From an uncultured Bacteroidales bacterium (lineage in GTDB: Bacteria > Bacteroidota > Bacteroidia > Bacteroidales > Paludibacteraceae), in the NCBI GenBank assembly GCA_902799555.1, contig CADCBB010000009.1:34105-98104 (forward strand): a stretch of 64,000 nt of DNA. Reading direction: 5' to 3'. The notes beneath the pieces were generated by a model. It did not search any database, was not told where the DNA came from, and worked only from the letters and a program-made list of their open reading frames with translations. A program made the position numbers and the translations under genes. Every line of letters begins with the position of its first letter. The stretch's first letter is position 1. Shown one piece after another: positions 1-64,000 of the stretch.

Positions 1-314
1 GAGACACTTTCATCTAATCCGTTTAATTCGTGTACTTTCCAATTGTCTCAATTGTCTCAACTGTCTCATGTTTTTTCAGTCTTTTTTGGATCATTTTGGG
101 CTTTTTGGACTAACAATCCGCTTCAAAACGTTAGTGATTCCTTAGATATTGCTTAATCATTCCTTATTCATTCTCGGTCCTATCTGCCTCTATTCTTGGA
201 TGGATCATTGTGTCAATTCTTCCTATTAATTCTTTTCTCTCTCTCTTTAAATCCGTCCAATCTGTCCCATCTGTGGAAGCTTTTTCGGATCATTTTGGGC
301 CCTTTTGGACTAAT
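1..314. repeat. Non-coding left edge with short repeats
   Basis: No gene is visible here. Tandem copies of the octamer TGTCTCAA lie at about 45-70, and a related cluster in inverse orientation is at about 19168-19190. Two copies of a 26-bp motif beginning GGATCATTTTGGGC lie at about 88-112 and 287-313. A third copy is at about 3239-3265, on the other side of the recombinase island. The repeats look like boundary sequences, but their function is unknown. Confidence 0.5.
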
Positions 315-378
315 ACGACAAGAAAAAAGTTTCCAATCCATCGGACCAGAAACTTGTAGAGTATAAAAGAATAGAATT

Positions 379-690
379 TTATTGCAAACCTTGCGTCAGC
401 GTTTTTATGCCACGACGGGTATCCCACCAATCAACAATAACTATGAAGTCATTCTCTATGTAATATATACATTTGGTCAGTTCTGAGATAACATAACTGC
501 GATATTCTTTCCGCATTCCTTCCAATAAAGGTTCAACTTTTCCTATTTGAGGATTCTCCAAAACTGTCTTTTTCCACTCCTCAATAGCTTCCACATAATC
601 TGCATGCGCGGCAAAACCAAACGAGAACAATATATAGTCCTCGATAGCTTGGCGGCGAACATAAGCTCTATCAGACCAAATGATCCGCAT
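379..690 (-). CDS. RelE/ParE-type toxin of a toxin-antitoxin pair
   Basis: This is a 103-residue basic protein with the length and layout of the RelE/ParE superfamily. It begins IIWSDRAYVRRQAIEDYILF (the usual helix after strand 1) and has a central GMRKEYRSYVISELTKCIYY segment and a terminal IVIVDWWDTRR strand, matching the family pattern of a final strand plus basic tail. ParE proteins poison gyrase and RelE proteins cleave ribosome-bound mRNA; which one this is cannot be told. The start codon overlaps the stop of the upstream antitoxin ORF (TAATG), so the two are translationally coupled. A promoter lies at 863-893. Confidence 0.75.
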   Translation of the reverse strand: MRIIWSDRAYVRRQAIEDYILFSFGFAAHADYVEAIEEWKKTVLENPQIGKVEPLLEGMRKEYRSYVISELTKCIYYIENDFIVIVDWWDTRRGIKTLTQGLQ

Positions 691-827
691 TAGGCTAATT
701 GGCGATTACGTTGTTCTAACATCCAATTAACTTGCTCGTCAGTATAATACTGACCACGCTCTACCTGACGAGTGCCTTCTTCTACGCTTGCTCGCAACTC
801 TTCTACGGAATAAAGGTATTGCTCCAT
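690..827 (-). CDS. Small antitoxin paired with the RelE/ParE toxin
   Basis: This is a 45-codon ORF starting MEQYLYSVEELRASVEEG and ending MLEQRNRQLA. It lies directly upstream of the toxin, with its TAA overlapping the toxin ATG. It is acidic and helical, and far shorter than most RHH or Phd antitoxins, so it may contain little more than a toxin-binding helix. The repressor role usual for antitoxins is therefore uncertain. The call rests on position, coupling and charge rather than on a recognised domain. Confidence 0.6.
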   Translation of the reverse strand: MEQYLYSVEELRASVEEGTRQVERGQYYTDEQVNWMLEQRNRQLA

Positions 828-862
828 AACTATCAAATTTAGTTGTTAAACCTTTGCGACTG

Positions 863-893
863 CAAAGGTACTGCTTTTTTTTGATATATGCAA
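863..893 (-). promoter_or_regulatory. Promoter of the toxin-antitoxin pair
   Basis: Read on the minus strand, a 14-nt -33 box TTGCATATATCAAA (893-880) is followed by a 9-nt gap and the -7 box TACCTTTG (870-863). This is the Bacteroidetes primary sigma-factor type. The antitoxin ATG is about 35 nt downstream. Confidence 0.75.
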
Positions 894-956
894 GATTTTT
901 GGCAAAAAAGTGCATAATTGGAGCATTTTTATACTCTACAACTTGTCAATGTTCAT

Positions 957-994
957 CTCCATCCTGTTTTTTAGTGCTGATGGATTGCACTATA
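957..994 (+). repeat. Direct repeat, left copy, flanking recombinase and nuclease
   Basis: The stretch around CTCCATCCTGTTTTTTAGTG and the following CTGATGG and TTGCACTAT matches 3077-3113 with one indel and few mismatches. It contains CCATC...GATGG and AGTGC...GCACT inverted arms. It overlaps the last codons of the recombinase gene. The two copies bracket a segment of about 2.1 kb. Confidence 0.55.
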
Positions 995-1592
995 TTTCAT
1001 TCTTTTGCAAGAATCTTCTCAACGTATTTCGGCTGCAGTGCAGATGTCGGGCGATTGAGCGCTGCGATTTGCCGGCTGCTAAGGCTTTGCGGATGTATTC
1101 CTTTTTGCCGTAGAGCGGATGGACTTCCGGTCGGTTCTTGCTTCCTTTCGGTCGCCCTATATGCTTGCCCTCTGCTTTCAGTCGCGCCAAGGCTTCCCGT
1201 GTCCGCTGGCTGATCAGGTTCCGCTCTATCTCCGCGCTCAGCCCAAAAGCAAATGCCAATACCTTACTCTGTATATCATCCCCCAAGCGGTAGCCGTCCT
1301 TGATCGTCCATACTTTACATCCGCGGCGCATGCAGTAACTCAAGATCTCCATGATCATGTAGAGGTTTCTACCCAAGCGACTTAACTCGCTGCAAATAAT
1401 CAAATCCCCGCTCCCCACATGTTTTACCAACTTCCCCAAACGACGCTTCGTGTAGGATTTTGTACCCGATACCGTCTCTTCTATCCACCCGTCTATCTCT
1501 ATCCCCTCTTGTGCGCAGAAGCGGTTGATCTCAAATCGCTGGTTCTCCACTGTCTGCTTGTCACTACTTACGCGGATATAGCCATATGTCAT
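990..1592 (-). CDS. Serine site-specific recombinase, DNA-invertase type
   Basis: This 200-residue protein is full length for the resolvase/invertase family. The N-terminus YGYIRVSSDKQ carries the nucleophilic serine at residue 9 or 10. ELSRLGRN supplies the conserved arginines, and IERNLISQRTREALARLKAEG is the E helix that leads into the DNA-binding part. The C-terminus, from about residue 165 (AAGKSQRSIARHLHCSRNTL), is a helix-turn-helix. Relatives in Bacteroides (Mpi-like) invert many promoter segments, so this enzyme could act on sites elsewhere in the genome. Three palindromes lie just upstream at 1686-1791. A direct repeat overlaps its 3' end. Confidence 0.85.
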   Translation of the reverse strand: MTYGYIRVSSDKQTVENQRFEINRFCAQEGIEIDGWIEETVSGTKSYTKRRLGKLVKHVGSGDLIICSELSRLGRNLYMIMEILSYCMRRGCKVWTIKDGYRLGDDIQSKVLAFAFGLSAEIERNLISQRTREALARLKAEGKHIGRPKGSKNRPEVHPLYGKKEYIRKALAAGKSQRSIARHLHCSRNTLRRFLQKNEI

Positions 1593-1685
1593 TCTTTCAA
1601 TAATTCATCTCTCACTTTTTTGTGCCGTGAGTAGCACTTTGCCATATTGTTTGTTATTTTAAATTATTTTCTCTCTTCTGTGGGT

Positions 1686-1791
1686 ATCACAATTTGTGAT
1701 GCCCTATGTAAATCAGCCTTATATATCTTTGTGGTCACAAATTGTGACTTCAAGTTTGCAATGTATTGATTTTGAGATCAAAATTTTTGAT
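1686..1791. promoter_or_regulatory. Three 15-bp palindromes upstream of the recombinase gene
   Basis: ATCACAATTTGTGAT lies at 1686-1700, GTCACAAATTGTGAC at 1734-1748 and ATCAAAATTTTTGAT at 1777-1791. All three fit RTCAnAAwTTnTGAY, with centres 48 and 43 bp apart. They lie between the nuclease stop codon and the recombinase start. They may be operators for a dimeric regulator or recombinase binding sites; the sequence does not decide which. Confidence 0.45.
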
Positions 1792-1792
1792 T

Positions 1793-2989
1793 TCAAGTTT
1801 CGGCCTTAATGCTTTTGGCAATAAATGCTTTTAATTCTTCCTCGGAAGGCAACTTTATATGGTATTTCTGCACAAAAATGTTCGGATCCAATCCTCCTGT
1901 CGCATATTTAACAACTGTCTCATTGTAATCCGTGCATAATAGCAATCCGATAGGAGGATTGTCATCCGCGACCATTACTTCGTGTTTGTAGTAATTCAAA
2001 TACATATTAAGTTGCGACGCATATACATGACTGAATTTATCAACCTTTAGTTCTACCAAGAAATGACATTTTAGAACCCTATGATAGAACACTAAATCAA
2101 TCTTAAAGTAGTCTCCGTCAATCAATATTCTCTTTTGCCTTTTTTCAAAGCAGAAACCATTTCCCAATTCCAGCAGCATGTTTTGCAACTTGTCCAAAAT
2201 AGCTGTTTCTAAATCCGTCTCGTCAGTCTTCTCATTCTGCTCTAAATCTAAGAACTCAAGCGCCACAGGATTATGTAGTACATCTTTCGGGGCTAGAGCG
2301 TTTGTCGTCTGATTAACTAACTTAGACAACCCCTCTTTATCTTTGGACAAACCGCTCCGCTCATAATATAAGGTAGATATCTGACGATCTAGTTCTGTTA
2401 TTGTCCAACAGCCTTTAATCGTCTCTATCTCATAGAATGCCCTTTTTATAGGATCTTCTATCTTTGATAACTCAATTAAATGCGTAGTCGGAATGCGATA
2501 GAATAGTCTATCTGCAGGAACCAACCACTCTTGCTTTGCCAATTCGGCGGTCGTCAACCGCCGAATTATGGCGTTCTCGGATTCGGCGGTCGCTAACCGC
2601 CGAATTGCGGTATCGTTAGATTCGGCGGATGACGTCCGCCGAATTTCTTCCGGTAAAGCAATCGTAGCGTAAGATTGTGCGCCTACATAATTTAATACCT
2701 CTTTACCCAACTGCGGATAAACTAGATACAAGCGTCTAAACTCACGGAAACGACGTTCTGTCAAGCCTTTTGTTTGCAATCTTTCTTCCAGACGCTTGAG
2801 TAATTTTGCTCCATATTGCGCCCTATCTTCTCCATTCTGCTCAAACTCCACTATATAACAACCCATCAGCCAATTGCGAGCAGTCAAAGACAAGTTTACA
2901 GCATGTGCAGCCTGCTCTTGTAACGCAGCCTGAATGCCTTCAATATTTTTAGTTAATAACTCAAATGTCATATCCTTTCTTCCTTTCAA
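1793..2989 (-). CDS. DUF1016/YhcG-type PDDEXK nuclease
   Basis: This 398-residue protein has the two-part structure of the family. The N-terminal DUF1016 helical domain contains LTARNWLMGCYIVEFEQNG and LEERLQTKGLTERRFREFRR. The C-terminal PDDEXK-like domain contains ILIDGDYFKIDLVFYHRVLK, FLVELKVDKFSH, then QLNMYLNYY and GLLLCTDYNETVV. The D, E and K of the nuclease core are visible in IDLVFYH and VELKVDK. Family members are usually found in accessory DNA and have been linked to restriction or RNA/DNA processing. The start may be the second Met (2971). Between the two domains about 35 residues are encoded by three hairpin repeats (2541-2644), which resemble an inserted element read in frame. 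Confidence 0.8.
   Translation of the reverse strand: MKGRKDMTFELLTKNIEGIQAALQEQAAHAVNLSLTARNWLMGCYIVEFEQNGEDRAQYGAKLLKRLEERLQTKGLTERRFREFRRLYLVYPQLGKEVLNYVGAQSYATIALPEEIRRTSSAESNDTAIRRLATAESENAIIRRLTTAELAKQEWLVPADRLFYRIPTTHLIELSKIEDPIKRAFYEIETIKGCWTITELDRQISTLYYERSGLSKDKEGLSKLVNQTTNALAPKDVLHNPVALEFLDLEQNEKTDETDLETAILDKLQNMLLELGNGFCFEKRQKRILIDGDYFKIDLVFYHRVLKCHFLVELKVDKFSHVYASQLNMYLNYYKHEVMVADDNPPIGLLLCTDYNETVVKYATGGLDPNIFVQKYHIKLPSEEELKAFIAKSIKAET
2541..2644. repeat. Three tandem hairpins inside the DUF1016 gene
   Basis: Perfect 9-10 bp inverted arms AATTCGGCGG / CCGCCGAATT occur at 2541-2567, 2581-2605 and 2620-2644, with loops of 7, 7 and 5 nt. Each lies in the same reading frame and encodes variants of AIRRLATAES. 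Spacing is about 39 bp. This resembles a REP-type palindrome that has multiplied inside a linker-coding region. Confidence 0.8.
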
Positions 2990-3076
2990 TCTTTCCTCTA
3001 TTACTTGGTCCTTTTACAATTATCTCCGCGTGCGGAGACTTTTCAAATTGTGTACGCTGCGTACAGAATCTTGTTC

Positions 3077-3113
3077 TCTCCATCCTGTTTTTAGTGCTGA
3101 TGGCTGGCACTAT
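3077..3113 (+). repeat. Direct repeat, right copy
   Basis: This is the second copy of the repeat at 957-994, again with CCATC...GATGG and AGTGC...GCACT arms. It lies upstream of the DUF1016 start codon. With the left copy it bounds the recombinase and nuclease genes. Confidence 0.55.
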
Positions 3114-3289
3114 TTCTTATCCCATTCGGGAACGATTACTTCAAAATCACGGGATAATATATTATATATATTATAGGTGTTGGTATGATACGATATAACC
3201 CTTACTTGCCCTTTACTTACTCCTTACATTATTTCTTTGGATCATTTTGGGCCTTTTAGACGAACCTAAATCTTAAAAAGACCAAAATC

Positions 3290-3326
3290 AAAAAAAGAAA
3301 CAAAACCCTATAGTGGTCCTGTTTCT
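3290..3326 (-). terminator. Intrinsic terminator of the candidate small RNA
   Basis: On the minus strand, AGAAACA and TGTTTCT arms (7 bp) are followed by seven T residues. Confidence 0.6.
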
Positions 3327-3446
3327 AAAGTGCGCTATATCCCTACCACAGTCGTGAGACCGGTGGTAAAATACTGATATAGAGTTGTTTGTTTCATCAT
3401 AAAGTAGTGTCTTAACCGTTGGTACTTATGGTGATCGTCAAAATCG
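3290..3446 (-). ncRNA. Candidate small RNA with own promoter and terminator
   Basis: A transcript of about 155 nt is predicted from the promoter at 3451-3481 to the terminator at 3290-3326, with no ORF in it. It contains a two-part hairpin: a lower stem CTATATC/GATATAG (3335-3341 with 3376-3382) and an upper stem TACCAC/GTGGTA (3344-3349 with 3363-3368). The terminator arm can also pair with GAAACAAA near 3390, which allows an alternative fold. A 6S-like role is possible from the size alone, but no family was recognised. Confidence 0.45.
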
Positions 3447-3450
3447 AGCG

Positions 3451-3481
3451 CAAAGGTACGAAAAATTTTTGATATACGCAA
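3451..3481 (-). promoter_or_regulatory. Promoter of the candidate small RNA
   Basis: On the minus strand, TTGCGTATATCAAA is followed by a 9-nt gap and then TACCTTTG. The geometry is identical to the other promoters in this window. No coding sequence begins within 150 nt downstream, which supports a non-coding product. Confidence 0.7.
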
Positions 3482-3556
3482 GCCTTTTTGAAGATTTTTT
3501 TATTTTGTCAAATAGACCTGCTAAATTTGTACGAATTATCTAGTAATCGATGCCAA

Positions 3557-5449
3557 TTAGAGGGTGGCGCGCAGCAGAAAATGCAGGTCCGTTTTGGTCC
3601 GTAAATCGCTATAGACTGTCTCGCTAACTCGCAGATATAGAGCGAGTTGTTTGATGATCTGCCATCGGAGGCAGAAATACGCTCTGCCGCCTAAACCGTA
3701 GGTGGCAGGAATGGAAAAGGCATAGAGCACATCGTGCTCATAGAGATAGATGCGATTCTCCCATTTGCGGGCATCGAAGGCTTGGAGTCTGAGTCTCAGA
3801 CTCAAGGGTGTATGGTGTACGGTGTATGGTGTAAAATCATAGGCGATATCTTGCGCCAAACTAACGCCGTAACTTTCCACATAATTCGCGTCTGCGGTAG
3901 TGCGTAAGGACCAGCCGCCGCGAGACCATTCGAATAGTGCGCGGACGGAATAAGTGTCTTGTGCCCCTTTGCGTTTGGCACGCAAACGGAACACAAAGTT
4001 GAAAGTTGAAAGTTGAGAGTTGAAAGGAGATTGTAGATTTGAATGGTACTTTGTTTCAAACAGCGCGTCATAGCCGATGGTAGCAGTGTCATTGCCAAGG
4101 CCGTACTTATAACCGCTGAAGTAAAAGACATCGCCATAACCGCTAAAACGCCAGTTTTTTAGTCTTGTGATATCAAATCCCAAATATCCGCCGTTTTCAT
4201 CGCCCATACGCGAACTCTCCGAGAAAGCATAGCCGTACTCATTGTCAAACCAAGGGGAGTAATAGCGGTAAAGCGCGATCAGGTTGACGCCATCAGCCGG
4301 ATAGAACCGGCTGCCGACGATCGTTCCAAAGCCCCATTCTTGGTTTTGCGACGTGGCTACTTCGCCGAAGAGGTCGAACCAGCCGTAGTTATACCGCACA
4401 CTCGTGCCCAGCACCGCTTGGCGGTACCCGCGGAAATAATGGCGGTTGTACTTGGCATTGCGGTAGGGATGAATGCTATCCGAATAGATGTGCTCCATGC
4501 CGGTGAGTTGGACTTCTAACTTCTTGTGCCTCAATGTGATATTGGCTCCTACGGCGTGGTGCCAAGTCGTATCTTTGTATTTGTTTAGCGAATAGAGTGC
4601 GCTGACATCCAGGCGCGTCTGCTTGCCCCATTCCCAGCGAAAAGTGCCTCCGGCGCCATGCAGACCTGCGCCATCCGCCGACGAGTAGTACCGCAAACCG
4701 TTCTTCTGCTGACCCGCTGAGGCTATGTACATCGATTTGCCGGAATGGAAGACCGGCGCGATGACCAAGCCTTGACCGAACGAAGCCTGATAGTTGCCGC
4801 CGACGATTGTGTGCACGTGTGGCGCGATGTCCGTGAGTTGCATATAAACGCCATACTGCAGGTCTTCCGCCTTACCGCCTACCGGCCGACGAAGTTGTCC
4901 GCCGAAAAGGACCTTGCGTTTATAGTCAAAGCGGTACCGGAGTTGGGCATAAACAGGGTCCGTTCCTTCGAACGATTCGATGTTCCGCGCGTCCACGCGT
5001 GAAATGATCTCGTGCTTGGCTTGGGTGAACACCTCGCGCGCATACATATTATTATGTTCGGGCGTACGCGCACTCACGCGCACGAAAGGAACCAGGTTGC
5101 GAATCTCGTAGTCCGCCAGGCTCGGAATAAGGCGCAACTCATACACGCTCTCAAACGGATGTTTGTCGGCGTAGGCCAGAATGTCGTCTATCTGTCGCGG
5201 GGATAGAAAATAGAGTTGCTGCAGCTCCTCGTCACTCGTGTTATTGAGGTCGATCGGGTTCGCATTCAAGGCATAGAGATCGCTCTGTAACTGCTCATAA
5301 TCAACCTCTCCTAACTCTGTCGCGGCATTGAAAATATCCATGATGACTTCGTCTAAGTTGAAAGTTGAAAGTTGAAAGTTGAAAGGCTCTTCCGCTGGTA
5401 CTTTCAGCGCAAGAATCATTAGCACAATAATCAAAATTCTTCCTTTCAC
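3557..5449 (-). CDS. Helix-hairpin-helix protein with outer-membrane barrel-like body
   Basis: This protein has about 630 residues when started at the GTG at 5449. That start gives a signal peptide, MKGRILIIVLMILALKVPA, cleaved before EEP. An open frame continues upstream, but it crosses the promoter at 5454-5484, so it is not used. Residues about 55-125 carry tandem ComEA-like helix-hairpin-helix motifs (NANPIDLNNTSDEELQQLYFL, FESVYELRLIPSL). The rest is rich in alternating aromatic strands typical of a beta-barrel. Relatives are widespread in Bacteroidetes and uncharacterised. Microrepeats at 4003-4027 and 5355-5385 encode FNFQLSTFNL-type segments. With the TTTG box only 4 nt upstream, the mRNA may be nearly leaderless. 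An ATG at 5419 is the alternative start. Confidence 0.65.
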   Translation of the reverse strand: MKGRILIIVLMILALKVPAEEPFNFQLSTFNLDEVIMDIFNAATELGEVDYEQLQSDLYALNANPIDLNNTSDEELQQLYFLSPRQIDDILAYADKHPFESVYELRLIPSLADYEIRNLVPFVRVSARTPEHNNMYAREVFTQAKHEIISRVDARNIESFEGTDPVYAQLRYRFDYKRKVLFGGQLRRPVGGKAEDLQYGVYMQLTDIAPHVHTIVGGNYQASFGQGLVIAPVFHSGKSMYIASAGQQKNGLRYYSSADGAGLHGAGGTFRWEWGKQTRLDVSALYSLNKYKDTTWHHAVGANITLRHKKLEVQLTGMEHIYSDSIHPYRNAKYNRHYFRGYRQAVLGTSVRYNYGWFDLFGEVATSQNQEWGFGTIVGSRFYPADGVNLIALYRYYSPWFDNEYGYAFSESSRMGDENGGYLGFDITRLKNWRFSGYGDVFYFSGYKYGLGNDTATIGYDALFETKYHSNLQSPFNSQLSTFNFVFRLRAKRKGAQDTYSVRALFEWSRGGWSLRTTADANYVESYGVSLAQDIAYDFTPYTVHHTPLSLRLRLQAFDARKWENRIYLYEHDVLYAFSIPATYGLGGRAYFCLRWQIIKQLALYLRVSETVYSDLRTKTDLHFLLRATL

Positions 5450-5453
5450 AGCG

Positions 5454-5501
5454 CAAAAGTACAAAAACTTTTGCATATATGCAATTTTTTTACTATCTTT
5501 G
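5454..5501. promoter_or_regulatory. Symmetrical bidirectional promoter
   Basis: A perfect 14-bp palindrome TTGCATATATGCAA (5471-5484) serves as -33 box for both strands. Exactly 9 nt to the left is the minus-strand -7 box TACTTTTG (5461-5454). Exactly 9 nt to the right is the plus-strand -7 box TATCTTTG (5494-5501). It would drive the genes at 3557-5449 and 5530-6366. Confidence 0.75.
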
Positions 5502-5529
5502 CAGCGGAATTTGTCCAAAATGTCCCAAA

Positions 5530-6366
5530 ATGGACCAAAAACGGATATATCATATTGTAGAGTGGGTAGTGGCGCTTGCGGCACTCGGCTATCTGATTTA
5601 TCGGATGGCGATTTACGAGGATTATGCGACGCTGTGGGCGACGATTGCAGGCATGTCTGGGCTGCAGATAGCGGCTTTGTTGCTTTGCGTGGCGCTGATG
5701 CCGGTGAATATGAGTCTGGAAGCCTGGCGGTGGAGGACGCTTCTCCCGATGTCCTGGCGCGAGGCCCATCAGCAGGTCTATTATAGCAAATTAGCCGGAC
5801 TTATCACTCCCTGGCGGCTTGGCGAGTACCCGGCGCGCGCCCTCTTGCGCAACGAATGGCCGCATACACTCTCGATGGGAGCGGTCGGATCGGCTACCAT
5901 GACGGTAGCCATCATCGCTGCAGGAATGACAGCGATGATATTGGAGATTGGAAATTGGAGATTGGAAATTGTTTTTTATCTTTTGGTGGCTTTGTTACTG
6001 ATTCTGGCGCTTGTTTTTGCACCGCGACTCTTGCGCCGCTGGGCTGAGGTGTCGCATAAGCTGATAGCGATTAGTGTAGGGCAGAGTCTCGTGCGGCTCG
6101 CTTGTTGGTGCGGGCAACTAGCCCTCGTGCTATACGCACTCGGCGCAATTTACAATTTACAATTTACAATTTACAATTTGCCCGTCTATTATCTATTTGT
6201 GACGATCACGCCGAATGTGCCGATTGCGGAAGTAGGCGTGCGTGGCGCATGGGCAATCACGCTCTTCGGATCGATGAACGCCGCTCTCGCAGGAGTGCTC
6301 TTATGGGGTATAAACACCCTCCTTCCATGTCTAATTTTGCCTTTTTTACGAAAAAAGGAAAAATAA
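5530..6366 (+). CDS. Flippase-like / LPG-synthase-type integral membrane protein
   Basis: This protein has 278 residues from MDQKRIYHIVEW. The in-frame extension to 5479 lies in the promoter region and is rejected. Seven to eight hydrophobic segments are visible. SLEAWRWRTLLP, GLITPWRLGEYPARALL and VPIAEVGVRGAWAITLFG match the pattern of the lysylphosphatidylglycerol-synthase TM / UPF0104 family, which includes lipid-linked sugar or lipid translocators. The substrate is unknown. Two microrepeats are read in frame: GGAGATTGGAAATT units at 5942-5973 and ATTTACAA units at 6147-6180, the latter encoding YNLQFTIYNL in a loop. The gene is divergent from the helix-hairpin-helix gene. Confidence 0.65.
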   Translation: MDQKRIYHIVEWVVALAALGYLIYRMAIYEDYATLWATIAGMSGLQIAALLLCVALMPVNMSLEAWRWRTLLPMSWREAHQQVYYSKLAGLITPWRLGEYPARALLRNEWPHTLSMGAVGSATMTVAIIAAGMTAMILEIGNWRLEIVFYLLVALLLILALVFAPRLLRRWAEVSHKLIAISVGQSLVRLACWCGQLALVLYALGAIYNLQFTIYNLPVYYLFVTITPNVPIAEVGVRGAWAITLFGSMNAALAGVLLWGINTLLPCLILPFLRKKEK

Positions 6367-6367
6367 T

Positions 6368-6398
6368 TTGCATATATGCAGAATTTTTTGTAAATTTG
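6368..6398 (+). promoter_or_regulatory. Promoter of the glucanotransferase gene
   Basis: TTGCATATATGCAG (6368-6381), a 9-nt gap, then TAAATTTG (6391-6398). The ATG at 6469 leaves a leader of about 65 nt that contains repeated GTTATAACG and ATGACGAC words. Confidence 0.75.
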
Positions 6399-6468
6399 CA
6401 GCGATTTTCGTTATAACGTTATAACGTAATGACGACATGACGACGAACACTAACTAATACGCAATATC

Positions 6469-9072
6469 ATGAACATCAATTTTCAAATTCATTATCGTGC
6501 CGAGTATGGGCAATCTCTGTGCGTGATTGAGACGCAAGAGTCGATCTTGGGATGGACCGAACGCGATCCGCTTGTGCTTAACTGCCAAGGAACCGATTTC
6601 TGGCAGGTGAACGTACCTGTTAGCGATTTCGCCGGCAGTATTCAGTACAAATACGCCATCCGCGTAGGGGAAGGTCAGTACATCTACGAGGCCGGTGAAC
6701 CGCGTACATTGGTTCTCAAGACAGCGGATAAGAACCTTGTCGTTCGTGACGCATGGCAAGCCAGCACCTATGAGGATTCGTTCTATACGACGGTATTCTT
6801 GAAATCGCTCTTCGCACGTCATAATCCGGCGAAAGCAAAGGCGCCGAAGGGGAACATCCGTTTCTCGATCGACCTGCCGCAGATTCTGCCGAGCCAAGGT
6901 GTAGCTATCATCGGTAACTGCGCAGAATTGGGCGATTGGAATCCCGACAACAAACTCGTCATGAACGACGCTGATTTCCCGCTCTGGCGTGCCGACATCA
7001 ACGTGAAGGGGCAGGATGTCGTAGAATATAAATACGTGGTGTATGACCTCAAGACCGGTGCGGTGATCGATACCGAATGGGGTGAGAACCGCCAGATTTG
7101 GGGCATCGGTAAGGGTCAGGTGATCTATCAGAACGACCGTGCTTTCCGTCGTACGCAACCGCGTTGGAAGGGTGCCGGTGTGGCTGTTCCGGTCTTCTCG
7201 CTCCGTAGTGCCGAAGGTTTCGGTATCGGTGAGTTCCAGGACCTCAAGAAGATGGCCGATTGGGCTGCTTCGACCGGTCAACGGATGATTCAGACCCTGC
7301 CGATCAACGATACTACACTGAGACACAATAACTTAGATAGCTATCCGTACAACGCTGTTTCCGTCTTCGCCCTCCATCCGATCTACATCAATATCGAGAA
7401 GATGGGGCGTCTGACGCCGGCGCAGAAGAAGAAATACGAGGCGCAGAAGGCAGAACTCAATGCCCTCACGTTCGCTGACTATCAGAACGTTTATGACGCG
7501 AAGATGGTATTCTTCAAGGCCCTCTACAAGCAAGACAAAGAGGCCCTCTTCAGTTCGGCTGAATACAAGGCATTTGAGAAGAAAAATAAAGAATGGCTCG
7601 AGCCATACGCCGCTTTCCTGGCAAAGCGTGACGGTCAACCGAAGGATTTCTATAAGTTCCTCCAGTTCCATGCGGACAAGCAACTCGCTGACGCAGTCGC
7701 TTATGCGCACTCGATCGGCGTAGCGATGAAGGGTGATATACCTATCGGCATCAGCCCTGACTCCGTTGATGCAGCCGTTTATCCGAACCTCTTCAACCTG
7801 GATGCCAGCGCCGGTGCTCCGCCCGATGATTTCTCAATCAGTGGTCAGAACTGGGGCTTCCCGACCTATAACTGGGATGAGATGGCCAAGGATAACTTCG
7901 GTTGGTGGCAGCGCCGTTTCCAGAAGATGCAGGACTATTTCGATGCATACCGTGTAGATCATATCCTCGGTTTCTTCCGTATCTGGCAAATGCGCAAACA
8001 GGATGTATGGGGACTCTGCGGACATTTCGTTCCGGCACTGCCGTATAGTTACGACGACCTATGCGCACAAGGTGTTTGCCTCGATTGGGACCGTATGACC
8101 AAGCCCTATATCCGCTCGAACTTCTTGGGCGACGTCCTTGGTTTTGATACGGAATGGGCAAAACAGAACGCACTTAATACCAATGATGGCTATGTATATT
8201 GGTTCAAGCCGGAGTTTGACACCCAGGTGAAGGTACAAGAATGGGCTGATCGTCTGCTGGGCGATGAGAAACAACTCAAGGCCAGCGGCCTGAGCGAGGC
8301 AGCGGTGCATAACATCTGCAACGGCCTGATCTACTTGCATTGCGAAGTGCTGATGGTGGAAGACCAGAAGCGTCCGGGATGGTTGCATCCGCGTATCTCC
8401 ATCTATCAGAGTCACTCGTTCAACGAGCTCTACAGCGATCAGAAAGAGGTACTGATGCGTATCTATAACGAGTATTTCTTCCGTCGTCATACCCAGTTCT
8501 GGCGTGACTCCGCGATGCGTAAGTTACCGACCCTGATCCATTCGACCCATATGCTCTGCTGCGGTGAGGACCTGGGAATGGTGCCGGCTTGTGTGCCTGA
8601 TGTAATGCACGAGTTGCAGATCCTGAGTCTGGAAATCCAACGTATGCCGAAAGATCCGACGGTTAAGTTTGCGCACCCCGCTGATGCTCCGTATCAGAGT
8701 GTTTGCACGACCGGTACGCACGATATGAATCCGCTGCGCGCTTGGTGGGAAGAGGATCGCGCCGTTACACAACGTTTCTACAACGAACAGATGGGTTGGT
8801 GGGGCGATGCGCCGCAAGAGATGAGTCCGGAGATTGCCGAGTTCATTATCAATCAGCATATGTACAGTCCTGCTATGTGGACGATCCTCCCGCTGCAGGA
8901 TTGGCTCGCTATCGACGGAGACGTGCGCATCAAAGACCAGTTCGCAGACCGTATCAACGTACCGGCTAACCCGCGCCATTTCTGGAACTACAGAATGCAC
9001 TTGAGTCTGGAAGACTTGATGAAATGCGATAAGCTGAACGCGAAGATCAAGAAACTGACATCCGTTCGCTGA
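6469..9072 (+). CDS. malQ: 4-alpha-glucanotransferase with starch-binding domains
   Basis: This 867-residue protein is the long GH77 form known from Bacteroidetes and plants (DPE2-like). Two CBM20 starch-binding domains come first: about residues 1-95 (FQIHYRAEYGQSLCVIETQE) and 115-220 (VAIIGNCAELGDWNPDNKLVM). The GH77 barrel follows. The nucleophile Asp is in YRVDHILGF (about residue 496), the acid/base Glu in CGEDLGM (about 700) and the third carboxylate in GTHDMNPLRAWWEED (about 751). It disproportionates maltooligosaccharides in the cytoplasm and feeds glycogen and maltose metabolism. It stands alone with its own promoter and converges on pfkA across a shared terminator. Confidence 0.93.
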   Translation: MNINFQIHYRAEYGQSLCVIETQESILGWTERDPLVLNCQGTDFWQVNVPVSDFAGSIQYKYAIRVGEGQYIYEAGEPRTLVLKTADKNLVVRDAWQASTYEDSFYTTVFLKSLFARHNPAKAKAPKGNIRFSIDLPQILPSQGVAIIGNCAELGDWNPDNKLVMNDADFPLWRADINVKGQDVVEYKYVVYDLKTGAVIDTEWGENRQIWGIGKGQVIYQNDRAFRRTQPRWKGAGVAVPVFSLRSAEGFGIGEFQDLKKMADWAASTGQRMIQTLPINDTTLRHNNLDSYPYNAVSVFALHPIYINIEKMGRLTPAQKKKYEAQKAELNALTFADYQNVYDAKMVFFKALYKQDKEALFSSAEYKAFEKKNKEWLEPYAAFLAKRDGQPKDFYKFLQFHADKQLADAVAYAHSIGVAMKGDIPIGISPDSVDAAVYPNLFNLDASAGAPPDDFSISGQNWGFPTYNWDEMAKDNFGWWQRRFQKMQDYFDAYRVDHILGFFRIWQMRKQDVWGLCGHFVPALPYSYDDLCAQGVCLDWDRMTKPYIRSNFLGDVLGFDTEWAKQNALNTNDGYVYWFKPEFDTQVKVQEWADRLLGDEKQLKASGLSEAAVHNICNGLIYLHCEVLMVEDQKRPGWLHPRISIYQSHSFNELYSDQKEVLMRIYNEYFFRRHTQFWRDSAMRKLPTLIHSTHMLCCGEDLGMVPACVPDVMHELQILSLEIQRMPKDPTVKFAHPADAPYQSVCTTGTHDMNPLRAWWEEDRAVTQRFYNEQMGWWGDAPQEMSPEIAEFIINQHMYSPAMWTILPLQDWLAIDGDVRIKDQFADRINVPANPRHFWNYRMHLSLEDLMKCDKLNAKIKKLTSVR

Positions 9073-9086
9073 TCTTTCGGACAGAC

Positions 9087-9120
9087 CTAAAAAAGCGAGG
9101 TTCGCGCCTCGCTTTTTTAG
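9087..9120. terminator. Bidirectional terminator between malQ and pfkA
   Basis: A 14-bp perfect stem CTAAAAAAGCGAGG / CCTCGCTTTTTTAG encloses a 6-nt loop. It has T-runs on both strands and so serves both convergent genes. Confidence 0.9.
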
Positions 9121-9137
9121 TGTCTCTCAACTTTCAA

Positions 9138-10124
9138 CTAAATAGACAGCGTCTGGAGAGCCTCCCACGAGTCTTCCTTGATATCTTTCTTCTGGTGGAT
9201 CGCCTTGGTGAGCGGAACGAGCACGATGTCGTCGTTCTGAATACCGACCATGACGTTACGCTGACCGTCTAGTAGCGCCTGAACGGCAGCCACACCCATA
9301 CGGGAAGCGAGGATACGGTCATATGCCGAAGGACTGCCGCCACGTTGGAGGTGTCCGAGAACGGTCACACGGGTGGAGTACTCCGGATGCGCTTTCTCGA
9401 TGATCTCCGCTACGGTCTTGGCACCACCTTCCACTGCGTGCTCTTGAACGAGTACGATGGACGAGTTCTTCGATTTGCGGCGACCACTACCGATAGCTTC
9501 TTCTATCTGCTCAGGAACCGGTGCGCGCTCCGGGATGATAGCTGCCTCACAGCCACCTGCTATAGCAGCGTTCAGCGTCAGGAAGCCTGCATCGCGACCC
9601 ATCACCTCTACAAGGAACACACGCTCGTGAGACGTAGCGGTGTCACGCAGTTTGTCGATACACTCGGTGATAGTGCTCAGCGAGGTGTCATAACCGATCG
9701 TCGCATCGGTTCCCCAAAGGTCATTGTCAATCGTGCCCGGCAGACCGATAATAGGTATATCGTACTCCTGCGAGAAGAGTCTTCCGCCGGTGAATGTACC
9801 GTCGCCGCCGATGACGATCAGCGCATCGATCTCCTCACGTTGCAGCGTCTCGTACGCTTTCTGACGACCTTCCGGAGTTTTGAACTCGGGGCAACGTGCC
9901 GATTTGATGATCGTACCGCCACGTTGGATAATACCGGAAACGTCTTGGGTGGTAAACTCTTTCACTTCGCCGTCTATCAAACCTTTGTAGCCGCGATAGA
10001 TAGCCTTGACGCGAATGCCTTGAAAGATGGCTGCGCGTGTCACAGCGCGAAGAGCGGCATTCATTCCCGGCGAGTCACCTCCTGAGGTGAGGACGCCAAC
10101 TGTTTTGATGTTGTTAGAATCCAT
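9138..10124 (-). CDS. pfkA: ATP-dependent 6-phosphofructokinase
   Basis: This 328-residue protein has the usual length of bacterial PfkA. Visible motifs are [14 protein letters not shown] (ATP site), [30 protein letters not shown] (catalytic Asp region) and [12 protein letters not shown] (fructose 6-phosphate site). The second glycine-rich motif reads GGDG rather than GGDD, which marks it as ATP-dependent, in contrast to the enzyme at 17086-18738. It phosphorylates fructose 6-phosphate in glycolysis. It is the last gene of the porQ-cmk-ispH-pfkA cluster, 37 nt after ispH. Confidence 0.95.
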
Positions 10125-10161
10125 AATTGTATTTACTATTTGGTCATTTACGATGTACTAT

Positions 10162-11055
10162 TTATTGGGTCTTTTCGATCTCTTCTTTCACTTTCTCCAT
10201 CAGCCATAAGGGAGTGCTCGTTGCGCCGCAGATACCGATTCTGAGACCGGCTTCGCTGTTAGACCACTTCGTTGTTAGATTATTCAGCTCGTCTGCCGAT
10301 GAGACGAACAGCGTATTGGGGTTCGCCTCCAAGCAATGCTGATAGAGCACTTTCGCATTGGAGGACTTGGAGCCGCCAACGAAGATCACCAAGTCATTAG
10401 ACCGTGCAAACGCCTGTAACTCTTTTACGCGATTCGCCACACTTCGGCAAATCGTGTCGTGGTACTCAAAGGAACATGACGACATGACGTCATGACGTAA
10501 TGACGAAATCTTTTCGACCAATTCCTGAAATCCCTCAACGCTCTTGGTGGTCTGCGAGAAGAGGTAAATTGGTCTGCTGAAATCCAGCCGATCGAGTTGT
10601 TCGGCGGACTCAATGACGATGGCGGTGTTATTGGTCTGACCTTGGAGACCGATGACCTCGGCATGTCCGGGTTTGCCGTAGATGACTATCTGCGGCGGTA
10701 CGGATTCGTCGTTGCGATGCGACTCATAGCACGCCCGGATTCGATCTTGGAGTTTTTTGACCACAGGACAGGTGGCATCGATGATCTCGATGCCGCGTTG
10801 CTTAGCAATCCAGTAAGTAGAAGGCGGTTCGCCATGTGCCCTTAAGAGTACCCGCGAATGAGCGGGTAGGGTACGAAGATCATCGTAATCGATGGTAGCC
10901 AGGCCTTTGAGTTCGAGCCGCGCGACTTCCTGACCATTATGCACGATATCGCCTAAGCAATAAAGCGAACCTTTCTCGAGTTCGCTCTCTGCTGCTTGGA
11001 TAGCACGCGTCACGCCAAAACAGAATCCACTATTTGAATCGATCGAAATAATCAT
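10162..11055 (-). CDS. ispH: 4-hydroxy-3-methylbut-2-enyl diphosphate reductase
   Basis: This 297-residue protein catalyses the last step of the MEP pathway, making IPP and DMAPP with a [4Fe-4S] cluster. The three cluster cysteines are visible: C12 in GFCFGVTRAI, C96 in DATCPVVKK and C203 in HDTICRSVANR. Conserved H39, H74 and H131 are also present. Just before C203, the residues around LRHDVMSSCS are encoded by a run of ATGACG-type microrepeats (10474-10510). This looks like an in-frame expansion of a loop. The start lies inside the 3' end of cmk (26-nt overlap). Confidence 0.94.
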   Translation of the reverse strand: MIISIDSNSGFCFGVTRAIQAAESELEKGSLYCLGDIVHNGQEVARLELKGLATIDYDDLRTLPAHSRVLLRAHGEPPSTYWIAKQRGIEIIDATCPVVKKLQDRIRACYESHRNDESVPPQIVIYGKPGHAEVIGLQGQTNNTAIVIESAEQLDRLDFSRPIYLFSQTTKSVEGFQELVEKISSLRHDVMSSCSFEYHDTICRSVANRVKELQAFARSNDLVIFVGGSKSSNAKVLYQHCLEANPNTLFVSSADELNNLTTKWSNSEAGLRIGICGATSTPLWLMEKVKEEIEKTQ

Positions 11056-11692
11056 AGATGACTTGCATCTGTTCTTCGCGCGTCATATTCGAGTTATCCA
11101 CTACGATCGCATCTTCCGCTTGACGCAACGGACTCTCTGCGCGGTGGGTGTCTCTATAATCGCGGTCATTGACATCGGCCAAAACGGCTGCAAAATCAGG
11201 CTTCTCACCTTTCTCTACCAGTTCGTCATAACGGCGCTGTGCCCTTACTTCGGGACTTGCCGTGAGGAAGAGCTTGAGTTCAGCCTTCGGGAAAACGACC
11301 GTTCCGATATCGCGGCCGTCCATAACGATGCCCTTCGCTTCGCCCATCTTCTGTTGCTGCGCTACCAGGAATGCACGTACTTCTTTGATGGCGGAAATCT
11401 GACTTGCTCTGTTGCCGACTTCCAAGGTGCGGATATGACCTTCTACATCTTCGCCGTTCAGCGTCACATGTTGAGCGCCGTCTACCAGCACAAAACCTAC
11501 CTCTATCTGCGGCAGGGCCGCGATGATAGCCGCCTCGTCTGTCAAGCCGTTTCGCAAGGTGAACAACGCGATCGCGCGGTACATCGCGCCGGTATCTACA
11601 TAGGTATAACCAGCATACTTGGCCAGCGCCTTTGCGATCGTCGATTTACCGCAAGACGAATAGCCGTCTATCGCAACAATAATCTTACTCAT
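11030..11692 (-). CDS. cmk: Cytidylate kinase
   Basis: This 220-residue (d)CMP kinase has the P-loop AIDGYSSCGKSTIAKALA at residues 7-24. It also has the CMP-binding YVDTGAMYRAIALF, GIVMDGRDIGTVVFP and the lid region RRYDELVEKGEKPDFAAVL with the DRDYRDTHRAESPL motif. It supplies CDP and dCDP for nucleic acid and lipid synthesis. It overlaps porQ by 4 nt at its start and ispH by 26 nt at its end, so this is a tight operon. Confidence 0.95.
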   Translation of the reverse strand: MSKIIVAIDGYSSCGKSTIAKALAKYAGYTYVDTGAMYRAIALFTLRNGLTDEAAIIAALPQIEVGFVLVDGAQHVTLNGEDVEGHIRTLEVGNRASQISAIKEVRAFLVAQQQKMGEAKGIVMDGRDIGTVVFPKAELKLFLTASPEVRAQRRYDELVEKGEKPDFAAVLADVNDRDYRDTHRAESPLRQAEDAIVVDNSNMTREEQMQVIYDYFDRFK

Positions 11693-12771
11693 TTTAGCAT
11701 CGAATTTATATCTAATGTAATTCCCGCCTGGTACGAGAAATTGGATTTGGTCATCTGGCTGAGTGCAAAAGCGATCCGCACTTGTTTGATTCGTACCCCT
11801 GCGCCTAAGGAGAAACCGGCTAATGAACGCTGATCAATCAGGTTCAACTCGGCGCGGCGACGATGGTTGTAACTGAGAGCGATATAGAACCGTTCGCTCT
11901 TGGGCACGACCTCTATACTCCAGATCGTATGGCGGAAAAGCATGTCGTACCATTTGACGTCGTGCGGTATATAATCGCCGGTCGTGGGACTCTTGTCCAG
12001 ACTCGTCCATTCGTAATTCAGATACCAGGTCTGCATGTTATGGATCTGCATATGGAAGCGCAGCGGTGCGTGCTTCACGCGATAGGTGAGACCCAACTGC
12101 AGGTTCAGCGGCAGCATCTCATGGTTCGAACCGCCTTCATCCGAGTAAAAGCCTTTGAGTTGCCAGCCTATGTTAGCCAGCACAAGACCCATTTGGAAGG
12201 TAGAGTCTTTGGTTTGGAAATGGGCGCCTACGTCTGCGCCGATCGCAAAGGATGAGTAGGCCTCGTAGATGCTATAGACCGGCTTTAAGGTAACACCTAT
12301 TTTCCAACACGGGTGTAACTGGCGCGCGTACATGACGTCCACTAATATATCCCGCGCACCGAAACTGCCGCCGGTCAGATTGCCGTCCTTGTCGGCATAC
12401 TGCATTGTACCGTAATCGAGATAATGAAGGCCTACCGCGAAATAGTTATGCTCCTTGAAATTATGTCCGTAGAGGGCAGAACCGAACATGGTGCCGGGCA
12501 GGTAATACGAATAATTGAGCTGGAGCACCATATGGCTGTTCGCATGGAGCAGGGCAGGGTTGCACATACCCATCGAGATATCTCCGTCGCTGAGGCTGAC
12601 GTTCGATCCGCCCAGCGCATTGATACGCGACGAAACCGGCAGACTCATAAAAGAGAACACCGACCGACCTGCGTTCGACACTTGCGCCGAACAAATTGAA
12701 AATTGAAAATTGAAAATTGAAAGGAAAAGAATTCCCAACACCCAGTTCTTATGTCCCTTGTAGCCTTTCAC
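11689..12771 (-). CDS. porQ: Type IX secretion outer-membrane protein PorQ
   Basis: This is a 360-residue PorV/FadL-like barrel. After the signal peptide the mature part begins with SNAGRSVFSFMSLPVSSRINALGG, the typical PorQ opening. It continues with alternating aromatic strands and ends in a strand finishing DINSMLK. In Porphyromonas, PorQ is part of the type IX secretion attachment complex. Its position ahead of cmk and ispH is conserved in Bacteroidetes. The end of the signal peptide (IFNFQFSICSAQ) is encoded by GAAAATT microrepeats at 12692-12723. The promoter lies at 12824-12854. Confidence 0.82.
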   Translation of the reverse strand: MKGYKGHKNWVLGILFLSIFNFQFSICSAQVSNAGRSVFSFMSLPVSSRINALGGSNVSLSDGDISMGMCNPALLHANSHMVLQLNYSYYLPGTMFGSALYGHNFKEHNYFAVGLHYLDYGTMQYADKDGNLTGGSFGARDILVDVMYARQLHPCWKIGVTLKPVYSIYEAYSSFAIGADVGAHFQTKDSTFQMGLVLANIGWQLKGFYSDEGGSNHEMLPLNLQLGLTYRVKHAPLRFHMQIHNMQTWYLNYEWTSLDKSPTTGDYIPHDVKWYDMLFRHTIWSIEVVPKSERFYIALSYNHRRRAELNLIDQRSLAGFSLGAGVRIKQVRIAFALSQMTKSNFSYQAGITLDINSMLK

Positions 12772-12823
12772 TTTTCACCTTTCATTTTACGAAGTCCATA
12801 CTTCCGCATTTTAAAATCGACTG

Positions 12824-12854
12824 CAAAGGTACAACAAAAATTGCATATATGCAA
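12824..12854 (-). promoter_or_regulatory. Promoter of the porQ-cmk-ispH-pfkA operon
   Basis: On the minus strand, TTGCATATATGCAA (12854-12841), a 9-nt gap, then TACCTTTG (12831-12824). The -33 box is palindromic, but no plus-strand -7 box lies at the mirrored distance, so it is read in one direction only. Confidence 0.75.
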
Positions 12855-12872
12855 GTTTTTGCGCATTTTTTC

Positions 12873-12903
12873 TTGTGTATATCATTTTTTTTTTGTACCT
12901 TTG
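12873..12903 (+). promoter_or_regulatory. Promoter of the frdCAB operon
   Basis: TTGTGTATATCATT (12873-12886), a 9-nt T-rich gap, then TACCTTTG (12896-12903). The first gene starts at 12966. Confidence 0.78.
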
Positions 12904-12965
12904 CACCCGCAAAGGTTTTTGACAAACACAAATAATTTAAATAATATCAAAAACAAACAATTTTT

Positions 12966-13655
12966 ATGTGGTTAAAAGACTCTTCTATCGGCCGTAAGTT
13001 CGTTATGAGCTTGACAGGCCTGGCGTTGGTGCTTTTCCTCTTGTTCCATGGCTGTATGAACTTGGCTGTGGTTTTCTCGGAGGAGGCCTACAACATGATT
13101 TGTCATTTGCTGGGAGCTAACTGGTATGCCCTCATCGGTACCCTTGGTCTGGCTTTCCTGGTATTGGTGCATTTCTGCTACGCGCTCTATCTGACCATCC
13201 AGAACCGTGCGGCTCGTGGTAACGACCGTTATGCGGTGACGGGTAAGAAAGAAGGCGTGGAATGGGAATCGGAGAACATGCTCGTGCTGGGCTTCTGCGT
13301 ACTCGGTTTCCTCTGCTTGCACCTCTACAATTTCTGGTTTAAGATGCAGTTCGCTGAGGTGACAGGCATCGAGACCGGTATGTTTGACCCGCAGAACGGC
13401 GCAGCGTACGTGAAGGCCCTCTTCACCGAGCCCGTTTGGGGACAAGTGTACTGCGTGCTCTACCTCATTTGGCTCTGCGCCCTCTGGTTCCACCTGAACC
13501 ACGGTGTTTGGTCCGCGCTGCACACACTCGGTTGGAACAACCTCGTTTGGATGAAACGTATCAAAGTGATCGGTTGCATCGTAGCTACCCTAGCTGTTCT
13601 GCCGTTCGCAATCGTAGTTTTGTATTACTTCGGCATGGGTCTTGCTATGCTTTAA
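12966..13655 (+). CDS. frdC: Fumarate reductase/succinate dehydrogenase cytochrome b subunit
   Basis: This 229-residue membrane anchor has five hydrophobic helices. SLTGLALVLFLLFHGCMNLAVVF supplies an early haem-ligand histidine. Further histidines are in VLVHFCYALYL, LHLYNFWFKMQF and WFHLNHGVWSALHTLGWN, as expected for a di-haem b-type (B-type SQR/QFR) anchor. It passes electrons between menaquinone and the FrdB clusters. It is the first gene of frdCAB, with short gaps to the next gene. Confidence 0.92.
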   Translation: MWLKDSSIGRKFVMSLTGLALVLFLLFHGCMNLAVVFSEEAYNMICHLLGANWYALIGTLGLAFLVLVHFCYALYLTIQNRAARGNDRYAVTGKKEGVEWESENMLVLGFCVLGFLCLHLYNFWFKMQFAEVTGIETGMFDPQNGAAYVKALFTEPVWGQVYCVLYLIWLCALWFHLNHGVWSALHTLGWNNLVWMKRIKVIGCIVATLAVLPFAIVVLYYFGMGLAML

Positions 13656-13669
13656 AAATGTGAACAACT

Positions 13670-15793
13670 ATGGCAAAGAAAGATGAGATAATTGAAGCGG
13701 CAAAATCGACCGCTAAGAGAGTTGCAAAGAAAGCTATTGAAGTAGCTGAGGCTGCATTGGATGCTGCCGCTCAGGCAACAGAACAAGTGCAAGCTGCCGC
13801 TGCTGAGGCTTATGCAGAGGCTACTACGCCGATCATTACGCCGAAGGACGCTAAGATTCCTGAAGGTCCGCTGGAGCTCAAATGGACGAACTATAAGAAC
13901 CATCAGAAACTCGTTAACCCTGCTAACAAACGTCGTCTCGACGTGATTGTTGTAGGTACGGGTCTGGCCGGTGCTTCTGCTGCTGCTTCGTTGGCTGAGA
14001 TGGGATTCAACGTGTTGAACTTCTGTATCCAGGACAGTCCGCGTCGTGCGCACTCGATCGCTGCACAGGGTGGTATCAACGCAGCGAAGAACTACCAGAA
14101 TGACGGTGACTCGGTTTATCGTCTCTACTATGATACGATCAAGGGCGGTGACTACCGTGCTCGTGAGGCGAACGTTTATCGTCTCGCTGAGGTAAGTAAC
14201 AATATCATCGACCAGTGTGTGGCACAAGGTGTTCCTTTCGCACGTGAATACGGAGGCTTGCTCGACAACCGTTCGTTCGGTGGTGCACAGGTTAGTCGTA
14301 CCTTCTATGCGAAGGGTCAGACAGGTCAGCAGTTGTTGCTCGGTGCTTACAGCGCTCTCAGCCGCCAGATCGGTAAGGGCAAAGTGAAGATGTACACGCG
14401 TTATGAGATGCTGGATATCGTGCTCGTTGCTGACGAGAACGGTGAGAAGCGTGCACGTGGTATCATCGCACGTAACCTTGTTACCGGCCGCATTGAGCGT
14501 TTCTTCGCTCACGCAGTAGTTGTAGGTTCCGGTGGTTACGGAAATACTTTCTTCTTGAGTACCAACGCTATGGCAAGTAACGGTTCTGCTGCTATGCAGA
14601 TGTATCGTCACGGTGCTTTGTTTGCTAACCCCTGCTACGCGCAGATCCACCCGACCTGTATTCCGAAGCACGGTGACTTCCAATCCAAACTGACCCTGAT
14701 GTCGGAGTCTCTCCGTAACGACGGTCGTATCTGGGTTCCGAAGAAACTGGAAGATGCAAAACGTCTCCAGGCTGGCGAAATCAAAGGTCGTGACATCCCC
14801 GAAGAAGATCGTGATTACTATCTCGAGCGTCGTTATCCGGCCTTCGGTAACCTCGTTCCGCGTGACGTAGCTTCGCGTGCTGCTAAAGAGCGTTGCGATA
14901 AGGGTTATGGTGTGAACAATACCGGTCTCGCTGTGTTCCTGGACTTCAGCGATGCTATTCAGCGTTTGGGCAAGGACGTAGTTGCACAGAAATACGGAAA
15001 CCTGTTCCAGATGTACGAGAAGATCGTGGACGAGAACCCGTATGAAAACCCGATGATGATCTTCCCGGCTATCCACTACACGATGGGTGGTATCTGGGTG
15101 GACTACGAGCTCCAGACGACTGTCAAAGGTCTGTTCTGTATCGGTGAGGCGAACTTCTCCGACCACGGTGCGAACCGTCTCGGTGCATCCGCGTTGATGC
15201 AAGGTCTGGCTGACGGTTACTTCGTACTTCCGTACACAATCCAGAACTACCTCTCCGACCAGATCGGCGTACCGCGTATGAGTACCGACCTGCCCGAATT
15301 CGCTGAGGCTGAGAAAGCCGTTCAAGACAAGATCGACCGCCTCATGGCTATCCAAGGAAAGCGTTCGGTTGACTCGATCCATAAAGAACTCGGTCTCATC
15401 ATGTGGGACTTCGTTGGTATGGGTCGTACCGCTGAGGGCCTCAAGGAAGGAATCAAGAAGATCGATGCCATCAAGAAAGAGTTCTGGACGAACGTTTATA
15501 TCCCGGGTGAGGCGAACAGCCTGAACAACGAGCTGGAGAAAGCCCTCCGTCTGGCTGATTTCATCGAGATCGGTCGTCTGATGGCAGTTGACGCTCTCCA
15601 TCGTGAGGAGTCTTGCGGTGGTCACTTCCGCGAGGAATACCAGACGCCGGAAGGTGAGGCACTTCGTCAGGATGACAAGTTCGCTTACGTAGGCTGCTGG
15701 AAATATATGGGTGAGGATGCTGAACCGCAACTCATCAAGGAGCCGCTTGACTATGAGTTCACAGAACGTAAAACACGTAACTACAAAAACTAA
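13670..15793 (+). CDS. frdA: Fumarate reductase/succinate dehydrogenase flavoprotein subunit
   Basis: This is a 707-residue FAD subunit. Key motifs are [21 protein letters not shown] (about residues 77-97), the covalent-FAD His in [16 protein letters not shown] and [10 protein letters not shown] near the active site, and [15 protein letters not shown]. It interconverts fumarate and succinate on the inner face of the membrane. The first 45-50 residues are a lysine/alanine-rich amphipathic helix ([20 protein letters not shown]) that precedes the usual Bacteroides start region [15 protein letters not shown]. This extension is unusual. No internal start codon near the conserved start was seen. 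Confidence 0.94.
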
Positions 15794-15798
15794 GCATT

Positions 15799-16554
15799 AT
15801 GGATCAGTATATTGATATCAAAGTACGGGTATGGCGTCAAGCCGGCCCGAAGGCGCAAGGCCATTTCGAGACATATGATCTCAAGCACGTCTTCCAAGGT
15901 GCTTCGTTCTTGGAGATGATTGATATTCTCAACGAACAACTCGTTGCAGAGCACAAAGACCCCGTTACCTACGATCACGATTGCCGCGAAGGTATCTGCG
16001 GTATGTGCTCTATGTACGTCAACGGTCACCCGCACGGACCTGACAGCGCCATCACGACCTGCCAGCTCCACATGCGTAAGTTCAAAGATGGTGAGACGAT
16101 CACTGTTGAGCCTTGGCGTAGTCGTGCGTTCCCTGTAATCAAAGACTTGATGGTGGACCGCGGTGCGTACGATAAGATCATGCAGGCAGGTGGTTTCGTT
16201 TCCGTCAACACCGGTGGTGTACCTGACGCGAACTCAATACCCATCCCCAAGCCCGTTGCTGACGAGGCCATGGACGCTGCGAGCTGTATCGGTTGCGGCG
16301 CTTGTGCTGCCGCTTGTAAGAATGGTTCGGCAATGTTGTTCGTAGCTGCTAAGGTAAGTCAGCTGGCTCTGCTCCCGCAAGGTAAGATTGAGGCGGCTGC
16401 ACGTGCGAAAGCGATGGTGGCTAAGATGGACGAACTCGGTTTCGGTAACTGTACCAACACCGGTGCATGTGCCGCTGAGTGCCCGAAGAGCGTAAGCCTC
16501 GCGAATATCGCAAGACTGAACCGTGAGTTCTTGTGCGCAAAGTTTAAAGATTAA
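15799..16554 (+). CDS. frdB: Fumarate reductase/succinate dehydrogenase iron-sulfur subunit
   Basis: This 251-residue protein carries the three expected clusters. The 2Fe-2S site is in [16 protein letters not shown]. The 4Fe-4S and 3Fe-4S sites are in [19 protein letters not shown] and [17 protein letters not shown]. It links FrdA to the cytochrome b anchor. It lies 5 nt after frdA and ends 11 nt inside the 3' end of the convergent gene at 16544. Confidence 0.95.
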
Positions 16555-17131
16555 GTTTCTCTTGACACTGCCGGATATACATCAACGTGGCTTCACGTAT
16601 CCAGCAGTAGTCCCATTCAGACGCGTGGAAGATTTCTTCCGCGCGTTTGAAGTATGTTAAGGCTTCTTTTTTGTTTCCGAAAGGTTTAGGAGCATAAAAA
16701 AGACAAGTACCGTAATAACTCAGCACGATTGGATCTTCGGGTGCGAGCCGCGTTGCCTCTTTGGCTAAGGACATGGCTTTGATCGGATGGACGGATTCTT
16801 TGAGCCTTAGTTCATAGACGTACACGGCAGAGAGATACATCTTGTAGTGTCCGATAGGCAGGCTATCCCGTTGGGCTTCCACATGTTCTTTAAAGCGCTT
16901 GACGTAGGGCTTAGCGGCCTCTTTATCATTGGCTACAATATAGCCGCAGAAACCGTACTCGTAGGACAAATCCACCGTGGTATCTATGTAGGCTTGCCAA
17001 ACGGTCATGTCTTCGTTCAGGTACGCATCAAATAAGTCTCTATCGGACTGAGCCGATAGAGACATACTGATGCATAAAGCGACGATTACTTGCCGCGCTC
17101 GAGTAATAAAGTGCGTGTAGGTTGATCGCAT
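16544..17131 (-). CDS. Secreted tetratricopeptide-like protein
   Basis: This protein has about 195 residues when started at [14 protein letters not shown]. The start then gives a signal peptide ending SMSLSAQ, whereas the longer frame up to 17197 would not. The body is all-helical with TPR-like repeats ([20 protein letters not shown] and [17 protein letters not shown]). The start overlaps the 3' end of pfp by 46 nt, so it is probably co-transcribed. The function is unknown; binding of another envelope protein is only a guess from the fold. Confidence 0.6.
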
Positions 17132-18738
17132 ACTTCGCTTGGACCGTAGTATTGAACCGGACCCGGATAGATGTAACTGGTAACGGGATCTGCCCACTCC
17201 TCACGATGAGCCTCCAGATACTTGAACGGCTTGCCGTTGAGATCAACCAGTGCTTTCTGGATAACGGGTTTCATCTTACCGTTACGTTTCTCCATATTCA
17301 TCATCATCGTGATAGGTACACCACCTGCGATCCATGCCTCTGCGGGCTTGGTGAGGTTACGAACGAGCGACATGTAACCGGTCTTACCGGCTGCAATGAG
17401 GTGGGTAGCGGTAACACCGATCGAGTAGCAGTAGTCCGCATCGAAATTGGACGGGATAGCGCAACGACCTTCGTAACCGAAGAAGTGGTTGAGGGCAGAG
17501 AACTTACCCTTGTACTCGCCGTTGGCTTTGAGAACAGCCAGGCGTTTGCCTACCATCTCAATGAGCAGTTTCTCGGTTTCAATCTGAGATACCATCACGT
17601 TTCCGTGCGGGTCGCGGTCGAGGGTGAGCTGACGTGCAATACCCTTCGGCAGCGAACGGTAGAGTTCGCACGAAGTCGGAGTCAGTTTGGACTTCACATA
17701 TTCGCGTTTGGCATCATCGCCGTCCAAGCCGGTGAACTCCTCGTTGTTAGCGAGCATGTCGTTCAACTCTTGGATCAGAACACGCATAGCCGGGATGAAC
17801 TCGATCAGACCTTCCGGAATGAGGATCGTACCGAAGTTAAGACCTGCGTTAGCACGAGCAACGATCACCTTCACGATGTCTTCAACGATATCGTTGAGGG
17901 TCATCTTCTTTGCCTCTACTTCCTCAGAGATAAGACAGATATTCGGCTGAGCCTCCAATGCGCACTCGAGCGCGATATGGCTTGCACTACGACCCATCAA
18001 ACGGATGAAGTGCCAGTATTTCTTAGCAGAGTTAGCATCGCGTTGGATGTTACCGATCAACTCGCTATATACCTTACAAGCGGTGTCAAAACCGAAGGAG
18101 GTCTCGATCATCTCGTTTTTGAGGTCACCGTCAATGGTCTTCGGACAACCGATCACTTGGATGCCGCATTGTTTTTGCAGGTAGTACTCAGCCAGAACGC
18201 ATGCATTCGTGTTCGAGTCGTCACCACCGATGATAACTACAGCCTTGATACCGAGTTGTTTGCAAACCTCGATACCGTTGTCAAACTGCCAAGTCTCTTC
18301 GAGTTTGGTACGACCGGAACCGATGATGTCGAATCCACCGGTGTTACGGTACTCGTCGATGATGTCACCGGTGAGCTCTTGATACTTACCGTCAATCAGA
18401 CCGCTCGGACCTCCGAGGAAACCGTACAGTTTATTGTTCGGGTTCAGCGCTTTGAGACCGTCATACAGACCGGAGATGACATTGTGACCGCCGGGAGCTT
18501 GACCACCCGACAGGATAACGCCTACGTTGAACGGTTCGTCACAGTGGTTCTTACCTGTCGTCGGTTCCATAGTGATAACCGGCAGACCGTAGGTGTTCGG
18601 GAACAAAGCCTGAATGTCCTCTTGATCTGCTACCGAATGTGTTTTCTCGCCTTCTACGAGGCGTACAGCGCCCTGCAATGCTACCGGCATCTTCGGCTGA
18701 TAGCCCTGACGCGCAATTTGTAATGGGGATTTTTGCAT
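17086..18738 (-). CDS. pfp: PPi-dependent phosphofructokinase
   Basis: This 550-residue protein belongs to the long PPi-PFK group. The diagnostic [17 protein letters not shown] has Asp where ATP enzymes have Gly. [20 protein letters not shown] carries the catalytic TIDGD with the Lys typical of PPi use, and [16 protein letters not shown] is the sugar site. It catalyses the reversible fructose 6-phosphate / fructose 1,6-bisphosphate reaction with pyrophosphate. With pfkA it gives the cell two routes through this step. The promoter is at 18812-18842. Confidence 0.93.
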
Positions 18739-18811
18739 AAGATTAGTATTTTTATTTTAACGATTTAACGAATTAATGGGTTAACGTTTTCACTTAAACC
18801 AATTTTGCCTG

Positions 18812-18842
18812 CAAAATTACTGCTTTTTTTTGACATATGCAA
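18812..18842 (-). promoter_or_regulatory. Promoter of pfp
   Basis: On the minus strand, TTGCATATGTCAAA, a 9-nt gap, then TAATTTTG (18819-18812). The leader to 18738 contains GTTAACG/TTTAACG words related to the 18-mer of the hairpin arrays near 50.6 and 62.6 kb. Confidence 0.75.
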
Positions 18843-19315
18843 GAGCCGCGGCTTTTTTGTTGCTTTTTTGCGTCATTTAGCATGTGCTGAGCGTGTTATT
18901 AGCATGTAATTAGCAGTCATTCCCGTTCGCATGTCGTTCGCATTACGTTACCATCTCGTTACCATTACGGACGTGTACGTACGGTTTTGGGTGTGTCGGA
19001 GAGGCGTTTGAATCGGTTTCCGGGTCAGTTTAGGGTACGTAATAGGTCCGAGAATGGTTAACGAATGACTAAGAATGACTAACGATTTGATCGGGAAAAT
19101 GGGTGCACCTATAAAAAAAAGACATGACCGTATCAATACGGTCAAAACGGTCAATACAAAAAATGATGTGAGACAGTTGAGACAGTTGGGATTTCCATGA
19201 GTAGCGATTCATCTAAAAAAGAGCAAATTAGACAAAAGTGTCTCAAGTGTCTCAAGAATCTCAATGCAAATTTTTATAGAGGGCAAACTTGGACATGCAC
19301 GAGGAAGAGCGGGAT
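18843..19315. other. Non-coding stretch at the edge of an accessory region
   Basis: No convincing gene is present. The segment 18880-18960 repeats TTAGCATGTRATTAGCA and CGTTACCATYWCGTTACCAT words. The segment 19168-19262 carries GAGACAGTT and GTGTCTCAA repeats like those at 45-70. It marks the boundary with the three small unknown genes that follow. Confidence 0.4.
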
Positions 19316-19573
19316 TCAATCCTTATCATATGCGGAGATATACTCGCGGTCAACACAACTGTTCCATAGAAAATAATTCCGCATGGTATATAACCTCCCT
19401 AACGCACGGTCATATTGATCTTGTAAGTCATTGGCCTGCTGGCGCGTGAGCGCTTTGTCCTCTTTGGACATGGCTGCACGCGCTTTATTGAAGGCTTTCA
19501 GCTCACTCCGCAATCGGGATACCTCTTTGCGCTGTTCGTCCATCTGCTCTCTGGTAAATTCTTCGTCTGTCAT
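19316..19573 (-). CDS. Small coiled-coil protein of unknown function
   Basis: This 85-residue, highly charged protein is predicted to be a long helix (REQMDEQRKEVSRLRSELKA, then MSKEDKALTRQQANDLQDQY). The C-terminus NYFLWNSCVDREYISAYDKD is less regular. Its start overlaps the stop of the upstream 85-residue gene by 4 nt (ATGA), so they form a pair. No family was recognised. Location next to a truncated gene suggests mobile-element cargo. Confidence 0.5.
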   Translation of the reverse strand: MTDEEFTREQMDEQRKEVSRLRSELKAFNKARAAMSKEDKALTRQQANDLQDQYDRALGRLYTMRNYFLWNSCVDREYISAYDKD

Positions 19574-19827
19574 GATTCGGGGTAATGGATGTGTTGGTGT
19601 ATTTCTTTCTCAGTTAACTTTTGTCCGTTCAGGTGCCAGCCGTCTCTATCATGGATGATAGTGTCGGCATCTTTCGTCCATTTCGAACCGCGCATGAAGA
19701 GATGGTATTTCGTCCATCTCTGCTCGGACATAAAGTTGTCAAACCGTTCGTGTGCGGCTTTGATGCGGGCTTGCTCCTGACGATAAGCCTCCTTCTCGGC
19801 TTTGGTAAAATGCTGTTTCATACTCAT
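19570..19827 (-). CDS. Small basic protein of unknown function
   Basis: This protein has 85 residues. The N-terminal half is helical and charged (KQHFTKAEKEAYRQEQARIK). The C-terminal half is compact, with KYHLFMRGSKWTKDADTIIH and GQKLTEKEIHQHIHY. It is coupled to the following coiled-coil gene by a 4-nt overlap. No family was recognised. Confidence 0.5.
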   Translation of the reverse strand: MSMKQHFTKAEKEAYRQEQARIKAAHERFDNFMSEQRWTKYHLFMRGSKWTKDADTIIHDRDGWHLNGQKLTEKEIHQHIHYPES

Positions 19828-19898
19828 TTAGCAGAATCCTGTTTTGTGCGTGCATACACTATAATATAGTAAAAATTTCTGAAAATTCAACCAAGACC

Positions 19899-20189
19899 TC
19901 ATTTTTTTACAAAATGAAAATGATAAGTGCTTTGGACGCAAGTGAAAGTTTCTGCGGCGAAGTCTATGGATTGGACTTCGGAGGTCATGTAACTGCCTTT
20001 CGGAGATTGAACCCATACATGATAGCCGACTTTGATGCCCGGCGTGTAGCCGCACTTCGTGTCTCCGACTTTCATATATTCATTCCCGCCTTCGATAAGA
20101 CGAATCACCACTTCTCCTTTTAGAGCGTCCTTAAGTTCTTTTCCGAAGGTCGCCTCAAAATTCTCCAAGTTTTCAAATGGTTCGTACAT
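19899..20189 (-). CDS. Small protein of unknown function
   Basis: From MYEPFENLENFEATFGKELK the protein has 96 residues, with a strand-rich C-terminal half (GYTPGIKVGYHVWVQSPKGS, VQSIDFAAETFTCVQSTYHF). The frame stays open up to 20270, but that part reads out of frame through a nucleotidase remnant, so the later Met is preferred. It lies 72 nt upstream of the paired 85-residue genes and may share their transcript. Confidence 0.45.
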   Translation of the reverse strand: MYEPFENLENFEATFGKELKDALKGEVVIRLIEGGNEYMKVGDTKCGYTPGIKVGYHVWVQSPKGSYMTSEVQSIDFAAETFTCVQSTYHFHFVKK

Positions 20190-20206
20190 AGTATTCTTAA
20201 TGGATG

Positions 20207-20395
20207 TTACATCAGATACAGGACAACACTTTTCCAATCGGGGAAGCGATTGGAGCCCATTTGAATCCAATGGTCTCCGAACAGCTCTGCCCCGTGATTT
20301 GGGCGGTCATCAATCAGATACCCACCCGGTCGGATAAGCAGATTCTTATGATGACAAAGAATCAAACGCTTATAGAAAAATTGGGAAATATGCAA
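20207..20395 (-). pseudogene. C-terminal remnant of a 5'(3')-nucleotidase-like HAD protein
   Basis: The frame ILCHHKNLLIRPGGYLIDDR, followed by PNHGAELFG and FPDWKSVVLYL, matches the end of NT5C-type deoxyribonucleotidases, whose family pattern is HKN...DFLIDDR..NGA..F.G and FPDW..V..YL. Only about 50 residues remain. The catalytic DxDxT N-terminus is missing, and a terminator (20404-20434) sits where the rest should be. This is a gene remnant at a recombination boundary. Confidence 0.55.
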
Positions 20396-20403
20396 GAAAA
20401 AAC

Positions 20404-20434
20404 AAAAAAATCGTCCTTTGGGGGCGATTTTTTT
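20404..20434 (-). terminator. Terminator downstream of the B-repeat surface gene
   Basis: On the minus strand, AAAAAAATCG and CGATTTTTTT arms enclose CCCCCAAAGGA, followed by more T residues. It lies 106 nt after the stop at 20540. Between them are TGTTGGC/TTAGCTA microrepeats (20436-20488). Confidence 0.65.
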
Positions 20435-20539
20435 GACTGTTGGCTGTTGGCTGTTAACTGTTAGCTATTAGCTATTAGCTGTAGGCTGTCCATGCAAGGT
20501 CTGTCGGTAGTCCTACATAATCAATACCCAGCCTTTGGG

Positions 20540-21895
20540 TTATTTCACCTCTTGACCGTGCAAGGTGAATTTCTTGTCACCGCGGAGAATATATACCTTG
20601 TTATCAATGATAACTTTTTGAACCGGATCATGGCCATAAACATCTTCGAGGCCTTCTGTTGAAGTAAACAATGCTGTGTATTCAGCATCACCTGTGACAA
20701 TGATTGTTCTCGGGTTCTCAGTGACACCATCACTCCATTGGTTAAAGGCGTATCCATCTGCTGGAATTGCTTCGAGTTCGACTTCTGTACCATAAGCATA
20801 GACTCCAATACCCACAACTTCACCATTGATAGTATTAGATGTAATAGAATACATATTCACCTCGCTATTGAATGTGGCGCGGTATGTGGCATCACCTGTA
20901 ACAACCACTACTTCCGGATCCCAGCCTGCGAAAGTATAGGTGTACTCCGCGGTATTCTGTTTAACCGGATCTGCATGGGTCGGTACAATACCGTACTCAA
21001 CCGTCGTTTGATCAATCAGCGAACCATCCTCATTCTGCCAAGTAATCGTGTAACTATTCTTGGTAGCGTTGAAAGTCGCACGGTAAGTCGCATCACCCGT
21101 TACAGCAACTAAGTTAGGAGTCCAACCTGCGAAAGTGTAGGTGTACTCCGCGGTATTCTGTTTAACCGGATCTGCATGGGTTGGTACAATACCGTACTCT
21201 ACTGTTGTTTGGTCGATCAGCGAACCATCCTCGTTCTGCCAAGTAATCGTATAACTGTTCTTGGTAGCGTTGAAAGTCGCACGGTAAGTCGCATCACCTG
21301 TTACAGCAACTACTGCCGGATCCCAGCCTGCAAAAGTATAGGTATACTCCGCGGTATTTTGTTTAACCGGATCTGCATGGGTCGGTACTACACCGTACTC
21401 AACCGTTGTTTGGTCGATCAGCGAACCATCCTCGTTCTGCCAAGTAATCGTGTAACTATTCTTGGTAGCGTTGAACGTAGCTTTGTATGTAGCGTCACCC
21501 GTTACAGCAACTACTTCCGGAGTCCAACCTGCGAAAGTGTAGGAGAACTCGGCGGTATTCTGTTTTACCGGATCGGCATGAGTTGGAACAAGGCCGTACT
21601 CTACCGTTGTTTGGTCGATCAGCGAACCATCCTCGTTCTGCCAAGTAATCGTGTAACTATTCTTGGTAGCGTTGAAAGTTGCGGTGTATGTCGCATCACC
21701 TGTTACAGCAACTACAGTCGGTGTCCAACCTGCGAAAGTGTAGGTGTACTCCGCGGTATTCTGTTTAACCGGATCAGCATGAGTCGGTACAATGCCGTAC
21801 TCAACCGTTGTTTGGTCAATCAAACTACCGAATTCATTCACTGTTCTTGGTAGCGTTGAAGGTCGCACGGTAAGTCGCATCACCTGTAACAGCAA
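20540..21895 (-). CDS. B-repeat surface protein, C-terminal part (separated by frameshift)
   Basis: This is the 3' portion of a gene that spans 20540-25116. It contains about five B-repeats of about 67 residues (TITWQNEDGSLIDQTTVEYG ... TYTFAGWTPEVVAVTGDATY), a final divergent repeat (INGEVVGIGVYAYGTEVELE) and a C-terminal element VIIDNKVYILRGDKKFTLHG-QEVK. That last element resembles a type IX sorting tail shared with the gene at 40566. At about 21840-21850, 17 nt of a repeat are missing just 5' of the NEFGSLI motif, which shifts the frame. The true protein probably continues from 21834-22655. Confidence 0.6.
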   Translation of the reverse strand: MLLQVMRLTVRPSTLPRTVNEFGSLIDQTTVEYGIVPTHADPVKQNTAEYTYTFAGWTPTVVAVTGDATYTATFNATKNSYTITWQNEDGSLIDQTTVEYGLVPTHADPVKQNTAEFSYTFAGWTPEVVAVTGDATYKATFNATKNSYTITWQNEDGSLIDQTTVEYGVVPTHADPVKQNTAEYTYTFAGWDPAVVAVTGDATYRATFNATKNSYTITWQNEDGSLIDQTTVEYGIVPTHADPVKQNTAEYTYTFAGWTPNLVAVTGDATYRATFNATKNSYTITWQNEDGSLIDQTTVEYGIVPTHADPVKQNTAEYTYTFAGWDPEVVVVTGDATYRATFNSEVNMYSITSNTINGEVVGIGVYAYGTEVELEAIPADGYAFNQWSDGVTENPRTIIVTGDAEYTALFTSTEGLEDVYGHDPVQKVIIDNKVYILRGDKKFTLHGQEVK

Positions 21896-23640
21896 CTACT
21901 GCCGGATTCCAGCCTGCAAAAGTATAGGTATACTCCGCGGTACTCTCTTTTGTTGGATTTGCGTGAGTTGGAACAACGCCGTACTCAACCGTTGTTTGGT
22001 CAATCAAACTACCGAATTCATTCTGCCATGTGATAGTATAACTGTTCTTGGTAGCGTTGAAGGTCGCACGATAAGTTGCATTACCTGTTACTGCAACAAC
22101 TGCCGGATCCCAGCCTGCAAAAGTATAGGTGTACTCTGCGGAATTTTGTTTAACCGGATCAGCATGGGTCGGAATATTGCCGTACTCTACAGTCGTTTGG
22201 TCAATTAGCGAACCATCTTCGTTCAGCCAAGTAATCGTGTAACTATTCTTGGTAGCGTTGAAAGTTGCGGTGTATGTCGCATCACCTGTTATAGCAACTA
22301 CAGTCGGTGTCCAACCTGCGAAAGTATAAGTGTACTCGGCGGTATTCTGTTTAACAGGATCAGCATGAGTCGGTACAATGCCGTACTCAACCGTTGTTTG
22401 ATCAATCAGCGAGCCATCTTCGTTCTGCCAAGTGATCGTATAACTATTCTTTGTAGCGTTGAAGGTCGCACGGTAAGTCGCATCACCTGTAACAGCAACT
22501 ACTGCCGGATTCCAGCCTGCAAAAGTATAGGTGTACTCCGCGGTATTCTGTTTAACCGGATCAGCATGAGTCGGTACAATGCCGTACTCAACCGTTGTTT
22601 GGTCAATCAAACTACCGAATTCATTCAGCGTTGAAGGTTGCACGGTATGTTGCATCTCCAGTTACGGCGACTACTGCCGGAGTCCAATCTGCAAAGGTGT
22701 AAGTATATTCTGCTGTCGCTTCTTTTGTCGGCTCAGCCGGTGCAACCGGGGTTTGACCATATTGATAGACATTACTGCTAATCTCATTTCCGTCTTCATT
22801 CAAAAATTTAACCGTATAGGACCTGATTGTAGATGTATAAGTTGCGGTGTATGTTGCGTTTTGCGTAACTTCAACAATAATAGGAAACCAACCATTGAAT
22901 GAATAGTCGTACTGAGCGGTTGAAACTTTTGTCGGATTAGCTGGAGCAATCGGCATTACACTATATTCAATACTATCGCGTTTTAATTCCGTACCATCAT
23001 CGTTCCTGAAAATAATGAGATATTTGTTTTTAGTAACATTGAAGGTTGCACGGTATGTAGCATTTCCTGTAACAGCCACTACTTCCGGAGTCCAACCTGC
23101 GAAAGTATAGGTGTACTCGGCGGTATTCTGTTTAACCGGATCGGCGTGGGTCGGTACTACACCATACTCTACCGCTGTTTGGTCGATCAGCGAACCATCC
23201 TCATTCTGCCAAATGATCGTGTAACTATTCTTTATGGCGTTGAAGGTTGCACGATAAGTCTGATCTCCTTGAACTTGAGTAACCGTTTTATCCCATCCTG
23301 CAAAGGTGTATGTATATTCTGCCGTCGCTTCTTTTGTCGGATTAGCCGGCGCAACCGGGGTTTGACCATATTGATAGACATTACTGCTAATCTCACTTCC
23401 GTCTTCATTCAAGAATTTGACCGTATAGGATCTGATTGTAGAAGTATAAGTTGCGGTATATGTTATATCTGCATGGACAGGGCTAATTGAAGGAGTCCAG
23501 CCTTTGAAAGTATATGTATATTGAGAAGTAGAGGCTTTCGTGGGAGTTTTTCCGTTGTATGTCGGAGTAGTACCCTCCGGAACCTCTGTATCCGTTTCCA
23601 GGGTTGTGCCATCATAATTCTTCCATGTTATAGTATATGT
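20640..23640 (-). repeat. Tandem B-repeat (Flg_new / InlB-type) coding array
   Basis: Units of about 201 bp encode about 67 residues around SLIDQTTVEYG, PVKQNTAEYTYTFAGW and VAVTGDATYRATFN. The central units are nearly identical in DNA sequence and the outer ones diverge. Such arrays recombine easily in the cell and collapse easily in assembly. Confidence 0.85.
21834..22655 (-). CDS. B-repeat surface protein, middle part (separated by frameshifts)
   Basis: This part has 273 residues with four B-repeats, one of which carries a complete NEFGSLI variant (at about 22011). It is joined to its upstream and downstream neighbours through deletions of 29 nt (about 22627) and 17 nt (about 21845), each ending at the same GAATGAATTC position. 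It has no plausible start of its own, so it belongs to the 20540-25116 gene. Confidence 0.55.
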   Translation of the reverse strand: MQHTVQPSTLNEFGSLIDQTTVEYGIVPTHADPVKQNTAEYTYTFAGWNPAVVAVTGDATYRATFNATKNSYTITWQNEDGSLIDQTTVEYGIVPTHADPVKQNTAEYTYTFAGWTPTVVAITGDATYTATFNATKNSYTITWLNEDGSLIDQTTVEYGNIPTHADPVKQNSAEYTYTFAGWDPAVVAVTGNATYRATFNATKNSYTITWQNEFGSLIDQTTVEYGVVPTHANPTKESTAEYTYTFAGWNPAVVAVTGDATYRATFNATKNSE

Positions 23641-25116
23641 GTTTACCTTATCATATTCTAACACCGGATAACCATAATTCACATTGCCAAGATCCATATA
23701 AAAAGTGGCTGCTCCATCTTGGTTTAGTATAACCGGGAAGGATGCTGATTTCATTTCTGCAGCAGTTTTTACAGTAGCTCCACTTACACCTGTACCTTCG
23801 TTACCAGTTCGATAATAGCAATTTGATATACTACTTCCTGGTGCAATAGCATATTTGTAACTGCTATTTCTCTGAAGTTTGCCAGCAAAATAACTGTTCT
23901 TTATTATACTAGCTCCATCTGTGCAGATTCCTGCTATCGCATAACTGCCGGAATTTTGATTAGTTGATTCATCGATAGGCTTTATATAACTAATACAATA
24001 GGATGAATAAATTTTGGGACTAGTACCGGTTTCAGCCACCAAGCCTGCAACTATGTATCCGTTCTCGTAAATGATATCTCCGCGATGACTACAACCAGTT
24101 ATAGTTCCTCCCCCGGTAGACTCTCCAACCAATCCACCAATAATTGTATGATATCCATGTCCTGAAAAATATATATCTTTGCTATTAGAACATAGAGTCA
24201 ATATTATTCCTGCATTTAGTCCCCCTGCTAATCCTATTAACCCACCAATCTTAATTTGTAGTCCTTGAGCATTATTTGTCACAACTGTGGACGAATATAC
24301 TCCACTTGAATGCACATTATTCATCTCTAAGCGTCCTTTAACGTAACCTACTGCACCTCCAATACATACATTAGAAGGTCTGTCAGTAGAAGCAAGATAT
24401 GTTGCAGCATTAGAAATGCGCTTTGTGTTATAAGAATTGGTTATGTATGCCTTTGCCGTTTTTGTTCCGCTTGCAGTTCCCACTAATCCTCCTCCATAAT
24501 AACTACCGCATCCATAAATAACATTGTTAGTGCACTTGTCCATTGTAGCACTTTCCATATACCCAACGATTCCTCCAAAAGACGTACATGCCCAATATAC
24601 ACCAATACTATCCGAGTGGGCGTTAACCTCGCAGTTTTGAATAGTTCCATTTACCATATAACCACATATACCTCCAACATAATAATCATAATTCAATGAT
24701 TGGTATTTCTTTATTTTTAATCTAATGTTTTGTATTGTAGCATTATTCGTATAGCCAAATAAACCTACGTACGGCACATTAGACACTCCTTTCAGGATAA
24801 TGTTTTGTATAATTTTATTACTTCCATCGTACACGCCGGAAAAATAATTAGTTTCTGTTCCTCTTGCACTCCATGTTTTCCCGTTCATGTCAAAATCCTC
24901 CGTCTGCTTGAAATAGACTCCTTGATAATTGGAAACACCACCATGCACCAAATCAAGCAAATATGCAAGTTGTTGCGGAGTTTCAATTAGATACGGATTG
25001 GATTGGGTACCTGCTCCCTGCGTCCAAGCCTCTGTCGTACCATCCCATGTTACAACTGCAAATGCATTGCATATACTCAGCAATGCTGCAACAATAAATA
25101 AAAGTTTCTTTTTCAT
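22621..25116 (-). CDS. B-repeat surface protein, N-terminal part with signal peptide and GLUG-like domain
   Basis: This part has 831 residues. The signal peptide is MKKKLLFIVAALLSICNAFA. Residues about 30-470 show a GLUG-type repeat domain (SNPYLIETPQQLAYLLDLVH, VGLFGYTNNATIQNIRLK, VGGICGYMVNGTIQNCEV, LIGLAGGLN), probably a beta-solenoid adhesin. From about 490 the B-repeats start (TYTITWKNYDGTTLE). Such proteins are cell-surface adhesins. The frame ends at a 29-nt deletion in a repeat. The neighbouring gene at 25151 lies 34 nt upstream, so both may be driven from the promoter at 25901-25931. Confidence 0.7.
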   Translation of the reverse strand: MKKKLLFIVAALLSICNAFAVVTWDGTTEAWTQGAGTQSNPYLIETPQQLAYLLDLVHGGVSNYQGVYFKQTEDFDMNGKTWSARGTETNYFSGVYDGSNKIIQNIILKGVSNVPYVGLFGYTNNATIQNIRLKIKKYQSLNYDYYVGGICGYMVNGTIQNCEVNAHSDSIGVYWACTSFGGIVGYMESATMDKCTNNVIYGCGSYYGGGLVGTASGTKTAKAYITNSYNTKRISNAATYLASTDRPSNVCIGGAVGYVKGRLEMNNVHSSGVYSSTVVTNNAQGLQIKIGGLIGLAGGLNAGIILTLCSNSKDIYFSGHGYHTIIGGLVGESTGGGTITGCSHRGDIIYENGYIVAGLVAETGTSPKIYSSYCISYIKPIDESTNQNSGSYAIAGICTDGASIIKNSYFAGKLQRNSSYKYAIAPGSSISNCYYRTGNEGTGVSGATVKTAAEMKSASFPVILNQDGAATFYMDLGNVNYGYPVLEYDKVNTYTITWKNYDGTTLETDTEVPEGTTPTYNGKTPTKASTSQYTYTFKGWTPSISPVHADITYTATYTSTIRSYTVKFLNEDGSEISSNVYQYGQTPVAPANPTKEATAEYTYTFAGWDKTVTQVQGDQTYRATFNAIKNSYTIIWQNEDGSLIDQTAVEYGVVPTHADPVKQNTAEYTYTFAGWTPEVVAVTGNATYRATFNVTKNKYLIIFRNDDGTELKRDSIEYSVMPIAPANPTKVSTAQYDYSFNGWFPIIVEVTQNATYTATYTSTIRSYTVKFLNEDGNEISSNVYQYGQTPVAPAEPTKEATAEYTYTFADWTPAVVAVTGDATYRATFNAE

Positions 25117-25150
25117 AATGAATAATGTTTTTAATTGTGGTTGTTTTTTA

Positions 25151-25603
25151 TTATTGATACAAACATATACAGCCTATTATCAAAGATAGTATGCTTATCA
25201 AAAGTGAAAGTATGCCAAGTATCACAGCAACTTTAAATTGGCAGCGAATGGTTGCGTCATAATTGTTCCATAGATAACGAAATCTATTGGTTGGACAGAT
25301 AATAATTTTATCATATTCTTTAATTCCCAACTGGTTCATGCTTCTATTGCCTAACATGGCATGATTTCCATCTAATCCATAGGTAGATGATGCTACTACT
25401 CTGCGATAGATTCGTTTGCATTTGTTTGAAGCATTTTTGACGCAAACAATTCCTTCAATCGTAACAGGAGTTTTTCCACCTTTGGTGTCAATATATGAAG
25501 AAACCTCTCTACTATGTAGAGCGACAAAATTCTCATAATCATTTTGGTGCTTATTCATAAACTCCGGTGTTACACCAAACACTTGGTAAGTTTTGTTTAA
25601 CAT
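25151..25603 (-). CDS. Membrane-anchored protein of unknown function
   Basis: This protein has 150 residues. The soluble N-terminal part has SYIDTKGGKTPVTIEGIVCV, RRVVASSTYGLDGNHAMLGN and IKEYDKIIICPTNRFRYLWN. It ends in one hydrophobic segment, FKVAVILGILSLLISILSLI, so it is a tail-anchored type. No signal peptide is present. It sits between a structured leader RNA and the B-repeat adhesin gene and could be co-transcribed with it. No family was recognised. Confidence 0.5.
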   Translation of the reverse strand: MLNKTYQVFGVTPEFMNKHQNDYENFVALHSREVSSYIDTKGGKTPVTIEGIVCVKNASNKCKRIYRRVVASSTYGLDGNHAMLGNRSMNQLGIKEYDKIIICPTNRFRYLWNNYDATIRCQFKVAVILGILSLLISILSLIIGCICLYQ

Positions 25604-25683
25604 AGATTAAATCGTTTAATTATTGCCTACTCTTTATTGGATTTTTGGCATACTCCATTTATATTAATGTTGCATGCACGCAC

Positions 25684-25898
25684 AAAAAAGTACTACTTCT
25701 GTTGTATCTTCACAGAGGCTCTCGCATTGCCCGAATCGTAAATACAGCAAAAGTAGTACACCAAACGTGTACTAACATCCGCCAATTATATACGATTCCT
25801 GTGAAACTTGCGAGATTTCTGTGAATCTAATTGGTGTGTTAGATTATTCAAATATGTAATCCGTGTCCGCTGACACGGGGCGTCTTTCATAAAGACGC
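25684..25898 (-). ncRNA. Structured leader or small RNA upstream of the adhesin locus
   Basis: A transcript from the promoter at 25901-25931 would start in a run of stable hairpins. These are GCGTCTT/AAGACGC (25880-25898), CCGTGTC/GACACGG (25861-25878) and AATCTAA/TTAGATT further on. It would end in an 18-bp stem with two imperfect pairs (25742-25759 with 25690-25707) followed by six T residues, a terminator. A small hairpin GTACAC/GTGTAC at 25756-25772 competes for four bases of the terminator stem. It is either a free-standing RNA or an attenuator for the gene starting at 25603. No known family was recognised. Confidence 0.5.
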
Positions 25899-25982
25899 TG
25901 CAAAGATACAACAAAAGTTTGAATTACACAAATAATTCTGCATTTTTTGTATTTTTTGCAACATATCGCACGTTTGGTGTAC
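25756..25982. repeat. 14-bp inverted repeats enclosing a promoter
   Basis: GTACACCAAACGTG at 25756-25769 is perfectly inverted as CACGTTTGGTGTAC at 25969-25982. The 199 nt between them include the promoter at 25901-25931. The arrangement is that of an invertible promoter segment, and an invertase-type recombinase lies at 990-1592. Inversion itself is not shown. Confidence 0.5.
25901..25931 (-). promoter_or_regulatory. Promoter of the structured leader RNA
   Basis: On the minus strand, TTGTGTAATTCAAA (25931-25918), a 9-nt gap, then TATCTTTG (25908-25901). A second, weaker -7 box TACCTTTG with TTG at the right distance lies at 26003-26033, outside the inverted repeats and in the same direction. 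Confidence 0.68.
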
Positions 25983-26075
25983 CACCACGCGATTTGCGTG
26001 TGCAAAGGTACAATAAAAAAGCGAAAGGCGCAAAGGTTTGACCCATTACGCCCTAATTAGCCCTAAATTTCGAAT

Positions 26076-27257
26076 TTACTCCGTTTTATTTGCGTTTGAG
26101 TAGATCATCGGATAATCTTCGCAGATACTTCGCAAGCGATTGTGGTCGCGAATTAAATGCGAGAGATAGAGTTCTTGCAATGAATCTTCATATTGAGGAT
26201 ATGCGTCTGTTAAATGTTTATGCTCCTTCAATAATTCATTTGCATAGCCTGAAAGTTTGTAAATAGCGGCATTCATCGTTTTTTCCGGCATGTGTGACAG
26301 TGAATCGGCATATGTGCGGTACAATGTGCTATACTGCTGTTCTGCCCTACTCTTTACATCCAGCCAAACGGAGTCAACAGCAGGTTCTATCGGAACAACA
26401 AGTACCATCGTGTCGGTCTGTATTTCTGATATTTGCGCCGTTTCCTTCGGGCTTGGCAAGAATACTATGACAAATGCCACAATAGCAGCTATCGCGAGAA
26501 TCCAAGGCATCAACCATCTCATCCGCCAATAACGATGAAGTGCCGAGCGGACTTGGCGGACAGAAGTGTAGCGGCTTCTATCCGATGCAAGGCAACGACG
26601 GATAATTGGTTTGACGGAATGCGGGAAAAGGAGCGAGAGGATTTTGCCTAACGCATAGATATCCCTCTCGGGAAGCAAGACATCTGTCGGCAGTTGTTCC
26701 TCTGTACTGATAGACGGAGACGTACCGATATTCTTGGCGATATAAGCCTCGTTGTCCGCAAAGCCGAAATCAATCAGCCGGACATGATTACCGGAGTCAG
26801 TAATGAGGATGTTGCTTGGCTTTAGATCACAGTGAACTATCTGGCGCTCATGAAGGAAAATCAATGCCTCCATTAGTTCGTCTGCTACGCGGAGACGCTC
26901 AGTAGAAGAAGGATTTTCCGCTACAAATTTGTCCAATGAACGGCCGTGTACATACTCCATTAGGATAGCACGTCCTAACTGCGGGTCATCCACCATGGAT
27001 ATTGTCTGAACCACATAGATTGAATCCAGACGATGCATGATCTCAAACTCACGTTCCAACAGGAGTTGGTTGCGGGTTCGTTCGCCTTCGGTAGGTTTGG
27101 CGGCTTTCAAAACCACCCATTTGCCGCCCATTTGCGCACGGTACACCATGTTGTGCCCGGAGTCGGACAACAGCTCATAATCCGTGAGGTGCTCCACACC
27201 TAATTCTTGCGAACTAAGCGGACGAATAGGACCCGATGTGAACGAATTTGTATCCAT
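26076..27257 (-). CDS. Membrane-anchored Hanks-type Ser/Thr protein kinase
   Basis: This protein has 393 residues from MDTNSFTSGPIRPL. The longer frame crosses the promoter and is rejected. The kinase domain spans about residues 25-240. The glycine loop is weak (SDSGHNMVYRA). The ATP lysine is in WVVLKAAK, the catalytic loop is IVHCDLKPSNILI (Asp144) and the metal site is LIDFGFAD (Asp163). A transmembrane helix at about 248-267 (LMPWILAIAAIVAFVIVFLP) is followed by a helical C-terminal part outside. The -7 box ends 8 nt before the ATG, so the mRNA is close to leaderless. It shares a bidirectional promoter with the gene at 27329, which may be functionally linked. Confidence 0.85.
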   Translation of the reverse strand: MDTNSFTSGPIRPLSSQELGVEHLTDYELLSDSGHNMVYRAQMGGKWVVLKAAKPTEGERTRNQLLLEREFEIMHRLDSIYVVQTISMVDDPQLGRAILMEYVHGRSLDKFVAENPSSTERLRVADELMEALIFLHERQIVHCDLKPSNILITDSGNHVRLIDFGFADNEAYIAKNIGTSPSISTEEQLPTDVLLPERDIYALGKILSLLFPHSVKPIIRRCLASDRSRYTSVRQVRSALHRYWRMRWLMPWILAIAAIVAFVIVFLPSPKETAQISEIQTDTMVLVVPIEPAVDSVWLDVKSRAEQQYSTLYRTYADSLSHMPEKTMNAAIYKLSGYANELLKEHKHLTDAYPQYEDSLQELYLSHLIRDHNRLRSICEDYPMIYSNANKTE

Positions 27258-27265
27258 TGACGGTG

Positions 27266-27313
27266 CAAAAGTACAAAAAAATTTGTGTATATGCAAATAA
27301 TTTTATAATTTTG
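27266..27313. promoter_or_regulatory. Symmetrical bidirectional promoter of the kinase and its neighbour
   Basis: A near-palindromic 14-nt box TTGTGTATATGCAA (27283-27296) lies exactly 9 nt from a minus-strand -7 box TACTTTTG (27273-27266). It also lies exactly 9 nt from a plus-strand -7 box TAATTTTG (27306-27313). The layout is the same as at 5454-5501. Confidence 0.75.
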
Positions 27314-27328
27314 CACAATTTTTGAGAA

Positions 27329-27868
27329 ATGGACACTTCTTTTCAAACAAATAGTATCGCCATCTGCCAACTGAAAAAGGCAGTTGAAGCGCGTTTCGGA
27401 CATGTTCCAGCAACACCAGCCGACTTCGGAGAGTTGAGTATTGCCGTATTTAGGATCACCGGCGAACGCATCAGTCCGGACACCCTCAGCCGTATTTGGG
27501 GTTACAAGAAAGGCTATTCTTCCATTCGGCAAAGCACGGTGCGTGTGTTGGAACAATACGCAAAAGCGAACGAAGAATCGGACTTCATTCATACCGCCGC
27601 TATTCATGCTGATGAATGTCAAAAGGGCGACCGCGTGCGTATTGCGTGGCTACCGAACCGCGTTTGCACGCTCTCCTATTTGGGCGACTACCGCTGGCGC
27701 GTGGAGGAAGCCGTCAACAGCAAACTGCATGCCGGCGACACGTTCTCCTGCCGCACGATGGCGCAAGATCAAGCGTTGATAGTGGATCATTTGCATACGA
27801 GAGATGCTGACTACGAAGGCTATGCCATCGGTGGTAAGAACGGCCTCACATTAGTAGCCAAGATATGA
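27329..27868 (+). CDS. Unknown protein with helix-turn-helix-like N-terminus, divergent from kinase
   Basis: This protein has 179 residues. Residues about 25-75 (TPADFGELSIAVFRITGERI, SPDTLSRIWGYKKGYSSIRQ) look like a small DNA-binding helical domain with a recognition helix. The C-terminal half (GDRVRIAWLPNRVCTLSYLG, GDTFSCRTMAQDQALIV) is beta-rich and could be a ligand or regulatory domain. No family was firmly recognised. The shared promoter suggests that it senses for, or is regulated by, the kinase; this is inference. Confidence 0.6.
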   Translation: MDTSFQTNSIAICQLKKAVEARFGHVPATPADFGELSIAVFRITGERISPDTLSRIWGYKKGYSSIRQSTVRVLEQYAKANEESDFIHTAAIHADECQKGDRVRIAWLPNRVCTLSYLGDYRWRVEEAVNSKLHAGDTFSCRTMAQDQALIVDHLHTRDADYEGYAIGGKNGLTLVAKI

Positions 27869-27879
27869 GAAAAAGCAAA

Positions 27880-27907
27880 AGGCGCAAAGGATTGAGCCTT
27901 TGCGCCT
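27880..27907 (-). terminator. Terminator downstream of ispG
   Basis: An 11-bp perfect stem AGGCGCAAAGG / CCTTTGCGCCT has a 6-nt loop. The T-run is on the minus strand, so it terminates ispG. It may also stop the convergent gene ending at 27868. Confidence 0.75.
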
Positions 27908-27942
27908 AATTGGAAATTCAAAATTCGGCAGACAGATTGATC

Positions 27943-29298
27943 CTATTTACCATTTTTATCTGCCTCGATGAGGGCGAGGAGTTGAGAGACGGCTTCTTCC
28001 TGCGGAATGTTTTTGAGGACGCACTCTTTGCCTTTATAGAGACTGATCCGGTCGCGACCTGCGCCTACATAGCCGTAATCGGCATCTGCCATCTCGCCCG
28101 GACCGTTGACGATACATCCCATGACGGCGATTTTTAGACCCGTGAGGTGCGCCGTAGCTTTTTTGACCTCGGCTACGGTTTTCTGAAGGTCGAACATCGT
28201 TCGTCCGCAGCCCGGACAGGAGATATACTCCGTTTTATAAATACGCACGCGCGCGGCCTGGAGGATATCCTTGCTCAGGAAATTGAGTTTGGTTTCCGAG
28301 AAATTGGGATTGACGAGCGTCAGTTCCGTGGCTTTATAATCCCAAAGGAGTCGTCCGCACTCGGCTGCAGCCTGCAAGCAGAATAGGTTCCAGTCCTCTT
28401 CCAAGGACGAATAGCGGATCTCGGCATTGCCGCCGATATTATCCAGCACTTCGGCTACCACCGAACCATCATAACGGATCGAGCCTTCGTCAGCGAAATA
28501 GTTCACCAATTCTTGCGCAACAGGTATCTCGTTCTCCGGCGCTTCGCTGAGGCTGACGCGAATGGTATCGCCTATGCCGTCAGCTAACAGCGCGCCTATA
28601 CCTACAGCCGATTTGATACGCCCGTCTTCACCTTCGCCGGCTTCGGTTACACCCAAGTGCAACGGGAACGCCATGTGCTCGTGTTTCATTGTCTTGACGA
28701 GCAGACGTACGGTCTCGACCATGACGCGCGTGTTGGAAGCTTTGACGGAGATGACGATATCGTGGAAATCATGTTCGACGGCAATGCGCAGAAACTCCAT
28801 GACAGACTCTACCATTCCTTCCGGTGTATCGCCGTATTTATCCATCATTCGTTCGCTAAGTGAACCATGATTGACACCAATACGGATAGCCGTCTCGTGT
28901 TCGCGGCAGATGTCAAGTAGGTGCACAAAACGCTCTTCTTGTTTGGAAAAGTCTTTGCTGAAATTGCCCGGGTTGATACGCACGGCTTCCACCACTTCGG
29001 CAGCTGCAAAAGCCACTTCCGAGTTGAAATGTACGTCTGCTACCAAGGGTACAGCGGTCAGCACTTGTGCGTGGATCTCTTTGAGCGATTCCACTTCGCG
29101 CAGACCCTGCGTCGTGAAACGTAACAGTTCTGTACCAGCCTCGATACAACGGCGAGCCTGATCGACAGAAGCGTCAATGTCATTCGTATTCGTGTTCGCC
29201 ATTGTCTGCACACGAATAGGGTAGTCTGAACCTAAAAAAATGTTCCCGACTTGCACATTTATGGTCTTTCTTCGCTTATTTTCTAATTTTATTTGCAT
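27943..29298 (-). CDS. ispG: 4-hydroxy-3-methylbut-2-en-1-yl diphosphate synthase
   Basis: This 451-residue enzyme is the penultimate step of the MEP pathway. The N-terminal TIM barrel is evident from YPIRVQTMANTNTNDIDASV, ADVHFN and RINPGNF. The C-terminal Fe-S domain has SCPGCGRTMFDL and MGCIVNGPGEMADADYGYVG with the cluster cysteines. Bacteroidetes enzymes usually carry a large middle insert (total about 600 residues from general family knowledge). Here the insert is reduced to roughly 80 residues (VVAEVLDNIGGNAEIRYSSL to VNPNFSE). The gene is monocistronic, with terminator at 27880-27907. The only good minus-strand promoter found is distant, at 29580-29610. Confidence 0.92.
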   Translation of the reverse strand: MQIKLENKRRKTINVQVGNIFLGSDYPIRVQTMANTNTNDIDASVDQARRCIEAGTELLRFTTQGLREVESLKEIHAQVLTAVPLVADVHFNSEVAFAAAEVVEAVRINPGNFSKDFSKQEERFVHLLDICREHETAIRIGVNHGSLSERMMDKYGDTPEGMVESVMEFLRIAVEHDFHDIVISVKASNTRVMVETVRLLVKTMKHEHMAFPLHLGVTEAGEGEDGRIKSAVGIGALLADGIGDTIRVSLSEAPENEIPVAQELVNYFADEGSIRYDGSVVAEVLDNIGGNAEIRYSSLEEDWNLFCLQAAAECGRLLWDYKATELTLVNPNFSETKLNFLSKDILQAARVRIYKTEYISCPGCGRTMFDLQKTVAEVKKATAHLTGLKIAVMGCIVNGPGEMADADYGYVGAGRDRISLYKGKECVLKNIPQEEAVSQLLALIEADKNGK

Positions 29299-29377
29299 AA
29301 AAATGCATTTTTAAATGTGTAAAATTTCTTTTTTTGTAACCAAAAACGATTTATTTTACATTTTTCTTTAAAAAAAT

Positions 29378-29408
29378 TTGGTCATGTCAAAAAATTGTAG
29401 TACCTTTG
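29378..29408 (+). promoter_or_regulatory. Promoter of tRNA-Lys
   Basis: TTGGTCATGTCAAA (29378-29391), a 9-nt gap, then TACCTTTG (29401-29408), 24 nt before the mature 5' end. Confidence 0.78.
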
Positions 29409-29432
29409 CACCCGCTTTTGAAAAAAGGTGTT

Positions 29433-29505
29433 GAATCAGTAGCTCAGCAGGTAGAGCACATCCCTTTTAAGGATGGGGTCCTGGGTTCGAGCCCCAGCTG
29501 GTTCA
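29433..29505 (+). tRNA. tRNA-Lys (anticodon TTT)
   Basis: A complete 73-nt cloverleaf is present. The acceptor arms are GAATCAG/CTGGTTC, the D stem GCTC/GAGC, the anticodon stem CATCC/GGATG with loop CTTTTAA, and the T arm CTGGG TTCGAGC CCCAG. The discriminator is A, and CCA is not encoded. Confidence 0.97.
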
Positions 29506-29510
29506 CAGGA

Positions 29511-29536
29511 AAGAGAGTTTCGGCTCTCTTTTTTGT
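29511..29536 (+). terminator. Terminator of tRNA-Lys
   Basis: A 7-bp stem AAGAGAG / CTCTCTT with a 6-nt loop, continued by T residues. Confidence 0.8.
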
Positions 29537-29579
29537 TTGTCTTTTCATTCTTTCAATTCGCGCGTTACAATTTTGCTTG

Positions 29580-29610
29580 CAAAATTACTGCTTTTTTTTG
29601 ACATGTGCAA
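29580..29610 (-). promoter_or_regulatory. Minus-strand promoter antisense to tRNA-Lys
   Basis: On the minus strand, TTGCACATGTCAAA, a 9-nt gap, then TAATTTTG. It would give a transcript running antisense through the tRNA terminator and the tRNA towards ispG, whose ATG is 276 nt away. It is either the ispG promoter with a long leader or a remnant. Confidence 0.55.
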
Positions 29611-29763
29611 ATAATTTGAATAGAATATGAAAATAAAATGCATCCATTCCATTCCCGCGACCACATCGAGACCACATCGTGACCTGTATGAAAGGTGTGA
29701 AGTTAATTTTACTTTGGCACGGAGTTTGTAATACTCTTTCTGCAAATTTTAATTTACAACACT

Positions 29764-31254
29764 ATGAAACAGATATTTAGATTTTTAGGCGTCGTGCTGC
29801 TCATCGCAGCCGTCAGTGCCGGAACAACACTTACCGTGCTGAAATACGGCACAACCAATTCTCAAATTTCAAATCTCAAATCCCAATTAGTTTCCGATTC
29901 ATCAGGGCTCCCTACCGCCTACAGCCGTTTTGCTTCGTTGCCGCAGGCAGGAGAGACGGATTTTACACAAGCTGCCGAACTGTCCGTCAATGCGGTAGTC
30001 CATGTCAAGACGACCTACCGCAATCAAATGTCGTCACAGCAGATGGACCTCTTTGAGTACTTTTTCGGCCGTCCGGGGCAGCAACGCGAGATGCCGGCAC
30101 AACAGGCTTCCGGTTCAGGCGTCATCATCTCCGAGGACGGTTATATCGTCACTAACAACCATGTCATCGACCGTGCGGACCAGATTCAGGTTGTGCTCAA
30201 CGACAAACGCGAATACACTGCGACGCTTGTTGGCACCGACCCGAACACGGACATTGCGCTGCTGAAGATAGACGAGACAGGGCTGCCGGTGATCCTCATG
30301 GGTAACTCCGACGACCTGCGTGTCGGCGAATGGGTGCTCGCGGTAGGCAATCCGTTCAACCTAACTTCGACCGTCACAGCGGGTATCGTGTCCGCCAAGG
30401 CGCGTAACATCAATATCCTCAACGCGGAGATGAAGATTGAGTCGTTCATCCAGACCGACGCAGCCGTCAATCCAGGCAACTCCGGCGGTGCGCTGGTTAA
30501 CACGCGCGGCGAGTTGGTGGGTATCAACACCGCTATCGCTTCGCAGACAGGTTCGTATTCGGGCTACAGTTTTGCAGTGCCGACAAGTATCGTGCAGAAA
30601 GTGGTGAGCGACATCCGCCAGTACGGTGTCGTACAGCGTGCTATCCTCGGCGTGCAGATGCGCGAGATCACGTCCGAACTGAAGCAAGAGAAAAACCTGA
30701 CGACCCTCCAAGGGGCGTACGTGGAACGCGTAGTGCCGGACGGCGCGGCAGAGAAAGCAGGCATCAAGAGCGGCGATGTGATCACGCGTGTTGACGATGC
30801 GGCTGTCAAGACCGGCACCGACTTGCAGGAACATATAGGTCGTCACCGTCCGGGCGATGTGGTCTCCGTGACACTCCTGCGCGACGGCAAAACCATGACT
30901 GTTCAGGCAACGCTCACCAACCGCGAAGGCGGTACGGGTGTTATCTCTGCCGAGGACAAGGCGTCCGTCTTGGGGGCTACGTTCTCCGAACTGACCGATG
31001 CGCAGAAAGAGCGCCTGGGTATCAACTATGGCTTGCAGATCAAGTCGCTCAAGGCAGGCAAATTGAAGAGCGCCGGTGTTCCCTCGGACTTCATCATCCT
31101 CAAGGTCAATAACCGCTCCGTACGCACCGAAGAAGACCTTGACGACATCGTCCGTCGTGCCAACTCCGCCTCCGAACGCGACCGCGTCCTCTTCATCACC
31201 GGCTGCACTCCCCAAGGTCGCGTCCGCTACTACGCCGTCAATCTGGCAGAGTAA
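29764..31254 (+). CDS. htrA: HtrA/DegP-family periplasmic serine protease
   Basis: This protein has 496 residues. The N-terminal membrane segment or signal is FRFLGVVLLIAAVSAGTTL. The trypsin-like domain has His133 (TNNHVID), Asp163 (NTDIALLKI) and Ser240 (NPGNSGGALV). Two PDZ domains follow: about 290-385 (AILGVQMREITSE, VVPDGAAEKAGIKSGDVITR) and about 400-490 (SAGVPSDFIILKVNNRSV). It degrades or refolds damaged envelope proteins. CAAATTT/CAAATCT microrepeats at 29858-29890 encode SQISNLKSQL just after the hydrophobic segment. No primary-type promoter was found upstream, which would suit control by an alternative sigma factor. Confidence 0.93.
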   Translation: MKQIFRFLGVVLLIAAVSAGTTLTVLKYGTTNSQISNLKSQLVSDSSGLPTAYSRFASLPQAGETDFTQAAELSVNAVVHVKTTYRNQMSSQQMDLFEYFFGRPGQQREMPAQQASGSGVIISEDGYIVTNNHVIDRADQIQVVLNDKREYTATLVGTDPNTDIALLKIDETGLPVILMGNSDDLRVGEWVLAVGNPFNLTSTVTAGIVSAKARNINILNAEMKIESFIQTDAAVNPGNSGGALVNTRGELVGINTAIASQTGSYSGYSFAVPTSIVQKVVSDIRQYGVVQRAILGVQMREITSELKQEKNLTTLQGAYVERVVPDGAAEKAGIKSGDVITRVDDAAVKTGTDLQEHIGRHRPGDVVSVTLLRDGKTMTVQATLTNREGGTGVISAEDKASVLGATFSELTDAQKERLGINYGLQIKSLKAGKLKSAGVPSDFIILKVNNRSVRTEEDLDDIVRRANSASERDRVLFITGCTPQGRVRYYAVNLAE

Positions 31255-31282
31255 AAGATGCTTTTTCTTTCAGAGAAAGTTA

Positions 31283-34036
31283 TTACATCACAATGTTGAC
31301 AATTCTACCGGGAACGACGATGATCTTCTTCGGGGTGTTGCCGGCGAGATATTTGGCTGTGTCTTCGTGGGCGAGGACAAGTTTCTCCACTTCTTCCTTC
31401 GGTGTGTCTTTCGGGCACTCGAGCGTGAAACGCACCTTGCCGTTGAACTGCACAGGATATTTCTGGGTATCTTCTACGAGGTAAGCCTCATTGCACTCCG
31501 GCCATTCGGCGTTCACTACAAACGACTCGTTGCCGCAACGGTGCCACATCTCTTCCGCGATATGCGGTGCGTAGGGTGCCAGAAGGATTGCAAATTGCTC
31601 CAGGATAGCGCGTTTGTTGCACTTGAGGGTTGTCAATTCGTTCTGTGCGATCATGAAGGCCGGGATGGACGTGTTGAACGAGAAGTTCTCGATATCCCAG
31701 GTAATCTTCTTGATAAGCTTATGTAGCGAACGCAGTTCGTCTTTGGTCGGTTCTACGTCTTCGATATTCTCGTAGAGGTTCCACAAGCGTTTGAGGAAAC
31801 GGTGCACACCGTCGATGCCGTTCGTGTCCCAAGGTTTGGACATCTCCAACGGGCCCAAGAACATTTCGTACAGACGGAGCGTGTCGGCGCCAAACTTTGC
31901 GATGACGTCATCGGGGTTCACTACGTTGAACATCGATTTGGACATCTTCTCTACCGCCCAGCCGCAGATATATTGCTTCGGTCCGGCGGTGTAACCGGTC
32001 AGTTCAGACGAGGTGCCATCCGCAAAGACGAACTCCGCATTCTTGAACTCCGGCATCCAGTTACGGAAGGCATGGATATCGAGTACGTCGTTATCGACAA
32101 TGTTGACATTGACGTGGATCGGCTGCACTTTATCTTTGTATTCCGGGTTCTCGATGAGGTTGTACGAGATATAGAGGTTACCCGTTGCGCCTTCACCGAT
32201 ATAACGATAGACGAAGTTCGAACGGCCTTGGATCATACCCTGGTTGATCAATTTCTTGAACGGTTCATCCTCGCATACATAGCCTAAGTCATAGAGGAAT
32301 TTATTCCAGAAACGACTGTAGATGAGGTGTCCCGTTGCATGTTCCGACCCGCCGAGATAGAGATCCACCTGACGCCAGTACTCGTTGGCTTGTTTGCCGA
32401 CGAGGGCTTGGTCATTATGCGGATCCATGTAACGGAGGTAGTACGCAGAACTGCCGGCAAAGCCGGGCATGGTGCAAAGCTCCAACGGATGACCATCGTA
32501 CTCCCAGTTCTTCGCATTGCCAAGAGGCGGACGACCGTCTGAGGTGGGCTTAAAGTCCGAAACCTCGGGTAATTGCAGCGGCAGCGCCTCTTCCGGCAAG
32601 GTGTACGGCATGCCGTCTATATAGTAAACCGGGAAGGGTTCGCCCCAGTAACGCTGACGACTGAATATCGCGTCACGGAGACGATAGTTCACTTTCACAC
32701 GACCTATGCCTGTATTGGTGATATATTCCTTCATGGCTTGGATGGCCTCTTTGACCTCCATGCCGTTGAGGAAACCGGAATTGATCATCTTGCCTTCCTT
32801 GGCATCGAACGACTCTTCGCTGACGTCAGCCCCTTCGATTAGCGGGATGATCGGCAAGTTAAAATGTTTGGCGAAAGCATAGTCGCGACTGTCGTGTGCC
32901 GGCACCGCCATGATGGCACCGGTACCGTAACCGGCCAGCACATAATCGGAGATATAAATAGGGATCTCGCCTTGCGTAAGCGGGTTGATGGCGTACGAAC
33001 CGGTGAACACACCTGTTACGCGGCGGTCCGCTATACGTTCACGCTCCGTACGATGTTTCACCCAGGCGAGGTATTCCTCTACTTCCGCTTTATGTTCTTC
33101 GGTCACTACACGCTGTACGTACTCGCTCTCCGGCGCTAACACCATAAAGGTGACGCCGAAGATTGTATCGGCACGCGTTGTGAAGATCGTGAAGGGTTCG
33201 TCCTGACCCTTGATGCTGAACTGCATCTCGGCGCCTTCGGAACGACCGATCCAGTTACGTTGCGTCTCCTTGAGCGAATCCGTCCAATCGATACGATCTA
33301 AGCCCTCTAACAAGCGACCGGCATAGGCGCTCACGCGCAAGCACCATTGGCGCATCACGCGTTGCTCTACCGGATAGCCGCCACGAACGGAGAGTCCTTC
33401 GGACACCTCGTCGTTGGCCAGCACTGTACCTAATTGCGGACACCAGTTAACTTTGGTGTCAGCGAGGTACGCGATGCGGTAGTTCATTAGCCGCTCCTGT
33501 TGCTCGCGTTCGGAGAGCGTCGCCCATTTTGGGTCATTGGCTTCCCACTCGGCAATGAGTTTGGAGATAGGTTGCGCCTTTTGGGTCTTGGGGTCGAAGT
33601 ACGAATTGAACATCTGTACGAACGCCCACTGTGTCCATTTATAGAACGCAGGATCGCAGGTACGTACCTCACGCTTCCAATCGTAACAGAAACCGATTTT
33701 CTTGAGTTGCTCAATATAACGCGCGATGTTCTTGTAGGTCGTCTCCTCAGGATGGGTACCGGTCTGAATAGCATATTGCTCTGCCGGCAGACCATACGAG
33801 TCAAAACCCATCGGGTGCAGTACGTTAAAGCCTTTCAGACGTTTGTAACGGCTGTAGATATCCGAGGCGATGTAACCCAGCGGGTGACCCACATGCAGGC
33901 CTGCTCCCGAAGGGTAGGGAAACATATCGAGCACGTAGTAATGGGGCTTGTCGGACTCATTGGAGACGGTATAGACGCCTTCCTTGTCCCATGCCGCTTG
34001 CCATTTTTGCTCTATGTCACTAAAATTGTATTCCAT
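31283..34036 (-). CDS. leuS: Leucyl-tRNA synthetase
   Basis: This 917-residue class I enzyme has its HIGH motif at residues 48-51 ([12 protein letters not shown]) and KMSKS at about residue 700 ([16 protein letters not shown]). The CP1 editing domain is visible in the middle ([40 protein letters not shown]). An anticodon-binding helical domain and a C-terminal extension complete it. It charges tRNA-Leu. The gene begins 3 nt after the tkt stop, so it is co-transcribed with tkt. Confidence 0.97.
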
Positions 34037-34039
34037 TAA

Positions 34040-36049
34040 TTATAAGAGTTTTTTTACTTGCTCATAAACATTCTGTGCGGTGAAGCCGAGTTTCTCATCC
34101 AGCACCTTGTACGGTGCAGAGAAGCCAAAACTGTCGAGTCCCCAGATAGCACCGTTCTCGCCTACCAGGCTCTCGAGCGTGCAAGGCAGACCGGCAGTCA
34201 TACCGAAACGCTTGATGCCCTTCGGCAGTACCTCGTCTTGGTATGCTTTATCTTGCAGACGGAAGAGGCCTTCGGACGGTACGCTCACGATCTGCAGACG
34301 GATACCTTCTGCGCGCAGCAGTTCCGCGCCGGCGAGGAGGGTAGATACCTCACTACCGGAAGCGAGCAGTACCACTTGCGGGTTCTCGTCCTTCGATACG
34401 ATATAGGCACCCTTGCGGAAGCCTTCGAGATTGACGTTGGGTACCGGCGCTATGTCCTGACGGCTCAAGATGAGGGCGGTCGGAGTCTCGGTGTTCTCGA
34501 TAGCGGCACGCCAAGCGAGGGTGGTCTCTTCGGCATCGGCAGGGCGGAGTACCAGCATCGAGGGTTTGCCATGATGGTTATGGAGTTTCTCCATTAGACG
34601 GATCTGTGCTTCTTGCTCTACCGGTTCATGGGTCGGACCGTCTTCGCCTACACGGAAAGCGTCATGACTCCAGATGAACTTAACCGGCAACTCCATGAGG
34701 GCCGCCATACGTACAGCCGGTTTCATGTAGTCGCTGAAGACGAAGAACGTACCGCACGCAGGAATAATTCCGCCATGCAGCGCCATACCGATCATCACAC
34801 AAGCCATGGTGAGTTCGCTCACACCGGCCTGCAGGAATTGACCGCTGAAATCACCTTTCTTGAGGGCATGGGTCTTCTTGAGGAAGCCGTCGGTCTTGTC
34901 GGAGTTAGAGAGGTCCGCCGAGCTAACAATCATGTTACCAACGTGCTCAGCCAGGAAACTCAGCACCTTACCGCTGGCGTTACGGGTAGCGTCACCGGGT
35001 TTCTGCTCAATGAGGCTCCAGTCGATGCAAGGTACTTCTCCGGCCATGAAGGTCTCGTATTCGTTCGCTGCCAGCGGGTTTGCTTGTGCCCACTCGTGGT
35101 AAGCGACGTAGCGTTTGTTGCATATCTCACGCAGTTCGGCTGCACGGTCGTCGTATAGTTTCTTCACCTCCGGGAAGATGACAAACGGATTCGTCGGATC
35201 GCCACCAAGGTGTTCGATAGTCTTCTCGAACGAAGCGCCGGCTTTGGAGAGCGGCGCACCGTGGGTTGAACACTTGCCTTCCCAATTAGCTCCTTCTGCC
35301 GTCACGCAGCCCTTACCCATGGTCGTATGACCGATGATGATGGACGGTTGACCTTTGTGCGCTTTGGCTTTGATAATGGCTTCACGAATCGCATCGGGAT
35401 CATTGCCCGGTATCTCTTGTACGTACCAGCCCCATGCCGCATATTTGGCTGCCACATCTTCCGAGGTCACTTCGCCGCAACCTGTGGAGAGTTGGATCGT
35501 GTTGGAGTCATAGAACATTACTAAATTGTCCAAACCCAGGTGTCCTGCCAAACGGCCTGCGCCTTGAGAGATCTCTTCCTGTACACCACCGTCGGAGATG
35601 AAGGCATAGATCGTCGGGTTGTGGATCTCGCCGTAACGGGCATTGAACCACTTGGCTGCAATCGCGGCACCAACAGCAAAGGTATGACCTTGCCCGAGGG
35701 GACCGGAGGTGTTCTCGATCATGCGCTCTATCTCGCGCTCCGGGTGTCCGGGCGTTACCGAACCCCATTGACGAAGGTTCTGCAGGTCTTCGAGGGTGAA
35801 CTTACCTGCCAGGCATAACTGTCCGTAAAGCATCGGCGCCATATGGCCCGGGTCCAGGAAGAAACGGTCACGCGCTTCCCAGCCTGCATTGTCCGGATCG
35901 TACTCCAGAAACTCCGAGAAGAGTACATTGATAAAGTCTGCACCACCCATGGCTCCGCCCGGGTGACCACTCTTCGCTTTCTCTACTGCTGCGGCTGCCA
36001 GGATACGAATGTTATCCGCCGCACGATTCATTAATTGTGTTGTGTTCAT
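34040..36049 (-). CDS. tkt: Transketolase
   Basis: This 669-residue protein is full length. The thiamine-diphosphate domain has KSGHPGGAMGGADF, GPLGQGHTFAVG and an ISDGGVQEEISQG-type GDG segment in modified form (usual GDGE reads SDGGVQEE). The pyrimidine domain has GVSELTMACVMIGMALHGG and FSDYMKPAVR. It interconverts pentose-phosphate sugars. It is third in the operon that begins at 37154 and is followed 3 nt later by leuS. Confidence 0.95.
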   Translation of the reverse strand: MNTTQLMNRAADNIRILAAAAVEKAKSGHPGGAMGGADFINVLFSEFLEYDPDNAGWEARDRFFLDPGHMAPMLYGQLCLAGKFTLEDLQNLRQWGSVTPGHPEREIERMIENTSGPLGQGHTFAVGAAIAAKWFNARYGEIHNPTIYAFISDGGVQEEISQGAGRLAGHLGLDNLVMFYDSNTIQLSTGCGEVTSEDVAAKYAAWGWYVQEIPGNDPDAIREAIIKAKAHKGQPSIIIGHTTMGKGCVTAEGANWEGKCSTHGAPLSKAGASFEKTIEHLGGDPTNPFVIFPEVKKLYDDRAAELREICNKRYVAYHEWAQANPLAANEYETFMAGEVPCIDWSLIEQKPGDATRNASGKVLSFLAEHVGNMIVSSADLSNSDKTDGFLKKTHALKKGDFSGQFLQAGVSELTMACVMIGMALHGGIIPACGTFFVFSDYMKPAVRMAALMELPVKFIWSHDAFRVGEDGPTHEPVEQEAQIRLMEKLHNHHGKPSMLVLRPADAEETTLAWRAAIENTETPTALILSRQDIAPVPNVNLEGFRKGAYIVSKDENPQVVLLASGSEVSTLLAGAELLRAEGIRLQIVSVPSEGLFRLQDKAYQDEVLPKGIKRFGMTAGLPCTLESLVGENGAIWGLDSFGFSAPYKVLDEKLGFTAQNVYEQVKKLL

Positions 36050-36088
36050 AGTAATATATTATTAATTTCAAATTTCAAATTTATGATT

Positions 36089-36643
36089 TTAAATTTTCCA
36101 GCCCAGATAATAGTTCACTCCCCATCCGAGGTTGTCCCGCATGCCGAAACCCGGGATATAGATCGGTCGCACGCTCTGTCCGGAGTTGTCGCGGGTGAAG
36201 AGCAATTTGAGTCGTCCCATCCATCCCATGTAAAAGCCTTTGGCTATATTGACCTGACATCCTACTGCGAGCTCTCCCCAGCAATCGGTCTCGCCTTTGG
36301 TCTGCACGGCTGTACCGATACGAACGCCGACCAGCAAGGCATGCGGACTATCCGGATGTTTCTTAAGCGGATTGATGTCGCATCCGATTCGTGCAAAACC
36401 GCCGGGGGTGGCATAACCCAACTCGAGGGTGGGATAGAACCGGTGCGCCAGTTGTACGTTCGCCGCAATCTCGTAGTGCTGCATCTGCCAGTTATTCAAG
36501 CCTGGCGTCAGTACCGGCGAGAGGATGTCGATCTTTACCTGCGTACCGCCGTACACCGGTATTGAGTCCTCTGCGTAGGCAGGAACAAAGAGCCAAGCGC
36601 AAAGAGCAAGGACCAATATGTTACATAAGCGATTTCGCTTCAT
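36089..36643 (-). CDS. DUF6048-like secreted outer-membrane protein
   Basis: This protein has 184 residues. The signal peptide is MKRNRLCNILVLALCAWLFV-PAYA. The body is strand-rich (QMQHYEIAANVQLAHRFYPT, LELGYATPGGFARIGCDINP, LLVGVRIGTAVQTKGETDCW) and ends GWGVNYYLGWKI, as in small outer-membrane barrels. Similar genes occur next to an uncharacterised inner-membrane gene in Bacteroidales, as here, where the two overlap by 23 nt. The function is unknown. Microrepeats CAAATTT lie between its stop and tkt (36064-36100). Confidence 0.6.
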   Translation of the reverse strand: MKRNRLCNILVLALCAWLFVPAYAEDSIPVYGGTQVKIDILSPVLTPGLNNWQMQHYEIAANVQLAHRFYPTLELGYATPGGFARIGCDINPLKKHPDSPHALLVGVRIGTAVQTKGETDCWGELAVGCQVNIAKGFYMGWMGRLKLLFTRDNSGQSVRPIYIPGFGMRDNLGWGVNYYLGWKI

Positions 36644-37154
36644 TCTTCAATTCCTCAAGGGCTTTCTCTGTGGGTGTGGTGCCGTTGCTGGCATAGGCGG
36701 TCAAGAGGGCCGTGACATAGGTCTGCGCCGTGGCATCTTTGGGCAGTTGGGCTGTGATGGCGATGAGGAAGGCTCCCATCTGGTCACGGGCATTGATGAT
36801 GAGGTCCCATACCTCGTCGCTCACGTAGACCTGCTGACTCTGGTTATGGTCAAACTCCGCCCGCAGGGTTTGGAGCAGGTACTGCTGCATCTGGCCTACG
36901 GTCCAGGTCGTCATGGCCTCCGGATAGGCTTTCTGCATCTCCATGATCATATGCTCGGGTTTCGTACGCTCGAGTAATAAGGTAAGGCGCTCGTAAGCGC
37001 GCAGGCGGATGGGCGAGATGCTCTTCTGGCTCTCGCGTTTGAGCTCCCACTGACGTTTCTTCTCTTCGTTACGGAACTGCGAGTACTGAATCAGCCAGAA
37101 GCCAAAGATCAGCACGATGATCGTCAGGATTATTGCAATAATGGTAGTAGTCAT
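36621..37154 (-). CDS. Conserved single-pass membrane protein of unknown function
   Basis: This protein has 177 residues from MTTTIIAIILTIIVLIFGFW. The longer frame reaches into the promoter and is rejected. It has one N-terminal transmembrane helix, then a charged linker (RNEEKKRQWELKRESQKSIS) and a helical cytoplasmic domain (RLRAYERLTLLLERTKPEHM, QYLLQTLRAEFDHNQSQQVY). It is the first gene of the operon with the DUF6048-like gene, tkt and leuS. No function is known. Confidence 0.65.
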   Translation of the reverse strand: MTTTIIAIILTIIVLIFGFWLIQYSQFRNEEKKRQWELKRESQKSISPIRLRAYERLTLLLERTKPEHMIMEMQKAYPEAMTTWTVGQMQQYLLQTLRAEFDHNQSQQVYVSDEVWDLIINARDQMGAFLIAITAQLPKDATAQTYVTALLTAYASNGTTPTEKALEELKNEAKSLM

Positions 37155-37177
37155 AAGACGCGATTCAATTTTGCGTG

Positions 37178-37222
37178 CAAAATTACAAAAAAAAAATGAC
37201 ATACACAATAGTGTATGCCACT
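37178..37222 (-). promoter_or_regulatory. Operon promoter fused to the serS terminator
   Basis: On the minus strand, the stem GGCATACAC/GTGTATGTC followed by ten T residues is an intrinsic terminator for serS. Its right arm is at the same time the -33 box TTGTGTATGTCATT (37208-37195), and the T-run is the 9-nt gap to TAATTTTG (37185-37178). Termination and initiation signals therefore share the same bases. Confidence 0.65.
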
Positions 37223-37243
37223 TTTTTGAAAATTTCCCTCAAA

Positions 37244-38557
37244 TTAGCGAATCATGTCGTCTCCGAAGAACGGTTGCAGTGCCTTCGGGATACGGATACC
37301 TTCTTCGCATTGGTTGTTCTCAAGCAGCGCAGCCACAATACGCGGGAGGGCAAGCGCCGATCCGTTGAGCGTGTGGCAGAGCACCACTTTTTTGTCCTCG
37401 GCACGACGGTAACGACATTTGAGGCGGTTAGCCTGGTAGGTGTCGAAATTGGACGTGGAGGAAACCTCGAGCCAACGATGCTGTGCCTCGCTATAGACCT
37501 CGAAATCATAGCAGAGCGCAGCCGTGAAGCTCATATCGCCGCCGGAGAGGCGGAGGATACGATAGGGCAGCTCGAGTTTCTGCAACAGACCCTCTACGTG
37601 CTCCAGCATCTCTTTGTGGGAAGCGTCCGAATGTTCGGGCGTGTCGATGCGTACGATCTCGATCTTCGAGAACTCATGCAGACGATTCAGTCCGCGTACA
37701 TCCTTGCCGTAACTACCTGCCTCGCGACGGAAACACTCCGTGTAGGCGCAGTTCTTGATCGGCAGCTGTGCCTCGTCGATGATGACGTCGCGATAGAGGT
37801 TCGTCACAGGTACCTCAGCGGTCGGGATGAGATAGAGGTCGTCCACTTCGCAGTGGTACATCTGACCTTCCTTATCCGGCAGCTGGCCTGTGCCGTAACC
37901 CGACGCAGCGTTGACAACGGTCGGCGGCATAATCTCCGTGTATCCGGCTTTGTTGGCTTCCGTAAGGAAGAAATTGATGAGGGCACGTTGGAGGCGTGCG
38001 CCTTGGCCGATATAAACAGGAAAGCCTGCACCCGAGATCTTGACACCCAGGTCGAAGTCGATGAGGTTGTATTTCTTCGCCAGATCCCAGTGCGGAAGCT
38101 TCGCTTCGTCGTTATTCACCTCGCCGACCCAGGTACCTACGGTGTCGCCACCGTGGTGCGGTACGTTGGATTTAACGACCAAGTTATCCTCTGCGCAAGA
38201 TCCTTCCGGCACAATGTCGTACGGCACGTTCGGGATCGTGAGCAGCAGCTTGGTCTGCGCCTCTTCGGCTTCGGACATCTGCCGGTCAAACTCCGCGATC
38301 TGTGCTTTGAGGGCACCTGTCTGCGCTTTGGCCTCTTCGGCCTCTGCACGCTGACCTTTGGCCATGAGCATACCGATCGACTTGCTGATCTGGTTCATCT
38401 GCGCCGCTGCGGCATCTTTCTGCTGCTGTGCGGACTTGCGAATACCATCAAGACGAAGCACTTCGTCGATTGCCTCTTGGGCGCCTGAGAAGTGCTTCTT
38501 GTTGAGTCCGGCAATGACTTTCGCCTTATCGTCGTAAATCTGTTTAAGAGTTAACAT
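37244..38557 (-). CDS. serS: Seryl-tRNA synthetase
   Basis: This is a 437-residue class II synthetase. The long N-terminal coiled coil spans about 30-110 (GIRKSAQQQKDAAAAQMNQI, then AEFDRQMSEAEEAQTKLLL). Motif 2 is visible in CFRREAGSYGKDVRGLNRLH EF-type sequence, and motif 3 in GSALALPRIVAALLENNQ. It charges tRNA-Ser. It begins 2 nt after the rpmA stop and is co-transcribed with rplU and rpmA. Confidence 0.96.
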   Translation of the reverse strand: MLTLKQIYDDKAKVIAGLNKKHFSGAQEAIDEVLRLDGIRKSAQQQKDAAAAQMNQISKSIGMLMAKGQRAEAEEAKAQTGALKAQIAEFDRQMSEAEEAQTKLLLTIPNVPYDIVPEGSCAEDNLVVKSNVPHHGGDTVGTWVGEVNNDEAKLPHWDLAKKYNLIDFDLGVKISGAGFPVYIGQGARLQRALINFFLTEANKAGYTEIMPPTVVNAASGYGTGQLPDKEGQMYHCEVDDLYLIPTAEVPVTNLYRDVIIDEAQLPIKNCAYTECFRREAGSYGKDVRGLNRLHEFSKIEIVRIDTPEHSDASHKEMLEHVEGLLQKLELPYRILRLSGGDMSFTAALCYDFEVYSEAQHRWLEVSSTSNFDTYQANRLKCRYRRAEDKKVVLCHTLNGSALALPRIVAALLENNQCEEGIRIPKALQPFFGDDMIR

Positions 38558-38559
38558 AC

Positions 38560-38895
38560 TTACGCTTCTGCCGGTTGAATGGATACGTACGATTTGTTGT
38601 CGCGTTTCTTGCGGAATACTACGATTCCGTCGCAGAGAGCGAAGAGTGTGTGGTCGCTACCCATACCCATGTTTTCACCCGGGTTGTGCACGGTACCACG
38701 TTGACGTACGATGATGTTACCTGCCTTTGCGAATTGACCACCAAAGATCTTCACGCCAAGACGTTTGCTTTCTGATTCACGGCCGTTCTTAGAACTACCG
38801 ACACCTTTCTTGTCAAGTCCTGACGGTGACCGTTGAGTTTGCGGAAACCTTTGCGACGTTTCTTGTGGAAAACAAGAATCTTCTCGCCGCGGCAC
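38560..38895 (-). CDS. rpmA: Ribosomal protein L27, start region disrupted
   Basis: From [20 protein letters not shown] (38811) to the stop this is a full L27 body, with [16 protein letters not shown] and [16 protein letters not shown]. The expected MAHKK start is absent. The frame instead runs back into rplU, where an internal ATG at 38895 would add an unrelated 28 residues. The simplest reading is a deletion that removed the end of rplU, the gap and the first codons of rpmA. A cleaved N-terminal extension, as in some Firmicutes, is unlikely because the extension is just rplU read out of frame. Confidence 0.75.
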
Positions 38896-39098
38896 TCATT
38901 GTTGAGTACTTCGCAAACCACTTTTGCACCCTTTACATAAGGAGCACCAACTTTTACTTTACCCTCGTTGTCCAGGAGCAGCACGTTCTCAAACTCAACG
39001 GTTGCGCCTGCTTCGAGCTCGTTCATACGATTGATGAACAATTTCTTGCCAGCCTCTACTTTAAATTGCTGGCCTTTCATTTCTACAATTGCGTACAT
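38751..39098 (-). CDS. rplU: Ribosomal protein L21, C-terminus disrupted
   Basis: Residues 1-93 are a normal L21 ([34 protein letters not shown]-type [20 protein letters not shown]). After Gln93 the frame continues into rpmA DNA in a different frame ([17 protein letters not shown]), so the last dozen native residues and the stop are missing. It overlaps rpmA by 145 nt only because of this. The promoter is at 39185-39215. Both proteins are normally needed for growth or ribosome assembly, so an assembly error is likely. Confidence 0.8.
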
Positions 39099-39184
39099 TG
39101 AAATACGTTTGTTAAATGTTAGGGCGGTGCGGCGGTCGTTATACGAAACGACACTTACTCGAGCCTATTCCGCAAAAAAGCGTG

Positions 39185-39215
39185 CAAAATTACTACATTT
39201 TTCTGACATGACCAA
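39185..39215 (-). promoter_or_regulatory. Promoter of rplU-rpmA-serS
   Basis: On the minus strand, TTGGTCATGTCAGA, a 9-nt gap, then TAATTTTG (39192-39185). It lies 87 nt before the rplU start. Confidence 0.75.
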
Positions 39216-39234
39216 ATTTTCGGGCAACTTTTTT

Positions 39235-39384
39235 TCAAAAAAAATGCAATTTGCTATCTATGATGCCAATAAATACAGAAAAATCGCCCGAATTGAGCGA
39301 TTTTTCCTTTAAGGGGAGCGGAGGCTTAGTTGCCGTGCTCCTGGTCGTACTCTGCGCCGCAGCGCCTACTTTCATTACTGCCAT
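39235..39384 (-). CDS. Possible small protein (49 codons)
   Basis: MAVMKVGAAAQSTTRSTATK continues for 49 codons. It is preceded by AAGAAAGGA at ribosome-binding distance, and a -7 box TATCTTTG lies near 39578 on the same strand. Against it, a terminator-like hairpin (39279-39305) lies within the frame. A plus-strand frame of similar length (39260-39403, with a hydrophobic GGLVAVLLVVLCAAAPTFI) overlaps it. Only one, or neither, is real. Confidence 0.3.
   Translation of the reverse strand: MAVMKVGAAAQSTTRSTATKPPLPLKEKSLNSGDFSVFIGIIDSKLHFF
39279..39305. terminator. Terminator-like hairpin
   Basis: AAAAATCGC / GCGATTTTT arms surround a 9-nt loop, with T residues after the arm on either strand. 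An almost identical hairpin lies at 63709-63737, in each case next to a small minus-strand ORF. Confidence 0.6.
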
Positions 39385-39403
39385 TTCTTTTTTCCTTTCT
39401 TAA

Positions 39404-39914
39404 AAATTGTTGGTTAATTGATAATTGTTAATTGTAAAAATGTTCTAAATCACCATCGGGTGTAAGTACTGGTTAAGTAAGGGGCAAGTACTATGCATTA
39501 CCTACCCAAGAATGTTCCATTTCACCGGAGGAAGTTGGAGATCATAATGATGTGTGTTTTTTTTAATTCGACTGCAAAGATAATAGTAAAACCTACTTTA
39601 GTGTTCCATCAGGAGTGAAAAATTTTTCGCAAAAATCATATTTTCTTCGTTTTTGTGCCTGGAAGTCCAAAATGAAGAAATACGGATTGCGATTGGGGTA
39701 TTTGCCGTGTGCCCGCAACCATGTGATGATGGCGAAATGTTTCTCCGGATGGGCCTCCCATGCTTGCCTGGCCGATGTTTTGCGGTTCGCGAAATGGATA
39801 TCGCCGCCTATTAGGGTTCGTCCCTTTCAGTCCTTAGGGGGGGATTATAGGGGGGAACTACAGATACATGGACTTAACAATGATAATTTTATTTTTTCTT
39901 TGGTTACTTTCTTT
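39404..39914. other. Non-coding stretch
   Basis: No supported gene is present. A possible minus-strand leader runs from the -7 box near 39578 to 39384 and includes GTACTTGCCC/AGTACTTACACC words. AATTGTTAATTG microrepeats lie at about 39420-39437. The open frame on the plus strand from 39615 has no family features and is treated as chance. Confidence 0.4.
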
Positions 39915-40263
39915 TTAGCCCATCAGTGCGATGGAGAAGCCATACTTGATGGACTCGGAATCGGGGTGTGCTTTCTCGAGTTTCTCTGCCGCACGCTTGA
40001 GGTCCGCGCGGGCCTCTTTGACATTGTCCTGGAGATTCTCGTAGTAACTGTGAAGCTGCTTGTAGAAGTCCAGATTAGCATCTTGGATCTGCGTGTTCTT
40101 CTCGCACCGCTTTTTCCACCTGCGGGCGTAATGCCTTGATGGTTGCTTCACTCTCGTTAGCACTCAGCACTGCTGCGAACATCCGGTCAATGACCTCATA
40201 CTCTTTGCCATTCTTTTTGCTTGTTTGTAAGATTCTTTTTTTGCGCCGACTATTAGTCGGCAT
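39915..40263 (-). pseudogene. Frameshifted helical protein (DUF6261-like)
   Basis: The first frame reads KNGKEYEVIDRMFAAVLSAN and ESEATIKALRPQVEKAVREE, then stops. The next frame continues the same kind of sequence: EKNTQIQDANLDFYKQLHSY, NVKEARADLKRAAEKLEKAH, SIKYGFSIALMG. Skipping one base near 40107 joins them into one helical protein of about 115 residues. It may be the tail of a longer, lost gene. Assignment to DUF6261 is tentative. Confidence 0.5.
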
Positions 40264-40350
40264 TGTCTTCGTCCGTTAGTCCGGCATCATATGCCGGTTT
40301 CAAAACAAGCAAAAAGGCGGTGCCCTCGCCACCATACAAACGCACAAAAA

Positions 40351-40386
40351 AAAGAGACGGCTCACGATGTTCGTGAACCGCCTCTT
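40351..40386 (-). terminator. Terminator of the secreted-protein/small-peptide operon
   Basis: On the minus strand, the stem AAGAGGCGG..TCACG / CGTGA..CCGTCTCTT has few imperfections and is followed by eight T residues. It lies about 30 nt after the 45-residue ORF. Confidence 0.8.
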
Positions 40387-40414
40387 GCGATACGGATAGC
40401 CTAATGGCTATGAT

Positions 40415-40552
40415 TTACCACTGGATATCGGTGTCACCACCGCCGATAGGCATTTGGTCGCCTGCTGCGGGAGCAGGACTGCCAGCCAATACCATAGATT
40501 CCAATGCTATGCGTGCAACAAGCACTTCGGGTTGAATATAAGTCTTTGTCAT
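40415..40552 (-). CDS. Small 45-residue peptide downstream of the secreted discoidin protein
   Basis: MTKTYIQPEVLVARIALESM is followed by a small, Gly/Pro/Asp-rich tail (SPAPAAGDQMPIGGGDTDIQ-W). It starts 14 nt after the stop of the gene at 40566, behind a clear AAGGAGG ribosome-binding site, and a strong terminator follows. The shape (short leader beginning K.YI.PE, helical core, Gly-rich tail) is common among uncharacterised Bacteroidales peptides, some of which are suspected secreted or RiPP-like products. No modification enzymes are nearby, so that role is speculative. Confidence 0.6.
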   Translation of the reverse strand: MTKTYIQPEVLVARIALESMVLAGSPAPAAGDQMPIGGGDTDIQW

Positions 40553-40565
40553 AGTTGTGTCCTCC

Positions 40566-42584
40566 TTATTTTACGTTTTGACCCGCAGCATTGTATCGTA
40601 CACCATTGCGGATAATGATTAATTGTCCGTTCTCGATAACCTTTGTACTTTGTACATTGTCACCTTGTACATTCTCCATTCCTGTAGCCTGATCGAAGAT
40701 GAACGGCATACGACGCGGAGCTTGGTTCGAACCGCTATATACTACATATGCCTTGTGCGCATTGAGGTTAGCAGCGGTATAGTGATAGAATCCAACCACA
40801 CCATCGGTACCTGCCAATACGTAGCAGTTAGCCGGAGTAGCAATCTGGGTATCGGAACCTTGCAGGTCGTTGGTCGCGGTGAAGGTAACAGCGTCTGCAT
40901 CGCTCGGGGTAAGAGTGAACGAACTTACGGTCGATTTGAGGATTACCGCATTGTCTGCCGGAATCACCTCACCTGCCTCTGCAATCTTCGTCAGCAAGAG
41001 GTTAGCACCGCTCAGGTCTGCTACGTATGCCTCTACGCCTGCGGGCAATTCGTACTTAAAGTTGCTGTCATAGAACGTGCTGTAATAAACGCTTGCATCC
41101 TGCGGATCTGCGTACGGTGTGATCGGATCAGTTACCGGTTGCGGAGTCGGAGCAACTGCTGCAAACTCAGCCATGAAAGCTACTTCATTGTTCATGTCGA
41201 AGGTCAGCGGGTTATCAACGGTGGAGAGAGCGATTCCGCAATCGGTAAAATCGCAACCAACACTTCCTGCTTTCCAGCCGGTGAACTCGTAGCCCTCGTT
41301 CGGGGTAGCTTGGAGTGTTACCTCTGCGCCCTCCGGAACGTCGTATGTGCCGTCACCGTTATCAACGATTCCGCTGCCGAGCAGGTTAGTAACGGCTACC
41401 GATCCCTTCGTCGGATCTGCTACGAGTTGCAGGGTGTAGGCAGTTACCAAAACCGGTTCTGCACCGATAAGGCGTAACTCGCAAAGCTGCATTACATCAG
41501 CGCCCTGATTTGCAAACACTTCAAAGCGGAAGTATTGGTACGTACCCGACTGATCCACAAAGAACTTGTAGTCTTTGAAACTTTGATTTTTCATAGTGAC
41601 ATCATTGGTCACAGTAGCGATCGTGGTCCATGCGTCATTGGCATCGAGTTTCGCTTTGAGGACCCAGTTTTTCGGGTTACGTCCGTGCTCACTGCCAGTG
41701 TCATTACCGGTAGTCAGAATGTAACCGGTTAAACTAAGGGCTGCATCTGCCTCAAAATCTATCCACCAGCAAGCATCACCGGTCTCGCCCGTCGGAACGC
41801 TCTTATAACTATTGTCGGCACACCATTTTGTCCAATCAGCGGAAGTGAACTTGTTATCTACCAGATTGGCATGACCTTCATTGTTAAATCCGCCTGAACC
41901 GGCCGTTGCCGTGAAGCCTGCGAAAATGTCTCCTTCCGGAACCGGCTTTAAAGCAATCGTAGCCTCGATGGTTACGTCATAAGCAGGCATCGTGAAGCTA
42001 TATGCACCGGTCTCGGGATTGAGCGTTGATGGGGCTTCTTCCGTCGTATTGTACGTAGCCGAGAACGCCGTGATCTCGTATTCCTCATCCGGAGTAACGG
42101 TAACGGTTGCGCCTTCTACAGCAGAAGTTTTACTCAGCGTTACTTTATTGGCATTGGCTGTGCCTGCTTCCAGCGCTACGGTGTAGGTTGGTAGGGGATC
42201 TCCGATGGTGAACTTGAGAGTAACTCCCTGACCGTTACCCATAATTTCGCCACTGAACGATACGTTGGAGGCATTGCCGGTCCAGGTCCTGTGTTCATAA
42301 TCGCCCGACCAACCTTCGCCTGATATATTCACTTCCATTGCATTTACTTCAATCTTGGTGAAGCTGCCGAGTGTGGTACTAAAAGAACCGTCTCCCATTC
42401 CTGCCATGATGTTGCCTTGCCCACCGTCTATGAAGCCAGCCGAAACGGTTACGCCGTCTTTAGTGAAAGACATGTCCCAATCGGGGAAGTCGTTTTGGGT
42501 GATGGTCACATAGGTGGTTGTTGCCCAACTAAGCCCTACGCTTGCCGCGAGGGCAAGAAGAAATGTAAAAATCTTTTTTCTCAT
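40566..42584 (-). CDS. Secreted protein with discoidin-like and B-repeat-like domains, probable type IX cargo
   Basis: This protein has 672 residues. The signal peptide is MRKKIFTFLLALAASVGLSW-A. The N-terminal beta domain spans about 20-130. A divergent repeat follows (TVALEAGTANANKVTLSKTS). A discoidin (F5/8-type) domain spans about 225-375 (LVDNKFTSADWTKWCADNSY, WWIDFEADAALSLTGYILTT, YFRFEVFANQGADVMQLCEL-RLIG). Another divergent B-repeat follows (GYEFTGWKAGSVGCDF). The C-terminus KVIENGQLIIIRNGVRYNAA-GQNVK resembles the tail of the adhesin at 20540. It is likely a surface or extracellular carbohydrate-binding protein. The promoter is at 42645-42675. Confidence 0.75.
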   Translation of the reverse strand: MRKKIFTFLLALAASVGLSWATTTYVTITQNDFPDWDMSFTKDGVTVSAGFIDGGQGNIMAGMGDGSFSTTLGSFTKIEVNAMEVNISGEGWSGDYEHRTWTGNASNVSFSGEIMGNGQGVTLKFTIGDPLPTYTVALEAGTANANKVTLSKTSAVEGATVTVTPDEEYEITAFSATYNTTEEAPSTLNPETGAYSFTMPAYDVTIEATIALKPVPEGDIFAGFTATAGSGGFNNEGHANLVDNKFTSADWTKWCADNSYKSVPTGETGDACWWIDFEADAALSLTGYILTTGNDTGSEHGRNPKNWVLKAKLDANDAWTTIATVTNDVTMKNQSFKDYKFFVDQSGTYQYFRFEVFANQGADVMQLCELRLIGAEPVLVTAYTLQLVADPTKGSVAVTNLLGSGIVDNGDGTYDVPEGAEVTLQATPNEGYEFTGWKAGSVGCDFTDCGIALSTVDNPLTFDMNNEVAFMAEFAAVAPTPQPVTDPITPYADPQDASVYYSTFYDSNFKYELPAGVEAYVADLSGANLLLTKIAEAGEVIPADNAVILKSTVSSFTLTPSDADAVTFTATNDLQGSDTQIATPANCYVLAGTDGVVGFYHYTAANLNAHKAYVVYSGSNQAPRRMPFIFDQATGMENVQGDNVQSTKVIENGQLIIIRNGVRYNAAGQNVK

Positions 42585-42644
42585 AAATTTTGATTTTTAG
42601 TTAATAAATATGGTTAATTAGTTTGTTGCACACCAAATTTCGGA

Positions 42645-42675
42645 CAAAGGTACACAAATAAAAGCACGTACGCAA
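42645..42675 (-). promoter_or_regulatory. Promoter of the secreted discoidin protein gene
   Basis: On the minus strand, TTGCGTACGTGCTT, a 9-nt gap, then TACCTTTG (42652-42645). The box lies in a GCACGT...ACGTGC hairpin. Confidence 0.65.
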
Positions 42676-42690
42676 TACGCACGTGCAGAT

Positions 42691-42742
42691 ATTTACGAGT
42701 TGCCCCCTATATGGGCGAAAAATTTACGAATTGCCCCCTATA
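42691..42742 (-). repeat. Repeated TATAGGGGGCAATTCGTAAA at gene 3' ends
   Basis: Copies on the minus strand lie at 42742-42722 (overlapping the ATPase stop codon) and 42711-42691. A third, diverged copy at 44208-44187 overlaps the AraC-type stop codon. The role is unknown. Confidence 0.5.
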
Positions 42743-44054
42743 GGGTGTTCTCTTGCTGTAATAAAAATGGTATCACACCTATGTATGTTATTCCTTCTTC
42801 GTCCGTCCAAGGCAGGGCATTTCCATCCAAGATAACGATTTTACGGAAGGAGTCTTTCGTATGGCGAAGCGAGAAGGTCTCTTGATCTCTTTTCGCCTCG
42901 GTGTCTATATTAAGCGCAGACTGGATATAGATTTTCTGTGAACCATTGTTAATGATAAAATCAATCTCATACTGGCTCTGTTGGCGTTTGCCATTTACCA
43001 TTTGTTCCACTTCTACTACTCCTACATCCACACGATAACCGCGCCGAATCAACTCATTGTATATCATATTCTCCATGAGATGCGAACGTTCTTGTTGTCG
43101 GAAGTTAAGCCGCGCATTACGCAGACCAAGATCCATAGCGTAGTACTTCTTGATATTTTCAAAATAGCGCTTGCCTTTCACGTCATAGCGTTCTGCCTCT
43201 GAAATCAGATATGCGTCTTCTAAGTAAGACAGGTAGCCTTTGATCGTTTTATCCGTGGTATTCTGCCCCATGACGGATTTGATGGTATTGGCAAATTTAT
43301 ATGGATTCGATAGAGAGCCTACCGCTGAATAGACAGCATCGGTTAATGAATCAATAATAACATCATCCTTTAATTTATAACGCTCTACGATATCCTTCAT
43401 ATAGACGTTCTTATGCAGATTCGCAAGGTAATTGCGTCTCTCTTGCTCGTTGGGTTCCAAGACAGCCAAAGGCATTCCACCATAAGTGAGATATTGTCCA
43501 AGCGCGGCGTATGAATCCATTCCCGAGAAGGTGTAGAACTCTGCAAACGACAAAGGATAGACTCTAATCTCACTACCACGGTCACGGAAGTTGGTGACGA
43601 TATCGGTGGATAGCATCTTGGAGTTGCTACCGGTCACATACACATCCATATTGGGTTGCGCACGTAGATCATTTAAGATATCATAGAAAGTAGTATAGAG
43701 CAAATCTCTGTCCTCCTCCGGCACAAGCGCTTCGTCTATATCGGTGTTCTTGACTTTGTAACATAATTGTATTTCATCAATAAAGACATAATACTTCCGC
43801 TGCTTGTCTTGGCATCGTTCCATGATATAGTCATACAACGTATTAGGATTACGGTAGGCGATATTACTCTTTGGTTCCAGGTCAATCTCGACAAAGCTAT
43901 CTTCTTGTGCTCCTTTTTGCAGCAAGTATTGCTTATACAGATGAGATAACAGATACGATTTCCCACAGCGACGTATGCCGGTGATAATCTTCACTTTGCC
44001 ATTCCAACTCTTGGAATAAAGCCGTTCTACATAATCATTTCGTTGTATGTCCAT
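42738..44054 (-). CDS. AAA_14/DUF4143 ATPase
   Basis: This protein has 438 residues. The Walker A is KVKIITGIRRCGKSYLLSHL (about residues 20-39), the Walker B KYYVFIDEIQL, and the sensor region VYVTGSNSKMLSTDIVTNFR. The DUF4143 C-terminal domain carries ESERYDVKGKRYFENIKKYY-type sequence and the family's QYEIDFIINNG nuclease-like strand. Such ATPases are very common in Bacteroidales accessory DNA and have no settled function. It has its own promoter at 44113-44143. Confidence 0.85.
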   Translation of the reverse strand: MDIQRNDYVERLYSKSWNGKVKIITGIRRCGKSYLLSHLYKQYLLQKGAQEDSFVEIDLEPKSNIAYRNPNTLYDYIMERCQDKQRKYYVFIDEIQLCYKVKNTDIDEALVPEEDRDLLYTTFYDILNDLRAQPNMDVYVTGSNSKMLSTDIVTNFRDRGSEIRVYPLSFAEFYTFSGMDSYAALGQYLTYGGMPLAVLEPNEQERRNYLANLHKNVYMKDIVERYKLKDDVIIDSLTDAVYSAVGSLSNPYKFANTIKSVMGQNTTDKTIKGYLSYLEDAYLISEAERYDVKGKRYFENIKKYYAMDLGLRNARLNFRQQERSHLMENMIYNELIRRGYRVDVGVVEVEQMVNGKRQQSQYEIDFIINNGSQKIYIQSALNIDTEAKRDQETFSLRHTKDSFRKIVILDGNALPWTDEEGITYIGVIPFLLQQENTL

Positions 44055-44112
44055 AATCTACTAAACTACGAATACTGTCGCAATTACGACGATTTTCGGA
44101 TTAAAACCACTG

Positions 44113-44143
44113 CAAAGGTACAGCTTTTTTTTGATATACGCAA
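44113..44143 (-). promoter_or_regulatory. Promoter of the AAA_14/DUF4143 ATPase gene
   Basis: On the minus strand, TTGCGTATATCAAA, a 9-nt gap, then TACCTTTG (44120-44113). Confidence 0.75.
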
Positions 44144-44152
44144 GTGTTTTTA

Positions 44153-44180
44153 CAAAAAAACGCACCCGAAGATGCGTTTT
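44153..44180 (-). terminator. Terminator of the AraC-type regulator gene
   Basis: On the minus strand, AAACGCA / TGCGTTT arms with an 8-nt loop are followed by a T-run. It lies just after the stop at 44190 and directly before the ATPase promoter. Confidence 0.7.
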
Positions 44181-44189
44181 TGCGATTTT

Positions 44190-45287
44190 TTACGAATAGC
44201 CCCCTCTACTGCGCCATTCGGACGGTGTCATTCCCGTTATCTCCACAAAGGTACGCGAGAAATTGCGTCTGTACGAAAAGCCGCATTGCTTGGAGACTTC
44301 TTCTATTGTCATCTCCGGCTGCTCGGTCATGAGGCGCTTGGCTTCCTCGATACGCAGGTCGTTGACCCATTGATAGAACGAACAACCATATTGGGCATTG
44401 ATAAGTTGGCTTAGATAAGTGCGGTTAAGCGGCAAGACCTGACGCAAGTCCATTAACTGAAAATCGGGATTGAGATAAGGTTTCTCCTTAGCGAGCCATT
44501 CCTCTAACTTGGCACGATAGGCGGAATTAGAAGGATTCGATTCTTCCTTCTCTTCCTCCACCGCCGTACTATGCAAGCGCTCCCATGGGTCGGGACGGAA
44601 AAGCACCTGCTCGGTGGTATAACCAAGGACGAACATGAGGTACCACTGTTGGGTGAAGGCACGCGCCGGGTCGTCACTCACGCACAGATAATAGAATACC
44701 AATCCGGCCAGAATGATCATCACCATATACCGCACGATCCACTGCGCATCTATATCGTCTAAGGTGGAGAAGTTTTCCTCGCACCATTGGCGGTACCGGC
44801 GAATATTCTGAAAAACAACAACCATCAACCCCATAGGATACAAGGCGATGAGGACACGCAAGTCAACGGGAAGAAGATAATCAATCACTCCAAGCACCAC
44901 CAGCGGCAATAAGAACAACGCATCGCGTCCCCAGTTGAACTTCCCAGGATGAATAGAGATACTAGGGTAAATAAGCAACATCCACGCAAACACACAGGCT
45001 GCCAGCATCGAACCGCTCTCCATGATTTCATTGCCCACCTGAAAAGGATTGGAAGCGGATTTAAACAATGCCACCATCACCAATTCCCAGCCTCCCCATA
45101 GGATCAGGATGATTGCCCATACCTTACGGATGCGGTTGTTCTCCAGATGCTTGAGGCACAACGTAGCACCGAAGAAACAAACCACCGCAAAAGCAAAACT
45201 GAGGGCGGGATTGAGGAAACTATCAAAGAACTCCTCCGGAATAAGCCGCGAGAGGAATGTGCTTGGGATGAGCACCGCCAGCAGCAC
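44190..45287 (-). CDS. AraC-type regulator with membrane sensor, start region frameshifted at a G8 tract
   Basis: This protein has at least 365 residues. The N-terminal two thirds has about seven hydrophobic helices (ALSFAFAVVCFFGATLCL, ALFLLPLVVLGVIDYLLPV, YMVMIILAGLVFYYLCV). The C-terminal AraC domain has the two HTH motifs (DLRQVLPLNRTYLSQLINAQ and TIEEVSKQCGFSYRRNFSRT). The frame seen begins at a poor GTG (45287). Upstream at 45385 an ATG starts MKNRMFNFTPP, which runs into eight C residues (G on the plus strand, 45353-45360). One extra C would join it in frame to HSKNVALKKIWDYYKSELIF and the rest. The gene may thus be switched by slippage, or the tract may be miscalled. Confidence 0.75.
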   Translation of the reverse strand: MLLAVLIPSTFLSRLIPEEFFDSFLNPALSFAFAVVCFFGATLCLKHLENNRIRKVWAIILILWGGWELVMVALFKSASNPFQVGNEIMESGSMLAACVFAWMLLIYPSISIHPGKFNWGRDALFLLPLVVLGVIDYLLPVDLRVLIALYPMGLMVVVFQNIRRYRQWCEENFSTLDDIDAQWIVRYMVMIILAGLVFYYLCVSDDPARAFTQQWYLMFVLGYTTEQVLFRPDPWERLHSTAVEEEKEESNPSNSAYRAKLEEWLAKEKPYLNPDFQLMDLRQVLPLNRTYLSQLINAQYGCSFYQWVNDLRIEEAKRLMTEQPEMTIEEVSKQCGFSYRRNFSRTFVEITGMTPSEWRSRGGYS

Positions 45288-45450
45288 TAACCCAAAGATC
45301 AGTTCGGATTTGTAATAGTCCCATATCTTCTTAAGTGCAACATTTTTGCTATGGGGGGGGTAAAATTGAACATTCTATTTTTCATTTTTTCGTGTTTCAA
45401 ACCTTTGCGGCTGCAAAGGTACATATATATTGGTGTTTGTTTTATCAGCG

Positions 45451-45618
45451 TTATACATTGGATGTATGCTTTTTGTAAATGATTAATCCTCCAATGGTGC
45501 CAAGTATTGCTAACAGACCATTTATTGTTAAGTAACTTAATTCAATAATTTTATTTGTGTTTCCATACGGATTCATTTGGGAACATATATAATGGCATAT
45601 GATATATAGTAAGAACAT
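45451..45618 (-). CDS. Possible small membrane protein (55 residues)
   Basis: MFLLYIICHYICSQMNPYGN opens a 55-codon frame ending with GLLAILGTIGGLIIYKKHTS-NV. It has two hydrophobic segments and an AGGA about 8 nt before the ATG. It follows the large membrane protein gene (stop 45644) and shares its low GC content. No homologue was recognised. Confidence 0.4.
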   Translation of the reverse strand: MFLLYIICHYICSQMNPYGNTNKIIELSYLTINGLLAILGTIGGLIIYKKHTSNV

Positions 45619-45643
45619 TAAAAATCCTATTAAAGCAATGTCT

Positions 45644-47269
45644 CTATTTCTTATTCTCTCGATTGCAGATTGTTTCTCCCCTTTTTAGTCTTGACTTTCG
45701 GGTTATTATGAACGGAAAGATTAAGAATACACAAGACGATAGAGTAAAGAATAATATGAGAATCATTGTTTCTTCTTGATTCATATTACTCAGTAAGATC
45801 TTAATTTGTTCTTTAGCGGGATATTTCATAGATAGCGATTTGAAAATCTCATCTCCATATTGTATATTCCTTCCGGTTGGATCAAAATATAACCAGGCAT
45901 TATGATTTTTGCCGGTGCATACAAGCGTTAGTATGTTCTCGCCATCCTTTCCATGATATGTGTTTTGTGTAATTCTTGCTCCATGTTTTACTTGTCGATC
46001 TCCATCTTTGTAATATTGATCTAAACAAAACAAATCCTCACAAGAAGGTTGGGCACTATACATATCTTTAGGCAATGTGATTTGTTCTAGATAGGTGTTA
46101 TTCGTTGTGTCTACCCATAGAGTATGATTGATATCCTGTGCCGCTAATAGATAGTTCATGTGAGGGTGCTCAAATTCGAAGTCGCATGGAATCATTTCGT
46201 TTCTTTTTGTTAAAGAATCTATGACTGATTGCTTGACGAGAGAAGTGTAATTCTGTGTAATAGGAGCGCATTCATTACTTATTTCGTCTAAGTGACAAGC
46301 GGATTTCTCAATGAAAAGATAGGAGTCGAGAGATTGTCTTTCATAAACCATAGTGCCTTGCGTTGCTCTATCATAGATAAAGATAAATCCGGCACTTTCT
46401 CCTATATAGTCAATATTTTGTGTTCTGGTGTCAATGATCTCTCCATTGCGTTGCATGACAACACATGTGTTATTGCCATTTTCTTTAACATCTTTAGCGG
46501 TGAAATACATACCCAAACAGAGGGATACAAATAATGATATAAAGAAGGATAAGCAAACTAGTACATGTCTATATTTATAGTTGAGTTCAATCATTTTTTT
46601 CTCCGTGCGAGTGAAGTGATGGGGAGCGACGTCTTTTCGAAATCTTGCACCGGCATACATTTTTTCAAAAAGCGGATGTTTGCTCCAGTCATAGTCCTGT
46701 TCTCTAAAGTGATTATAGTTTCCAAGGAAGAAATACAAAATCGCAGCGTATGCCAATAAAACGCAAAAGATGATGTTTTGACTTGAGGAATATTTGCTAA
46801 TGATATCGCTTAACGGGCCAAGTGTACTCAATCCCACGCCAAGAGGTAATAAAAAAGCTATAAAATTATAGTGCGCTACGATACTATATTTTGCATGTGT
46901 CGAAGTACGCTGTCCAAAATAGAAATAAAATCTATGCGACAATACTCTATCTTGGTCGGATATTTTCTTTAACCACTTCCGAGGATCAAGCATCATTTTA
47001 GAAAATGGGTCAATAAATAAAAAATGATATGCAATCAAGGCGGCAATAGAAACTAATAAAGGGATTGCGTATTGATGTAAATTTTCTACGCATGAGAGTA
47101 AAATCTCGGAAATAGACATATACGACACAATCCTTATATTGAATTGTGAGTAGTAAGCAGAGTCAATCAATAGACTCATAAATACCAAAATCGCATAGAA
47201 TATCGTTGCTAACTCTGCTACTTTAATAGCTGTGCTATTCTTGCTTATACCTTGATTATTATTTTCCAT
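45644..47269 (-). CDS. Large membrane protein of unknown function
   Basis: This protein has 541 residues. About five transmembrane helices lie in the N-terminal half (LATIFYAILVFMSLLIDSAY, YAIPLLVSIAALIAYHFLFI, NFIAFLLPLGVGLSTLGPLS, IIFCVLLAYAAILYFFLGNY, VLVCLSFFISLFVSLCLGMY). An extracytoplasmic domain spans about 265-500, and a last helix is ETMILILFFTLSSCVFLIF. It is markedly A/T-rich compared with its neighbours, which suggests recent transfer. No family was recognised. Confidence 0.6.
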   Translation of the reverse strand: MENNNQGISKNSTAIKVAELATIFYAILVFMSLLIDSAYYSQFNIRIVSYMSISEILLSCVENLHQYAIPLLVSIAALIAYHFLFIDPFSKMMLDPRKWLKKISDQDRVLSHRFYFYFGQRTSTHAKYSIVAHYNFIAFLLPLGVGLSTLGPLSDIISKYSSSQNIIFCVLLAYAAILYFFLGNYNHFREQDYDWSKHPLFEKMYAGARFRKDVAPHHFTRTEKKMIELNYKYRHVLVCLSFFISLFVSLCLGMYFTAKDVKENGNNTCVVMQRNGEIIDTRTQNIDYIGESAGFIFIYDRATQGTMVYERQSLDSYLFIEKSACHLDEISNECAPITQNYTSLVKQSVIDSLTKRNEMIPCDFEFEHPHMNYLLAAQDINHTLWVDTTNNTYLEQITLPKDMYSAQPSCEDLFCLDQYYKDGDRQVKHGARITQNTYHGKDGENILTLVCTGKNHNAWLYFDPTGRNIQYGDEIFKSLSMKYPAKEQIKILLSNMNQEETMILILFFTLSSCVFLIFPFIITRKSRLKRGETICNRENKK

Positions 47270-47288
47270 GTTTCCTTATTTCTTATTT

Positions 47289-47735
47289 CTATTTCTCCTC
47301 TCCATGTTCCTCTTTGTGTTCCTTGAGGTGCTTGAAGCAGATGTTGACGCCAAGGATGACGATGGTGCCAAGGATGGCCTCGGCGAACATACCTGTGCCG
47401 CAGAGACAGCCCACGGCTGCGGCGCACCAGACGGTGGCGGCGGTTGTAAGACCCTTCACCGTGTCGCCGTTCTTGAAGATGATACCGGCGCCTAAGAAAC
47501 CGATACCGGATACGACCTGCGCGATGATTCGGCTGTTATCGCCGCCGAAGATAGAAGGGGACATCAGCACATAGAGCGCACTGCCGATCGCGATGAGGGA
47601 GATCGTACGCGTACCGACGACCTTACCGTGCAACTCACGCTCTGCGCCTAACACATAGCCTAAACCCGTGGCCAGCACAATCTTCGTGATGACCATTAAC
47701 CAATCGGTCTGTATAAAGGAATTGATAATACCCAT
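47289..47735 (-). CDS. MgtC/SapB family membrane protein
   Basis: This protein has 148 residues with four hydrophobic helices. The family signature is clear: GLGYVLGAERELHGKVVGTR-T, LIAIGSALYVLMS, ARIIAQVVSGIGFLGAGIIF-type sequence and VKGLTTAATVWCAAAVGCLCG. MgtC-like proteins act in Mg2+ limitation and can inhibit ATP synthase in pathogens. The role here is unknown. The C-terminal ACT-like part of long members is absent. The promoter is at 47791-47821. Confidence 0.88.
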   Translation of the reverse strand: MGIINSFIQTDWLMVITKIVLATGLGYVLGAERELHGKVVGTRTISLIAIGSALYVLMSPSIFGGDNSRIIAQVVSGIGFLGAGIIFKNGDTVKGLTTAATVWCAAAVGCLCGTGMFAEAILGTIVILGVNICFKHLKEHKEEHGEEK

Positions 47736-47790
47736 AGCTTAGAATAGTTTTATTTGAGTTCGGTTATAATCATAACTGCAATTTTGCCCG

Positions 47791-47821
47791 CAAAATTACT
47801 GCTTTTTTTTGACATGCGCAA
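47791..47821 (-). promoter_or_regulatory. Promoter of the mgtC-like gene
   Basis: On the minus strand, TTGCGCATGTCAAA, a 9-nt gap, then TAATTTTG (47798-47791). Confidence 0.75.
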
Positions 47822-47861
47822 GCACGCGCGCATTTTTCCATAAATTTTTTATCTTATTTTC

Positions 47862-47892
47862 TTGCGTATATGAGAAAAAAGTTGTATCTTTG
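47862..47892 (+). promoter_or_regulatory. Promoter of the Bax-inhibitor-1-like gene
   Basis: TTGCGTATATGAGA (47862-47875), a 9-nt gap, then TATCTTTG (47885-47892). The ATG is at 47919. Confidence 0.75.
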
Positions 47893-47918
47893 CAGCGGAA
47901 TTATAAATTTGGGTCATT

Positions 47919-48626
47919 ATGGAGAATATCATGTATGAAGAGACGACCATCGTGGATGAGCAGCAGAAAGAAGTGGTGCGGGAATTGATGCGCGATGTGT
48001 ATGTCTGGATGACAGGCGGTTTGGCGCTGACAGGTGCGGTAGCATGGGTGGTAGCGAACACGCCGGCCTTGTTGCAGCTGATCTTTGGCAATCAGTTGAT
48101 TTTCTGGGGTTTGTTGATTGCAGAGATCGCGTTGGTGATGGTGCTGAGTATGCGAATCGAGAAGATGCGTTTTGTGACTGCGGCGCTGATGTTTGTGGTG
48201 TACAGCGCATTGAACGGTCTGACGCTCAGTTCGATCTTCCTGCTCTATGAGTTGGGCAGTATAGGGGAGATCTTCTTTGTGACGGCAGGCTCTTTTGCGG
48301 TGCTGGCGTTTGTGGGTACCGTGACGAAGCGCGATCTGAGTAGGTTAGGGACCTTCCTGATCATCGCTTTGGCGGGTCTGATCATCGCTTCGGTGGTAGG
48401 TCTTATCATGGGTCGTCCGGAGTCGATTTGGATGTCGGCCATCGGCGTGATGATCTTCGCGGGCCTGACGGTGTATGATGCGCAGCAGATCCGGACGTTG
48501 ATGCTGAATCAGGAGACGGTGAACGAAGGGAATATGAAGATTGCGTTGATGGGTGCGCTGTCGCTTTATCTGGATTTCATCAACCTGCTGCTTCGTCTGC
48601 TGAGTCTGTTCGGGAAACGCAAATAA
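47919..48626 (+). CDS. Bax inhibitor-1/YccA family membrane protein
   Basis: This protein has 235 residues with seven hydrophobic helices. The start region VWMTGGLALTGAVAWVVAN, ALNGLTLSSIFLLYELGSI and the signature GLTVYDAQQIRTLM near the C-terminus identify the family. Bacterial members are Ca2+-leak-type or protease-quality-control-associated channels of the inner membrane. The gene is monocistronic. Confidence 0.9.
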   Translation: MENIMYEETTIVDEQQKEVVRELMRDVYVWMTGGLALTGAVAWVVANTPALLQLIFGNQLIFWGLLIAEIALVMVLSMRIEKMRFVTAALMFVVYSALNGLTLSSIFLLYELGSIGEIFFVTAGSFAVLAFVGTVTKRDLSRLGTFLIIALAGLIIASVVGLIMGRPESIWMSAIGVMIFAGLTVYDAQQIRTLMLNQETVNEGNMKIALMGALSLYLDFINLLLRLLSLFGKRK

Positions 48627-48697
48627 ACATTTATGACATCGTTTTGAGGCGAAAACACTAAAAAATGCATTATTTTTGCAAAAAGTTGCTGAATTAT

Positions 48698-48728
48698 TTG
48701 TATAATTCAAAAAAAAGCAGTACTTTTG
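48698..48728 (+). promoter_or_regulatory. Promoter of rimP-nusA-infB
   Basis: TTGTATAATTCAAA (48698-48711), a 9-nt gap, then TACTTTTG (48721-48728). Confidence 0.78.
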
Positions 48729-48743
48729 CAGCGTGAAATGAAT

Positions 48744-48767
48744 GAGGGGACCCGAAAAGGTCTCCTC
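48744..48767 (+). promoter_or_regulatory. Leader hairpin before rimP
   Basis: A nine-pair stem GAGGGGACC / GGTCTCCTC (one G-T pair) with a CGAAAA loop starts about 10 nt into the transcript and 15 nt before the rimP ATG. It could protect the 5' end or allow feedback. It has no T-run and so is not a terminator. Confidence 0.5.
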
Positions 48768-48781
48768 ACTTTTATAAGAAT

Positions 48782-49240
48782 ATGGATAAACAACAACTAC
48801 AAAACTGGATTGAGGAGTACCTGCAGGGTACCGATTATGAGTTGATCACGCTGAATGTGTCGGCGGGGAATGATATATTGGTGGAGGTGGATCGCCTTGC
48901 CGGCGTGGATGTGGATTTCTGCGCGGAGTTGAACCGCTATCTGGTGGAGAAGCTCGATACCGTAGAGCCGGACTATTCGCTGGAAGTAGGGAGTGTGAGC
49001 CTGACCGATCCGTTCAAGACCAAGATGCAGTACGAGAAGAACCTCGGCCATGATGTGGAGGTGCTTGTGGAGGGAAAGAAACTTCGCGGTCAACTCGTGA
49101 GTGTGGATGAAGAGACGTTCAGTGTCGATGTGGAGGAGAAAGTTGCGGTAGAGGGTAAGAAGCGCAAGCAGACGCAGATCGTGACGCATACATGGCGGTA
49201 CGATGAACCGAAGTACGTGAAGTACGATCTCAAATTTTGA
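48782..49240 (+). CDS. rimP: Ribosome maturation factor RimP
   Basis: This 152-residue protein has the usual two-domain form: an alpha/beta N-terminal part with VEVDRLAGVDVDFCAELNRY and SLEVGSVSLTDPFKTKMQYE, and an SH3-like C-terminal part with GKKLRGQLVSVDEETFSVDV. It aids 30S assembly. It is the first gene of the rimP-nusA-infB operon. CAAATTT microrepeats fill the 43-nt gap to nusA. Confidence 0.93.
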   Translation: MDKQQLQNWIEEYLQGTDYELITLNVSAGNDILVEVDRLAGVDVDFCAELNRYLVEKLDTVEPDYSLEVGSVSLTDPFKTKMQYEKNLGHDVEVLVEGKKLRGQLVSVDEETFSVDVEEKVAVEGKKRKQTQIVTHTWRYDEPKYVKYDLKF

Positions 49241-49283
49241 GATTTCAAATTTAAGATTTCAAATTTAATATTACATAGCAAAA

Positions 49284-50540
49284 ATGGCAAACAAACAAGA
49301 AACAGTCAACCTGGTTGACATTTTCAAAGACTTTAAGGAAAACAAAAGTATCGACAAACGTACGTTGATCACGGTGCTGGAGGAGTCGTTCAAGACGGTT
49401 ATTCTGAAGATGTACGGTCCTTCCGCTGACTATACGATCATCGTGAACCCTGATAAGGGCGATTTGGAGATTTACCGCAACCGTCTGGTGATGGAAGATG
49501 GCGACGTAGCGAATCCCGACACGCAGATCGCGCTGAGCGATGCATTGCTGCTGGATGATGAGGCAGAGGTCGGTGAAGAGGTAACGGATAAGGTAGAGTT
49601 GGCTTCTTTCGGTCGCCGTATGATCCTCAATCTCCGTCAGACGCTGGCATCGAAGATCCTCGAATTGCAGAAGGAGGCGCTCTATGAGCATTATAAAGAT
49701 ATGCGTGGCCAGATCGTGACGGGTGAGTTGTACCAGGTATGGAAGAAAGAGATCCTGCTGCTGGACGAAGAAGGGAACGAGCTCTACTTGCCGAAGCAGA
49801 ACCAGATCCCGACGGACTTCTACCGCAAGGGGGATATGGTACGTGCCGTAGTGATCCAGGTGGAGAATAATAACTCGAATCCGAAGATTGTGTTGAGTCG
49901 TACCGCTCCGCTCTTCCTGCAGCGCTTATTCGAGCAGGAGATCCCGGAGGTCAAGGAAGGTCTGATCGCGATCAAGAACATCGCCCGTATCCCGGGTGAG
50001 CGTGCGAAAGTAGCCGTTGAGACCTTCGACGACCGTATCGATCCGGTAGGTGCTTGTGTCGGTGTGAAGGGTGCGCGTATCCACGGTATCGTTCGTGAGT
50101 TGCGCAATGAGAACATCGACGTGATCAACTATACCTCGAATGTGAACCTGTATATCCAGCGTGCATTGGCTCCGGCGAAGATCTCCAGCATGGAAATCGA
50201 CGAGGAGAACAAGAAAGCACGTGTTTACCTGAAGCCGGAAGAGGTGAGCCTCGCGATCGGTAAGGGTGGCTACAACGTCAAGTTGGCAGGTATGCTGACC
50301 GGTTATGAGATCGACGTCTATCGCGAGATCGACGAAGAGGATGCAGACGATATCTATCTCGAGGAGTTCAATGACGAGATCGATACTTGGGTCATCGATG
50401 CATTCAAGGCAGCCGGTTATGACACAGCCAAAGAGGTGCTGAGAGCAAACAAGGAAGACTTGCTTTCTCGTACCGACCTGGAGGAAGAGACGATCGATGA
50501 CGTCATCCGTATCCTCAAGACGGAGTTTGAAAACGACTAA
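49284..50540 (+). CDS. nusA: Transcription factor NusA
   Basis: This protein has 418 residues. The N-terminal RNA-polymerase-binding domain begins ETVNLVDIFKDFKENKSIDK. The S1 domain lies at about 135-200 (GQIVTGELYQVWKKEILLLD). KH1 and KH2 lie at about 230-345 (DPVGACVGVKGARIHGIVRE, then LAIGKGGYNVKLAGMLTGYE). A C-terminal helical part completes it. It modulates pausing, termination and antitermination. The next gene, infB, lies 178 nt away, beyond a repeat-hairpin array. Confidence 0.95.
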   Translation: MANKQETVNLVDIFKDFKENKSIDKRTLITVLEESFKTVILKMYGPSADYTIIVNPDKGDLEIYRNRLVMEDGDVANPDTQIALSDALLLDDEAEVGEEVTDKVELASFGRRMILNLRQTLASKILELQKEALYEHYKDMRGQIVTGELYQVWKKEILLLDEEGNELYLPKQNQIPTDFYRKGDMVRAVVIQVENNNSNPKIVLSRTAPLFLQRLFEQEIPEVKEGLIAIKNIARIPGERAKVAVETFDDRIDPVGACVGVKGARIHGIVRELRNENIDVINYTSNVNLYIQRALAPAKISSMEIDEENKKARVYLKPEEVSLAIGKGGYNVKLAGMLTGYEIDVYREIDEEDADDIYLEEFNDEIDTWVIDAFKAAGYDTAKEVLRANKEDLLSRTDLEEETIDDVIRILKTEFEND

Positions 50541-50541
50541 A

Positions 50542-50702
50542 GCGATGAAATCGCGTTAAATTGTTAAAATGGTTTCACATTGTGAAACGTTAAATGGTTA
50601 AAATGGTTTTTCTACGAAAAACGTTAGAAACGCTACCCATTAACGTCGAAGACCATTTTAACGTACAAGTACCATCTTAACTGTTTAACGTGCCAAAGGC
50701 AC
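50542..50702. repeat. Repeat-hairpin array A (nusA-infB gap)
   Basis: Five repeats of the 18-mer GTTAAATGGTTAAAATGG alternate with six small hairpins, each with its own sequence. The hairpins are GCGAT-gaa-ATCGC (50542-50554), GTTTCAC-att-GTGAAAC (50572-50588), GTTTTTC-tac-GAAAAAC (50606-50622), GTC-gaa-GAC (50645-50653), GTAC-aa-GTAC (50663-50672) and GTGCC-aaa-GGCAC (50690-50702). The 18-mers at 50555 and 50589 are forward, those at 50653 and 50672 inverted, and the middle one is degenerate. The array lies inside the rimP-nusA-infB operon. Confidence 0.85.
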
Positions 50703-50718
50703 CAAACTAACAACTATT

Positions 50719-53370
50719 ATGGCAATAAAGTTAATTAAAGCATGTAAAGAACTGAATATCGGTATGGCTACTCTCACCGCATGGTGCGAGAAGAACGGTC
50801 ATGCGATAGAGTCGGATCCGAACGTACGTATCGACGACGACCTCTACCTGCTGCTCGCCAAGGAGTTCAACAAGGACATGGCGGAGAAGATAGAGGCGGA
50901 TCGTCAGGCGGCGGCCCGTCAAGAGCGCGAAGAGGCGGAGCGTGCGGCCCAGGCGGCAGCTAAGGCAGCAGCAGAGAAAGCGGCAGCCGAAGAGGCAGCG
51001 CGTCGTGAGGCAGCGCGTAAGGCGGAAGAGGAAGCGCAGGCGGCAGCTAAGGCGGCGGCAGAGAAAGCGGCAGCCGAAGAAGCAGCGCGTCGTGAAGCAG
51101 CCCGTAAGGCCGAAGAAGAGGCGGAGCGTGCGGCACAGGCGGCAGCTAAGGCAGCAGCAGAGCAAGCGAAACCGCAAATCTTCACGCTGGGTAAACCCGA
51201 AGTGACCGACGGCCCGAAAGTGGTAGGTAAGATCGACCTCGATTCGATCGATACCTCGACCCGTCCGGCTAAGAAGACCAAGGAGCAGAAACGTAAGGAG
51301 CGTGAGGAGCGTCAGGCGGCACAGCAGGCTGCGCAACAGGCAGCACAACAGGCGGCAGCCGAGCGCCGCAAACGTGAGCGTATCAAGGGATCTAAAGTGG
51401 ACCCGAACGATAAACGGAATCAGACAGGTAAGCCCAAAGGAAAGAAGAACCAGCCTCGTGAGGCTTCGCAGGAAGAGGTGGATCGCGCGCTGAAGGAGAC
51501 GCTGACCCGTCTCTCGCAGAAGAAAGGTCAATCCAACACCTCTAAATATAAACGCGAGCGTCGTGAGCAGGAGCGCGAGAAGCATGAACTTGAGATGATG
51601 GAGGCACAGGAGCAATCCAAAGTGCTGAAATTGACAGAGTTCGTGACCGCGAATGACCTGGCTGTGATGATGAACGTGCCGGTGAATAAGATCATCGGTA
51701 CCTGTATGAGTCTTGGCTTATTCGTTTCGATCAACCAGCGCCTCGATGCCGAGACGATCAATCTCGTGGCTGAGGAGTTCGGTTTCCAGACGGAGTATGT
51801 AGCGGCGCATGTGGTAGAAGAGATCAATGCGGACGAGGTGATCAACGACGAAGATGTCGAGTCCCGCTGCCCGATCGTCACCGTTATGGGTCACGTTGAC
51901 CACGGTAAGACCTCTCTCCTTGACCACATCCGTAATGCGAACGTGATCGCCGGTGAGGCAGGTGGTATCACCCAGCATATCGGTGCGTACAATGTGAAGC
52001 TCAAGAACGGACAGCATATTACTTTCCTCGACACCCCGGGTCACGCGGCCTTCACCGCCATGCGTGCGCGTGGTGCGAAAGTGACGGATATCGCGATCAT
52101 CATCATCGCGGCGGACGATGCCGTCATGCCGCAGACGATCGAGGCAATCAACCATGCCCAGGCGGCAGGCGTACCGATGGTATTCGCTATCAATAAAGTG
52201 GATAAACCCGGAGCGAACCCCGATAAGATCCGTGAGCAGCTCTCGAATATGAACATCCTTGTCGAAGACTGGGGTGGTAAATACCAATGCCAGGAGATCT
52301 CCGCGAAAAAAGGAACAGGCGTGTATGAGCTGCTGGAGAAAGTGCTGCTGGAGGCAGAGTTACTCGACCTCAAGGCCAACCCCAAACGTCGTGCGAAGGG
52401 TTCGGTCATCGAGTCTTCGTTGGACAAGGGACGCGGCTATGTGGCTACGCTGCTCGTACAGGACGGAACGCTTCATATGGGCGATATCGTGCTGGCCGGT
52501 ACGTTCCACGGTCGTATCAAAGCGATGTTCAATGAGCGTGGTCAGAAGATCACGGAGGTTAAGCCCGGTGAACCCTGTTCGATCTTGGGTCTGAACGGTG
52601 CACCGCAGGCCGGTGATGAGTTCAACGTACTGCCGACGGAGCAGGAGGCGCGTGAGATAGCGAACAAACGTGAGCAACTGCAACGCGAGCAGTCCATCCG
52701 CACCAAGAAACACGTCGGTCTCGAGGAGATCGGTCGTCGTCTGGCTATCGGTGACTTCAAGGAGCTCAACATCATCGTCAAAGCCGATGTGGACGGTTCT
52801 GTCGAGGCTATTAAAGACTCGCTCATCAAACTTTCCACGGAGAATATTCAGGTCAATGTCATCCACGGAGCTGTCGGTGCTATCTCCGATAGCGATGTGA
52901 TGCTGGCTGCGGCTTCGGATGCAATCATCGTCGGCTTTAACGTACGTCCTACCGGTACGGCGCGTCGTATGGCAGAGACCGAAGAGGTCGATATCCGTAT
53001 CTACTCGATCATCTACGATGCGATCAACGAGGTGAAGGACGCTATGGCCGGTATGTTGGCTCCGGAGGTGAAGGAAGAAGTAACGGCTACCCTCGAGGTG
53101 CTGCAGACCTTCCATATCTCGAAAGTGGGTACGATCGCCGGATGTATCGTGCGAGAGGGTAAGATCAAGCGCGGTAACAAAGTACGCGTCATCCGTGACG
53201 GCATCGTGATCAAGACCGCCGAACTGGCATCCCTCAAGCATGTCAAGGATGATATCAAAGAGGCCGGTGTGAATACCGAGTGCGGTTTGAGTCTCAAGGC
53301 TTATGACGACCTGCAGGCAGGCGATATCCTCGAGTCCTTCGAAGAGATCGAAGTAGCGAAGAGCCTTTGA
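50719..53370 (+). CDS. infB: Translation initiation factor IF-2
   Basis: This protein has 883 residues. An N-terminal HTH-like IF2_N ([20 protein letters not shown]) is followed by an Ala/Glu/Arg-rich helix at about 75-155, built from near-repeats of [16 protein letters not shown] basic linker, a second IF2_N part ([20 protein letters not shown]) and the G domain come next: [38 protein letters not shown]. The C-terminal domains bind fMet-tRNA and the ribosome. It is the last gene of the operon. Confidence 0.96.
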
Positions 53371-53393
53371 TAGTGAATAATGAATAATTAATA

Positions 53394-54650
53394 ATGAATA
53401 TCCTGATGAAAAAATTATCATTATTAGTCCTTGCGGCTATCAGTTTGACAAGCTGCTGGACGTCGATCTTCACGGTAGCACCGACCGTAGAGCCGGTAGC
53501 GCCGCCGAAGACCGTTTATACGACTACGGTCACGACGCCGACGCCGAAGACTACGACGGTCACTACCGTCACGGTAACGAACTACAACTCCGATCCGTGC
53601 TTCTATCTCGACCTCAATGCCGTGGCTGCGGCTTTTGCCGAGAGCCATTCGGTACGTGAGTTCGAAGAGATCCTCAACTCGAGCCGATACATGATCAATA
53701 ACTTGGATCTAAATCGCGACGGTTGGATCGACTATCTGCGTGTGATTGAGACCTCGCGCGGGTATTATCACACCTTGTTGTTACAGGCCTGTCTGGCGCC
53801 GAGCGTGTTCCAGGATGTAGCAACGTTGATCGCGGAGCGTCGGGCAGACGCGTTGTATGTAGAGGTAGTGGGTGACCGCTATCTGTACGGCTACAACTAT
53901 ATCGTTCGTCCGGTGTTCATCAAGCGTCCGCCGCTGTATGACAGTTATGGTCATCCGCGTTATACCGCTTGGGTGTCGCCGTACTACTACGGTTATTTCC
54001 CGAGTTACTACACCCAACCGAAGCCGATCTATTTGAACCACTACCAGGCGTATGTGAATACGTACATGGCCAACCATCATTACTGCCATCACTGCGACTA
54101 TCCGAACACTGTTTTCTATAGCGGTTATACGGACATGACGCAGCAGCATCGTCGTAATGACTACGGTGCAGCGCATCCGGATCAGTCGTTTGAGCAACGC
54201 GTGACGCGTACTGCTTCGGCTACGAATGGTGTGTCTGTTCGTAATGCAGGTCAGCTGCGTAACTCGGTAGCTAAGTCATCCGAGAGCACGAAGACCACGA
54301 CCACTACGTCCGGTACGAGCAGTTCTACCAGATCGACAAGTACGTCCGCTTCGTCCACTACCTCCGGTTCGGCACGTTCGACGAATACGGCGACAACCAC
54401 GAAGAAAGTGACACCGACCAATCAACCGAACACGACAACGATCAATACACGTGTTAATACAAACGGAACGACCCGCACTACCGTGAGAACCACGGATAGT
54501 ACAGGTCGTACCAGCACTTCAACACGTTCGACGAGTACTGCGCCGGCTCGTTCTTCGAGTACGCAGACACGCTCGACGGGTTCTTCGACTAGATCCTCTC
54601 AAGACACGAAGAGCGAATCCAGCCCTCGTTCGAGCCAACGCGGACGTTAG
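53394..54650 (+). CDS. Lipoprotein with Ser/Thr-rich C-terminal half
   Basis: From the Met at 53406 the N-terminus is a lipoprotein signal, KKLSLLVLAAISLTSC, with the lipobox cysteine. A folded part spans about residues 60-270 and contains DPCFYLDLNAVAAAFAESHS, NNLDLNRDGWIDYLRVIETS and Tyr/Pro-rich sequence. It is followed by about 150 residues made almost only of Ser, Thr, Arg and Gly. The N-terminal region resembles uncharacterised Bacteroidetes proteins. The last 62 nt overlap the convergent batE gene. Microrepeats of TGAATAA precede the start. Confidence 0.65.
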   Translation: MNILMKKLSLLVLAAISLTSCWTSIFTVAPTVEPVAPPKTVYTTTVTTPTPKTTTVTTVTVTNYNSDPCFYLDLNAVAAAFAESHSVREFEEILNSSRYMINNLDLNRDGWIDYLRVIETSRGYYHTLLLQACLAPSVFQDVATLIAERRADALYVEVVGDRYLYGYNYIVRPVFIKRPPLYDSYGHPRYTAWVSPYYYGYFPSYYTQPKPIYLNHYQAYVNTYMANHHYCHHCDYPNTVFYSGYTDMTQQHRRNDYGAAHPDQSFEQRVTRTASATNGVSVRNAGQLRNSVAKSSESTKTTTTTSGTSSSTRSTSTSASSTTSGSARSTNTATTTKKVTPTNQPNTTTINTRVNTNGTTRTTVRTTDSTGRTSTSTRSTSTAPARSSSTQTRSTGSSTRSSQDTKSESSPRSSQRGR

Positions 54651-55326
54651 ACCACTCACCAAGCGTCTCACGGATGGTCACTTTCGTGCCCTCGTGGATG
54701 GTGAAGAGGTCCGTCCCGGAACGGTCCGGAGACGATTTCGCATTAACGATACCCTGTGTGATGATAGCTTCATTGCGCAGGGTATCTCTTTGATGGAGCG
54801 AACCGGCGTTGAGCCCTGCGATAAGGGAGAAGAGAAGGGCTATCCAAGCGGTATGGAAAGCCGTCTTGCGGATCCATGTCTCACGACCCAAGAGGAAGAG
54901 CAGCAAACCAATTAAAGCAAGGATGAACAGACTGATGGACAGCACCCACCAGGTGTGCTCACTCAGGCAATTCCGTACGGCGCGGGTCCAGGCCAGCAGG
55001 AAAAAGTCCTGTTCCGCAATGTTATCCGTGATGCGGCTCTGGGCAAAAACCAGATTGTATTTGGCATCCTTGTAGTTCGGCTTCAAACGCAAGGCACGTT
55101 CGTAGTTGAGGATCGCTTGTGCCAATTCTCCTTGTTTATAGCGCGCGTTACCTAAGTTGTAATAGAGCACCGCATCGGGTTGCTCGTCGATCAAGGACTG
55201 ATACAGCGTGGCTGCCTCTTCGTACTTACCCTCCGCATAGGCTGTATTCGCGATATCGAAATCGCTCTGCGCAAAGGTCAAATGACAAATGACCAATAAT
55301 AAATTACAAATTATAAAGCGTCTCAT
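54589..55326 (-). CDS. batE: BatE: TPR and SH3 aerotolerance protein
   Basis: This protein has 245 residues. Its signal peptide MRRFIICNLLLVICHLTFAQ is encoded almost wholly by ATTTGT/ATTTGTC microrepeats. Two to three TPRs follow (NTAYAEGKYEEAATLYQSLI, YYNLGNARYKQGELAQAILN), then two transmembrane helices (WWVLSISLFILALIGLLLFL, TAWIALLFSLIAGL) and a C-terminal SH3-like domain (KSSPDRSGTDLFTIHEGTKV). It is the last gene of the Bat operon. Bat proteins are linked to oxygen tolerance in Bacteroides, and their mechanism is unclear. Confidence 0.85.
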   Translation of the reverse strand: MRRFIICNLLLVICHLTFAQSDFDIANTAYAEGKYEEAATLYQSLIDEQPDAVLYYNLGNARYKQGELAQAILNYERALRLKPNYKDAKYNLVFAQSRITDNIAEQDFFLLAWTRAVRNCLSEHTWWVLSISLFILALIGLLLFLLGRETWIRKTAFHTAWIALLFSLIAGLNAGSLHQRDTLRNEAIITQGIVNAKSSPDRSGTDLFTIHEGTKVTIRETLGEWSNVRVGSNEGWIRSSCLERI

Positions 55327-57176
55327 ATTTTCTGGTCTTCTAAGTTATTAATCAAATTGGTAGTCGCGGTGTAAAGGTCGTCCATCGTATGGTCGGTGGT
55401 CGGTGCATAGCGGGCGAACTCTGCCGTAGAGAGTACATCCATGACCTCTTTGATTAGCGCCTCTGATACGCCTTTCTGACGGAGGATAGAAGCGATATTC
55501 TCCTTATTCAGGTCGGCTGTCGGGATGGACAAACGATCACTGAGATAGGTCCAGGCCGCACTTTCTATCGCCGCATAGAAGGTATTCGAATCATTTGCCT
55601 TAAGAGCGGCTGAGGCTGCTTTGAGACGTTTCTGCGCGACTTTGTTTGCCCGCTTGTATTTCATTCGCGTCAAGTCGGATGCTTCCTGAATCTGCTTGCG
55701 CAGCACAATCAGCAACACGATCGCAATAATCAGCGGAATGACATACCACAACCAGATTAGGTTGTAATTTGTGATTTGTGATTTTTGATTTGTGGTTTTC
55801 GGCGCTTTCGTATCTATATAGCGTATGTCGCTGCCTAACTGCTTGATGTCCTCTTTTTGCGTGTAGCTGACTACTGAAGGCTGATCGCTGATAGCCGACG
55901 ACTCGCCTGCTCCGCGCTTCACACGGATCGTGTATTCCGGCGTGGAGAGGGTCTTGTATGCTTTGCTATCGATATCGAAATAGCTGAAGTTGACCGCAGG
56001 GATGGTATACTCGCCTGCGCTACGCGGAATGGCGAGGTACTCGATCGATTTGGTGCCGCTGACACCGGAGGTGGTGGTCTTGAAATTATTGGTCACCTTC
56101 GGATCATAGGGCTCGAATCCTTCCGGCCAGTCGATAGCCGGCGTCTTGAGCAGTTTCATATTGCCCGAACCCGAGATATCGAGTTTGATCGTCACCGCTT
56201 CGTTGGCCTGGATCTCTGTCTGCGAGATAGAGGGCGTTAAGGTGAAATGACCTACACCTCCGCTGAAGCCTGCAGGTTTGCCGGTGGGTAGGGGCGATAC
56301 ATGAATCGTAACTCCCGGGGCGGTGAGCATCTTGGTGACATTGGTGTACGAACCGAAGAAATCATCGAAGATAGACCGCGCCCTCTGCTGTACCTGCACA
56401 CGCAGCACGGCTTCGAAATTCGCCGGGTCGATCTTGATGTCGCCTGAATGCTGCGGATAGAGGATGGTGCGGTAAAGCACCGCCGTCTGATAGTTACGGC
56501 CGTTGTAATGCTCCAATTCCGTCTGTATCTCCCCTTGCTCGAGATCCTGCTTGAGGAAGCCGGTGAACTCCGGAAGTTTGGTATTATTGGTCAGCTGGGC
56601 CACATCCACGTTTGCAAAATAAAGCTTGTACGTGATCATCAAGGCCTCCTGCTCATGCACGCGGGTCTTGGAAGCAATCGTACGCACGAAGAGGTTCTCG
56701 GAAGAAGCGGCCTGAGAGGAAGCACTCTGAGTACTCTGATTATTCTGATTATTCCGAGTACTCTGAGTCGGTTGCTGCGTCTGTTGGGGCTGATCTGCCG
56801 GCAGCACCTGGATACGTACGCCGTTGGACTGAATATTCTCGCCATCTACTTTGACGGTCGCAGGGCCGATGGTGAACGTACCCTCTTTGGTCGCCATGAG
56901 CGTGTAGGTGTAGGTCTGCTCGAAGGACGAGGAGCGTTTACCGTTGACGAAGGACGTACTGCTGCTGGTACTCGTGTAAGGACCGGACAGCACATCGAAA
57001 TCCGTGAACTCGGGTGCACGCAGGTCACGACTCCGTTGATTGACGGTGTACGACAGTTGGAACGGCCGACCGGCGATCACTTGTTTCGGGGCATTCGCCC
57101 TAAAAACGACCTCATCGGCAAGCGCACTCAATGCGATGCCGATAAAGCCCAATACTATCAATAATTTATGTTTCAT
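55323..57176 (-). CDS. batD: BatD aerotolerance protein
   Basis: This protein has 617 residues from MKHKLLIVLGFIGIALSALA, the signal peptide. Several Ig-like beta domains follow (FRANAPKQVIAGRPFQLSYT, GTFTIGPATVKVDGENIQSN, HFTLTPSISQTEIQANEAVT). One transmembrane helix lies near residue 480 (LIWLWYVIPLIIAIVLLIVL), and a cytoplasmic helical tail completes it. Just before the helix, TTTGTGATT microrepeats (55757-55795) encode TNQKSQITNYNL. It overlaps batE by 4 nt and the batBC stop is 1 nt away. Confidence 0.88.
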   Translation of the reverse strand: MKHKLLIVLGFIGIALSALADEVVFRANAPKQVIAGRPFQLSYTVNQRSRDLRAPEFTDFDVLSGPYTSTSSSTSFVNGKRSSSFEQTYTYTLMATKEGTFTIGPATVKVDGENIQSNGVRIQVLPADQPQQTQQPTQSTRNNQNNQSTQSASSQAASSENLFVRTIASKTRVHEQEALMITYKLYFANVDVAQLTNNTKLPEFTGFLKQDLEQGEIQTELEHYNGRNYQTAVLYRTILYPQHSGDIKIDPANFEAVLRVQVQQRARSIFDDFFGSYTNVTKMLTAPGVTIHVSPLPTGKPAGFSGGVGHFTLTPSISQTEIQANEAVTIKLDISGSGNMKLLKTPAIDWPEGFEPYDPKVTNNFKTTTSGVSGTKSIEYLAIPRSAGEYTIPAVNFSYFDIDSKAYKTLSTPEYTIRVKRGAGESSAISDQPSVVSYTQKEDIKQLGSDIRYIDTKAPKTTNQKSQITNYNLIWLWYVIPLIIAIVLLIVLRKQIQEASDLTRMKYKRANKVAQKRLKAASAALKANDSNTFYAAIESAAWTYLSDRLSIPTADLNKENIASILRQKGVSEALIKEVMDVLSTAEFARYAPTTDHTMDDLYTATTNLINNLEDQKI

Positions 57177-57177
57177 A

Positions 57178-58896
57178 CTACCACTCCTTCTCAACTCTGC
57201 GTTTTTTACCCTGCTGACGCTGCATCTTCTCTTGCGTATCCTGTTCGTCTTGTTCCAGGGCCTGCAAGATCTGCTCCGCTGTCTCTTTATCCATTTGGTC
57301 TTCGTTCTGCTGTTGTTGCTGCTGTTGTTGCTGTTGGTCCTGCTGATCCTGTTGTTGTTCCTGTTGCTGCTGTTGGTCCTGTTGCTGTTGTTGCTGCTGA
57401 TCCTGGTTCTGGTTTAGGTTCTGTTGCTGTTGTTGCTGTTGTTGCATCATCTCCATGGCCTTGACTAAATTATATCGCGTGTCATTATCTTTCGGATTCG
57501 CGCGCAAGGACTCCATATAGGCCTGCACGGCTTTGTCGTACTGTTGCTGCGCGAAGTTGCAATTACCGATGTTATGCATCGCTTTGGAGTACCGCGTCTT
57601 GTCTTCTTTCTTGTCCAGCATCTTGGCCGCGGTCTCAAATTCCGTCTGCGCGTCCGCGTACTTGTCTTGTTTGAAGAGGGCGTCCCCTAGGTTATAATGC
57701 GCCTCGTAGCTGTCTTTATTGGTCTCCAAGGCACGACGGTAGTCCACTTCCGCTTCGGTGAAGTTCTGTCCTCTATATTCGTGATTACCTTTGCGCACAT
57801 CGCTTGCCTCTTTCTGCGCGAAAGTGCTAAGGCTGCAAAGGATCAATGTCGTCATGACGACATGACGTCGTGTCGATTCGCCAAAGATATCAAGTTTGGT
57901 GATGGCTTTGTTCTTACGGTTGAAGATAAAGAAATCGATGACGAGTAGCAGGAGTGCGATGAGCGCAAAGCTCTGGAATTGCTCGTTGTAGTCCGTGAAG
58001 ACCTGGGTCTCGATTTCTTGCGTACCGAGTTTGTCGAGTTCTTTCTGGATGGCTTTGGTGGCGGTGTTCGTGTTGTCGCAACGCACGTATATACCTCCGC
58101 CTGCTTGCGCGATCTCGCGGCACATGTCTTCGTTCAGCTTCGAAACGACCACGTTCCCTTGCCGATCTTTGATGAAGTTATTCGTGCCCGGCATCGGGAT
58201 GGGCGAACCTTCGGGTTTACCGATACCGACCACGAGAACCTGTATGCCTTCTTCCTTGGCGCGCTTGGCTACCGCTACGGCATCGTCTTCGTGGTTCTCA
58301 CCATCGGTGATGAGGATGATGGCACGGCTCGCGTCGCTCTTCTCTCCGAAACAACGGATCGAGGTATTCAAGGCTGCACCGATGGCGGTACCTTGGGTCT
58401 TGATGAGGTTCGGCTGGATGGAATTGAGGAACATCTTCGCCGATACATAGTCACAGGTGATCGGCAGTTGGATGAACGCGTCACCGGCAAAGACGACGAG
58501 TCCGACCTTGTCGTTCACCATGTTATCCATCAGCTTGGACAGCATCTGTTTGGCGCGGTCCAGACGGTTCGGCGCCACGTCCTCCGCCATCATCGAGTTG
58601 GAGATATCGAGGGCTATGATGGCTTCGATACCTTGCCGTTTCTCCGTGCGCTCGGATTGACCGAACTGCGGACGGGCCGCGGCGATGATGAGTAAGGCCA
58701 GCGCTACCAGCACGATGCTGAACTTAACGGTCGGACGTACCCTGCTGGCATTCGGCATCAAGGCTTCCATGAGCTCAGGGTCGCCAAACTCTTCCAACTG
58801 ACGGCGTTTACGGCGCGTATAGGCCCAGTAGGCTGCTACAAAAACAGGAATCGTCCCAAGCAGCCACAATATTTCTATATTTGCAAATCGAAACAT
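57178..58896 (-). CDS. batB: BatB-BatC fusion: vWA membrane protein joined to TPR protein
   Basis: This protein has 572 residues. Residues 1-335 are BatB: N-terminal helices (IEILWLLGTIPVFVAAYWAY), a vWA domain with the MIDAS ALDISNSMMAED, GTAIGAALNTS and ITDGENHEDD, and a final helix. The frame then continues through GESTRRHVVMTTLILCSLST-FAQ, which is a BatC-type signal peptide, into TPRs (AEVDYRRALETNKDSYEAHY and two more) and a Gln-rich tail (about 500-545). In related genomes these are two genes. The join lies at ATGACG microrepeats (57847-57875). An internal ATG at 57855 would still allow BatC to be made alone. Confidence 0.85.
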   Translation of the reverse strand: MFRFANIEILWLLGTIPVFVAAYWAYTRRKRRQLEEFGDPELMEALMPNASRVRPTVKFSIVLVALALLIIAAARPQFGQSERTEKRQGIEAIIALDISNSMMAEDVAPNRLDRAKQMLSKLMDNMVNDKVGLVVFAGDAFIQLPITCDYVSAKMFLNSIQPNLIKTQGTAIGAALNTSIRCFGEKSDASRAIILITDGENHEDDAVAVAKRAKEEGIQVLVVGIGKPEGSPIPMPGTNNFIKDRQGNVVVSKLNEDMCREIAQAGGGIYVRCDNTNTATKAIQKELDKLGTQEIETQVFTDYNEQFQSFALIALLLLVIDFFIFNRKNKAITKLDIFGESTRRHVVMTTLILCSLSTFAQKEASDVRKGNHEYRGQNFTEAEVDYRRALETNKDSYEAHYNLGDALFKQDKYADAQTEFETAAKMLDKKEDKTRYSKAMHNIGNCNFAQQQYDKAVQAYMESLRANPKDNDTRYNLVKAMEMMQQQQQQQQNLNQNQDQQQQQQQDQQQQQEQQQDQQDQQQQQQQQQQNEDQMDKETAEQILQALEQDEQDTQEKMQRQQGKKRRVEKEW

Positions 58897-58933
58897 AAAG
58901 TCATTTACGATTTAGTCATTTACCATTTACGAT

Positions 58934-59707
58934 TTAGATTCCTACGACGTAGTAGCCGGCGGTAGTGTAAAAATTACGCAACCAAGGGATGGACCTCAAA
59001 ATCGGTGCCACACGGCATTTATGCAGGTGGAACTTCACCTCGTAATTCGGTTGTATAAACCACAAGGTCTTACAGAGCGTGCGGTACTGCTCTTTACGCA
59101 AGATCCGCTCAAAGCGCTCGATGGAGATACCCGTCTCTTTGATCTCTAATAAAGACTCGATCGTGTTCTCGTTCTCGCCTGCCTTGCGCATCAACCATGC
59201 GTATGTTTTCGCAGGAAGCAGATGGATGTACGGCATCTTGGATAGTTTGCTTACACATATCTGCTGATGGCCGCCGAAAGGCATATGCCATGCGGGAAAA
59301 CCGAAGAAGACCACACCGCCCGGCGCCAGAAAACGCTTGAGGAATCCCATGAACTTTTCTTGGTTATGAATATGCTCGATCACGTCGCGCAGGATGATGA
59401 GGTCATACGGCTGCGGGGTGATATTATAGATATCCTCTGCAATCAGCGTCAAGCGATCCAGATGAGGATGATCCGCCATGAACACGCGTGCATTTTCGAT
59501 CTGTCCTTTGTTCAGGTCTATACCCGTGCAGGAATAGCCGCGGTCCAGGAAAGGCTTTAAGTTACCTCCTTCTCCGCAACCTATCTCCAGGACCCGGAGG
59601 CCTTCACGCATCGGGAACACCTGCTCGATATAGGGGATCACATATTTTTCGGTGGTCTGAACTTGCTCGTTGAAGTAGAGCAGTCTGTTTTTATGACGTT
59701 CTTGCAT
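58934..59707 (-). CDS. SAM-dependent methyltransferase inside the Bat operon
   Basis: This protein has 257 residues. The class I SAM fold has motif I LRVLEIGCGEGGNLKPFLDR, the acidic residue in CTGIDLNKGQI, LIILRDVIEHIHNQEKFMGF as motif IV and GGVVFFGFPAW. A C-terminal extension with YVVGI at the end resembles methyltransferases of polysaccharide or quinone-type pathways. Bat operons normally have batA next to batB, so this gene looks inserted. It is 3 nt from batA, and 37 nt of TTTACGATTTAG microrepeats separate it from batB. The substrate is unknown. Confidence 0.82.
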   Translation of the reverse strand: MQERHKNRLLYFNEQVQTTEKYVIPYIEQVFPMREGLRVLEIGCGEGGNLKPFLDRGYSCTGIDLNKGQIENARVFMADHPHLDRLTLIAEDIYNITPQPYDLIILRDVIEHIHNQEKFMGFLKRFLAPGGVVFFGFPAWHMPFGGHQQICVSKLSKMPYIHLLPAKTYAWLMRKAGENENTIESLLEIKETGISIERFERILRKEQYRTLCKTLWFIQPNYEVKFHLHKCRVAPILRSIPWLRNFYTTAGYYVVGI

Positions 59708-59710
59708 AGC

Positions 59711-60697
59711 TTAATTACTGATGGTTCGAATTATAAAATAACGTATGATCACTTCGAGGAGCAGGCAGATGAGGGCCGCGTATAAGAACGGGGCGAAGTT
59801 CTCTGTATGCTTGCTGTACTCGCGTACCCGCAGTTTGGTCTTCTCGAGTTGGTCGATCTGCTCGTAGATGCGCTTGAGGCTACCGTTGTCGGTGGCGCGG
59901 AAGTACTGTCCGCCGGTGATGGAAGCGATGTTACGCAGCGTACCTTCGTCGAACTCGGAATCCATCGTGACGTACTGCATGCCTACCGGTGTCTTCACCG
60001 GCACGCGGGTCTGACCGTAACTGCCTACGCCGACGGTATAGACACGGATGCCGAAGGTCTTGGCGATCTCGGCAGCGGTCTGCGGGTCGATATCTCCGCG
60101 GTTATTGGATCCGTCGGTGAGCAGGATGACCACTTTCGATTTGGTCTGGCTGTCTTTCATGCGGTTCACCGCATTGGCCAGGCCTAAGCCGATAGCCGTA
60201 CCGTCTTCGATCATACCGTACTCGACGGACTTGAAGAGGTTAACGAGCACCGCATGGTCGGTGGTCAGCGGGCATTGCGTGAAACTCTCACCGGCGAAGA
60301 CCACGAGACCGATCTGGTCGTTGGGACGCGCGATGACGAAGTCTGATGCTACCTGCTTAGCCGCCTCCAGACGGTTAGGCTTGAGATCCTCCGCCAGCAT
60401 CGTACCCGATATATCCAACGCCATCATGATGTCGATACCTTCGGTCGATTCCGATGACCAGCGGTTCGTTAGTTGCGGACGTGCCAGGGCGATGCTCAGG
60501 AGCGTCACGACCGCTACACGCAACGCAAACGGCACGTGGAGCAACCAGATGCGCCAACTCTTCGGCTGGGCAGCCAAGGTCGTCGTGTCCGAAATCTGCA
60601 CGCTCGCGTCGCTCTTCCATAACTCATACGCGTACCACGCGATGATAGGAATAAGGAGCAGCAGTAAAAATAAATATCCGGGATTAGCAAAAGTCAT
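59711..60697 (-). CDS. batA: BatA: vWA membrane protein
   Basis: This protein has 328 residues. N-terminal helices (YLFLLLLLIPIIAWYAYELW, VPFALRVAVVTLLSIALARP) are followed by a vWA domain with the MIDAS MMALDISGTMLAED, GTAIGLGLANAVN and LLTDGSNNRGD. A C-terminal helix is FAPFLYAALICLLLEVIIRY. It acts in the inner membrane with BatB. Gaps upstream hold GATTTTACGATTGAC microrepeats (60708-60755). Confidence 0.9.
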   Translation of the reverse strand: MTFANPGYLFLLLLLIPIIAWYAYELWKSDASVQISDTTTLAAQPKSWRIWLLHVPFALRVAVVTLLSIALARPQLTNRWSSESTEGIDIMMALDISGTMLAEDLKPNRLEAAKQVASDFVIARPNDQIGLVVFAGESFTQCPLTTDHAVLVNLFKSVEYGMIEDGTAIGLGLANAVNRMKDSQTKSKVVILLTDGSNNRGDIDPQTAAEIAKTFGIRVYTVGVGSYGQTRVPVKTPVGMQYVTMDSEFDEGTLRNIASITGGQYFRATDNGSLKRIYEQIDQLEKTKLRVREYSKHTENFAPFLYAALICLLLEVIIRYFIIRTISN

Positions 60698-60748
60698 ACT
60701 AATTGACGATTTTACGATTGACGATTTTACGATTGACGATTTTACGAT

Positions 60749-61645
60749 TTATTGGACGATTGACTGATTGATTGGTTCATTTGGCAATTTGGTCTCATTG
60801 ACAAAATCGTACGCTGTGGTCAGCGCCATCTCGTTCTCATCCGGCGTCGTGGTCCATTTGGCGAACTTGACGAGATCGGCGAGTTGGAGCATCTTACTGA
60901 GTTTAGCGAACAACTCTTTGTCGATCAGCGGCTTCATCGCGCGGAGCGTCTCATCGGAGGTCTTCTCCGTACTCTGCACGTCAAAACGGCGACCGATATA
61001 TTCGCGCACTACATCCGTCAGTTCGGTATGGTACTCTTTGGTCTTACCGTCCTTCCAGATCTTCGCCTCTTTGATGGCGTCGAGTTTCTCCAACGCCACC
61101 TCATCGGCAGGACGTAGCAACTCCGGTTCGATGGGCTCTTCTTCCTGTTTGCGGTACGTGTCGTACTTGCGCCAGAGGCGGAAAGCCAGGTCGATCAAGA
61201 GGAACAAGCCCAGCACGATCAGGATCCAACGGATGATGCCCCACCAATAGATCGGAGCACGTTCGATATCTTTGATATCGGTGATGGCATTGGAGCTGTC
61301 CACCTCGAAGGGTTGAATGACGTTGAGCGCCATCGGATCGGTCCAGAACGTATCTTCTCCGCGCGTTACATAAAGCGGCTCGATGGCGAAGAGGCTGTCT
61401 TTGAAGGAGGTCAGCATCAGGTCCTGCTGCATCTGAATGCGGCCGTCGGGTAGGGTAGTCGTATCGATCTTGCCCTGCTCGACTATCTCGATGCCGTCTT
61501 GCAGCTGATCGCCGAAGACAGGCATCGTCACCTGCTCGGTCGCGTCATGCGTCACGCTCAGGTGCATCGCCGTCTGGTCGCCCAGCATCAGCATCGTCGA
61601 GTCAATGCTCGCGGAAACTACTATCGCTAATAATAAATTGATCAT
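60749..61645 (-). CDS. Membrane protein of the Bat operon
   Basis: This protein has 298 residues. It has a signal peptide or short N-terminus (INLLLAIVVSASIDS), an extracytoplasmic beta domain, one transmembrane helix at about 135-160 (WWGIIRWILIVLGLFLLIDL) and a cytoplasmic helical region (DEVALEKLDAIKEAKIWKDG, KTKEYHTELTDVVREYIGRR). This layout fits the DUF4381-type gene found between DUF58 and batA in Bacteroidetes. The start overlaps the DUF58 stop by 4 nt. Confidence 0.75.
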   Translation of the reverse strand: MINLLLAIVVSASIDSTMLMLGDQTAMHLSVTHDATEQVTMPVFGDQLQDGIEIVEQGKIDTTTLPDGRIQMQQDLMLTSFKDSLFAIEPLYVTRGEDTFWTDPMALNVIQPFEVDSSNAITDIKDIERAPIYWWGIIRWILIVLGLFLLIDLAFRLWRKYDTYRKQEEEPIEPELLRPADEVALEKLDAIKEAKIWKDGKTKEYHTELTDVVREYIGRRFDVQSTEKTSDETLRAMKPLIDKELFAKLSKMLQLADLVKFAKWTTTPDENEMALTTAYDFVNETKLPNEPINQSIVQ

Positions 61646-62529
61646 TGTTTGAATAAACGCATTAATGCTTTGACGTAATCTTCGTCCGTGCGAACAGACA
61701 CATTATTCATTCCGGTCTTCGTATAGACGTTCTCCAATGCTTCTTGTTGGTCGCGCCAAGCCTTGGCATAGGCGGCTCGCACGCTCTCCAGCGAGGTATC
61801 AGCCCATACGCGGGCTCCTGTCTCGGGGTCACGCAACTTGACGAGCCCGACATTCGGCATCTCGGCATCGCGACGATCATAGATCTGAATGGCACTCAGG
61901 TCATGCTTGCGACTCGCGATGACGATAGGCGGTACCTCGCCTTTTTTCTCGGATGTCGCGCTGAACGTGCCGTCCATCATATCCGAGATCAGGAAGGCGG
62001 TACAACGTCTCTTCTGCGCATTGGTCAGGTACTGCAGCGCCGCGTTGATATTCGTGCCGGTATGCTCGGGCTCGAAGGTCAGCAGCTCGCGGATGATATG
62101 CAGCACATGGCTCTTACCTTTCTTGGGCGGGATGAATTTCTCCACTTGGTCGCTAAAGAAGATCACACCGACCTTGTCGTTGTTCTCGATCGTGGAGAAA
62201 GCGAGAGTGGCGGCTACTTCGGCCATCGTGTCACGTTTCATCTGGCTCACCGTACCAAAATTACGGCTACCGCTGACATCGATGAGCAACATCACCGTTA
62301 ACTCGCGTTCCTCTTCATAGACCTTGATGTACGGCCGGTTCATACGCGCTGTGACGTTCCAGTCGATGGACCGTACGTCATCGCCAGGCTGGTACTCACG
62401 CACCTCGCTGAACGCCATACCACGCCCCTTGAACTGGCTGTGGTACTCGCCCGCGAAGATGTTGCGACTCAAGCCATGCGTCTTGATCTCGATCTTCCTT
62501 ACCCGTTGTAATAACTCTTCACTTGTCAT
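61642..62529 (-). CDS. DUF58 domain protein
   Basis: This protein has 295 residues. The DUF58 hallmark lies at about residues 35-75 (GRGMAFSEVREYQPGDDVRS, IDWNVTARMNRPYIKVYEEE). A vWA-like fold follows (VMLLIDVSGSRNFG with a DxSxS-like site, AFLISDMMD). Proteins of this type pair with MoxR ATPases and are thought to act with them in assembly or metal loading of vWA proteins. It lies between moxR (177 nt upstream, separated by the repeat-hairpin array) and the operon membrane protein. Confidence 0.9.
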   Translation of the reverse strand: MTSEELLQRVRKIEIKTHGLSRNIFAGEYHSQFKGRGMAFSEVREYQPGDDVRSIDWNVTARMNRPYIKVYEEERELTVMLLIDVSGSRNFGTVSQMKRDTMAEVAATLAFSTIENNDKVGVIFFSDQVEKFIPPKKGKSHVLHIIRELLTFEPEHTGTNINAALQYLTNAQKRRCTAFLISDMMDGTFSATSEKKGEVPPIVIASRKHDLSAIQIYDRRDAEMPNVGLVKLRDPETGARVWADTSLESVRAAYAKAWRDQQEALENVYTKTGMNNVSVRTDEDYVKALMRLFKQ

Positions 62530-62538
62530 AAAATCTAA

Positions 62539-62705
62539 GTGCTTCGCACGTTAAATGGTTAAAATGGTGCTACGCACGTTAAATGGTTAAGATGGTGTCT
62601 TCGACACGTTCATTTTCTTGCTGCATAGTAACGTCACGCAGTGACCATTTTAACTGTTTAACGTCACGCAGTGACCATCTTAACGCTTTAACGCGATGAA
62701 GTCGC
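62539..62705. repeat. Repeat-hairpin array B (moxR-DUF58 gap)
   Basis: The architecture matches 50542-50702. The hairpins are GTGC-ttc-GCAC (62539-62549), GTGC-tac-GCAC (62567-62577), GTGTC-ttc-GACAC (62595-62607), GTCAC-gca-GTGAC (62633-62645), the same again (62663-62675) and GCGAT-gaa-GTCGC (62693-62705). They alternate with 18-mers at 62550 and 62578 (forward), a degenerate middle, and 62645 and 62675 (inverted). The 18-mer at 62550-62567 is identical to that at 50589-50606. It interrupts the bat operon just after moxR. Confidence 0.85.
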
Positions 62706-62706
62706 C

Positions 62707-63618
62707 TTAAGGAACTTGAACTGTGTTCAATACTTCCGTAATGATATCCTCCGTCGTGATATTATTGGCTTCAGCCTCGTAGGTCAGACCAATACGATGA
62801 CGCAGCACGTCGTAACATACGGCACGTACATCTTCCGGCGTGACGTAGCCTCTCCTATGTATAAACGCGTACGCGCGCGCAGCTTTGGCGAGATTGATCG
62901 AAGCACGCGGACTACCGCCGAAGGCGATCATCTGCTTGAGGTCCTTGAGACCGTACTCTTCGGGGTTGCGGGTAGCAAAGACGATATCAACGATGTATTT
63001 CTCGATCTTCTCGTCCAGGTACACTTCCTCTACGATCTTACGCGCTTTGATGATATCGGCGGTACTCAAGATCGGCAGCACCGTCTTCTTCTCGGAAGCG
63101 ATGTTCTGACGAATGATGGCCTGCTCTTCTTCTTTCTTCGGATAGCCGATGACCACTTTCAGCATGAAACGGTCGGTTTGCGCCTCGGGCAGGGGGTAGG
63201 TACCTTCTTGCTCAATCGGGTTCTGGGTAGCGAGTACCAGGAACGGATCATCGAGCTTGAAAGTCTGCTCACCGATCGTCACTTGGCGTTCCTGCATGGC
63301 TTCGAGCAATGCGCTTTGCACTTTCGCCGGCGCACGGTTGATCTCATCTGCCAACACAAAATTAGCGAAGATAGGACCACGTTTGATCTTAAACTCTTCG
63401 CTCTTCTGGGAATAGATCTGCGTACCGAGTACGTCGGCAGGCAACAGATCCGGGGTGAATTGAATACGACTGAAATTAGCTTTGATGAGGTCGCTTAAGG
63501 TCTTGATAGCGAGGGTTTTTGCCAAACCCGGCACGCCTTCCAACAATATGTGCCCGTCGCTCAACAGACCAATAAGCAAACTCTCTACCAGGTGCTTCCA
63601 CGCGCTCTTGAAGTTCAC
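62707..63618 (-). CDS. moxR: MoxR-type AAA+ ATPase, N-terminus disrupted
   Basis: This protein has 303 residues in the visible frame. The Walker A is HILLEGVPGLAKTLAIKTLS, the Walker B NFVLADEINRAPAKVQSALL, and sensor and C-terminal lid motifs are intact to the end. The frame opens with a chance GTG. The natural start is the ATG at 63640 (MQNPVDIRELQERVEA). That reading breaks after 16 residues because about 20 codons that normally precede HLVESLLIGLLSDG are missing and the frame shifts. This is either a recent deletion or an assembly error. It is the first gene of the Bat operon. Confidence 0.85.
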   Translation of the reverse strand: MNFKSAWKHLVESLLIGLLSDGHILLEGVPGLAKTLAIKTLSDLIKANFSRIQFTPDLLPADVLGTQIYSQKSEEFKIKRGPIFANFVLADEINRAPAKVQSALLEAMQERQVTIGEQTFKLDDPFLVLATQNPIEQEGTYPLPEAQTDRFMLKVVIGYPKKEEEQAIIRQNIASEKKTVLPILSTADIIKARKIVEEVYLDEKIEKYIVDIVFATRNPEEYGLKDLKQMIAFGGSPRASINLAKAARAYAFIHRRGYVTPEDVRAVCYDVLRHRIGLTYEAEANNITTEDIITEVLNTVQVP

Positions 63619-63708
63619 GAATATCCACTGGATTTTGCATAGTATAATGTAATTATAAATTTCGCTATACCATCCTATGCAAAAATCGTGCCATAAGTAA
63701 TAAAAACA

Positions 63709-63737
63709 GAAAAATCGCCCGAAATGAGCGATTTTTT
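63709..63737. terminator. Terminator between the right-edge small ORF and moxR
   Basis: AAAATCGC / GCGATTTT arms with a 9-nt loop and a T-run on each side. It is nearly identical to 39279-39305. Confidence 0.65.
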
Positions 63738-63787
63738 CTATCTTGTATTCTGACGCGTGAGAAACTTATAAGGATAATGCGCGAGCA

Positions 63788-63913
63788 TCAGGCGATGTAC
63801 TCATATACGGGAATACGATACTCCTGTAACTCCTCGCTTTGCACGCGCTTGAATTCGTACAAACGATTACCTCTTTTTGTAGTAGGTTCTTTTGTGCTAA
63901 TTAACGTTCCCAT
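63788..63913 (-). CDS. Small 41-residue protein
   Basis: MGTLISTKEPTTKRGNRLYE is followed by FKRVQSEELQEYRIPVYEYI-A. It has a strong promoter at 63938-63968 25 nt upstream of the ATG and a terminator about 50 nt after the stop, so it is a complete small transcription unit. It is basic in the first half and acidic in the second. No family was recognised. Confidence 0.5.
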   Translation of the reverse strand: MGTLISTKEPTTKRGNRLYEFKRVQSEELQEYRIPVYEYIA

Positions 63914-63937
63914 ACCCAATAGATTTTAAATTCGCTG

Positions 63938-63968
63938 CAAAGGTACAACAAAAAAATGACATATGCAA
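63938..63968 (-). promoter_or_regulatory. Promoter of the right-edge small ORF, overlapping a terminator
   Basis: On the minus strand, TTGCATATGTCATT (63968-63955), a 9-nt gap, then TACCTTTG (63945-63938). The box is also the right arm of a GGCATATGC..GCATATGTC hairpin followed by T residues, a likely terminator for a gene beyond the window. Confidence 0.7.
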
Positions 63969-64000
63969 GCATATGCCATTCTTTTGGCGATTTTTTTTCG

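Follow-up and report, generated by a model that had tools for sequence, protein, structure and literature searches.

The two composite elements found at positions 50542–50702 (element 1) and 62539–62705 (element 2) of the window, the whole stretch of 64 000 nt analysed here, are probably gene-less copies of a family of mobile elements in gut Paludibacteraceae that is linked to an S23 protein, which we infer to be the agent of its mobility. The family is dispersed, has a patchy and taxon-restricted distribution, carries hairpins private to each copy, has empty orthologous sites in relatives, and has a repeat sequence that matches one S23 clade. The layout first noticed in the window was real, but the earlier view of it missed that it belongs to a dispersed family, of which it is the gene-less form, an S23 protein being encoded by full-length members.

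Structure of the elements

Element 1 occupies the gap between nusA and infB and element 2 that between DUF58 and MoxR genes (Pfam). The alternation of hairpins with an 18-mer (R), inverted beyond a degenerate centre, was confirmed at both positions. Directly after the nusA stop, element 1 opens on the forward strand, on which all hairpins are given, with the outer hairpin GCGAT GAA ATCGC (50542–50554), followed by R with one mismatch (50555–50572, forward), the inner hairpin GTTTCAC ATT GTGAAAC (50572–50588), an exact R (50589–50606, forward), the inner hairpin GTTTTTC TAC GAAAAAC with a T-N-C loop (50606–50622) and the degenerate centre (50623–50644). Beyond the centre stand the inner hairpin GTC GAA GAC with a GNA loop (50645–50653), a truncated inverted R, CCATTTTAAC (50653–50662, reverse), the inner hairpin GTAC AA GTAC (50663–50672), an inverted R with three mismatches (50672–50689, reverse) and the outer hairpin GTGCC AAA GGCAC (50690–50702). 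The truncated repeat and the single 2 nt loop make this element less regular than had been described. At the nusA–infB junction of four relatives, hairpins like that at 50542–50554 stand before other repeat families.

Element 2 comprises the outer hairpin GTGC TTC GCAC (62539–62549), an exact R (62550–62567, forward), the inner hairpin GTGC TAC GCAC (62567–62577), R with one mismatch (62578–62595, forward), the inner hairpin GTGTC TTC GACAC (62595–62607), a centre (62608–62632) containing GCTGCATAGTAACG, which is also found in other long forms of this genome in either orientation, the inner hairpin GTCAC GCA GTGAC with a GNA loop (62633–62645), an inverted R with two mismatches (62645–62662, reverse), a further inner hairpin GTCAC GCA GTGAC (62663–62675), an inverted R with three mismatches (62675–62692, reverse) and, ending just past the MoxR stop, the outer hairpin GCGAT GAA GTCGC (62693–62705). 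One mismatched pair in this last hairpin is an exception to the self-complementarity that had been stated for each hairpin. As single-stranded DNA both elements fold better than shuffled sequences (z −3.5 and −4.5 for the two strands of element 1, −3.0 and −2.9 for element 2). The degenerate relative suspected at 18752–18787 (reverse strand, upstream of the ORF at 17086–18738) does contain a degenerate GTTAAANN-type array, but a plain one lacking hairpins.

The window holds eight matches to the 18-mer with at most three mismatches, as against 0.07 expected from shuffles, and at the same threshold this genome holds 62, as against five for the reversed pattern. The consensus, GTTAAANNGTTAARATGG, was found in 50 of 101 genomes of the genus, at 0 to 54 copies per genome; the lack of further genomic copies that the earlier note had named as a refuting outcome did not occur. 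A second repeat family, CCAAATGGTAAATGA, was also detected, and reading by eye of 16 of its loci revealed no private hairpins.

The earlier observation that pairing is kept while stem sequence is free was borne out in the wider set, in which 206 of 219 inner spacers form perfect hairpins (with shuffled halves, 75 on average and never more than 90) and 728 of 737 inner stem pairs are Watson–Crick, against 230 after a one-position shift of the partner. The spacer count, like that for outermost ends given below, covers 80 of 109 stretches plus L001–L119, near-identical orthologues being counted separately. The loop of the mini-hairpins is mostly T-N-C, that is, GNA on the opposite strand, and C(GNA)G mini-hairpins of DNA are extra stable.

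The full-length form and its S23 gene

Full-length copies, of about 0.6 kb, consist of an R/mini-hairpin array, a single S23/four-helix-bundle gene (PF05635) and an inverted array. When loci were scanned, inverted arrays 150–3500 bp apart occurred at four, each enclosing one S23 ORF. The full-length ORF matches PF05635 with an E value of 6e-32, and membership of S23 is further indicated by scores of 110.4 bits for PF05635 (cut-off 33.8) and 104.5 bits for TIGR02436 (cut-off 24). All nine close S23 homologues found in the 101 genomes have inverted GTTAAA arrays, which were not found at the next three homologues; the first four close homologues form one clade (97/88). Genomes with a close S23 gene have more copies (P=5e-6, a value that takes no account of phylogeny). 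Against our reading, the assemblies of two copy-rich genomes, G015 (46 copies; 78% complete) and G059 (34 copies; 95% complete), contain no close S23. The S23 genes of full-length copies were located at five junctions, between protein genes, and the S23 copy of G000 is missing from 28 of 30 orthologous junctions.

A structure model of the protein (pLDDT 89.6) gave as its best Foldseek matches 2gsc and 2rld, both of the S23 fold. By sequence, a single-sequence search reached 2gsc alone, weakly (E 0.0065), and a profile reached both 2rld and 2gsc. In Foldseek the S23 model also resembles Avd, which serves diversity-generating retroelements (DGRs) as an accessory protein (TMq 0.72, probability 1.00, with a weak E value of 0.016), and the S23 profile does not reach Avd at E≤1. 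We recognized no catalytic domain in the S23 protein; that we found neither a catalytic partner for it nor any movement of the elements counts against our reading.

Genomic setting and conservation

The setting of the elements could also be accounted for if they were host-beneficial intercistronic modules that help to process or stabilize RNA or to insulate translation, to which S23 might bind as an RNA-binding protein, and that selection has spread and kept. Most copies lie close to gene ends, a few tens of bases away at most: 75 of 78 elements sit between ORFs, 60 of these 75 between co-directional genes, at a median distance of 20–23 nt from ORF edges. Gene names such as tpiA, nqr, ftsQ, ftsA, pgi, ffh, folD, groES, groEL and nuo are presumptive. 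Between G000 and G015, five shared elements have an identity of 96.6%, as compared with 86.7% in their flanks; this figure scores five of the seven shared elements, L011/L072 (a large deletion) and L018/L078 (a diverged left end) having been set aside beforehand. Three species have one element in practically the same form, with flanks that are 85–88% identical, and R shows position-specific constraint, although conservation is overestimated there because copies resembling the consensus were the ones chosen. The higher conservation of the five shared elements is evidence of constraint, in line with the selection on structure proposed in the earlier note; not being predicted for a purely parasitic element, it counts against our reading. 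However, a host module would not be expected to be so patchy in copy number among genomes, to be missing from orthologous sites next to essential-looking genes, to be replaced by unrelated repeat families at the same junction in other species, or to occur in both orientations, and we regard this explanation as rather unlikely.

Comparison with known systems

The proposed S23-linked mobile element is best read as organized like the REP/TnpA_REP system, but with an Avd-like protein. In the REPtron (REP/TnpA_REP/RAYT) a gene is likewise flanked by its own short palindromic repeats, gene-less copies are dispersed in intergenic DNA, and each protein subclass has its own type of repeat (PMC6006769). 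Dispersed palindromic repeats of this gene-flanking type are present here, a likeness in organization only: the REPtron protein is a Y1/HUH nuclease whereas the flanked gene here is S23, and here the repeats form arrays of short tandem units in which loop and spacer repeat stay the same from copy to copy but stems do not. BrickBuilt, a MITE of Porphyromonas gingivalis, is also an intergenic Bacteroidales element built from short repeats in tandem, and its ends are small and inverted, but its 23 nt repeats have no spacers, and its abstract gives neither alternating private hairpins nor a link to S23 (PMC4596501). Like MITEs, the present family includes short copies that lack the gene and are scattered about, next to a longer form that carries it. 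It might be supposed that the elements are ordinary REPs or MITEs moved by a Y1 (TnpA_REP) or DDE transposase with S23 as a passenger, the hairpins, intergenic position and patchy copy number recalling both classes as far as these sources describe them. Against this, the ORF between the inverted arrays is S23 at all four loci; Y1_Tnp (PF01797) has no match in the copy-rich genomes G001, G002 and G015, and its match in G000 falls below the cut-off, so that it does not follow copy number among the genomes compared, and identity with REP/RAYT was rejected; and neither terminal inverted repeats of the MITE/transposase kind nor a clear target-site duplication was seen. Three filled/empty pairs (L006/L093, L014/L089 and L093/L006) showed no consistent duplication, although TA could be duplicated in one. 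From these loci and the genomes compared for Y1_Tnp, we consider a conventional transposase very improbable.

The S23-encoding intervening sequence (IVS) of Coxiella burnetii 23S rRNA shares with the full-length form a small S23-gene element with terminal inverted repeats, and an S23 ORF between inverted repeats is what we find; that account calls the IVS selfish, notes an earlier proposal of mobility and gives no known function for S23 (PMC4990558). The IVS, however, sits in rRNA and is excised from the transcript, whereas insertion into a 23S rRNA helix was not found among the full-length copies read, which lie between protein genes and have cognate dispersed arrays. The same source reports tandem heptamers upstream of the C. 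burnetii S23 gene, which qualifies the earlier statement that no such family has been described; our literature searches listed no publication describing the present one. In DGRs the target hairpin has a free stem sequence and a conserved GRNA loop (PMC3240598). Stems are free and the loop is kept here too, and the S23 model resembles Avd (PDB 4dwl) in fold, but the loops here are triloops of GNA type, there are many hairpins per element, and no template/variable repeat or reverse transcriptase was seen beside the S23 genes read.

Outer hairpins and a possible mechanism

At some loci the outermost hairpin consists of the end of the neighbouring gene and an inverted copy of that end, and such inverted copies are present at filled and absent at empty sites. 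Fold-backs of this kind numbered 1/30, 4/30 and 0/50 at three genes and adjoin three different repeat families. Identification of the arrays next to these five fold-backs was by eye; an array detector fired on 45 of 50 nusA gaps and, being too lax, its array counts were not used. Among 150 ends scored as outermost, a few of which are actually inner, 85 do not reach a stem length of 6 bp; this and the low numbers of fold-backs count against our reading. The gene-end fold-backs beside arrays lend support to the other mechanism named in the earlier note, a copying process that makes palindromes. That replication slippage and template switching alone built arrays and hairpins in place, with no element-specific enzyme, can hardly be the case: template switching is able to create and maintain perfect hairpins (PMC8794818), fold-backs are not confined to one repeat family and array lengths vary between orthologues, but this would not explain why the same 18-mer recurs at tens of places in a genome, nor why repeats match S23 clades.

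Our working model for the proposed S23-linked mobile element is that the S23 protein acts in trans, recognizing its own repeats and mini-hairpins; with no recognized catalytic domain of its own, it would depend on a borrowed polymerase, reverse transcriptase or repair pathway. The strand at the gene end may, in some insertions, fold back and be copied to give the outer palindrome, and templated correction or structural selection may then maintain stem pairing despite sequence drift.

S23 genes in other Bacteroidota

Of the 148 Bacteroidota genomes sampled, 116 have stand-alone S23 genes, the number of matches reaching 16 in a single genome, and PF05635 scores above cut-off in 113 of the 148. 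Inverted short-repeat arrays flank 28 of 46 S23 genes in the genus (other genes 6/150, swaps 17/194) and 21 of 28 across Bacteroidota (other genes 8/68, swaps 6/104), the array score being missed by 18 of the 46 and seven of the 28, which counts against our reading. Such arrays are of the S23 gene's own repeat kind, and the present family is one of many repeat families linked to S23 genes. T-N-C loops (stems of at least 2 bp) at other S23 genes, 95 in 45 genes as against 319 in 285 controls, are only mildly enriched, and T-N-C/GNA hairpins were dropped as a general S23 feature. We tentatively suggest that a large class of mobile elements, so far undescribed, may have stand-alone S23 genes at its core. 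Each S23 protein would recognize its own short tandem repeats and conserved-loop DNA mini-hairpins, would move itself and its gene-less derivatives from one gene gap to another with a borrowed polymerase or reverse transcriptase and no known transposase, and would form its terminal palindrome through fold-back and copying of the target; the rRNA IVS would be a special case.

The elements offer a natural example of DNA hairpins that retain their pairing and their loop as the stem sequence drifts, and comparison of filled and empty orthologous gene ends makes the palindrome-forming step directly testable. A link between S23 and cognate repeats would make this orphan family a candidate engine of a widespread class of elements, and would supply a testable account of where rRNA intervening sequences, and many of the intergenic short tandem repeats of Bacteroidota, come from.

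Results

Re-reading of the sequence confirmed composite elements 1 (50542–50702) and 2 (62539–62705) where the earlier note had placed them, and Pfam bears out the neighbouring genes that it had named, nusA/infB and DUF58/MoxR. The window contains eight matches to the 18-mer R at up to three mismatches, against 0.07 expected from dinucleotide shuffles, and both elements fold as single-stranded DNA better than shuffles (z −2.9 to −4.5). Further copies, for which a search had been proposed, were found both in the source genome and in relatives: the source assembly (G000; 2.34 Mb, 82 contigs) holds 62 matches at up to three mismatches, compared with 5 to the reversed pattern, and GTTAAANNGTTAARATGG (up to one mismatch) is present in 50 of 101 genomes of the genus, at 0 to 54 copies per genome, reversed controls giving at most four per genome. 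Among 16 genomes of other genera, three gave a match, two of them once each and the third (G034) 10 times, below its 18 control matches. Scanning of named genomes for the repeat–hairpin–repeat pattern returned at least 109 stretches; going by record titles only, the 80 listed belong to Paludibacteraceae, (uncultured) Bacteroidales or, twice, a Bacteroidia bacterium, and ruminant sample names are common among them. A second family, CCAAATGGTAAATGA, is likewise dispersed, being present in 68 of the 101 genomes with as many as 195 matches.

In copies from G000 and six other genomes, the unit consists of an outer hairpin, k copies of GTTAAANN, GTTAARATGG, an inner hairpin and GTTAAANNGTTA, and the long forms comprise two units, inverted relative to each other and joined at a centre. 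Perfect hairpins with a loop of up to 5 nt are formed by 206 of the 219 distinct inner spacers, with 47 different stems; when right halves were redealt among spacers of equal length, the mean was 75 and the maximum 90 (500 trials). The claim that pairing is kept while stem sequence varies is upheld, since in stems of 4–8 bp Watson–Crick pairing is found for 728 of 737 inner pairs, a number that falls to 230 with the partner slid by one. Orthologous hairpins also carry paired changes (e.g. loci L003/L106 and L090/L097). On the strand of the 18-mer, the loops most often seen are TGC (57), TTC (46), TAC (27) and TTT (18). Within the G000 18-mers, copies picked by similarity to the consensus, entropy is 1.8–1.9 bits at the two N positions and 0–0.23 bits at T10, T11 and A12. 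Constraint therefore acts on the loop and on parts of R, and stem sequence is free.

A perfect stem of at least 6 bp abuts the first repeat at 65 of 150 outermost ends, against 3.1% with tails grafted onto other loci, and one of at least 8 bp at 38 of 150 (25%), against 0.3%; at 85 of 150 ends 6 bp is not attained. At several loci the terminal codons of the adjacent gene make up the 5' arm of the outer hairpin. One filled site in G000 (L006) reads TTGGCAATTATC-GCGGCGA-GATAATTGCCAA; at the paired empty site in a relative, G015, the gene ends with ATTATCGCTGCTCGCTAA, directly followed by the next gene. Another (L014) reads GGAATTTCCGG-ATTGA-CCGGAAATTCC, its empty counterpart in G015 being GGAATTTCCGGATTA and then ATGGC. 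Inverted copies of the L014-type gene end occur at four of 30 loci (L347, L349, L351 and L359); the spacer is different at each, and a short-repeat array from one of three families comes immediately after every copy. Other orthologues of this gene end, e.g. L353, have arrays without a fold-back. Fold-backs of at least 7 bp were found at one of 30 loci at a gene that we take to be tpiA-like and at none of 50 at nusA, and hence are not a general rule.

Of 78 elements, 75 are located between ORFs, and for 60 of the 75 the adjacent genes are co-directional. Across the nusA–infB gap at 30 loci, relatives show a short native gap, longer unrelated DNA or other short-repeat arrays, and in four relatives hairpins resembling GCGATGAAATCGC precede other repeat families; several octamer families occur downstream of the tpiA-like gene. 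At one junction, presumably groES–groEL, G000 (L020) and a second species, G001 (L056), carry GTTAAA elements in opposite orientations, which therefore are independent insertions. At an orthologous position in three species, G001, G002 and G004 (L063, L109 and L115), the element is essentially identical, with flanks 85–88% identical.

Among loci L001–L119 and 109 of the scanned stretches, four have neighbouring forward and inverted GTTAAA copies 150–3500 bp apart, and in each the longest ORF is a single one of 127–131 aa, encoding an S23 protein (PF05635, E 6e-32; TIGR02436, four helix bundle protein); the G000 copy lies beyond the window, on contig C31. A fifth full-length copy (L180) came from an S23 search of the scanned stretches. 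Close homologues (identity of 69% or more across 70 aa) occur in nine of the 101 genus genomes, and all nine are flanked by inverted GTTAAA arrays, the cases in G000 and G001 having been known beforehand. The next three homologues in these genomes (57–61% identity) are not between such arrays; one has a single forward GTTAAA match 270 nt upstream, and two share another array. The four proteins found first form one clade (support 97/88), and these genes and their kin occupy five different junctions. At the G000 junction an S23 gene is present in two of 30 loci (G000 and G052); the other 28 have none within 200 nt before the next gene, and three of them (L475, L478 and L483) carry other short arrays. 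Genomes with a close S23 gene have 2, 3, 10, 12, 14, 19, 31, 40 and 54 GTTAAA copies, against a median of 0 in the 92 without (p 5e-6, by a statistic that ignores kinship); G015 (46) and G059 (34) are copy-rich without one. G000 has a second, weaker S23 gene (C12:24714–25010, 53 bits).

Of 31 genus genomes, 22 have PF05635, with 58 places over the cut-off, of which 51 were examined. The family was also detected in 116 of the 148 Bacteroidota genomes sampled, above the cut-off in 113; 14 control genomes gave no match. The roughly 150 nt upstream of every S23 gene were locally aligned with the 150 nt downstream, reverse-complemented. Scores of at least 14 were reached by 32 of 50 genus S23 genes (28 of 46 after one duplicate and three array-found loci were dropped), against 6 of 150 randomly sampled other ORFs at the same loci and 17 of 194 swaps of flanks between S23 genes, some of them within one family. 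In the phylum, where the 30 best-scoring places were taken and 28 had both flanks, the figures were 21 of 28, 8 of 68 and 6 of 104. Judged by eye, repeats differ between S23 clades. In three genomes of the phylum sample (L437, L454 and L432) an S23 gene with its own arrays lies upstream of the same gene, which we take to be nuo-like.

Many other short tandem arrays with units of 7–15 nt lie in the window, including those at 3995–4026, 5355–5385, 5940–5971, 6146–6179, 12693–12722, 20436–20489, 53370–53400 and 60702–60750, and several are like S23-flanking arrays of relatives. The solo array at 5940–5971 scored 30 of 32 against an S23 flank at L421 (best of 50 controls, 17) and that at 3995–4026 scored 28 of 32 against one at L415 (control, 15); for those at 58899, 60702 and 20436 the best control scored about equally. 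At 20868–22609, a 201-bp unit is tandemly repeated about nine times (82% matches) across minus-strand ORFs that probably encode a repeat protein.

Discussion

The best-supported reading is of a mobile element that is linked to S23 and has copies lacking the gene. The chief support for the rival, a function for the host, comes from five elements common to G000 and G015, which are more conserved than their flanks (96.6%, 512/530, against 86.7%, 864/996; p 6e-11, two more shared elements with larger changes being excluded); such a difference in identity speaks for constraint or homogenisation.

The S23 protein is described as having no known function, and the intervening sequence (IVS) of 23S rRNA as being of unclear origin, with tandem heptamers adjoining the S23 gene in one IVS (PMC4990558). 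According to the same account mobility had been proposed for the IVS, so the idea of S23 mobility is not new; our literature searches listed no work on cognate dispersed repeats outside rRNA. The predicted structure of the S23 protein at L138 (pLDDT 89.6) best matches the S23 structures 2gsc and 2rld, followed by Avd, the accessory protein of the Bordetella phage diversity-generating retroelement (DGR; 4dwl, TMq 0.72, probability 1.00, E 0.016), and it also matches the DGR ribonucleoprotein chain 8ubb_D (E 0.063); the S23 sequence profile search gave no match to Avd. In the DGR target hairpin, stem structure is reported to be required and stem sequence not, with a sequence-dependent GRNA loop (PMC3240598), which the GNA loops of the present elements may be said, by analogy, to resemble.

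Our working hypothesis for the S23-linked mobile element is that the S23 protein may act in its movement and that a gene-end fold-back may lead to insertion. On the best-supported reading, the organisation of the element resembles that of the REPtron (REP sequences with TnpA_REP), but an Avd-like protein takes the place of the Y1 nuclease.
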